A stretch of 33,817 nt of DNA, from positions 1 through 33,817 of the forward strand of contig JANXWA010000005.1 of NCBI GenBank assembly GCA_025351385.1, read 5' to 3'. The notes beneath the pieces are model-generated. The model saw nothing but the letters and a program-made list of their open reading frames with translations, searched no databases and had not been told where the DNA came from. Source of the stretch: Acidimicrobiales bacterium (GTDB lineage Bacteria > Actinomycetota > Acidimicrobiia > Acidimicrobiales > RAAP-2). Positions 1-33,817 of the stretch are shown here, piece by piece (positions within the stretch are counted from its first letter, which is position 1; each line of letters starts with the position of its first letter). A program made the position numbers and the translations under genes.

Positions 1-374
1 CGGTCGTCTCTGGCGTGCTCAGCTCCACGGGCGCGGGCACCTGCACCGTCACGGTCAACAAGGCCGGTGACGCCAACTACCTGGCGGCCAGTTCGGCCCC
101 AACGACGGTGACCCTGGCCAAGGCGGCCCAGACCACGATCACGCTCACCTCGATCAGCGGCACCTACGGCGTCGGTCTCACCATGACCTTCACCGGCGGC
201 TCGGGCACCGGTCTTGTGTCCTACGGCGTCGCCAACGGCACCGCCACGGGCTGCGCGGTCGTCTCTGGCGTGCTCAGCTCCACGGGCGCGGGCACCTGCA
301 CCGTCACGGTCAACAAGGCCGGTGACGCCAACTACCTGGCGGCCAGTTCGGCCCCAACGACGGTGACCCTGGCC
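1..374 (+). repeat. Near-identical 255-bp tandem coding repeat
   Basis: Bases 1-119 recur at 256-374 with no difference that I can see, so the Ig-repeat array has a period of 255 bp (85 codons). Identity at synonymous positions suggests recent duplication or gene conversion. It also makes this array prone to copy-number change and to assembly collapse at the window edge. Confidence 0.9.
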
Positions 375-1256
375 GCATCCACGAAGGCGCCGACCACGAC
401 GTCGATGATCGGGTCTCGTTCGTCAGTCGTATACGGGGATGAGGGCGATCAGGTCTTCACGGCGACCGTAAGCGGCTTGACATCAAACACGTTGCCGACC
501 GGGACCGTGACGTTCAAGTTCGGCACGACGGTGCTGTGCACGACGTCCACCTTCTCCAGGGTCAACGCGCACACGGTGACGGCGCTCTGCCGATTGACCA
601 GCGTGCAGCTGCCAGCCGGTACCTACACGGTGGTCGCCGTCTACTCGGGCGACGTCCACTACGCGACATCGACCTCCAGCCCGGCGTTGAACTTCACTGT
701 CACGAAGGACTCCAGCAGGACGATCGTTTCGGAGAGCGCAACGAGCGCCATCTCCGGATCCGAGAACCTCGTGACCTTCAGCGCCACCGTCACGTCGTCG
801 CAGGGCGAGCCGGTGCCGTCGGGCTACCTCGTCACGATCCACGTCGACGGGACGACGTGCACTGGGCCGACGAATGCTCTCGGGGTCGCCACGTGCCACA
901 TCGCCAATGGCGTGCTCGTCGGGGGAGTCTTCGCCGTCAGTGCGACGTACACCGGAGACCCGAACATCGCAGGCTCGACCTCGACGAACTCGCTGCACTT
1001 CTCGGTATTCACGCCGCCAGTCATCACGAGTACCAGTTCAATGACCTTCCATCCAGGACACTCGTTCAGCTTCCACGTGACGGCGACGGGCTTCCCGGCA
1101 CCCACCTACAGCCTGACCGGTGCGCCATCTGGCGTGTCAATCAATTCCACGACCGGCGTCGTGTCGGGGACGTTGAGCGCAGGAACGTACCACTTCACGA
1201 TCAAGGCCACGAACTCGGCGGGCACAACAAGTCAGGCATTCACTCTCCACTCCTAG
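1..1256 (+). CDS. Secreted Ig-like repeat protein, 3' part
   Basis: The reading frame is already open at base 3 and runs to TAG at 1254-1256, so only the C-terminal ~418 residues are visible. Going inward there are about one and a half copies of an 85-residue Ser/Thr/Gly-rich repeat, then two Ig-like (Big_3-type) domains (about residues 125-230 and 235-330 counting from the Val-Leu-Ser at base 15). The protein ends in a cadherin-like/He_PIG putative Ig domain with the hallmark 'GVVSGTLSAGTY'. No anchor or sorting signal follows this last domain, and the protein ends within it. Such proteins are normally extracellular stalks or adhesins. The same repeat family occurs in the OmpA-like protein at 21813-23579. 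The function is inferred from architecture only, and the N-terminus lies outside the window. Confidence 0.85.
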   Translation, partial: VVSGVLSSTGAGTCTVTVNKAGDANYLAASSAPTTVTLAKAAQTTITLTSISGTYGVGLTMTFTGGSGTGLVSYGVANGTATGCAVVSGVLSSTGAGTCTVTVNKAGDANYLAASSAPTTVTLAASTKAPTTTSMIGSRSSVVYGDEGDQVFTATVSGLTSNTLPTGTVTFKFGTTVLCTTSTFSRVNAHTVTALCRLTSVQLPAGTYTVVAVYSGDVHYATSTSSPALNFTVTKDSSRTIVSESATSAISGSENLVTFSATVTSSQGEPVPSGYLVTIHVDGTTCTGPTNALGVATCHIANGVLVGGVFAVSATYTGDPNIAGSTSTNSLHFSVFTPPVITSTSSMTFHPGHSFSFHVTATGFPAPTYSLTGAPSGVSINSTTGVVSGTLSAGTYHFTIKATNSAGTTSQAFTLHS

Positions 1257-2063
1257 CGTGTCGGCGCTCACCAGGCGCAAGGGCTTAGAACTGCGGGGCC
1301 GTTTCCGTCGAAGCGCCCCGCAGTTCGAATTTGCATTGCGCGTCCAAGTCGGCACCCGACCTGTCGTAACGTCCTATTGCCAAGACGCAGTCGCACCAAC
1401 GAGGGTCCGCTTCGACAGTGTCAGACCCGAACGACGTGGTCGAGGTCAGCGACGAGAGATTTCCGGCGAGGTCGGCCGGGAATCACGACAGGCTGACAAC
1501 GTCGTCGGCGAGGTAGGCGACGCGCTAATGGTCGACGCCCCAGAACGCGACGGGATCAGTGGCTTTGCCGTTTGGGACTGCTATTCGCCACCTTGATCCG
1601 AGTAGCGCCGCATCGTGACTCGAAAGCAACGACTGTTCGTGTCTTTCGAAGTGACCCAAGCACGTCGACTTCGGAGCCTCGCGTCGGATCTTCAGCTTGG
1701 CGTGCGTGAATCTCGCGCTCATTCGACGAGTCGACACGTTGTCGAGCGATTAGTTTCCGAATGCCGAGAGACGTGCGCACGTCAGTCGGCCCACCCCGTT
1801 GACGGTGGCAAAGAGCTGTTTCTTGCGACGTCATAGCATCGTCTCGAATAGGAAGTTCTACACGACGGCCACGGTGGCCGACTATCACTATCTAGTGACA
1901 ACGCACCAACGATCCCGTTCGCTGGGATAGTTCCTCACCGACGTTTGTGAATCTGAAATTGCCGCGCCGGTGCGAATGGGCACAGAGGAGCATGCACACC
2001 CGTAGAATCGGATAGGTACGCGAAGTTGGTACTCATTGATGACGTACCTACAGAGGAGGTCTC
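1257..2063. other. Gene-poor stretch, no supported gene
   Basis: Apart from the hairpin at 1285-1329 I see no convincing gene. The open frames here are 60-112 codons on both strands, overlap each other, lack good ribosome-binding sites and have no recognisable domain. The stretch precedes a decayed gene at 2064, so it may be old degraded coding DNA, but I cannot identify a parent. Confidence 0.5.
1285..1329 (+). terminator. Hairpin terminator after Ig-repeat gene
   Basis: A 12-bp perfect stem is formed by 1288-1299 (GAACTGCGGGGC) and 1315-1326 (GCCCCGCAGTTC) with a 15-nt loop, starting 31 nt after the stop codon. There is only a weak AATTT after it and no long U-run, which is common for actinobacterial terminators. 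Confidence 0.6.
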
Positions 2064-2340
2064 GTGGCGAAGTTCCGCCGGCTACCTCTCGAATCGAAAC
2101 CGGTCACTAAAGTGCCCGGCGCCGCCTCGACGAAGTCGGCGATGGTCGCAGACGACGTCTTCCTGGCGCAACTCGAGCTGGAGCAGGACCGCCCAGAGCG
2201 GCACGATCATCATCGCCGAGGGAATCGAGACCGAAGCGGAGGCTGAGGTCCTTCGCGGCCTTGGCGTTACACTCGGGCGCGGCGGCATCCTTGGACAGGG
2301 CTTCCACTTCGCTCATCCGGCACCTTTGGAGCGCGGGTAG
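2064..2340 (+). pseudogene. Remnant of PAS/EAL gene: 5' and 3' ends fused by internal deletion
   Basis: A GTG at 2064 follows a strong ribosome-binding site (AGAGGAGG, 2051-2058) and begins MAKFRRLP, very like the start of the intact neighbour at 2609 (MSKLRRTP). About 40 codons later, near base 2190, the similarity jumps to the last ~47 residues of the neighbour's EAL domain: AQSGTIIIAEGIETEAEA and LGRGGILGQGFHFA, here in the next reading frame (stop at 2338-2340). At DNA level 2192-2325 closely matches about 6929-7062. The simplest reading is a tandem paralogue that lost about 4.2 kb internally and went out of frame. The EAL tail keeps the AEG glutamate and the GQG glutamine but nothing else of the active site, so it cannot be an enzyme. 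Confidence 0.8.
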
Positions 2341-2608
2341 TCGCCGTCGAGGCGTGCCACCAGCGTCGCCGCGGCCGATGGGACCTCGGTGACCAAGTGG
2401 CATCGACGGAATCGCAAAGCCCCTGATGCGGCTACGCGACCTGCAGAAAGCGGTCGAAGTTCACCATTCGCAGCCCACACCGGCATTGCCCCGTCGTTTC
2501 ACTGGCAGATGACATTGGTCCCATGGTGACTTGCGTTAGTGGTGTGTAGTGTCCAAATTGGGCGGGTATTGCAACTTTGTCGGAAGACTCGCCCGATGGA
2601 GATAGTCC

Positions 2609-5600
2609 TTGTCAAAGTTGCGCCGGACCCCGCCGACAATCGTCAAGTTACCGCAGCCGTCACGTGAGAAGGCGGCGGGGTTGAACGGCGCCCCAATCGA
2701 CCCCGCCACCGTTCAGTTTGAACTCGACTACGCCCAGTTGGAAGAGACCTTCGGTCCGCTCATCGACCCTCACGTGATCTACCGGGCCGTACGCGACCGC
2801 AAGGGACGGGTCGTCGACTTCGAGTACATCGGAGCCAACGATGCGGCGATCGCCGTCAATAAGACCACTCGCGACCAGCTGATCGGCGCGCGACTGTTGA
2901 GCCTCTTCCCTGGGCACGTCGCGTCGGGTCTCTTCGACAAATTCGTCCATACGGTGCAGACCGGTGAGCCCTTGATCGTCGACGACTTCTTCAATCCCGG
3001 CCAGACCGACGGCACCGACCACTACTACGACCTTCGGGGTGTGAAGGTCGGTGACTCGCTCCGCTACAGCTGGCGCGACGTGACCGAGCGCCATCAACTC
3101 CTCGAGCAGTTCCAACTGCTCGCGGAGAACGCGTCGGACATCGTCATGCGCACTGAGCCCGAAGGTCCGATCACGTGGGTCTCACCATCGGTGACCAACG
3201 AGCTCGGTTGGCAGCCCGAGCAAGTCGTCGGCCACCGGATCAGCGATTTCGCCCACCCCGATGACCAACACGTGCGTGAAGAGATATTCGCCCAGGTGGA
3301 CGCCACCGGACGCGGTGCGGCAGAGGCTCGTCTGCGCAGTGCTGATGGCGCCTATCACTACTTCGAGGTCAGCGTCCACGACGTCGTCAACGCTCAGGGT
3401 GTCATGTTCGCGAGGATCGCGAGCCTGCGCAACATCGACGAGGAGGTGGCTGGCCGGACGGCCCTCCAGGTCGGTCAGGAGATCCTGGACGCGACGATGC
3501 GCGCCGAGATCGACCCCCACGCGTTGCTCCGGACCCTTCGTGATCAAGAGGGTCGAATCCTCGACTTCGAGTTCGTCGATGCCAATATGGCCGCCACCAA
3601 CTACTTTCGCATCACCCGCGATCGGTTGCTCGGCACTCGTCTGTTGGAGATGATCCCCGACTACGCCTCGACCGGGCTCTTCGACCGCTACGTGCACACC
3701 ATGGAGTCCGGTGAACAGCTGGTGCTCGAGGCCTTCGCCTTCCCCAACTCCGTCACCGGCTTCGACCGGTATTACGACATCCAGGCCGTCAAGGTGGGGG
3801 ACTTGCTCAGCTACAGCTGGCGCGACGTCACCGAGTGGGAACGCACTCTCACGCGTTACCGGTTACTCGCGGAGAATGCGGCCGACGTCGTGTTCCAGAC
3901 CAGTGCCGACTTCGTCATCGAATGGGTCTCACCCTCGGTCAAGCAACTCCTCGGACTCGAACCGAGTGAGATCATCGGCCAGACCATGGTCGATCTCATG
4001 CATCCCGACGACCTCGAGGGTCTGAACCGGACAATTGCAGACACCGGCCCCAACGAGCGCAACACTGCCGAGGCGCGGGTCCGCAACGCCGCCGGCGAGT
4101 ATTGCTGGGTCTCGATCTCGGGTCGGACGCTCGCCGACGATCAGGGCGTCACGACCGGCTTCATCGGAAGCGTGCGCGACATCGAGTCGGACCACGAGAA
4201 TCGCGTGGCGCTCGAGGAGTCCGAGTCGCGCTACCGGCTACTCGCCGAGAACGCCTCGGACGTGATCGTGGTCGGCGACGACCAAGGCCGACTCGAGTGG
4301 GTCTCGGAGTCGGTGGCCGAACTTCTCGGCTGGCGTCCCGAGCAGATGATTGGCGAGTCCGCGAGGGACTACGTGCACGCGGACGATCAGTCCATTGTCC
4401 TCGCTTCGTGGGACCAACTTCGAACGAGTGGGTCGGAAACGTACGAGGTACGAATGCGAACGTCAGAGGCGACGTACCGCTGGGTCTCGGTCGCGGTTCG
4501 CCAGATCTTGGACGACCAGGGACGGCTGGTCAAACGAATCGCCTCGTGGCGCGACGCGCAAGAGGAGGTGGAGAGCCGTTTGGCGCTCGCCGAATCGGAG
4601 CGGCGATTTCGCCTGCTCGCCGAGAACGCCTCGGACGTCATCTACGAGACCAACACCGACGGGGTCATCATGTGGGTCTCGCCCTCGGTCGAGCAGGTGC
4701 TCGGCTGGTCGGCGAAGGACCTGATCGGAGTGGAGGGCGTGACGCTGGTCGTCGAAGACGACCTGGCGAAGGCGAGGGAGTGGCGCGCCATTGCCCGCGA
4801 GGGTGGTACGCCCGAGCGACACGAGTCACGCTTTCGTACCAATGACGGCGAATTCTTGTGGATGTCGGTCCAATCGAGTCCGATCCGCGACGCCAACGGC
4901 GTTGTCTCCAACGTGGTCGTGGCCCTGCGCAATGTTCAGGTGGAGGTCCAGGCCCGTCGAGCCCTGACGACGCTCTCCGAGGGCAATCGCAGCCTCGTTC
5001 GGGCCGAGCACGAACTCCAGCTGCTCACCCAGATGTGCCAGGTCGCCGTCGACCAGGGCGGCTACCAGTTCGCCTGGTACGGCCGGCGCGTGGACGACGC
5101 CGAGCACAGTGTCGCGAAGCTGGCCTCGAGCAGGCTCCATCGCGAGTATCTCTACGAGATCGACGTGAACTGGGGCGAAAGCCCCACCGGGCAGGGTCCC
5201 GCCGGACGGGCCATTCGACTCGGAGAGACCGTGGTCACCCAGGACTTCCGAGCCGACATCCGGATGATGCCCTGGGCGAAGGCCGCGGCCGCGCAGGGGA
5301 TGCGCTCGTCGGTCGCTCTGCCCGTGCGCGTCGGCGGGCAGATCGACGGCGCCCTATTGGTCTACGCCCCCGAGCCGCACGGCTTCGACGAGTTCGCCGT
5401 CGGAGTCCTCGAGGACCTCGCCATCGAGATCGGCTTCGGCATCAAGCGGCTGCGCGACCGCGAGCTGCTCGTCAAGTCCCTCAGTGACCAGGCGCTGCTC
5501 ACGAACGCCATCGAACAGTCGGGCGAGGCGATCGTCATCAGTGATCCGACGACGAACATCGTGTACGTCAACCCCGCCGCTCTGCGTTCGAGCGGCTACA

Positions 5601-7072
5601 CGCGCGAGGAGTTGATGGGGGAGAATCCCCGGATCTTCCAGAGTGGACTGCAGACCCATCGGTTCTACGAGGACATGTGGGCCGAGTTGACCGGCGGTCA
5701 ATCGTGGCGTGGCGTGCTCGTCAATCGCAGCAAGGACGGCGATCTCTACGAGGAGGACACCACGATCTCGCCCATCCACGACGCCGACGGGACGCTCGTC
5801 GCCTACGTCGCGGTCAAGCACGATCTGACGATCGAGCGTCGTCTGGAGGCCGACCTCTCACGCGAGCAACGTGACCGCAACTCCATCGTCAAAGTGATGC
5901 GCGCGATCCGACCGGCCGAGACGATCCAGGCGACGGCCGGCGCGTTCTGCGAGACCGCCACCCGGTTGGCCAACGTCGACGCGATGTGCGTGATGCTACG
6001 TGATGACTCGGGGGCTCTACTGCCAGTGGCGTTGAGCGGGTCGAAGATCTTCGACGTCAACGAGGAGTTCCTCCTGGTTCCCAACGTCGACCTACTCGAC
6101 CGCATCATGGACGGCCCGGTCCAACTCGACATGGACCCGGCCAAGTGGCCAGGCAACCCCCACGTGCGCGAGGCAGCGCTTGGGGAGGGGCTGCGCAACG
6201 TCGTCATGTCTCCGATCCGATGGGAGGGCGAACTGATCGGGGTGCTCGGCATCGGCACCAGGGATGACGTCCCGATTGACCAGGCCGAGGCTCGTTTCTC
6301 GTACTTCGAGGAGCTCGGCTCCTACGCCGGGACCTTCTTCGGCGCCCAGGCCGAGGCCTACCGGAACCGTTCGGCGCTGCGCAGCCAGTTGCGCAACATC
6401 ATCGACGCCCGTCGGTTCCATCCCGTGTTCCAGCCGGTCATCGACCTTCTGAACGGCGCGATCGTCGGCTACGAGGCGTTGACGCGATTCGACGACGGCG
6501 CGCAGCCGGACGTGCGCTTCATCGAGGCGCACACGGTGGGCCTCGGGACCGAGTTAGAGGCCGCCTGCGTCGAGGAGGCGCTCGAGGCCTCGAAGAGCTT
6601 GGGGTCCGAGCTATTCCTCAGCCTCAACTTCTCCCCGGCCGCCCTCCTCGACGGCCACGCCGCGGCGACCCTGGCCCACGTGGGGCGCAAGATCATCATC
6701 GAGGTCACGGAGCACGCTCGCATCGACAACTACGCCGCAGTGCGAAGGGCCGTGGACGCGATCGATGGCTGTCGACTGGCCGTCGACGACGCCGGCGCGG
6801 GATACACGAGCCTCAACCACATCCTCGAACTTCGCCCCGACTACGTGAAGCTCGACATCTCGATCGTTCGTGGTATCGACACGAATCCGGCACGCCAGGC
6901 GATGGCCGCCGGGATGTGCCACTTCGCCGCGCAGAGTGGCACGATCATCATCGCCGAAGGCATCGAGACCGAGGCCGAGGCCCAGACCTTGCGCAACCTC
7001 GGCGTCCCATTGGGGCGCGGCGGCATCCTCGGCCAGGGCTTCCACTTCGCGAGGCCGAGTTCGCTGCCGTAG
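2609..7072 (+). CDS. Multi-PAS/GAF sensor with C-terminal EAL phosphodiesterase domain
   Basis: A 1487-residue cytoplasmic protein with no membrane segment. It starts at TTG 2609 behind GATGGAG (2594-2600). Domains in order: PAS-like ~45-150, PAS ~165-280, PAS-like ~295-405, three PAS domains ~412-525, 537-650 and 662-775, GAF ~800-945, PAS ~965-1080, GAF ~1095-1255, EAL ~1265-1485. The phrase 'LLAENAsDV' recurs at about residues 170, 420, 545 and 670, showing internal duplication. The EAL domain keeps the catalytic set: E1289 of EAL, N in SLNFSP, E in IEVTE, the Asp pair in DDAGAG, K in VKLD, E in AEGIE and Q in GQG. It should therefore hydrolyse c-di-GMP to pGpG under control of the sensory array. 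There is no GGDEF domain. Ligands of the PAS and GAF domains cannot be read from sequence. A deleted paralogue lies just upstream. Confidence 0.93.
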   Translation: MSKLRRTPPTIVKLPQPSREKAAGLNGAPIDPATVQFELDYAQLEETFGPLIDPHVIYRAVRDRKGRVVDFEYIGANDAAIAVNKTTRDQLIGARLLSLFPGHVASGLFDKFVHTVQTGEPLIVDDFFNPGQTDGTDHYYDLRGVKVGDSLRYSWRDVTERHQLLEQFQLLAENASDIVMRTEPEGPITWVSPSVTNELGWQPEQVVGHRISDFAHPDDQHVREEIFAQVDATGRGAAEARLRSADGAYHYFEVSVHDVVNAQGVMFARIASLRNIDEEVAGRTALQVGQEILDATMRAEIDPHALLRTLRDQEGRILDFEFVDANMAATNYFRITRDRLLGTRLLEMIPDYASTGLFDRYVHTMESGEQLVLEAFAFPNSVTGFDRYYDIQAVKVGDLLSYSWRDVTEWERTLTRYRLLAENAADVVFQTSADFVIEWVSPSVKQLLGLEPSEIIGQTMVDLMHPDDLEGLNRTIADTGPNERNTAEARVRNAAGEYCWVSISGRTLADDQGVTTGFIGSVRDIESDHENRVALEESESRYRLLAENASDVIVVGDDQGRLEWVSESVAELLGWRPEQMIGESARDYVHADDQSIVLASWDQLRTSGSETYEVRMRTSEATYRWVSVAVRQILDDQGRLVKRIASWRDAQEEVESRLALAESERRFRLLAENASDVIYETNTDGVIMWVSPSVEQVLGWSAKDLIGVEGVTLVVEDDLAKAREWRAIAREGGTPERHESRFRTNDGEFLWMSVQSSPIRDANGVVSNVVVALRNVQVEVQARRALTTLSEGNRSLVRAEHELQLLTQMCQVAVDQGGYQFAWYGRRVDDAEHSVAKLASSRLHREYLYEIDVNWGESPTGQGPAGRAIRLGETVVTQDFRADIRMMPWAKAAAAQGMRSSVALPVRVGGQIDGALLVYAPEPHGFDEFAVGVLEDLAIEIGFGIKRLRDRELLVKSLSDQALLTNAIEQSGEAIVISDPTTNIVYVNPAALRSSGYTREELMGENPRIFQSGLQTHRFYEDMWAELTGGQSWRGVLVNRSKDGDLYEEDTTISPIHDADGTLVAYVAVKHDLTIERRLEADLSREQRDRNSIVKVMRAIRPAETIQATAGAFCETATRLANVDAMCVMLRDDSGALLPVALSGSKIFDVNEEFLLVPNVDLLDRIMDGPVQLDMDPAKWPGNPHVREAALGEGLRNVVMSPIRWEGELIGVLGIGTRDDVPIDQAEARFSYFEELGSYAGTFFGAQAEAYRNRSALRSQLRNIIDARRFHPVFQPVIDLLNGAIVGYEALTRFDDGAQPDVRFIEAHTVGLGTELEAACVEEALEASKSLGSELFLSLNFSPAALLDGHAAATLAHVGRKIIIEVTEHARIDNYAAVRRAVDAIDGCRLAVDDAGAGYTSLNHILELRPDYVKLDISIVRGIDTNPARQAMAAGMCHFAAQSGTIIIAEGIETEAEAQTLRNLGVPLGRGGILGQGFHFARPSSLP

Positions 7073-7117
7073 AGTTCCGTCGGTCTCGTGGTCTCACCCG
7101 ACCGAGAGTGTCAGCGA

Positions 7118-8290
7118 TCAGCCGAGGTAGGGGAGCACGTCGTTCGCCCAGGTGAAGGTCATTGGTGGCAATGACCCACGAGGCGCCTCGATGAGGTCGA
7201 CGTACGAGGCGGATCCGTTCACCATGGCGAAGCCGGTGCCCATCTCGCAGTTCGCACAGTCGAGTCCGACGCCGGGGTTGTAGCCCGGGTCCGAGCCGAG
7301 CAGCTCGGCACGGTGGGCCCAACAACCATCGGCGCGCGCCGACGTGCAGGCGACGTTCGAGGTGGCGGCCGCGCTTCCGGCCCAGCCGTCGGCGTACATC
7401 CAGACGTAGTCGGCGGCGAGGACCGAGTAGCCGCTGGACCAGGCACCGCCCATCGCGGGGACGCCCTGGGCGTCGTTCGCGACCGGGAAGCCCGGGGCGA
7501 GCGACGGGTCGGCGTTGGTCTGCGCGGCGCTCTGCGCTGCGGCGCTGAGAGTGGCGTTGAGGCCGAGGTAGGCGTGAAGTCCGCGGGCCGTGCGCTCGAG
7601 GTCGGCGACCACGAAGAGCTGCTGGGCGGTGGAGAGCGAGTACCAGTTCGTCGGGAGCACCATCGCGGCCAGCCCCTCGATGGATCGGGCGTGGTCGATC
7701 GCCGAGAGCACGTAGTTGGTGCAGCGAGAATCGTTAGTGAAGGCCGGCCAGGTCGACTGGGCCGTCACGCACGGGTTCTGGTAGGTGACGACACCGTTGA
7801 CGTCCTCACCGGTGCCCGAGGTCTGGAAGTCCGGACTCGCCACGATGTTGGTCGAGAGGCGCAAGGCAAAGGACGGGGGAGTGGGGGCCGACGCCGGCGC
7901 GCTGTGCGGCGCCGGCGTCGAGGATGGGGCCGACCGAGTGGTCGGCGTCGATTGGGCGCCAGTGACGGTGCTCGTGCTTTGCGTATTGGACGAGACGGCC
8001 GTGGCGTGGGCGCTGGTCGGGGTTGGCGACGGCGACGGCGACGGGGATGGCGATGACGTGTTGACGGTGGTGGTGGGAGTGGTCGCGGTGGCGGACGTCG
8101 TCGTCATGGGCGTCGCGGCGATCGGTCGCGCGAGGATCATGAGGGCCGTGGTCGAGAGGACGATGGCCATTACGGAGGCGCCGATCGAAGCCACGAGCGC
8201 CGATCGGCGCGAGCGGACGTGGTGCGTCGAGTGAATAGGAGTAGCGGTATTCCCGCTGAAGCTCTGCCCTTGCGCCTTCATGGTTGCCAT
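7118..8290 (-). CDS. Membrane-anchored CAP/SCP-like extracellular protein
   Basis: A 390-residue protein with a basic N-terminus, one hydrophobic segment at ~31-55 (signal anchor or uncleaved signal), then a Ser/Thr/Pro-rich linker including PSPSPSPSPTP to about residue 145, and a folded C-terminal domain. That domain has a pattern I associate with actinobacterial CAP-like secreted proteins: an Asn/Arg-rich helix with 'EGLAAMVLP', 'LERTARGL', an Asp-Tyr-Val-Trp-Met-Tyr segment and a 'CWAHRAELL' motif whose His resembles the CAP His. It also has several Cys residues that could pair outside the cell. The family is recognised by pattern only. The ATG at 8290 has a poor ribosome-binding site. The ATG at 8281 (residue 4), behind GAAAGATGG, is an equally good start. 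The gene stands alone and points towards the PAS/EAL gene, ending 45 bp from its stop. Confidence 0.75.
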   Translation of the reverse strand: MATMKAQGQSFSGNTATPIHSTHHVRSRRSALVASIGASVMAIVLSTTALMILARPIAATPMTTTSATATTPTTTVNTSSPSPSPSPSPTPTSAHATAVSSNTQSTSTVTGAQSTPTTRSAPSSTPAPHSAPASAPTPPSFALRLSTNIVASPDFQTSGTGEDVNGVVTYQNPCVTAQSTWPAFTNDSRCTNYVLSAIDHARSIEGLAAMVLPTNWYSLSTAQQLFVVADLERTARGLHAYLGLNATLSAAAQSAAQTNADPSLAPGFPVANDAQGVPAMGGAWSSGYSVLAADYVWMYADGWAGSAAATSNVACTSARADGCWAHRAELLGSDPGYNPGVGLDCANCEMGTGFAMVNGSASYVDLIEAPRGSLPPMTFTWANDVLPYLG

Positions 8291-9101
8291 CTTTCGAAAC
8301 CAGAATCACGGGGCTATCTACGCTTTCTCAACTCCACCCCAAATAAAGTGGGCGCCAAAGCCCTTGCAATTCAAGGGATTTGCCCGATCGTCCAACCGAA
8401 GTGCCGCATAGTGCGACGTCGAATCGGCATGGACCGATCGGTGGCTGCTGGGTTGCGAACCCAATAGTCGCGCAGTGGCGAACCGGTTGACGGGAGTCGT
8501 CGTCGACGGACGGTCTTCGGTGACGGCTCGACGTCCGCCTGTCATATTCATTCGATCGCGCCGTCGATCAGTAACGTCGGACCTTGTCGGTCCGTCTCCG
8601 ACTGCCTCGATGACCTGGGCCTGAGGCGTTTTTGGGCGCGACCCAACACGCAAGGGCATGCTGGTGGGTCGCCTCAGAGAGACTGAGAACAACACTCGCA
8701 TAAAGCGAGGCACCGGCATCATGCCAGCGAAAATCCGCAAATTGGCCCTGTTGACTGGTATTTGCTGAACGTTTGAGGCCGGGTTGTGTCGAGGCCACGG
8801 ATTGGCTCGTATTGGTCCACCGGTTCGGGAACGAAGGGTCGTGAGGTCCCCTACGCGCCGAGTGGCGAACACCTATCAACGCGTGAGTCACGGCGGTGAT
8901 CTGCGCCGCACGACTCATCGCCGAACCGGGGAACCGAAGATCACACGGTATTCGACCGCGCCGCGCCGGCCCGTCCCGTGTGGGTGCCGGGCCCATGTCA
9001 CACTGATGGAGCGGCGATTTTTTGGGTGCACCTAGTATCGTCTCGACCAACGAGTTCTATACGTCGGCTGCGAAGTGGCGGCCCCAGGGAAGCGACGCAC
9101 C
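8291..9101. other. 810-bp intergenic region
   Basis: The region lies between divergently oriented genes (CAP-like leftward, EAL protein rightward) and must hold both promoters. Besides the stem-loop at 8350-8385 it contains a short perfect palindrome TGGGTT-GCG-AACCCA (8449-8463). A TAGTAT hexamer about 65 nt before the ATG at 9102 could be a -10 element. Open frames here overlap on both strands without a domain or a good start, and I do not accept any as genes. Confidence 0.45.
8350..8385 (-). promoter_or_regulatory. Stem-loop in leader of CAP-like gene
   Basis: Inverted arms CCCTTG (8361-8366) and CAAGGG (8372-8377) surround a 5-nt loop. They are extended by AAA/TTT and an outer GGGC (8350-8353) / GCCC (8382-8385) with small bulges. 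On the minus strand it lies 60-95 nt before the gene start and is followed by TTTATTT, so an attenuator or terminator is possible. No known riboswitch consensus was recognised. Confidence 0.3.
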
Positions 9102-9920
9102 ATGGCCAAGAAATCCGCTTCGTCCGATCATGGACGGGTGCCATCGCCGCTTGCGGCGGAGCTACCGCGGGCCCTCGACCGGGACCAGTTCTTCCTGGTG
9201 TACCAGCCCGAGATCGACCTTCAGACCAACGCCTTCGCCGGTGTGGAGGCGTTGATTCGCTGGCGCCACCCAGAGCTCGGCGTTGTCGACCCCGACTCGT
9301 TCGTGCCCCAGCTCGAAGCCAGTGGCGACATCGTGAAGGTCGGTCGTTGGGCTCTCGAGACGGCCTGCGCCCAGGGTGGGCGCTGGCACGACAAGGGCTA
9401 CCGCTTCTCGGTGTCGGTGAACGTCTCGTCGCGCCAGGTCCAACGGGACGACTTCGCTGACGAGGTCGACGAAGCGCTGGTGACGAGTCGCTTCGACCCC
9501 GCCCTGCTCGTACTGGAGTTCACGCAGCGGACCCTGTCGAGTAGTGCGACGGCCGACTCCCTGACTTCGCTGAAGTCACTCGGCGTGCGGTTGGCCGTCG
9601 ACGATTTCGTTCCCGGTCGCACGGCATTGAACGATCTGGAGGCGCTGTCGATTGATATCGTCAAGATCGATCGAACGTTCATCGCTTCGATGTCCACGGA
9701 CTCGACATTGGCGGACCAGGTTCACGCGGTCGTCAAGGAGGCCAAGTTGATGCACCTGCAGGTCGTCGCCTCAGGTATCGAGGACGCCGAGCAGCTGCGA
9801 CGCCTTCGTCTCGAGGAAGTGAGTGTCGGGCAGGGATTTCACTTCTCGAGGCCCCACGAGGCCGCGGATATCGACCGGTACCTCGAGGATTTCGCCATCT
9901 TCTCGGGCAAGCCACTCTGA
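9102..9920 (+). CDS. Stand-alone EAL-domain protein with a substituted catalytic glutamate
   Basis: A 272-residue protein that is almost entirely one EAL domain (residues ~20-265). The ATG at 9102 was chosen because AGGGAAG lies 9 nt upstream; an upstream GTG at 9075 lacks a ribosome-binding site. Conserved residues are E49 of EAL, N in VSVNVSS, E in LEFTQ, the Asp pair in VDDF, K188 in VKID and Q in GQGFHF. Two departures stand out. Loop 6 reads DDFVPGR instead of DDFGTGY. The usual AEGxE reads ASGIE, so S224 replaces the glutamate 36 residues after the lysine, the position of the proposed general base (E352 in RocR). It is therefore probably a weak or inactive phosphodiesterase, perhaps a c-di-GMP receptor. 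It is the same size class as Rv1357c and occupies a comparable place upstream of the ThiF/nitroreductase fusion. Confidence 0.9.
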   Translation: MAKKSASSDHGRVPSPLAAELPRALDRDQFFLVYQPEIDLQTNAFAGVEALIRWRHPELGVVDPDSFVPQLEASGDIVKVGRWALETACAQGGRWHDKGYRFSVSVNVSSRQVQRDDFADEVDEALVTSRFDPALLVLEFTQRTLSSSATADSLTSLKSLGVRLAVDDFVPGRTALNDLEALSIDIVKIDRTFIASMSTDSTLADQVHAVVKEAKLMHLQVVASGIEDAEQLRRLRLEEVSVGQGFHFSRPHEAADIDRYLEDFAIFSGKPL

Positions 9921-10047
9921 CCAGATCCATGAGGCCGATATCCCCGTCACAGGCAATGGACACCGCGAGACGGACCTCGGGCGACTGGCGGATCAGTGGT
10001 CATCGTCGCGGCCGCGTCGACGACGGCCGCCGAAGTGGTGAGTCAGT

Positions 10048-12576
10048 GTGACGCGCGACCTCGAGGCCGCGCCGCCCGACACGGGACTCGGACGTGCCCT
10101 GGACTTTACGCAGGCCTACTCGAGGATGCGCCACGAGGAGAATCGGGCGGCGCTGTTGTCAACCGCCTCCTACGAGGATGGTCTGATCGACCTCGTCGAG
10201 ATGGCCGTGCCGGCGTTCTGCGACTGGTGCATCGTGGACATCGTCGACCGGGGAGGCGGGCCGATGGTCCTCTGTGCCCGACATCGGGGATGTACGCACG
10301 CCGAGAGTCGTCTTCACGTCGACTGCTGCGCGTCCGACGGCGCTTCGCGATGGCCGCAGCGCAGCACCTTGATCGAGCGAGCGCTCTCGAGCGGGGAGAG
10401 CCAGTCGTCGCGTGAGGATCCGAGCGCGACGGCGCGGATTGTGGTCGTCGCGCTCGTCGTCAACGACCTCGCTTTCGGGACGATCACGTTCGCCAGCGAC
10501 CTCGACGGAGAGGGCTTCGCACCATCCGAGGTCGCCGCGGCCGAGGAGGTGACCTGGCGCGCGGCCGACACCATTGAGCGGATCTTGCTGCTGCGCGACA
10601 GCCGCGACGCCGTTCGTCGCACGCAGCGCATCGCGAGCCAACTCCACCAACTCATCGCCGCGTCGATCACGCTGACGAGCATGCGCAACGAGCGCGACAT
10701 CGTGCGCAATATCGCCGGGAGCGCCCAGAGCGTCTTTGACGTTGACGTCGCCGTCGTCTCGCTCGACGCCGGAGTCGTCGCGCCGTTGCGCGGCGTCGCG
10801 TACCGTGGTCGACCGGCCGTGTGCACCGGGCCTGTCGAGAGTCCGGTCGACGATCTTCCCCAGGCGAGAGGCGACGGCAGCGAACCGTGGCTGGAGAACG
10901 GATGGCTCGTGGCCCCGATGGTCGAGCGTCGGGTGCATAACGTCGGCGCGATCGCCATACGACGCGACTCGAACCGGGGCTACAGCACCGAGGACCGTGA
11001 GGTCCTGACCCTGCTCGCCCAGATGGCGACGACCGCACTGGGCGCCGCGGAGTTGAGCCGCTCCATCCAGACCAGCGAGACGAGGCTGCGCGCCCTCATC
11101 GAAACGGCGCCGGTCGGGATCGTCGAAGTCGACGTTGGCGGCCAGGTTCGCTGGTGGAACCGGGCCGCCAGTCGGGTGTTCGCCTGGGCCGAGTTCGACG
11201 ATGGCGGCGGAGGCGGTGCCGCCCGCTTCCCGTCGGGCGCGCTGGACGGACTTCGCGAGTTGTGGGCCGACGTCGTCAAGGGCGGGTCGGTCGCCCTGCG
11301 CGACTTCGTCGACGTCGAGATCGCCGGCCGTCTGCGCATTCTGACGGCGTCGGCGGCCCTGTTGATGAACACCGACGGCGAGGTGCAGGGAATCCTCACG
11401 CTGGTCGATGACGTGACGAACCATCGCCAACTCACCGCCGAGCTGCGACACGCTAACACGATGGAGATCCGGGGCCAGGTGGCGAGTCGTATCGCCCACG
11501 ACTTCAACAATCTGCTCACCTTGATCGCCGGCTACGCGGAGATCCTCTCGCACGACCTTTCGGGCGACGAGCGTTCCTCGCAGATGGTGCGCGACATCCA
11601 GGCGACCGCCTCGCGTGCCTCGCTGCTCACCGGCCAGCTGCAGACCATTGGACGGACCAACGCCACCGAACCGGTCGTGTTCAATCCCGTCACCATCATC
11701 CAGTCCAACGCCGAGGTGCTCGAGCGGATCCTGGGCGGCGAGATCGATCTGCAGTGGGGGCTCGACGAGGCCGTCGGCAACGTGCGCGCTGACGCCGACC
11801 AGTTCGAGCAGATGATCCTCAACCTGTCGATCAACGCCCGTGACGCCATGCCCGACGGGGGCGTGCTGCGAATCGCGGCGGCCGACGTCACGCTCGACGG
11901 TGAGCGAGCCTTCGAAAATGGCCTGCTCGCGGGCGACTTCGTCGTGCTCACGGTCACCGACACGGGCGTGGGCATGGACGAGGCGACCCGGGAGCGTTGC
12001 TTCGAGCCACTCTTCACGACGAAGGGGCCCTTCAAGGGCACCGGAATGGGGCTGTCGTCGGCTCGACGATTGGTCGAGGAGAGCGGGGGCGCGATCCGAT
12101 GCACGTCGGCGGTGGGCGCGGGCACGACGTTCGAGATCCTCCTGCCCGTCGTGGATGAGCCGGTGGTCGAGGTCCCTCGGTTGGCCGACGTCGTGCGACC
12201 GCGAGGTTCGGCGACCGTACTGCTCGCCGAGGACGATGAGGTGCTTCGACGACTCATGAGCCAGGTCTTACAGCGAAACGGCTACCAGGTGATCGAGAGT
12301 GAGTCGGGGGAACGGGCCCTGGAACTCGCCGTCGAGATCGATGGTACCTTCGACCTCCTCCTCAGTGACGTAGTGATGGGCGGTATGAACGGTCATGAGC
12401 TCGCCGCCACGCTCCAGTCGCGCCTACCGTCGCTGCGGGTGCTGCTCGTCTCGGGAACCCAGGACGCGAGTATCGTGGCCGACCTGACGCCTGGCCAATC
12501 GGGCTTCCTCGCCAAGCCCTTCAAGCCGAGCGAGTTGATCGACAGCGTTCACGAACTCTTGACGCGGCGCGGCTGA
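10048..12576 (+). CDS. Hybrid sensor histidine kinase (GAF-GAF-PAS-HisKA-HATPase-REC)
   Basis: An 842-residue soluble hybrid kinase without membrane segments. Two GAF-like regions (~25-185 and ~200-335) precede a PAS domain (~348-465). A phosphoacceptor helix follows with H484 in RIAHDFNNLL, then an ATPase domain with N-box NLSINARDAMP, G1 DTGVGMD, F-box FEPLFTTK and G2 GTGMGLS. The C-terminal receiver has acidic pocket AEDDE, phospho-acceptor D774 in LLSDVVM and lysine in LAKPFKP. It should autophosphorylate and pass phosphate to its own receiver, and perhaps on to the regulator encoded tail-to-tail 11 bp away. The GTG at 10048 has only a weak AGTGGTGAG ahead. It lies 127 bp after the EAL gene on the same strand, so co-transcription is possible. 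Its ligand is unknown. Confidence 0.92.
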   Translation: MTRDLEAAPPDTGLGRALDFTQAYSRMRHEENRAALLSTASYEDGLIDLVEMAVPAFCDWCIVDIVDRGGGPMVLCARHRGCTHAESRLHVDCCASDGASRWPQRSTLIERALSSGESQSSREDPSATARIVVVALVVNDLAFGTITFASDLDGEGFAPSEVAAAEEVTWRAADTIERILLLRDSRDAVRRTQRIASQLHQLIAASITLTSMRNERDIVRNIAGSAQSVFDVDVAVVSLDAGVVAPLRGVAYRGRPAVCTGPVESPVDDLPQARGDGSEPWLENGWLVAPMVERRVHNVGAIAIRRDSNRGYSTEDREVLTLLAQMATTALGAAELSRSIQTSETRLRALIETAPVGIVEVDVGGQVRWWNRAASRVFAWAEFDDGGGGGAARFPSGALDGLRELWADVVKGGSVALRDFVDVEIAGRLRILTASAALLMNTDGEVQGILTLVDDVTNHRQLTAELRHANTMEIRGQVASRIAHDFNNLLTLIAGYAEILSHDLSGDERSSQMVRDIQATASRASLLTGQLQTIGRTNATEPVVFNPVTIIQSNAEVLERILGGEIDLQWGLDEAVGNVRADADQFEQMILNLSINARDAMPDGGVLRIAAADVTLDGERAFENGLLAGDFVVLTVTDTGVGMDEATRERCFEPLFTTKGPFKGTGMGLSSARRLVEESGGAIRCTSAVGAGTTFEILLPVVDEPVVEVPRLADVVRPRGSATVLLAEDDEVLRRLMSQVLQRNGYQVIESESGERALELAVEIDGTFDLLLSDVVMGGMNGHELAATLQSRLPSLRVLLVSGTQDASIVADLTPGQSGFLAKPFKPSELIDSVHELLTRRG

Positions 12577-12587
12577 AAGCGCAGTCC

Positions 12588-13295
12588 CTAGGAGGAGCCA
12601 GCCTCGACTTCGAAGCGGTAGCCCACGCCGCGCACGGTTGTGATCCAGCGCGGGTGGTCGGGATCGGTCTCGAGTTTGGCACGGAGCCGGCGGATGTGCT
12701 CGGTCACCGTTGCCTCGTTCTGCCACTCACCCGACGACTCCCAGACGTGCTCGAGCAGCTGCTCGCGCGAGAAGACCTGGCGCGGCGAGCGAGCGAGGAA
12801 GACCAGTAGCGCGAACTCTTTGGACGTGAGTTCGAGCAACTCCCCACCGACGTGGACCTCGTGGGTGTTCTCGTTGATCAACAGGTCACCGAAGCGCATG
12901 GTCGGCGCGTCGATCTGGTGTTGGGCGAGATTGGCGCCGGCCCGGCGAAGCACCGATTCAATGCGCGCCGAGACCTCACCGAGGGAGAAGGGCTTGACAA
13001 TGTAGTCGTCGGCGCCCAACTTCAGTCCAGCAATGCGCTCGGATTCGAGTCCCCGACCCGTCAGGAAGATTGTCGGCACGTCGCTAATGAGCCGGATCTC
13101 CTTCAAGACGTCGCGGCCGTCCTCCTCACCGAGTCCGATGTCGAGCAGAACGAGGTCCGGTGTCATGGACGCCGTGGCCCGCAGCGCCTCGGCACCGTCG
13201 ATCGCGATCACCACCTCGAAACCCTCGCCCGTGAGGTATCTCTCGAGCATGTTGGCGTTGGCCAGGTCGTCCTCGACGACCAGGATCTTGGTCAC
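12588..13295 (-). CDS. OmpR/PhoB-family response regulator
   Basis: The protein has 235 residues if it starts at GTG 13295, which follows GGTGGGGA at good spacing and gives the normal family beginning (VTKILVVEDD). An in-frame ATG at 13343 would add an atypical extension. The receiver domain (1-115) has E8/D9/D10, phospho-acceptor D52 in LVLLDIG and K in DYIVKPF. The winged-helix DNA-binding domain (~130-230) has the ending WITTVRGVGYRFE. It is a transcription factor. It converges on the hybrid kinase gene with an 11-bp gap and is divergent from the ThiF-fusion gene, so it could regulate either itself or the c-di-GMP block through the shared 363-bp region. The partner kinase is inferred from position only. 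Confidence 0.93.
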   Translation of the reverse strand: MTKILVVEDDLANANMLERYLTGEGFEVVIAIDGAEALRATASMTPDLVLLDIGLGEEDGRDVLKEIRLISDVPTIFLTGRGLESERIAGLKLGADDYIVKPFSLGEVSARIESVLRRAGANLAQHQIDAPTMRFGDLLINENTHEVHVGGELLELTSKEFALLVFLARSPRQVFSREQLLEHVWESSGEWQNEATVTEHIRRLRAKLETDPDHPRWITTVRGVGYRFEVEAGSS

Positions 13296-13658
13296 GAGTC
13301 CCCACCGCTCCCCGAGATTGAAATTGCGACAATACCGAGACAACGGCGTCCCAAGTCCCAGGTCGGAGACCGCGGGCGGCGTTGCTTTGGAGGTCGGGCG
13401 CTCTGCACGCTGTCATTCTATGGACTTTGTCGAGCATTCGAGGTCCTCGCGCACGGGAATCTTCGTGGCGACCGGCGAGACCACCGGTCCCGGGCGAGGT
13501 GACGACGGGGCCACCCACCGACGCGTTGACGCACTCCGTCACGAAGAAGTAACGGTGAGGTTCCACCATTTTCAATGTGGCCGTCACTATAGTTTTTTGG
13601 GAAAAGGCTGCACTTTCACGGTGGCTAGAACTCAATCGCAGAGCAGAATAGGTGGTCA
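13296..13658. promoter_or_regulatory. Divergent promoter region between regulator and ThiF-fusion genes
   Basis: A 363-bp spacer must drive both the response regulator (leftward) and the ThiF fusion (rightward). A TATAGT at 13585-13590 is a reasonable -10 for the rightward gene, about 70 nt before its GTG, but I see no convincing -35. It is followed by TTTTTTGGG, a string that also lies upstream of the EAL gene (about 9014-9022). I see no gene here. Confidence 0.35.
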
Positions 13659-16559
13659 GTGGGTAACTCAATCGGTCGCCGGTACCGGTACGGCTCGAGT
13701 TTCGTGGACCAAGACTCCGGTGTGCGATTTGAGGGTCACCACCCTCTGGAGCGCCCCGACCTCTGGAAGATGTACCTCAACGAGGCCGAGGGAAAGTACC
13801 GGAGCCACGGCTTCGAGGGCACGCTCCGTCGCCAGGAGCTCGAGGACGGCCATGACGTTCCGCTCTTCTTCCTCGGATTCAACGCCGAGGGCGAGCCGGT
13901 GGCGGGGGTCCGATTCCACGGTCCCCTCGAGGGCAGCCACCAGGCATTTCTCATGGAGGAGATGGCCGACTCGCCCGAGATCGAGGACATCCAGGCCCTG
14001 ATCGAGAGAGAGATTCGCCTCGGGGCGATCGAGGTGAAGGGCGCCTGGTCGAAGGGCGCGGCGGTGACGGGCGTGCGATTGATCGCGGCGATCACGCGCT
14101 CGGCGACGCACGCAATGAACTGGCTCGGCGCCGAATTCGCCATCGCGGCGGTATCCGACACGCTGGAGGAGGTCGGCACTCCGGCCGGCGGCCGCAAGTT
14201 CGGAACCGCGTCGGTGCCGTATCCCGACGAGCGCTACCGGACGATCTGCGTGTCGTGGGAGCGTAGTCGTAGCTACGAGCTCTGCACTCCGCCGCACCAG
14301 CAGGCGCTGCGCCGAGAGGCCGAGGAGTTGCTGCGCGGACCGGCCCGACTGGGACTGAGCCCGATCGAACCGGCGTCGACGAGGACCCGGGCCTGTCGCC
14401 CCCTCGTCATGGACGTGGGCGGACGGGCCCACCGCGAGGTGCTGCGAGTGCTGCGCGAGGACTCGTCGTTGCACATCATCGATCGTCTCGCCGAACAGCG
14501 CGAGCAGCTGGGTGGGATCATCCCGACGCCTGCCACGGCGCTGCTCGAGGAGGGATCGCGCTGGGTGTACTACCCGTGGCGTCGGTCCGTCGTCCGCCTC
14601 CTGGCGCCGCGCTCGTTCTCGACGCTTCGTCTCGATCGCAACCGCAACAAGCTGACCCGTGCCGAGCAGGCCCGTCAGCGATCGCTTCGAATCGGGGTGG
14701 TCGGCCTCAGTGCCGGTCACTCGATTGCTCACGTGATCGCGATGGAGGGTCTGGCGGGCGAGATCCGTCTCGCCGACTTCGACACGCTGGAGCTCTCGAA
14801 CCTGAACCGCATCCCCGCCAGTGTGCTGGACCTCGGCATCAATAAGGCCGTCGTCGCCGCGCGCCGCATCGCCGAAATCGACCCATACCTGCGCGTCGTC
14901 GTCGAACCCGAGGGAATCCGGCCGGAGAATCTCGGCACCTTCCTCGATGGCCTCGACCTCGTCATCGAAGAGTGCGACTCGTTGGACATGAAGTTCCTGG
15001 TGAGAGAGGCTGCCCGAGAGCGCCGGATCCCCGTGTTGATGGAGACAAGTGACCGTGGCGTGCTCGACGTGGAGCGCTTCGACCTCGAGCCGGACCGTCC
15101 GATCTTCCACGGCCTGCTCGGCGACATGGACTCGTCGAAGCTGTCGGGTCTCACCCAAGCGCAAAAGGCGCCGTTCGTCATCCGCATCGTGGGCGCGCGC
15201 GAGGCCTCGTCGCGCGGTGCGGCGTCGCTGCTCGAGGTGGGCATCACGATCACCGGTTGGCCGCAGCTCGGTAGCGAGGTCACCCTCGGCGCGGCGACCG
15301 TCGCCGCGGCCGTTCGGCGCATCGGCCTCGCGGGCGAACTGCCGTCGGGCCGGGTCCGCTTCGACGTCGAGGAGATCCTCTCGGCGCTCGGTCCCGTCGA
15401 GGTCAACCTCGAGGCCGAGGCCGACCTGTTCACCCCGCCGCCCGAGGACCCGCCACTCGAGAGCGACGACCCGATCGAGATGATCGTCGACGCCGCGCGA
15501 CGCGCGCCGTCAGGCGGCAACGTCCAGCCGTGGCGCTTCGAGGCCGACGACCGCGAGGTCCGGTTCTTCATGCTCCCCGAACGCACGTCGTCGATGGACG
15601 TGGCGCACCGTGGCTCGTACGTCGGCATCGGCGCGGCCCTGTTCAACGCTCGCGTGCAGGCCGCGTCGATGAAGGTCCTCGGACCGGTGAGGCTCTTCCC
15701 CGAGGGGCGCCCGTCGCACCACGTGGCGACGATGCAGCTGAGTACGTCGGGCGACGTCGGGATCGCGCCGCTCGTCAGCTACCTCCACTCTCGTGCGACC
15801 AACCGTCGGATGGGCCAGCCGGCGCCGGTCTCGGCGGAGGTCGTCGCCAGTCTGTCGCGCGGCGTGGAGCGCGAAGGCGCCCAGTTACACTTCGTCACCG
15901 AGCGCACGCGAATTGACTCCGGCGCGGACCTTCTCGCGGCCTCGGACCGACTGCGGTTCCTACTGCCGACCGTGCACCAAGAGATGCTCTCCGAGGTGAA
16001 GTGGCCCGGTCGCGACTCGCTTGACGAGGGTCTCGACGTGCGCACCCTGGAGATGGACCCGGGGGGCTACGCGGCCCTCGACCTGTTGAGTCGTCCCGAC
16101 GTCATGAGTCATTTGGCTGACTGGCGCGCCGGACAGGCGCTCGGGATGCGCATGAAGGCCTCGATCATGACCAGCTCGGCTCTCGCGGTCGTGACGGTGC
16201 CGCGCGCCGACCCCATGTGGTACGTGCGCGGCGGCGCGGCGATGGAGCGGTTCTGGCTCAGCTGTGAGATGCACGGATTGGCCGTGCAACCGTCGTCGCC
16301 GGTCTTCTTGTACGCCGTGGACGAGTCGGACCTCGTGCAGCTGTCGGGGGAGCGCTACTTCGACGAGATGTACCAGCTCTTCGACCGGTTCAACGAGTTC
16401 TGGGGGCTCGGCGACGGTGAGACGGCCGTCATGGTCTTTCGGGTCTTCCAGGCCCCGCCGCCGTCGGTGCACAGCGTCCGCCTGCCGTTGGCCCACGTCT
16501 TGAGCCGCGATCCGGACTCCGTGGAGCCGATTGTGCCTCTCAGAGTCGAGAACTGGTGA
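13659..16559 (+). CDS. Rv1355c/MoeY-like fusion: acyltransferase-like + ThiF (E1-like) + nitroreductase-like
   Basis: A 966-residue soluble protein starting at GTG 13659 behind AGGTGG. Residues ~30-205 resemble a GNAT/N-acyl amino acid synthase-type fold (FLGFNAEGEPVAGVRF, AIEVKGAWSKG); this part is tentative. Residues ~340-560 are a ThiF/E1-like adenylation domain: GVVGLSAGHS replaces the usual GxGxxG, followed by DFDTLELSNLNR, a conserved lysine in GINKAVVAARRIAEIDP and the E1-type ECDSLDMK. There is no CxxC zinc pair and no obvious thioester cysteine after the adenylation core. Residues ~600-955 are nitroreductase-like, with ARRAPSGGNVQPW as the FMN-phosphate region. Mycobacterial Rv1355c (annotated MoeY, ~715 residues as I recall) has the ThiF and nitroreductase parts. 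Despite that name, nothing here shows a molybdopterin role. The GGDEF-EAL gene follows 146 bp downstream, as in M. tuberculosis. Confidence 0.82.
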   Translation: MGNSIGRRYRYGSSFVDQDSGVRFEGHHPLERPDLWKMYLNEAEGKYRSHGFEGTLRRQELEDGHDVPLFFLGFNAEGEPVAGVRFHGPLEGSHQAFLMEEMADSPEIEDIQALIEREIRLGAIEVKGAWSKGAAVTGVRLIAAITRSATHAMNWLGAEFAIAAVSDTLEEVGTPAGGRKFGTASVPYPDERYRTICVSWERSRSYELCTPPHQQALRREAEELLRGPARLGLSPIEPASTRTRACRPLVMDVGGRAHREVLRVLREDSSLHIIDRLAEQREQLGGIIPTPATALLEEGSRWVYYPWRRSVVRLLAPRSFSTLRLDRNRNKLTRAEQARQRSLRIGVVGLSAGHSIAHVIAMEGLAGEIRLADFDTLELSNLNRIPASVLDLGINKAVVAARRIAEIDPYLRVVVEPEGIRPENLGTFLDGLDLVIEECDSLDMKFLVREAARERRIPVLMETSDRGVLDVERFDLEPDRPIFHGLLGDMDSSKLSGLTQAQKAPFVIRIVGAREASSRGAASLLEVGITITGWPQLGSEVTLGAATVAAAVRRIGLAGELPSGRVRFDVEEILSALGPVEVNLEAEADLFTPPPEDPPLESDDPIEMIVDAARRAPSGGNVQPWRFEADDREVRFFMLPERTSSMDVAHRGSYVGIGAALFNARVQAASMKVLGPVRLFPEGRPSHHVATMQLSTSGDVGIAPLVSYLHSRATNRRMGQPAPVSAEVVASLSRGVEREGAQLHFVTERTRIDSGADLLAASDRLRFLLPTVHQEMLSEVKWPGRDSLDEGLDVRTLEMDPGGYAALDLLSRPDVMSHLADWRAGQALGMRMKASIMTSSALAVVTVPRADPMWYVRGGAAMERFWLSCEMHGLAVQPSSPVFLYAVDESDLVQLSGERYFDEMYQLFDRFNEFWGLGDGETAVMVFRVFQAPPPSVHSVRLPLAHVLSRDPDSVEPIVPLRVENW

Positions 16560-16562
16560 TTT

Positions 16563-16612
16563 CACACTGGAAGTGCCGATAAATTAGGGGTTTACTCCGA
16601 ACTACCAGTGTG
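16563..16612 (+). promoter_or_regulatory. Inverted repeat flanking a sigma28-like -10 before GGDEF-EAL gene
   Basis: A perfect 8-bp inverted repeat, CACACTGG (16563-16570) and CCAGTGTG (16605-16612), is separated by 34 nt starting right after the stop of the ThiF fusion. Between the arms lies GCCGATAA (16574-16581), identical to the FliA/WhiG -10 consensus, but no TAAA-type -35 is at the expected distance. The repeat could be an operator, or a long-loop hairpin that attenuates read-through into the GGDEF-EAL gene. Confidence 0.35.
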
Positions 16613-16705
16613 TAATAATCTCCATTGGTACACAAAACATCAACGGTTGGGTCCGGATGGCCCGACCCTTGGTGCAGGGCTTTTGTCGGCAAAGGTTGAA
16701 TCCCC

Positions 16706-19018
16706 ATGGGAAGTCACTCACAATCGAATTTGGACCGGGCCGGCGAGGAAACGCGCCTGGTCGTCGAGACGCTCCTGCAAGTCGTCCCGGGAACCCAGAT
16801 CGTCGCCGTGGTGACCCTCCTCGAACGGCCGATCCCGGGCTTCGAACTGGATCCGCTGGTCAGCGCCAAGTCCCAGCTGGCCTTTGACAAGATCAGCGAG
16901 CGGGTGCGCGGCCAACTGGTCGGCGACACTCCGCTCGGCTCCTTCTCCTCGGTCGTCCAGGGCATCGAGTGGGGCATCCTCGTGGACCCCATCAAGGTTC
17001 AGGCAGGTGACATTGTCGGCGCGCTCGTCGTGGCGCGCCACGGGCGGACCTGGTCGGCCCGTGAGCGGTCGCTGACGAGGGCCTTCGGCAGCCTCTTGAG
17101 CCACGTGGCGACCCTCGCCACCCGCGAGGGACTCTTGTTGCACCAGCGCCGCCTCGACGAGCTGGTCGCCCAGGTCGCCGAGCGCCTCATGTCCACCTCA
17201 GCGGAGAACCGCCAGGAGACCCTCGACTGGGTCTGCCAGATGCTGGCCGAGTTCCTCGTCGCCGACGTCGCCTTCATCCGGCGCAACGACCTCAACCGCG
17301 AGCTGAGCATCCTCGAGGCCGAGTACCCGATCCGACTCGACAAGCCCGACCCCGACCCGCTAGGCGAGGTGGCCTTCGACGTCGACCCGCTCTTCATGGC
17401 GACGCGCGATATGCGCGTGCCGTACCTGACGGGTGGCGAGGACGTCACCGACGAGTACAAGGACCGCGCGAAGGACGCCGCCGGCGTGACGCCGGCCGCC
17501 GGCGCGGCCGTGCCGCTCCTGCTTGGCGACTTGACCTGGGGCGTGCTCGGCTTCCTCCACTTCAACCTCCACGACTGGGTCCCCGCCGAGGTCAACGCCC
17601 TGCAGGCGGTTGCATCGATGCTCGTCCAGCTCCAGGCGCGGATCGAGGCCGAGGAGCGCACCCGCTATAACGCGAACCACGACGAGTTGACGGGCCTGCC
17701 CAACCGACGGGCCCTGATCGCCGAGCTGAAGAGCCGTCTCGACGCGCGCCGCGAAACGGCCGTCATGGTGATCGACCTCGACCGATTCAAGATCATGAAC
17801 GACTTCCTCGGCCACGGATCGGGTGACCGCCTCCTCGTCACCATTGCCGACCGGATCCGCACGAGCATCCGGGCCAACGACTTCGCCGCGCGCCTTGGCG
17901 GCGACGAGTTCGTGTTCATCGTCGACAAGGCTCGCAGCGAGATGGAGGTGCTGGCGACGGCTTACCGGATCCTGGACATCATCTCCCAGCCGGTCGCGAT
18001 CTTCGGCCAGGAGGTCAGCCACACCGCCTCGATTGGCATCGCCCTGGCCCAGCCCGGCGAGCAGAGCGGCCTCGACCTACTTGGATTCGCCGATGTCGCG
18101 ATGTACGCCGCGAAGGCGCGCGGCCGCAATCAGGCGGTCGTCTTCGACCGTGAGCTGCGTGAAGAGGTCAACGAGCGCTCCCGCACTGAGTTGCAGTTGC
18201 GTGAGGCGATCGACCTCGGCGGTCTGCGCCTGCACTTCCAACCCGAGGTGGACCTGCGCACCGGACGGGTCCTCGCCGCCGAAGCCCTGGTCCGCTGGGA
18301 GCACCCCACGAGGGGACTGCTGGCCGCCTCGGAGTTCATCACCGTCGCCGAGGAGACCGGCCTCGTCACCGAGATCGGTCGCTGGGTCTTCGCCGAGGCC
18401 TGTCGGCAACTGGGCATCTGGCAGAGGCAGTTCCTCGACCTGCCGTTCATCGTTCGCGTCAACATGTCGCCGGCCGACTTCAAAATGGGCAAGATGGACG
18501 ACCTGGTCGAGTTCGTCGAGCGCTGCCTGCTCGAGAACAACGTGCCGGGCAATCGCATCTGCATCGAGATCACCGAGTACGCCGTCGCCGACGACCCCGA
18601 GCGGATCGCCGGGATTTTGAAGGGCTTCCAGGCCCTCGGCGTCGAGGTCGCGCTCGACGACTTCGGTACCGGCTTCGCCTCGATGACCCAGCTGAAGGAC
18701 CTGCCGGTCAACCTCTTGAAGCTCGACATGAGCTTCGTGCGCGGCATCACCACCGACAACTACGACCGCGCGATCGTCGAGTCGATCATCCGCCTGGGCG
18801 CCGCGCTCAACCTGGGCGTCATCGCCGAGGGCATCGAGTCGCCGGTCATCGTCGAGAAGCTCCTCGAGCTGGGCTGTCACCGCGGTCAGGGCTACCTAAT
18901 CTCGCGCCCGGTCCCGGCCTCGGAACTGGCCTCGATGCTCGGTGAGGGACTGGTCGCGGAGGAAGTACTGCGTCCCAGCCGGAGCAGCTCGTCCGAACTG
19001 GCAGAATTGCCGCTGTGA
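16706..19018 (+). CDS. GAF-GGDEF-EAL bifunctional c-di-GMP enzyme (Rv1354c-like)
   Basis: A 770-residue soluble protein. Two GAF-like regions (~15-150 and ~160-310) precede a GGDEF domain (~325-490) and an EAL domain (~500-745). The GGDEF site is canonical (RLGGDEF, G398-F402), and RAND exactly five residues before it forms an RxxD inhibitory I-site. The EAL site is complete: E526 in EAL, N in VNMSP, E in IEITE, DDFGTGF, K in LKLD, E in AEGIE and Q in GQGY. Both cyclase and phosphodiesterase activities are thus expected, switched by the GAF input. The ATG at 16706 has a rather distant AAAGG. Its stop overlaps the next gene's GTG. Domain order and position after the ThiF/nitroreductase gene match M. 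tuberculosis Rv1354c (family knowledge from memory). Confidence 0.94.
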   Translation: MGSHSQSNLDRAGEETRLVVETLLQVVPGTQIVAVVTLLERPIPGFELDPLVSAKSQLAFDKISERVRGQLVGDTPLGSFSSVVQGIEWGILVDPIKVQAGDIVGALVVARHGRTWSARERSLTRAFGSLLSHVATLATREGLLLHQRRLDELVAQVAERLMSTSAENRQETLDWVCQMLAEFLVADVAFIRRNDLNRELSILEAEYPIRLDKPDPDPLGEVAFDVDPLFMATRDMRVPYLTGGEDVTDEYKDRAKDAAGVTPAAGAAVPLLLGDLTWGVLGFLHFNLHDWVPAEVNALQAVASMLVQLQARIEAEERTRYNANHDELTGLPNRRALIAELKSRLDARRETAVMVIDLDRFKIMNDFLGHGSGDRLLVTIADRIRTSIRANDFAARLGGDEFVFIVDKARSEMEVLATAYRILDIISQPVAIFGQEVSHTASIGIALAQPGEQSGLDLLGFADVAMYAAKARGRNQAVVFDRELREEVNERSRTELQLREAIDLGGLRLHFQPEVDLRTGRVLAAEALVRWEHPTRGLLAASEFITVAEETGLVTEIGRWVFAEACRQLGIWQRQFLDLPFIVRVNMSPADFKMGKMDDLVEFVERCLLENNVPGNRICIEITEYAVADDPERIAGILKGFQALGVEVALDDFGTGFASMTQLKDLPVNLLKLDMSFVRGITTDNYDRAIVESIIRLGAALNLGVIAEGIESPVIVEKLLELGCHRGQGYLISRPVPASELASMLGEGLVAEEVLRPSRSSSSELAELPL

Positions 19019-19911
19019 GTTCGAAACCCGGTTTGGCTGGCGAGTCCACGCACATGAACGGTGACAGGCAACCCGAGGTCGAGGCGACCCTGACTGCTAT
19101 ACACAGCGTGGTGCCCGACGACGACAACTTCACCGAGAGCGCCTACGAGCCGTGGCTCTTCCAGACGATGCTGTCCGAGCTCTCCGAGAAGGAGCTCGGC
19201 GTCGGGTTCATCTACTCGGTGCTCGACCTCTTCGCTCAGCGCCACGGCCTCACCGACGCGGTCGTCGTGCTCGTGCACGAGTCGTTCGGCACTCAGATGT
19301 TCCGCCTGGGCGGCCTGGCGGTCACCTCGGAGATGGCGGCGCACATTGGATCGGAGCCGGGCGTGTTCTGCGAGCCCGACACCGTGCCGGCCGTCGAGTG
19401 CGACGCCGTACGCACCGCGTGTCAGCTCTCGTTGTCACTGCACCTCGCACGCTTCAGCGCGGCCCACGACCCTTTGACCAACATCGCCAATCGACGCAGC
19501 TTCGACGAGGCGCTCGAGGTCGCTTCCGCTCGCAGTGCCCGCTACGGCTGGGCCTTCACGCTGGTGCTCGTGGACCTCAACAACTTCAAGGCCGTCAACG
19601 ACCGGTCGGGCCACGAGTTCGGTGACAACATGCTGCGCCAGTTCGGCTTCGCGCTTCGCCAGGCCGTGCGCCAGGGCGACGTCGCCGCGCGAGTCGGCGG
19701 CGACGAGTTCGCCGTCATCTTGAGCAACGCCGAGGGCCACGAGTCGTCCGGCTTCACGGAGCGGCTGCGCGGTCACCTCACGGCCGTGGGCAACATGGTC
19801 GAGTTCACGATCGGCACGTCGACCTCGCCACGGGACTCGACCGATCCGGCCGAGCTGTTGCGCATGGCTGACGGCCGCCTCTACGAGAAGAAGGGCAGTC
19901 GCAACTCATGA
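19015..19911 (+). CDS. GGDEF diguanylate cyclase
   Basis: A 298-residue soluble protein. Residues ~30-150 form an uncharacterised, perhaps GAF-like, sensory region. The GGDEF domain spans ~155-295 with DPLTNIANRRSF at the start, the metal-binding DLNNFKAVND and an intact RVGGDEF (G228-F232). RQGD five residues before the GG is an RxxD I-site, predicting product inhibition. The GTG at 19015 overlaps the previous stop as GTGA, pointing to translational coupling with the GGDEF-EAL gene. An ATG at 19054 behind GGCGAG is a possible alternative start. It likely synthesises c-di-GMP from two GTP. Confidence 0.92.
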   Translation: MSSKPGLAGESTHMNGDRQPEVEATLTAIHSVVPDDDNFTESAYEPWLFQTMLSELSEKELGVGFIYSVLDLFAQRHGLTDAVVVLVHESFGTQMFRLGGLAVTSEMAAHIGSEPGVFCEPDTVPAVECDAVRTACQLSLSLHLARFSAAHDPLTNIANRRSFDEALEVASARSARYGWAFTLVLVDLNNFKAVNDRSGHEFGDNMLRQFGFALRQAVRQGDVAARVGGDEFAVILSNAEGHESSGFTERLRGHLTAVGNMVEFTIGTSTSPRDSTDPAELLRMADGRLYEKKGSRNS

Positions 19912-20504
19912 TGTCGAGAACCGAAGAGGACTTCGAACTCGAACTGCGCTCACTGCCGGGCGTGCTCAACATCGGTAAGACCCACCGGGAGAACGGCGAC
20001 GTCGACGTCGTGACCCTCGTCGTCAACTCCAAGGACCCCGGCGCCACCCGCAACGCCGCCACGCAGATCGCGAGCCTCTACTTCCCCGAGGCGGCCGTCG
20101 TCGTGGAGGACGCCAATCGCGCCCTGGCCTCCGAGCGAAGCGAGGGCCCCCGAGTCGCGCTCGTGCGCGCCGACTACGACACGACCGACGGATTTTGCGA
20201 GGTGCAGCTCTCCTTCGATGGACGCGTCGGCATCGGTCGCGCCGGCAGCGGTCCGCTGATCGGCGGTGCCGAGGCCACCATCGCCGCCCTACGCGACCTC
20301 GGCTACGACGTCCCGTTCTCGCTCATGACCGTCACCAACGTCACCAACGGCCGTGACTGGCCGGTCATCGTGACGTTGCGCTCGCTCTCCAACGACGCCG
20401 ACCGATTCGGCATCGCGCGCTCCGAGGACGACCTCGTCTCGGCCGTGAAGGCGACCCTCGACTCGCTCAACCGCTTCCTCTCGACGCTCGAAGGTCGCCA
20501 CTAG
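19908..20504 (+). CDS. Conserved hypothetical protein, ACT-like + LeuA-dimerisation-like
   Basis: 198 residues, starting at ATG 19908 and overlapping the GGDEF gene's stop as ATGA. A second ATG follows immediately at 19911. The N-terminal ~65 residues (LRSLPGVLNIGKTH, VTLVVNSKDP) look like a small ACT-type alpha/beta domain. Residues ~80-195 (CEVQLSFDGRVGIGRAGSG, GAEATIAALRDLGYDVPF, AVKATLDSLNRFL) resemble the allosteric/dimerisation domain of isopropylmalate synthase LeuA, as found in small actinobacterial proteins without the catalytic barrel. No catalytic residues are evident, so a ligand-sensing or protein-binding role is possible. Tight coupling to two c-di-GMP enzymes suggests, but does not prove, a link to that signal. 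The family assignment is from pattern only. Confidence 0.8.
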   Translation: MMSRTEEDFELELRSLPGVLNIGKTHRENGDVDVVTLVVNSKDPGATRNAATQIASLYFPEAAVVVEDANRALASERSEGPRVALVRADYDTTDGFCEVQLSFDGRVGIGRAGSGPLIGGAEATIAALRDLGYDVPFSLMTVTNVTNGRDWPVIVTLRSLSNDADRFGIARSEDDLVSAVKATLDSLNRFLSTLEGRH

Positions 20505-20523
20505 AACGCTTCGATGGTGCCGC

Positions 20524-20549
20524 GTGAGTCGCCGTTTCGTCGGCGTCAC
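20524..20549. terminator. Hairpin between convergent genes
   Basis: GTGA-(GT)-CGCCG (20524-20534) pairs with CGGCG-TCAC (20541-20549) around TTTCGT, giving a 9-bp stem with a 2-nt bulge. It sits in the 67-bp gap between two convergent stop codons and could serve both strands. There is no U-tract. Confidence 0.45.
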
Positions 20550-20571
20550 CTCGGGTTTGGACGGGGCAGAT

Positions 20572-21534
20572 CTAGACCGCTTCGAAGCTCCGACCACGCA
20601 ACTCTCCGATGCCGGCCGTGCGCAACGTCCCCCCGAGGGACTGGGCGATCGCGGTACCGGCGAGCGCACCGTCGCGGGGCAGTACGAGGAGGGTGTCCAA
20701 CACCCCGCGGGCGAGGACGAGCCCGCCCGTGCGGGTCGAGCGCGCCGCCAACGCGACGTCGCCGACGGGGACGACCCGCGAGAGTCGCACGACCGGGTTC
20801 TCGTAGTGGGTGCGACCGAACGAGCGCAGGTCGCGCAGCATCTGGAGCGACTCACGTCCGATGCGCACCGACGAGCCCGCGATATCGTCCCACTCCACGT
20901 GGATCGGCGTGATGCGCAGATCCAACTGGTCGGCCAGGTAGAGCATCTCCGCGTCGTAGATGAACCGGTCGTAGTAGCCGAGCAGGCCCAGTACCCGGGC
21001 CGGACCGAGCTGGAAGCCCTTGCAACCGCACTGGGTGTCGCGCAGCGTGGTGCCGGTGTAATGGCGCACGACCCGGTTGAAGACCTTGCCGGCGAAGGTG
21101 CGCACCGGCGAGTCGTAGTCGATGTGGCCCTCGTGGACCCGCGAGCCCGGCGCGAGGGGGCTCGTCTCGAGGGCGGCGAGGATCTCGGGGAAGTGGGCTG
21201 GACGGATCGACATGTCGGCGTCGGTGGCGATGACGTGGGACCCGCGCGCGAGCGAGATGCCGAGGCGCACCGCGGCGCCCTTCCCCCGGTTGACCGGGTG
21301 CTGGACGAAGAGGGCGTGGGGCAGGTGGCCGTAGACGGCGTGGGCGGTGTGCATCGTGGCGTCGGCCGACCCGTCGTCGACGACAATCACCTCGGTCCGC
21401 TCGACGCCGAGTTGCTCGAGAACCGGGGCCAGGCGCTCGAATCCCGCGGCGAGCCGCTTCTCCTCGTTGAAGGCCGGCACGACGATCGTCGTGGCGACGT
21501 CGGCGGGTTTCGGGGCGGGGTCGGATTCGGCCAT
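20572..21534 (-). CDS. Family 2 glycosyltransferase (ALG5/DPM1-like)
   Basis: A 320-residue GT-A fold enzyme. It has VVPAFNEEKRL (nucleotide-sugar binding start, ~18-28), VVDDGSADAT (~51-60), NRGKGAAVRLG, the metal-binding DAD at 105-107 and DTQCGCKGF, which is typical of dolichyl/polyprenyl-phosphate glucosyl- or mannosyltransferases. No transmembrane helices follow the catalytic domain. It probably transfers a sugar from UDP- or GDP-sugar to a lipid phosphate at the inner face of the membrane for envelope glycans. The ATG start gives the expected length. It stands alone, converging with the c-di-GMP operon. Donor and acceptor cannot be read from the sequence. Confidence 0.9.
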   Translation of the reverse strand: MAESDPAPKPADVATTIVVPAFNEEKRLAAGFERLAPVLEQLGVERTEVIVVDDGSADATMHTAHAVYGHLPHALFVQHPVNRGKGAAVRLGISLARGSHVIATDADMSIRPAHFPEILAALETSPLAPGSRVHEGHIDYDSPVRTFAGKVFNRVVRHYTGTTLRDTQCGCKGFQLGPARVLGLLGYYDRFIYDAEMLYLADQLDLRITPIHVEWDDIAGSSVRIGRESLQMLRDLRSFGRTHYENPVVRLSRVVPVGDVALAARSTRTGGLVLARGVLDTLLVLPRDGALAGTAIAQSLGGTLRTAGIGELRGRSFEAV

Positions 21535-21610
21535 TGGGTCCAGACGTGAGTATCGGTGCAGTCATTCAGGGTAGTACCGGGTCCGGTGCCCGTCGTACCG
21601 GATGGCGGCC

Positions 21611-21635
21611 GAGGTGACCGGCCGGAGGTGACCGG
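21611..21635 (+). promoter_or_regulatory. Two direct repeats GAGGTGACCGG
   Basis: GAGGTGACCGG occurs at 21611-21621 and again at 21625-21635, a 14-bp period, in the space between the divergent glycosyltransferase and Ig/OmpA genes. Tandem half-sites like this can be operators for a response regulator or a MarR-type protein. No regulator is identified. Confidence 0.3.
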
Positions 21636-21684
21636 TCGAGGGGCCGAAATGGGCCGTCACAGGCCCTCGGGTGGGCTCCTGAGA

Positions 21685-21709
21685 GGCACCGGCCTTTCGG
21701 CCAGGTGCC
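21685..21709 (+). promoter_or_regulatory. Strong stem-loop upstream of Ig/OmpA gene
   Basis: GGCACCGGCC (21685-21694) and GGCC-A-GGTGCC (21699-21709) form a 10-bp stem with one bulged A and a TTTC loop. It lies in a divergent region with no rightward gene before it, so an ordinary terminator role is not obvious. Downstream to about 21760 the sequence becomes AT-rich, with TTGTTA (21717-21722), TATATT and GATATT hexamers that probably contain the promoter for the gene at 21813. Confidence 0.35.
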
Positions 21710-21812
21710 AGGTGCGTTGTTAAGCAATTGTTGCTATATTGGCGAAAATTGATATTAAGTCGCGCAGACCAGCATGGCGGGGGAACTCGCAATACCGAGT
21801 GGAGTGGGCAGG

Positions 21813-23579
21813 ATGCAAGGGCGTTGGACCAGACGATTGACGTGGACGAGGACCTCGTGGTGGCGCACGGCCGCGAACGAGTTCTGGGCCAATCAACGAG
21901 CAACTTGGCGAATAGCCCGGCTGGGCGTGGCGGTAGCCGTGCTCGCGGCACCATTCTCCCTGATCGCCACGGCGTCGAGTTCGGCCGCTTCATTGGGCTA
22001 CGTCGCCTTCGGAGCGCCCGCTGCGGGGAGTAACGGCGCGTACAGCTCGAGCGTCGTCTATCCCACTCCCTACTCGCCGCCGGCCGTCAGTGACGGCATC
22101 ACGGGCGATACGTACACCTTCTCAATCTCCGGAGGGAACTCCGCGCACTGCTCGATCGGTCCCTCCGGAGCCGGATTCGCCTACACCAGCGTGGGCTCGT
22201 GCGTGATTCTGGCGACCAGCGTCCCGATCAACGCCGATCGCAACACCGAGGGGAGCAACAGCAGCACCGATGCCGACGACCTGAGTGTGGTGGGCACGTT
22301 GGCGCTCACCGTCGTGAAGGCCGACCAGAGCATCGACGCGACCTCGCTGACGGGAACGTTCGGGACCCCGTTGGCCCTCGCGGCATCCGGCTTCTCGGGC
22401 ACGGGGACGATCACCTTCGCGGTCGTCGGTGGCGGCACGGCGAGCGGCTGTGCTGTCGACGGTTCGGGCCAGCTGACCTCGTCGAGCGCCGGCACCTGCA
22501 TGGTGACGGCCTCGATCGCGGCCGACGCCGACCACAACGGCGCCACGTCGTCGCCCGCCACGATCACGCTCGCGAAGAGGGATCAGAAGATCAATGCGAC
22601 GTCGCTGTCGGGTACCTACGCCACGCCGGTGACCCTCGCGGCGACCGGCTACTCCGGCACCGGCAAGGTCACCTTCGCGGTCGTCGGTGGCGGTACTGCG
22701 ACCGGCTGCGCGGTGAACGGCTCGGGCCAACTGAACTCGACGAGCGGGGGCACCTGCATGGTGACGGCCTCGATCGCCGCCGATGCGAACTACAACAGCG
22801 CCACGTCGTCGTCCGCGACGATCACACTCGCGAGGAAGGGGCAGAAGATCAATGCTTCGTCGCTGTCGGGCCCGTTTGGCGTGACGGTCACTCTGGCGGC
22901 GACGGGCTACTCGGGGACCGGCAAGATCACCTTCGCGGTCGTCGGTGGCGGGACGGCGAGCGGCTGCGCCGTGAGCGGGGGCGACAAACTGACGACTTCC
23001 AGCCCGGGCACTTGCCTGGTGACGGCCACCATCGCGGCCGACCCCTCCTACGCCGCCGCCACCTCGAGTAACGCGACCATCACCCTGATCGCCCCCACTC
23101 CGGTCTTCGTGCCGCCGCCCACGACGACAACCTCGACGACCACGACGACGACCACGACCACCACCACCACGACGCTGCCGCCGATCCCACCCGTCCACAT
23201 CAAGTCCAGTCCGCCCCCGGCACCCCAGACGATCTCAATCAACATCGGTCCCTTCGCCGAGGGCTCGGCCGCACTCAGCAAGAAGCTGAAGAGGCAAGTG
23301 GCGCACCTGGCGAACGTCGTGAAGAGCCACCACTACAAGTCGGTCGAACTGGCGGGCTACACGGACAACGTCTTCTCACCGGCCTTCAATCAGACGCTGA
23401 ACCAGAGCCGGGCCTCGATCGTGCAATCTGAGCTCTCGGCCGACCTGAAGGCGCTCGGTCTGAACGGCGTCACGGTCACCATCGTGATCGGCGGACCGCT
23501 CATCGTCACGGCGTCCAACACGACCGCCAAGGGCCGGGCCGCGAACCGACGCGTCATTGCGACGCTCAAGGCTGGTTAG
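21813..23579 (+). CDS. Surface protein: Ig-like repeats, Thr-rich linker, OmpA-like C-terminal domain
   Basis: 588 residues from ATG 21813, chosen because GGAG lies 8 nt upstream; an ATG at 21774 lacks a ribosome-binding site. The protein has a basic N-terminus (~1-35), a hydrophobic signal or anchor ~36-60, an unassigned extracellular region to ~165, three 86-residue Ser/Thr/Gly-rich Ig-like repeats (~168-425), and a proline/threonine spacer with a run of about 13 Thr residues. It ends in an OmpA-like domain (~475-585) with ELAGYTDNV, NQSRASIV and TAKGRAANRRV, the region that usually binds peptidoglycan. It therefore probably links the repeat stalk to the wall. The repeats are related to those of the truncated gene at the window start. 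The next gene begins 8 bp after its stop, so the two are likely one operon. Confidence 0.88.
   Translation: MQGRWTRRLTWTRTSWWRTAANEFWANQRATWRIARLGVAVAVLAAPFSLIATASSSAASLGYVAFGAPAAGSNGAYSSSVVYPTPYSPPAVSDGITGDTYTFSISGGNSAHCSIGPSGAGFAYTSVGSCVILATSVPINADRNTEGSNSSTDADDLSVVGTLALTVVKADQSIDATSLTGTFGTPLALAASGFSGTGTITFAVVGGGTASGCAVDGSGQLTSSSAGTCMVTASIAADADHNGATSSPATITLAKRDQKINATSLSGTYATPVTLAATGYSGTGKVTFAVVGGGTATGCAVNGSGQLNSTSGGTCMVTASIAADANYNSATSSSATITLARKGQKINASSLSGPFGVTVTLAATGYSGTGKITFAVVGGGTASGCAVSGGDKLTTSSPGTCLVTATIAADPSYAAATSSNATITLIAPTPVFVPPPTTTTSTTTTTTTTTTTTTLPPIPPVHIKSSPPPAPQTISINIGPFAEGSAALSKKLKRQVAHLANVVKSHHYKSVELAGYTDNVFSPAFNQTLNQSRASIVQSELSADLKALGLNGVTVTIVIGGPLIVTASNTTAKGRAANRRVIATLKAG
22317..23090 (+). 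repeat. Three 258-bp tandem coding repeats
   Basis: Units begin at 22317, 22575 and 22833, a period of exactly 258 bp (86 codons), each starting with a basic residue then 'DQ'/'GQ' and ending near ATITL. Blocks such as ACCTTCGCGGTCGTCGGTGG are repeated almost base for base. A separate ACG/ACC (Thr) microsatellite follows at about 23120-23175. Confidence 0.9.
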
Positions 23580-23587
23580 ACCGCGCG

Positions 23588-26323
23588 ATGGGCGAAGAGG
23601 AGGGAGTCACGCTTCGTCGTCTCTCGCGAGACGTCGCTCGACTCTTCGCGCTGATGGTGAGCGTCGTGGCCCCGGTCGTCGCGCTGGTCCTCGTGCCGGT
23701 CCCGGCGTCGGCCGCCACGCCCCATGCCCTGCCTGCGGGGACGGTCTACGTCACCAGCCTCGGAGTCAACACCGTGACCGCGATCAACCCCGTGAACCAC
23801 CAGATCACAGTGGTCCAAGGTGCGGGACGAGGCCTGAACGGGCCACTCGGCATCGCCATTGCCCCCGACGGTCGTACCGCCTACGTGACGAACTCTCTCG
23901 GCAATACCGTGACGTCACTGGACCTCACGACGAACCCGCCGTCGATAGGGCGGTCGATCAAGGTGGGCGACGGTCCCTCAGCGATCGCGATCTCCCCGGA
24001 CGGGCGCACCGCCTACGTGACGAACTTCAACGCCAATACGGTGACACCGATCAACCTGGCGACGAGTCCGCCAACGCCCGCCCCCCCGATCGCCGTCGGG
24101 GCCGGCCCCTGGAGCATCGCGGTCAGCCCCAACGGCCAGGTGGTGTGCGTCTCGAACTCCGAGGGCACGACGGTGAGCGTCATCGCCACGGCCTCGAACA
24201 CCGTGACGACCATCGCCGTCGGCAGCCGACCCCAGGCGATTGCCATCACCCCGAACGGGGCGACCGCCTACGTCGCGAGCGGCAACTCACTCACCCCGAT
24301 CAACCTGCGGGCCTCGCCGCCGGTCGCCCAGTCACCCATCCCGGTCGGTAACGGTCCGCTCGGCGTCGCGATCACACCGGATGGCCACAGTGCCTACACG
24401 GCCAACACCGACAACACCGTGACCCGCATCGACCTACGAGCCCACCCGGCCGTGCCCGCGACTCCGGTCACCGTCGGGACCTTGACCCAGCCTGACGGCG
24501 TCGCCATCAGCCCGGACGGTCTGACCGCCTACGCCGCGAACGCCAGCAACACGGTGACGCCAATCAACCTGCGCACCAACCCCCCGACCCCCGAGGCGCC
24601 GTTCCAGGTGGGCTCGGCTACCTTCGGCATCGCGGTCGCCCCGGGCCAGGCGCCGGTGGCCCACCTCGTCGTGACGTCGGCGCCGGCCGGGAAGCCCTCG
24701 ATCTTCGACGCCTCCTCCTCGAGCGCGCCGAGCGGCCCGATCGCGCACTACACGTGGAACTTCGGCGACGGGACTGTCACGACGACGACCACCTCGCGTA
24801 CGACCCACATCTACTCCCACGCCGGCTCCTACGTCGCGTCGGTCACCGAGAAGAGCGCCGACGGCACTTCGACGAGCCTCACGTTCACTGGCCAGACCGT
24901 GAGCAACAACGGCAACGGGTCGGCCCGTAGCGCGCACACCGTTCAGGTGACGTCGGCGCTGAAGATGACGCCACCCTCGGGCCCGCCGGGCATCGCGGTG
25001 GTCTTGCGCGACGACACGTTCTCGGCAACGTGCCGACCGGTCTACGTCTTCTTCGACGGCAAGCTGATCGCCCAGACGGCCCCCGTGGGCCAGTTGCTCC
25101 TCGACCGGCACCTGGTGATACCCGGCGACGCGACGCTCGGCTGGCACCAACTGGAGCTATCGTGCTCGACCACCAGCAAGGTGTGGCTGCTCACGACGCG
25201 CTTCGACGTCGAGAGCACCCGCAATCACCTGTCGGAGTTCAGCGTCGCCATGCCCGGTCCCACCGAACTGGGCAAGCACCTCGCCGCCTCGGGGGGCATC
25301 AGCATCGCGATGCTCCTGCTGAGCCGGGTCATCGCCGCCGGCTTCCCGAGCGAGTGGCTGGACTCCACGTACGAGGCCAACCGCGAGCGAATCCAGGCCC
25401 GATTCCGACGGCGCTACTCGAAATTCTTCATCGACCGCGACAAGCCCAAATCGAACCGTCGCCGCTTCTTCGGGGGATTGGGCATCTTCCTCGGGTTCCT
25501 CTTCGCCGCCGGGGTGATCAACTCCTTCCTCGACCCGAAGTTCGGCTTCAATCGCACGACGCTCTGGCTGTTCCTCGGCCAGTGCGTCGGCGTCGGCATC
25601 GTGACGCTGACCTCGCAACTGCCGATCCTCTTCGGAGGGCTGCACGAGAAGCGCAAGATCCACCTTCAGGTCCTGATCGGCGGACTGCTCATCGCCGTAA
25701 TGTGCGTCGCGGCCTCGCGAGCGCTCGGTCTGTCGCCGGGCTACTGCTACGGACTCATCGCCGTGTTCTTGCTCCGTCCCCACGTGGCCGAGCACGAATG
25801 GGGCAAGTTGCACTTCATCGCCTCGGTGTGCGTGCTCGTCGTGGCGACCGCAGCCTTTTTCTTGACGGTGCCCGTCTTTCACGCCGCCACCCAGGTCAAC
25901 CCCTCACCGATCTGGCTGATCCTCAATCCGGCGCTCAACGTCGTGTTCCTCGGCGGCTTCGCGAGCCTCGCCTTCGGAATGTTCCCGCTTCCCTTCCTGC
26001 CGGGGCGCCATGTGGCCAACTGGAACCGGACGGCGTGGCTCGTCATGACGGTGATCGGCCTGGTCGGCTTCGTGGCGGTGCTTCTCTCGCCCGGAAGCGG
26101 CAGCTCGAACGAGATCAAGCATGTGGCGATGGTGCCGCTGCTCATCGCCTTCGTCGGATTCGCGATCTTCTCGCTCGTCGTGATGCTCTATTTCCACCGC
26201 CACCCGAGCCAGCCGTCGGACTACGCCTCCGAAGAGCACCGCGACGCGTCGGCGCTCACCGAGGCGGTTCCGGAGACGGACCCGGAGGGTGAGGTGGGCC
26301 TCCTCGGGCCTGAGACGACCTAA
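23588..26323 (+). CDS. YVTN beta-propeller + PKD + multi-TM membrane protein
   Basis: A 911-residue protein. A signal peptide (~17-43, ending near PASAA) is followed by about seven propeller blades with recurring 'YVTN', 'ISPDGRTAYV' and 'NTVTPINL' motifs (~48-355). Then come a PKD domain (~358-440, YTWNFGDGT) and an unassigned beta-rich stretch (~450-555). At least seven hydrophobic segments lie from ~565 to 875, followed by an acidic C-terminal tail. The cytoplasmic or loop segment after the first TM is very basic. FGMFPLPFLPG near residue 800 resembles the 'FGLLP motif' of an actinobacterial membrane-protein family I recall by name only. The architecture suggests an extracellular sensing or binding head on a membrane body. 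ATG 23588 lies 8 bp after the Ig/OmpA gene, with a weak ribosome-binding site. Function is unknown. Confidence 0.87.
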   Translation: MGEEEGVTLRRLSRDVARLFALMVSVVAPVVALVLVPVPASAATPHALPAGTVYVTSLGVNTVTAINPVNHQITVVQGAGRGLNGPLGIAIAPDGRTAYVTNSLGNTVTSLDLTTNPPSIGRSIKVGDGPSAIAISPDGRTAYVTNFNANTVTPINLATSPPTPAPPIAVGAGPWSIAVSPNGQVVCVSNSEGTTVSVIATASNTVTTIAVGSRPQAIAITPNGATAYVASGNSLTPINLRASPPVAQSPIPVGNGPLGVAITPDGHSAYTANTDNTVTRIDLRAHPAVPATPVTVGTLTQPDGVAISPDGLTAYAANASNTVTPINLRTNPPTPEAPFQVGSATFGIAVAPGQAPVAHLVVTSAPAGKPSIFDASSSSAPSGPIAHYTWNFGDGTVTTTTTSRTTHIYSHAGSYVASVTEKSADGTSTSLTFTGQTVSNNGNGSARSAHTVQVTSALKMTPPSGPPGIAVVLRDDTFSATCRPVYVFFDGKLIAQTAPVGQLLLDRHLVIPGDATLGWHQLELSCSTTSKVWLLTTRFDVESTRNHLSEFSVAMPGPTELGKHLAASGGISIAMLLLSRVIAAGFPSEWLDSTYEANRERIQARFRRRYSKFFIDRDKPKSNRRRFFGGLGIFLGFLFAAGVINSFLDPKFGFNRTTLWLFLGQCVGVGIVTLTSQLPILFGGLHEKRKIHLQVLIGGLLIAVMCVAASRALGLSPGYCYGLIAVFLLRPHVAEHEWGKLHFIASVCVLVVATAAFFLTVPVFHAATQVNPSPIWLILNPALNVVFLGGFASLAFGMFPLPFLPGRHVANWNRTAWLVMTVIGLVGFVAVLLSPGSGSSNEIKHVAMVPLLIAFVGFAIFSLVVMLYFHRHPSQPSDYASEEHRDASALTEAVPETDPEGEVGLLGPETT

Positions 26324-26412
26324 GCCGGACCTTCGTATGCTCGGTTCGGTGAGAACGTTCACTGGGACCTTCGCCTCTAGAGAGTGCGCCGCCCATCGGC
26401 GACGATGGACTC

Positions 26413-27353
26413 ATGGCGACTGAAGCCCTACTGGTCTGCGCGGACTTGAGTCGCAGCTTCGATGGCCGAAAAGCCGTCGACGGGATCAGCTTCTCGATTG
26501 CCCCGGCGAGATCTACGGCCTGCTCGGGCCGAACGGCGCCGGCAAGACCACGACCATCAAGATGGTGTGCGGCCTGCTCGAACCCGACTGCGGCGTCGTC
26601 ACCATCGCGGGCCGGCGCGCCGAGCAGGAACTGGCAGTGCGGAACCTGGTGGGCTACGTGCCCCAGGACGTGGCCCTCTACCCCGACCTGACGGCCCGGG
26701 AGAACCTGAGCTTCCTCGGCAGCCTCTACCAGCTGCGGAGCAAGGAGCTCGCCGCCCGGGTCGCCGAGGTGCTCGAGCTGACCGACCTCACCGAGCGGGC
26801 CAACGACCGTGTCGACTCGTTCTCGGGCGGCATGAAGCGTTGTCTCAACATCGGCGCGGGCTTGTTGCACCACCCGAAGCTGCTCGTCCTGGATGAACCG
26901 ACCGTCGGCGTCGACCCCCAGAGCCGCCACGCGATCCTCGAGCGCGTCCAGGCCTTCGGACGGGAGGGAATGGCGGTTCTCTACACGACGCACTACATGG
27001 AAGAGGCCGAGCGAGTCTGTGACCGAGTCGGCATCGTCGACCACGGTCGGTTGATCGCTGAGAGCACCCGCAAGGAACTCGTCGAGCGCCTCGAGGAGCG
27101 CGACCGGATCGAGCTCGGCGCCTCCGGGGACCTCGAGCGCCTCGCAAGGGCCTGTCGCGAGATCCCCGGGGTCGAGAACGCCGCGACCACCGACACTTCG
27201 GTGCAGGTGGTGGCGAGCGACAGCCGGCGAATGCTCCCGCTGCTGCTCGAGGCCGCGGAGAACGCCGGGGTCACGGTGAACACGGTCGACGTCGTCGAGC
27301 CCGACCTCGAGGCGGTGTTCTTGCACCTCACCGGAACCGCGCTGCGGGACTGA
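26413..27353 (+). CDS. ABC-2 exporter ATP-binding protein, apparent one-base frameshift
   Basis: The N-terminus (MATEALLVCADLSRSFDGRKAVDGISFSIAP) begins at ATG 26413 in one frame. The rest of the ATPase, from GEIYGLLGPNG onward to the stop at 27353, is in the next frame. The break is at the run CCCC, 26501-26504: one extra C would join them as SIAPGEIYGLLG. All key motifs follow: Walker A GPNGAGKTTT, Q-loop YVPQDVALYP, signature FSGGMKRCLNI, Walker B LLVLDEPTVGVD and H-loop TTHYMEEAERV, then a C-terminal regulatory stretch. Read as is, an internal ATG at 26562 would give a product without Walker A. The downstream permease genes look intact, so I lean to a sequencing error; a real inactivating indel is the alternative. 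It energises the two permeases that follow 5 bp downstream. Confidence 0.85.
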
Positions 27354-27358
27354 CGGCG

Positions 27359-28528
27359 ATGCGCAGCGTGTTCGTCATCGCCCGCAAGGACCTGCGCCAG
27401 CGACTGCGCGACTGCTCGGCCATCGTGCTCGGTCTGGTCGCGCCGCTCACGATCGCCGCGCTGATGAGCTTCGCCTTCAAGGGCACCGAATCCTTCCACT
27501 TCACGCTCGGCGTCGTCGACTCCGACCACGGGCCGGTGGCGAGCGCCCTGATACACGCCCTCGAGTCCCCAGCGTCGAGGCAGATCGTCACCGTGAAGAT
27601 GTATCTGAGCGAGTCGGCGGCGCGAGCGGCCGTGCGCAACAGCAAGGCGTCCTCGGCCCTCGTCATCCCGGCGGGCTTCTCGACGTCGGTGACGACGAAC
27701 CGACCCGAGTCGCTCACGACGGTGACCAACGTCAACAACCTCATCGCGACCAACGTGACCCAGTCGATCGCGACGTCGTACATCGCCCAGCTGAACGCCG
27801 ACCGCCTGTCGGTCTTTACCGCTCTCGGACCGAGTCCGACCCAGGGCGAGATCAATCGCCTCGCGGCCGACGCGGCCACGCTGCGCATCCCCATCCAGGC
27901 CGTCGAGAAGCCGGTCGGGGCCCACCAGCTCACGGCCATCAGCTACTTCGCCCCGGCGATGGCGATCTTCTTCCTGCTGTTCATCATCAACTTCACGGCC
28001 CGGAGCTTCTTCGTCGACCGCGCCGAAGGCATGATCGAGCGCATGCGCGCGGCGCCCGTGCGGCCCCTCGAGATCCTCGCCGGCAAGGCCCTGTCCGTCT
28101 TCGTTTACGGCCTGTTCAGCCTCGCGACCGTGGCGGTGATCACGTCGGCGGTTTTCGGAGCTCACTGGGGCAACTCGCTCGCCGTGTCGCTCCTCTTGCT
28201 GGCGATGGTGATCTCGGTCGTCTGCATGACGGCGCTCGTGATCGGCGTCTCGCGCACCCAGCGCCAGGCCGAGGGCTTCGTTTCGATCCTGACGTTCGGA
28301 TTGGCGCTGCTGGGCGGGAACTTCATCTTCATCTCGAGCGCACCGCCCCTGATGCGCCACCTCGCGCTCTTCACTCCCAACGGCTGGGCCCTTCGCGGCA
28401 TCACGAGTCTGGCGACGATCGGGGGCGGGCCGGGATCGGTGGTCACCCCGATCCTCGCGATGCTCGCCTTCAGCGTGGTCATCGGCGGCGTCGCGGCCTC
28501 CTTGGCCAACCGGGCGGTGTCGTCGTGA
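27359..28528 (+). CDS. ABC-2 type exporter permease
   Basis: A 389-residue membrane protein of the ABC-2/YhgE-like type. It has one N-terminal TM (~20-40), a large extracytoplasmic domain (~45-195), then about five TM segments (~200-385). The conserved 'RAEGMIERMRAAPVRPLEILAGKAL' coupling region follows the second TM. ATG 27359 follows the ATPase stop by 5 bp, and its own stop overlaps the next GTG, so the three genes form one operon. It probably forms a heterodimeric exporter with its neighbour. Substrates of this class include drugs, lipids and linearmycin-like polyenes, and this one is not known. Confidence 0.9.
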   Translation: MRSVFVIARKDLRQRLRDCSAIVLGLVAPLTIAALMSFAFKGTESFHFTLGVVDSDHGPVASALIHALESPASRQIVTVKMYLSESAARAAVRNSKASSALVIPAGFSTSVTTNRPESLTTVTNVNNLIATNVTQSIATSYIAQLNADRLSVFTALGPSPTQGEINRLAADAATLRIPIQAVEKPVGAHQLTAISYFAPAMAIFFLLFIINFTARSFFVDRAEGMIERMRAAPVRPLEILAGKALSVFVYGLFSLATVAVITSAVFGAHWGNSLAVSLLLLAMVISVVCMTALVIGVSRTQRQAEGFVSILTFGLALLGGNFIFISSAPPLMRHLALFTPNGWALRGITSLATIGGGPGSVVTPILAMLAFSVVIGGVAASLANRAVSS

Positions 28529-29682
28529 GGGTGCTGCTGATCGCGCGCGCGTCGATCCGACGCGTCATGCGCGACCGCACGGCACTGTTCTTCCTGCTCG
28601 TGCTGCCCGTCCTGGTGATCATCATCGTCGGGGCGACGGTGCGCGGGTTCTCGACGTTTCGCGTCGGTGTCGTCAACGCCGACCAGGGACCGGCCGGACG
28701 CGAGATCGTGGCGGCGCTCTCGCGGGCGCCGGGCATCGCGGTGACCACCTATACGACCGTCCACCAGCTCACGACCGGGGTGGCCCTGGGCGAGCTCAAT
28801 ACCGGCGTCTACGTCCCGAAGGGCCTCGACGCCGCGCAGCGCAGTGGTGCGCCGGTCCACGTGGACGTCTACGCCGAGCAGGCCAACAGCAACCAGCAGG
28901 CGGCGGCGACGGCCGTGGCGTCGGTGATCCTCGAGCGGGGCTCCATCGTGCAGGCGGCCACCTTCGCCACCGCGCACGGATCGGGCACCTACGAAGCCAA
29001 CCTTCTCCGGGCCGCGCAGCTCCAGCGGCAGGTCCCGCGGGTCGGTTTCAAGGTCGTCCAGGCCCAGTCCAAGGCCAGCGTCCTGCCCCAGGGGTACAGC
29101 TACTCGGCGCCGACCGAGCTCGTGCTGTTCGTCTTTCTGAGCGCCCTCACCGCCGGCGCCGCGATCATCGAGACCCGTCGCCTCAGCATGTACGAGCGGA
29201 TGCGCGCGGCCCCCGTGCGTGCGCGCACGATCATCGCCGGCGAGACAATGACCTACGTGGCGATCGCCCTGCTCCAGTCGGTCACCATCGTTCTCGTTGG
29301 CGCGGTCCTCTTCGGCGTGTCGTGGGGCAATCCACTGGCCGCGGCGGCGCTGATCCTGATCTGGTCGGTCGTGGGCGCCGGGGCGGGTATGCTCGCCGGC
29401 ACCCTCTTTCGCACGCCCGAGCAGGCGTCCTCGGTCGGCCCCACCGTCGGCCTCGCCTTCGCGATGCTGGGCGGATGCATGTGGCCCCTCGCGATTGTCT
29501 CGTCCACCATGCGCACGGTCGGCCACCTCGTGCCCCAGGCCTGGGCCGTGGACGCCTGGACCAGCCTGCTGGCGCGCCACGGCACGATCCTCACGATCAG
29601 CCCGCAGTTGGGGATGCTTTGCGCCTTCGCCGCCCTCTTTCTCGTGCTGGCGACTTCGCGACTGCGCCGGTTGATCAGTTGA
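28525..29682 (+). CDS. ABC-2 type exporter permease, second subunit
   Basis: 385 residues with the same layout as the previous permease: an N-terminal TM (~20-40), a large external domain, then five or six TM segments with the matching 'RLSMYERMRAAPVRARTIIAGE' motif. GTG 28525 overlaps the preceding stop as GTGA. The two permeases are clearly paralogous and should pair in one transporter with the ATPase at 26413. Confidence 0.9.
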   Translation: MRVLLIARASIRRVMRDRTALFFLLVLPVLVIIIVGATVRGFSTFRVGVVNADQGPAGREIVAALSRAPGIAVTTYTTVHQLTTGVALGELNTGVYVPKGLDAAQRSGAPVHVDVYAEQANSNQQAAATAVASVILERGSIVQAATFATAHGSGTYEANLLRAAQLQRQVPRVGFKVVQAQSKASVLPQGYSYSAPTELVLFVFLSALTAGAAIIETRRLSMYERMRAAPVRARTIIAGETMTYVAIALLQSVTIVLVGAVLFGVSWGNPLAAAALILIWSVVGAGAGMLAGTLFRTPEQASSVGPTVGLAFAMLGGCMWPLAIVSSTMRTVGHLVPQAWAVDAWTSLLARHGTILTISPQLGMLCAFAALFLVLATSRLRRLIS

Positions 29683-29736
29683 CCAGGTCGCACTTCCTAC
29701 GAGCTTTGTCGGTACGATTCGAGTGAGGAGACCACT

Positions 29737-29949
29737 ATGAGCCCATTCAAACTTCTGGCGGCCGGACCCATGTTCTTCGTGAGTTCGTGGATCCTGATGC
29801 TCTTCGCGGGCATCGTGCACAGCGACGTCGGCATCCGTCCCTTCGGCTACGTGACGTCGATGGTCGTCACCATCGGGCTCTGGCTGGTGATCGGTCCGGC
29901 GATCGAGGCCGTCTCGCGCGGCAGTCGCAAGTCTCACTACCACGACTGA
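29737..29949 (+). CDS. Small two-TM membrane protein
   Basis: 70 residues with two hydrophobic segments (~8-28 and ~38-58) and a short basic His-containing tail. It starts at ATG 29737 behind a good GAGGAG with 7-nt spacing. It lies 54 bp after the permease pair on the same strand and may be a small accessory of the exporter or a separate transcript. I do not recognise the family. Confidence 0.7.
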   Translation: MSPFKLLAAGPMFFVSSWILMLFAGIVHSDVGIRPFGYVTSMVVTIGLWLVIGPAIEAVSRGSRKSHYHD

Positions 29950-30034
29950 TCCGCGCCGCACGCGTTGTCCCAGGCGTCGAAGGACTCTCGTCGTGCAGCG
30001 GCACCGACGAAGAGCATGAGAAGGAGGTCCACGG

Positions 30035-30409
30035 ATGGACGTACAGGAGCTGTTGAAGAGGGTGGGCGAGAACCTCTCGGTCGGGCGGGCCTTCGGCGCC
30101 GCCTACGAGCGAGACGGCGCGTTGATCATCCCCGTGGCGCTGGTGGTCGGCGGGGGCGGCGGCGGCGGGGAGATCGAGTCGTTGGACCGCTCGTCTGAGG
30201 CGCGAGCCGGCACGGGCGACGACACCCCGTCGGGCGGCGCCGGCGGCGGCTACGGCGGCATGGTGATGCCCACTGGCGTCTACGTCGTGAAGGACGGAAG
30301 TGCGAAGTGGGTGCCGGCGGTCAACGCCAACCTGATCATCCTCGGGGTACTGGCCACGTTGCGGCTGCACATCCGATCACGTCGACGCGCTCGACGTCGA
30401 CGCGACTGA
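30035..30409 (+). CDS. GerW/YtfJ-like protein
   Basis: 124 residues, preceded by a near-perfect AAGGAGGT six nt before the ATG. The order 'FGAAYERDGALIIPVALV', a Gly-rich run (GGGGGGGE), a second Gly-rich stretch with 'GGYGGMVMPTGVYVVKDG', and 'WVPAVNANLIIL' matches the spore protein GerW/YtfJ family, which also occurs in many non-sporulating actinobacteria. The C-terminus is a hydrophobic stretch and then an Arg-rich tail, which may be membrane-associated. Its function outside sporulation is unknown. It converges with the Thr-rich gene at 30444. Confidence 0.82.
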   Translation: MDVQELLKRVGENLSVGRAFGAAYERDGALIIPVALVVGGGGGGGEIESLDRSSEARAGTGDDTPSGGAGGGYGGMVMPTGVYVVKDGSAKWVPAVNANLIILGVLATLRLHIRSRRRARRRRD

Positions 30410-30443
30410 GCGACCGGAGTTTCGTCAGATCGAGCGTTCGGAG

Positions 30444-30971
30444 CTAGTCGTCTCCACCGCCACTGCCCGAACCCTGACCGGAGCCCTCGCCACCGTGAAA
30501 GGAAGAACCCTGGCCTGACCCGCCCAGGTTCGAACCGGACTGACCGCCGCCGCCGTCGTTTCCGTGGTGGTCGCCAGAGCCCTCCGTCGCCTGGTCGTCA
30601 GTCTCGCCGGTCGTCGTGGTCGTGGAGTCCGCGGCATCGTCAAACTCGTCGTCGTCACCCGTCGCGGCGATGGTTGTGGTCGTCGTCGGTGCGGTCGTCG
30701 TCGTCGTCCCGCCGACCGTCGTGGTCGTCGTCGGTGCGATCGTCGTCGTCCTCGTCGTGTCGGCCACCGTGGTCGTCGTGGTGGGAGCGATCGTCGTCGT
30801 CGTGGTGTCGGCCACCGTCGTCGTCGTCGTGTCGAGTGGCGTCAGCGACGGACTCGACGCACCGCTCGCGATGACGAATCCGCTGCTGGTGGCGATCGCG
30901 AGCACTGCGGCGACCGTCCACTTCACGCCGTGTGGCAGATGCAATCGACTGTCGTTGAGTGGCCTGCGCAT
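30444..30971 (-). CDS. Secreted Thr-rich low-complexity protein
   Basis: 175 residues, ATG at 30971 behind GAGGG (spacing 5). A hydrophobic segment at ~18-38 is a signal peptide or anchor. It is followed by repeats of the type TTTTTVADTTTTTIAP (~47-103), an acidic patch GDDDEFDDAAD and a Gly/Ser/His-rich tail to the C-terminus. No folded domain is visible. It is probably an extracytoplasmic, disordered wall- or surface-associated protein. The minus strand is preferred because it gives a signal sequence and a ribosome-binding site; the overlapping plus frame gives only Val runs. Confidence 0.7.
   Translation of the reverse strand: MRRPLNDSRLHLPHGVKWTVAAVLAIATSSGFVIASGASSPSLTPLDTTTTTVADTTTTTIAPTTTTTVADTTRTTTIAPTTTTTVGGTTTTTAPTTTTTIAATGDDDEFDDAADSTTTTTGETDDQATEGSGDHHGNDGGGGQSGSNLGGSGQGSSFHGGEGSGQGSGSGGGDD
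30664..30835 (-). repeat. Imperfect GAC/ACC low-complexity coding repeat
   Basis: This is the DNA of the TTTTT(V/I)A(D/P) array: trinucleotide-rich units of about 33 bp, such as GTCGTCGTCGTGGTGTCGGCC, repeated four to five times with small changes. It is likely to be length-variable between strains. Confidence 0.75.
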
Positions 30972-31204
30972 TATTCCCTCGCCTCGGGTTCGTGTTCTTG
31001 AGCAAACACTAAGACGGGGTACCGTCCGTCTTCATTACGACCAAGTTACGAAAGCCGGCGAATATCAACGCATCGAAAATTCCGATGGCGATTGCATGAC
31101 GACCACATCAACTTCTTCACACGTCGACATTCCGACGACTTCTCACGGTGTCGCCAAAGTTGATCGGACCTCTCAACGCTCGGCGCCTGCGCTATCGACG
31201 CCGA

Positions 31205-31229
31205 TCTCGTGGCCGATTGGGCCACGAGA
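31205..31229 (+). terminator. Perfect 10-bp hairpin in intergenic region
   Basis: TCTCGTGGCC (31205-31214) and GGCCACGAGA (31220-31229) enclose GATTG and are followed by GTTTGAT. It lies 234 bp from the start of the leftward Thr-rich gene and 153 bp before the rightward gene at 31382, where no coding region ends. It may end a small RNA or act as a leader element. The rest of 30972-31381 shows no gene. Confidence 0.4.
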
Positions 31230-31381
31230 GTTTGATCGTGATTCGACGGTGTATCGCCGTTGCAGCAGGGTCGCACGACGTCTCTTGATGAGCTCGCAAA
31301 CCTTTAGTCAACGTTTATGCCCACCCCAGCCGATTCTCATGGCCGACTGGCACAGTGGTCTCAACGAACAAAGGAGCCGCA

Positions 31382-31726
31382 ATGGCCTACCGTCGAACAA
31401 TCGAACAGCGTGACCGTCGCATGAAGAGGATCCGTCACTACGCCCAAGCCATCACCGTCGTCGCCGGCCTCGGTGGCGGCCTTGGTGTCGGCTACCTCGC
31501 CCAGGCGACGGTGCCGGCCGGTGCCGCCGCGACCACGACGACTCAGGTGCCCGCGACCACGCACGTGGTCACGCCCAAAGCCGCGACGACGACCACGGTT
31601 AAGGCTCCGGCCAAGGCGGTGACGCCAGTCGTCAAGGCCACGACGAAGTCGACGCCGGTGGCGGTGCCAGTGGCCCGGACGCCGGTGTGCACCACGTCGC
31701 CGTCGGGCACGGTCGTCTGCCACTGA
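31382..31726 (+). CDS. Small membrane-anchored Thr/Ala/Val-rich protein
   Basis: 114 residues from ATG 31382, chosen for the strong AAAGGAG five nt upstream; an upstream in-frame start at 31355 has none. A basic N-terminus (RRTIEQRDRRMKRIRHY) is followed by a Gly-rich hydrophobic segment (~23-48), a TTTT/VTPKA/KAP low-complexity extracytoplasmic region, and two Cys near the end (PVCTTSPSGTVVC) that could form a disulphide. No known domain is present. A strong terminator follows at 31800. Confidence 0.75.
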   Translation: MAYRRTIEQRDRRMKRIRHYAQAITVVAGLGGGLGVGYLAQATVPAGAAATTTTQVPATTHVVTPKAATTTTVKAPAKAVTPVVKATTKSTPVAVPVARTPVCTTSPSGTVVCH

Positions 31727-31799
31727 TGGTCACCAGTCCGCTCACCAGAGTGGGAACCGGTCGAGGGAACCCAACCGCCCGACACCGCTGACTGCGCTC

Positions 31800-31837
31800 G
31801 GCCCCCGGCATCTCCCGTCGTTGAGATGTCGGGGGCC
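31800..31837 (+). terminator. Strong 15-bp hairpin terminator
   Basis: The arms are 31800-31814 (GGCCCCCGGCATCTC) and 31823-31837 (GAGATGTCGGGGGCC), with one G-U pair and an 8-nt loop, 74 nt after the stop of the small Thr-rich gene. It is followed by TTACG and no U-run. It abuts the tRNA-like remnant. Confidence 0.8.
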
Positions 31838-31875
31838 TTACGCACGCGCGGGTTCACGTCACCCCTCCGACACCA
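31835..31875 (+). other. tRNA-Leu 3'-end-like remnant (candidate att scar)
   Basis: CCTTACG, GGGTTCACGTC and CCCCTCCGACACCA follow in the order of the variable arm, T-arm, acceptor and CCA of a class II tRNA-Leu. The last 26 nt differ at about three positions from a typical 3' end of that tRNA as I recall it. The antisense frame reads WCRRGDVNP, the familiar spurious translation of tRNA-Leu 3' ends (WCRRGDLNP). The T-stem has mismatches and there is no 5' half, so it is not a functional tRNA. Such fragments are typical of integration-site scars. Confidence 0.45.
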
Positions 31876-31952
31876 AACATAGAATCCGATGCCGGCCGGT
31901 TTGTGTGTTTCCACGGGGTCATAGTTAACCGCCGTCACCACCACATAGAGGA

Positions 31953-32335
31953 ATGTCGTCAACTTTAGGGTCTCGCACATCACTTTCGGTTGCGACAACG
32001 TTTTGAAGATCGCCGAATTCTGGTCGTCCGTGCTGGGTCGCCCCATTGATGATGGAAGTAGTGACGTTTTCGCGTCCATCGGAGGCTCTGATGTCAAACG
32101 GGGTGAAGCCGCCTGGTATTTCAACAAAGTTGAAGAGGTAAAAAGTACGAAGAACCGCGTACACCTCGACCTGATGAATCCTGACCTTTCAGCGGTTGAA
32201 GATTTGATACATCTCGGAGCAACTGTCGTGAGCAGAACTGATTGGGGTTTCCACGGTTGGACCGTTGTGAAGGACCCCGAGGGCAACGAGTTTTGCGTCG
32301 CCGCGAAAACACACGAAGACAAGGAGAAATCGTGA
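31953..32335 (+). CDS. VOC/glyoxalase-like protein, start disrupted by probable one-base deletion
   Basis: The frame ending at 32335 encodes a glyoxalase/bleomycin-resistance (Glyoxalase_6-like) fold: KIAEFWSSVLGRP, KNRVHLDLMNPDL and VVKDPEGNEFCVA. The first strand of the fold (RVSHITFGCDNV) is encoded in the same frame upstream of the first possible start (TTG 32003), but no start codon precedes it. An ATG at 31953 behind AGAGG lies in a different frame. One more T in the run TTT (31964-31966) would give MSSTFRVSHITFGCDNV. So either the gene is mildly broken or the sequence has an error. Base composition is visibly less GC-rich than in the main part of the window. Substrate is unknown; these proteins are metal-dependent lyases, isomerases or resistance proteins. 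Confidence 0.7.
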
Positions 32336-32652
32336 GGAGAGTCGAGGAACGACGTTAATTTCCTAAATTTGCTGTCATTGTAAACTTTCAATAGTCCGCC
32401 GCTGATTATTTCACTTTCGTCCGAAGTCATTGACGCGCTTGACAACCGCACACCATGAATCTGGTGACCGCCTCAATGTGCCATATTCGACATGGGTCAA
32501 TCACAAGGCAATCCGAGTTCACTGACGGGCGCCAGTGGGAGATCGTTAACGTCACCCCACGGATGTCTCTTCTATTCAGTTCGCGAAGTGCCAGTTTTTG
32601 GTTCGATCATGTGACCGAAGGACGTGACGTCTTACATGCTTGGTTTGAAAAC
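32336..32652. other. AT-rich intergenic stretch, no firm gene
   Basis: The stretch is low in GC. A 73-codon open frame (ATG 32455 to stop 32676, plus strand) has no ribosome-binding site or recognisable domain and runs into the 3' end of the minus-strand nucleotidyltransferase gene. I do not accept it as a gene. Confidence 0.4.
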
Positions 32653-33171
32653 TCAATGCTGACCCTTCTCTCGTGATCGCTCGAGAACTTGTCGCAAAAT
32701 TGGCAACACTGCGCGGTCCTTCTCGCGTCCAGCCGCCTCCTTCGAACGAATCACATCTGCGAGAGAGGCCACTGAGATTGCTAATGCGTCGGTCAGTTGC
32801 TCTGTCGTCGCATCTCGCTTTAGGTCCTCGTATCCCCGAGTGCCATCGGGGAGCAAGACAATGTCTAAGTAGCCGAATTTCGTGACGAAGGTCCACGTCG
32901 TCCCCTGGTCAAATGTTCGTTCGTCCAATTTGATTTCAAGGGGATACTCCAGATCAGGGACTCTGAGTTTTGCATCGAGCTCCTGAAGTGCCTTCGACAG
33001 CCGACCAAGGTTGTCACGAGATCGCGCGGGCGTCACGTCGACGTCACGAGTCACGTAGGGGGATCCTCGCAATTCGGCCGCTAGCCCTCCGATGACGATA
33101 TAGAGAACGCCGTGACGTTCCAATACCTCGAGCATTGTGTCGGGTTGATATGGCGTCACATCACGCGCCAC
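32653..33171 (-). CDS. Nucleotidyltransferase-fold protein, probable toxin of XRE/NTase pair
   Basis: 172 residues starting at GTG 33171, which lies inside the end of the XRE gene (11-bp overlap), with AGGG 7 nt upstream. The N-terminal part (YIVIGGLAAELRG, then VTRDVDV) gives the GG...DxD signature of MNT/AbiEii-like nucleotidyltransferases. A further Asp in LDIVLLPDG is a candidate third metal ligand. The C-terminal half is helical and charged (IRSKEAAGREKDRAVLPIL), typical of AbiEii-type proteins. Together with an upstream XRE regulator this looks like a toxin-antitoxin or phage-defence module in which the enzyme would modify RNA or protein with a nucleotide. The activity is inferred from family knowledge, not shown. 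Confidence 0.82.
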   Translation of the reverse strand: MARDVTPYQPDTMLEVLERHGVLYIVIGGLAAELRGSPYVTRDVDVTPARSRDNLGRLSKALQELDAKLRVPDLEYPLEIKLDERTFDQGTTWTFVTKFGYLDIVLLPDGTRGYEDLKRDATTEQLTDALAISVASLADVIRSKEAAGREKDRAVLPILRQVLERSREKGQH

Positions 33172-33484
33172 GGGTCGCCCTACGTTGTTCGCGCTGCTCC
33201 TGGAAACGAACGCGAGTCAGGAGATCTGCGAATCTTTCCTTCGTCGTCATCCTCAGATGTTCGTCAATTATCGTTTCGTTCGAGTCATCGAACTTAGAAA
33301 TGAAAAACGACAGGTCGAAGCCACAACCGCGCACAAGCTCACGCAACGTCTCGAGACTGGGTTGCACATCGTCACGCTCCCATCGGGCAATCGCGGATTG
33401 CGCTTTACCGAGACGGATCCCGAGCTCCGCCTGCGTGATTCCTGCGCGTTTGCGTGCCTCTTTGATCACATCACCACTTATCAT
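33161..33484 (-). CDS. XRE-family helix-turn-helix regulator (probable antitoxin)
   Basis: 107 residues from ATG 33484. The N-terminal ~60 residues are a classic HTH_XRE domain (IKEARKRAGITQAELGIRLGKAQSAIARWE written in two halves: helices 1-2 then recognition helix AQSAIARWE). The C-terminal part (~60-107) is charged and may bind the partner enzyme. The start is set by a perfect TATAAT six nt upstream, which predicts a leaderless transcript. An in-frame ATG at 33502 would lie inside the promoter. It overlaps the nucleotidyltransferase gene by 11 bp, so the two are translationally linked. It likely represses its own operon through the palindrome at 33496-33511. Confidence 0.88.
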   Translation of the reverse strand: MISGDVIKEARKRAGITQAELGIRLGKAQSAIARWERDDVQPSLETLRELVRGCGFDLSFFISKFDDSNETIIDEHLRMTTKERFADLLTRVRFQEQREQRRATRGA

Positions 33485-33487
33485 GTT

Positions 33488-33511
33488 GTCATTATAGTAC
33501 ATATTTGTACT
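33488..33511 (-). promoter_or_regulatory. TATAAT promoter overlapping palindromic operator AGTACA-N4-TGTACT
   Basis: On the minus strand TATAAT occupies 33496-33491, six nt before the ATG of the XRE gene, so transcription should begin at or next to the start codon. Directly upstream, and sharing one base, is the perfect inverted repeat AGTACA (33496-33501) / TGTACT (33506-33511). A protein bound there would block RNA polymerase. This is the usual layout of an autoregulated XRE antitoxin promoter. Confidence 0.7.
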
Positions 33512-33670
33512 GTTCTATCCAAAGCCAGTCACGCGACCCAACGGTCGTCCTAACTGAGAAGTCGCCAGGCGGAGAATGTGCACGTCACCCCACCAACTAC
33601 TTCCTGCTGGCGGCGGCGTAAGTTCAAGGTCTTGAAGATTTGGCGATCAGTCATCGTAGAAGTCGATGCA

Positions 33671-33817
33671 TCACATGCCGAAATATTGCTGGATGATCCT
33701 CACTAGTGGCCAAGCTCCCGCTGACGTGTTGGAAATGACGGTGAAAGATGAGCGATCCTGGGGCCAGTAGATCGAACGTATTGAGACTCCGGCGTCAACA
33801 CCCTCCATCATGACTGC
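33671..33817 (-). CDS. 3' end of probable beta-lactamase-family serine hydrolase
   Basis: The last 48 codons of a minus-strand gene enter from the right edge and stop with TGA at 33673-33671. The protein end (GVSIRSIYWPQDRSS, FTVISNTSAGAWPLV) resembles the C-terminal beta-sheet strand of class C beta-lactamase-like serine hydrolases, where a 'tvvvlsNt' strand follows a 'Y.PD' turn. The catalytic SxxK and YxN motifs would lie outside the window, so the assignment is tentative. About 160 bp separate it from the XRE promoter, and I see no other gene in 33512-33670. Confidence 0.5.
   Translation of the reverse strand, partial: AVMMEGVDAGVSIRSIYWPQDRSSFTVISNTSAGAWPLVRIIQQYFGM

Follow-up and report, generated by a model that had tools for sequence, protein, structure and literature searches.

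Can an EAL domain that has lost its catalytic base serve a neighbouring histidine kinase as its c-di-GMP sensor? This question is raised by a gene at positions 9102-9920 (+ strand, stop codon included) of a stretch of 33,817 nucleotides from an Acidimicrobiales bacterium, which was analysed as a whole and is called the window here. A preliminary description of this DNA had interpreted the gene product as an EAL domain turned into a c-di-GMP receptor with a connection to a phosphorelay. As a whole, this interpretation is partly supported by our analysis, and it is confirmed that the observation belongs to a family of proteins and not to one sequence. We slightly favour, with a probability of about 0.55, the reading that a catalytically dead, ligand-competent EAL protein forms a separate c-di-GMP sensor subunit of the hybrid kinase encoded downstream. 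Literature is given by PMC number.

Catalytic and ligand residues in the EAL protein family

Translation from the ATG at 9102 to the stop codon at 9918-9920 yields a protein of 272 aa; alternatively, translation could begin at the in-frame GTG at 9075. The open reading frame, Pfam and an AlphaFold2 model characterise it as a stand-alone degenerate EAL protein. One EAL domain (PF00563, residues 19-251) covers nearly the whole protein length, and both its score of 198.6 bits (curated cut-off 31.3) and the EAL barrel fold of the model place the protein in the EAL family.

The catalytic-base Glu is replaced by S224 (codon TCA, 9771-9773), which is located 36 residues after K188 (9663-9665) and aligns with the Glu of the AEGVE motif in the EAL domains of BifA (PDB 8arv) and MorA, in line with what had been claimed for this gene. 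In RocR numbering, position 224 corresponds to E352; a search for the RocR E352/E268 wording in open-licence literature found nothing. Loop 6 from D167 to R173 (9600-9620) reads DDFVPGR, also as described before. A further replacement had been overlooked: Q142 (9525-9527) stands at the second Glu of the E-x-T-E motif, the anchor of loop 6. The other metal ligands had been said to remain, and E49, N107, E139, D167, D168, K188 and E227 are indeed present.

Relatives were gathered from genomes of the genus and from named genome contigs. Using the numbering of the window protein, family columns were derived from 28 distinct full-length stand-alone proteins including that of the window; excluded were 12 loci repeating a contig under another identifier and L076, a fragment with a 146-aa frame that shares the loop-6 pattern and has Ser as base residue. 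The other 27 orthologues are about 52-65% identical to the window protein and have stop-to-stop frames of 274-414 aa. The group consists of uncultured bacteria from soil and peat: the close relatives are Acidimicrobiaceae MAGs, many of them labelled palsa, bog or fen, and one family member (L057) comes from a MAG without an established genus. For comparison, 67 EAL domains were used, which are the nearest non-family matches and thus picked by similarity, not randomly. Removed from this set were two partial EAL matches (L083, L084), one identical row, and L120 and L127, which repeat L034 and L032. It includes a few oddities; L031 and L121, from the genus genomes G036 and G204, represent a second, separate degenerating EAL in frames of 763 aa. 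Their metal sites are damaged (SVGVT or SVKLS for SVNVS; NDFGTWY or VDFGTWY for DDFGTGY) and the base Glu is present.

Replacement of the base is not unique to one sequence. Position 224 is Ser in 20 and Ala in 8 of the 28 family members, and position 142 is Gln in 19, Arg in 6 and Leu, Tyr or His in one each; Glu is found at neither, while all 67 comparison domains have both the base Glu and the anchor Glu. Within loop 6, position 170 is never Gly, position 171 is Pro in 26 and Leu in 2 members (Thr in 0/28), and Y173 occurs once. Active EAL phosphodiesterases were recognised by the base Glu, the anchor Glu and a loop 6 of the form DDFG(T/S)GY, and neither Glu nor the Gly at 170 is found in any of the 28 proteins. 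The losses are concentrated: among 61 positions conserved to at least 85% in the comparison set, 45 are still conserved to at least 85% in the family and 16 are not. Nine of these 16 drop to 39-82%, whereas seven (T141, E142, G170, T171, Y173, S175 and E224) drop to at most 4%, and these seven constitute loop 6, its anchor with the adjoining residue, and the catalytic base. Invariant in 28/28 are E49, L51, R53, N107, E139, D167, K188, G225, E227, Q244 and G245, including the ExLxR ligand motif (E49-A-L-I-R53, 9246-9260) and the metal ligands N107 (9420-9422) and E139 (9516-9518). The ligand contacts are not perfectly fixed, since D168 is Asp in 26 and Asn in 2 members, and D190 is Asp in 24 and another residue in 4.

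Class III inactive EAL domains are described by absent catalytic residues and a degenerate loop 6 (PMC11537037). In the family, base and loop-6 Glu are missing and loop 6 is rewritten, with the metal ligands retained. Judged from these residues, the protein is a predicted class III inactive EAL, comparable to FimX, LapD, BvgR and YdiV, and we infer that it has no phosphodiesterase activity. The ExLxR motif, reported to determine whether an inactive EAL domain binds c-di-GMP (PMC10333796), is present in 28/28 members. The receptor-type signature seen earlier in one gene thus extends over the family and is strengthened by it, with base, loop 6 and loop-6 anchor lost and ligand and metal residues kept.

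These retained residues also leave room for a weak or conditional phosphodiesterase that is local to the kinase and works without the usual base. Four residues of PA3825, each acidic or Asn, coordinate the M1 metal (PMC5301497); by motif, in our own equivalence, they would correspond to E49, N107, E139 and D167, and these and the Lys are retained. Moreover, full-length FimX has been reported as active and its isolated EAL domain as having very little activity (PMC3527489), and an EAL domain can be functional even if some of its signature residues deviate (class II, PMC12900916), which speaks against a receptor. Nevertheless, such an enzyme appears very improbable, as Ala occupies the base in 8/28 members, the loop-6 anchor is gone in 28/28 and loop 6 has a new sequence. 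Elsewhere, EAL domains are predicted to be inactive by the criterion of a lost base (PMC12900916).

Structure, selection and origin

The AlphaFold2 model of the window protein has a pLDDT of 90.4 and a pTM of 0.88. Its best match in the PDB is BifA (8arv; Z 35.5, rmsd 1.6 over 251 residues), and the c-di-GMP-bound EAL structures of FimX (3hv8, Z 29.5) and LapD (3pjt, Z 27.6) are good but less close matches. The nearest structures are therefore active-type EAL phosphodiesterases, which we counted against the receptor reading, although receptor and enzyme cannot be distinguished by the fold that they share.

At the C-terminus, the protein ends with the conserved tail DFAIFSGKPL (9888-9917), the last four residues of which (269-272) have a pLDDT below 50. 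The family consensus is DFxIFSGKPL, with F267, S268, G269 and P271 invariant in the 27 rows of the respective alignment (A2); these residues occur in 1-19% of the comparison EAL domains, making the tail family-specific. Being conserved yet without confident structure, the tail suggests a binding segment.

This tail, on a stand-alone protein predicted to be inactive, also fits the main rival of the receptor reading, according to which the EAL protein controls the kinase or a different partner solely through protein contact and no longer binds c-di-GMP. EAL-only proteins that neither cut nor bind the ligand have precedent in YdiV and STM1697 (PMC10333796). Under such a role nothing would preserve the ligand set, yet the nine ligand or metal residues among the invariant positions, G225 and G245 not counted, persist in 28/28 members from which the catalytic ones are gone. 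We regard this non-binding, YdiV-like role as unlikely, though ahead of the other alternatives.

The EAL gene is evidently maintained: dN/dS lay between 0.055 and 0.369 for 24 of the 25 closest pairs and was undefined for one, so by this measure the gene is under purifying selection. A sporadic substitution, an assembly error and a pseudogene were ruled out by the sharing in 28/28 members and by dN/dS values well below 1 in the 24 pairs.

In the tree, the 28 family proteins form one clade (support 100/100). Its sister (support 99/97) is L055, a 799-aa GGDEF-EAL protein with canonical DDFGTGYS and AEGIE motifs. Most simply, the family would have arisen once, from a GGDEF-EAL phosphodiesterase that lost catalysis on the stem of the clade. 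The change from enzyme to receptor would then be caught between a nearest canonical sister and 28 sampled descendants, with which the order and cost of the loss of catalysis could be traced.

With a family profile run over 248 genomes of the order, a stand-alone member was found, among the matches listed, solely in the genome of the window itself. The other 29 best loci that were read have Glu at the base in 29/29; G116:C156, a listed short frame of 305 aa with one stop inside, is not among these. Six genomes of the genus are named by this search, and rare members elsewhere could be missed. In the same genome as the window, a partial EAL match (G000:C2:118067-118387) lies in a 184-aa frame and comprises EAL positions 124-232 alone.

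The hybrid kinase and other neighbours

As stated in the preliminary description, a hybrid histidine kinase is encoded directly downstream of the EAL gene on the same strand. It comprises 842 aa with GAF, PAS, HisKA, HATPase and receiver domains (10048-12576, +) and starts 127 nt 3' of the EAL gene. All 28 loci with a continuing contig (27 related loci and the window) have an orthologous kinase gene next to the EAL gene, downstream and on the same strand. L087 is outside this count because its contig breaks off; in its genome (G009) the kinase was found at the end of a different contig. A kinase start could be placed in 26 of the 28 loci, where the nearest one lies -4 to 135 nt from the EAL stop, and overlaps of 1-4 nt are possible in L056, L091 and L092. 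Since the same kinase adjoins the dead EAL in every checkable case, the latter is probably the c-di-GMP sensor of this kinase, although gene linkage does not prove contact of the two proteins.

The catalytic boxes of the kinase are intact: in rows with sequence, the phospho-accepting His is found in 27/27, the N-box Asn in 26/26 and the receiver Asp in 24/24. Kinase frames are short in L076 (637 aa) and L090 (542 aa). In 9/27 orthologues (L039, L040, L042, L044, L046, L048, L049, L050 and L052) the match begins at residue 177-196, where the first GAF region seems to be absent or strongly diverged; because of this, no common docking site is evident in that region.

Among 37 genomes of the genus, including that of the window, the EAL gene was found in 22 (once as a fragment), and the kinase occurs in every one of these 22. 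Two further genomes, G002 and G026, contain a diverged kinase without an adjoining EAL gene (three copies, 41-43% identical) and with secreted or repeat-rich proteins encoded upstream, which indicates that the kinase can work alone. In 13 of the 37 genomes these searches found neither the EAL gene nor the kinase as such; one of them, G011, carries a C-terminal kinase half at the edge of a contig. On a quick kinase tree with long branches, from which four cut or split rows were omitted (L050, L051, L076 and L090), two changes are required to explain the EAL-bearing rows, since G011 falls among them; the contig of G011 begins within the kinase gene. No kinase match was found within the 15.7 kb available around the canonical sister L055. 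We consider it possible, at slightly less than even odds, that a two-gene c-di-GMP receptor kinase with a separate dead EAL subunit was invented once in one actinobacterial lineage and has been a fixed pair since.

As the genomes are related, the co-occurrences of EAL gene and kinase are not independent events. EAL and kinase distances correlate in a mirror-tree comparison (r 0.88, 23 loci; 0.58 after removal of the regulator's signal), but this was given little weight because both genes share one species history. Conceivably, common inheritance of the region keeps the two genes adjacent without a functional link, as all loci come from close relatives and the next gene is conserved too: an OmpR-type response regulator (Pfam; 236 aa, 12588-13298, - strand, convergent with the kinase) is present in 25/25 related loci whose contig continues. 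The regulator was looked at in 23 of the 37 genus genomes and is a candidate output of the kinase. Other neighbours vary, however, while order and strand of EAL gene and kinase are constant in 28/28 loci with sequence. The C-terminal part of a 390-aa secreted-looking protein encoded upstream in the window recurs upstream of the EAL-kinase unit in 6/27 related loci, some of which are short upstream, and the block beyond the regulator has the window's orientation in 4, is inverted in 7 and was not seen in 16 of the 27. Mere shared descent hence seems a very poor explanation.

The gene of the 390-aa protein (7118-8290, - strand) has no Pfam or NCBIfam match, and the C-terminal part of its product is also encoded next to the regulator in the two genomes without the EAL gene, G002 and G026. 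Another gene (2609-7072) ends some 2 kb before the dead EAL gene; its 1487-aa product combines repeated PAS domains with GAF and, at the C-terminus, a divergent EAL domain (DDAGAGY loop, base Glu kept).

The genome of the window (2.18 Mb in 36 contigs, 97% complete; the window is contig C13) contains nine EAL and eight GGDEF matches, so c-di-GMP can probably be made. Canonical EAL paralogues are among them, for example one near 37.7-38.5 kb of contig C3 with 49% identity, and they would provide targets if the dead EAL were a dominant-negative partner controlling an active EAL or GGDEF-EAL protein, with the kinase merely co-expressed. Arguing against this, the part that was lost is loop 6, which in PA3825 couples dimerisation to active-site assembly and to activity (PMC5301497). 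Furthermore, the constant neighbour is the kinase, and the GGDEF-EAL block of the window was seen in just 11/27 related loci. We rate this role as quite improbable.

This block includes genes for an Rv1355c-family ThiF-nitroreductase (13659-16559), a GGDEF-EAL protein (16706-19018), a GGDEF protein (19015-19911) and a protein of 198 aa that matched no family (19908-20504). The ThiF-nitroreductase of 966 aa belongs to the Rv1355c family with 907 bits (cut-off 476); matches over the cut-off occur in 7 of 198 sampled genomes of the phylum, its own included. In the six other Rv1355c-bearing stretches (Actinomycetota, 19-20 kb each), a canonical GGDEF-EAL was found in 6/6, at a distance of 5.8 kb from the Rv1355c homologue in L132 and 2.8 kb in L130, which makes the pair of Rv1355c and GGDEF-EAL look old. 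A stand-alone EAL was found in 0/6 by tblastn (E 1e-5). Taken together, these counts tie the dead EAL to the kinase and not to the Rv1355c/GGDEF-EAL pair, and an Rv1357c-like locus is not supported, with no stand-alone EAL found in those six stretches. Nor is the parallel to Rv1357c drawn previously supported by the literature, in which Rv1357c, compared here by description, is treated as an active phosphodiesterase (PMC2994820, PMC12282275). A connection of Rv1355c, moeY or Rv1354c with c-di-GMP was searched for in the literature, and nothing was found.

Proposed mechanism and comparison with known systems

Most likely, the protein is a non-catalytic c-di-GMP receptor acting in trans on the kinase. 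Following this proposal, c-di-GMP would bind in the former active site of the dead EAL and cause it to dock on the kinase in a ligand-dependent manner, perhaps aided by the conserved C-terminal tail. The kinase or phosphatase activity would change, and the signal would be passed to the kinase's own receiver and/or the neighbouring OmpR-type regulator. A link from c-di-GMP to a phosphorelay had been suggested before. Its tie to the kinase is backed by the neighbourhood in 28/28 loci, whereas a strict phosphorelay is not: an Hpt domain (PF01627) had no match at E 0.001 in the 97% complete genome, where a divergent Hpt can escape such a search. For this reason, transfer straight to a regulator is the likelier route.

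Should the pairing function in the proposed way, c-di-GMP would be tied to two-component signalling in the Acidimicrobiia, on whose EAL proteins no paper was found by titles and beginnings of abstracts. By the same parts of the open-licence literature, no description was found of a hybrid kinase constantly paired with a dead stand-alone EAL.

FimX of Pseudomonas and Xanthomonas has the same fold as the window protein, and its degenerate EAL binds c-di-GMP and relays the signal through protein contact, as is proposed for the window protein. Unlike the lone domain beside a kinase, FimX is a multidomain protein with a degenerate GGDEF, and its partner in solved complexes is a PilZ protein (7lkq and 4fou, according to the structure titles). 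LapD likewise uses an inactive EAL with a non-consensus loop 6 as c-di-GMP receptor (PMC3032553), but it is a membrane protein of HAMP-GGDEF-EAL architecture with KVL as EAL motif, whereas the window protein has an intact EAL.

BvgR of Bordetella is an EAL-domain regulator that is predicted to be inactive, with a degenerate loop 6 and without the water-activating Glu, and the two-component regulator BvgA activates its expression (PMC11537037, PMC12805831). BvgR lacks 12 of 13 functional residues (PMC11537037), whereas the window protein in our own mapping keeps 11 of these and lacks the base and the loop-6 Glu. YdiV and STM1697 are inactive EAL-only regulators (PMC10333796), but they are described as binding no c-di-GMP, while the dead EAL family retains ExLxR and the metal residues.

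On the kinase side, SgmT of Myxococcus is a hybrid histidine kinase with GAF that is tuned by a c-di-GMP-binding receptor domain (PMC3509222). This receptor is a GGDEF fused in cis, whereas the system of the window would use an EAL protein in trans. Inactive EAL receptors (FimX, LapD), an inactive EAL in a two-component circuit (BvgR) and a c-di-GMP-tuned hybrid kinase (SgmT) are thus known separately, and the new part is the pairing of a stand-alone, predicted inactive EAL with a hybrid kinase.
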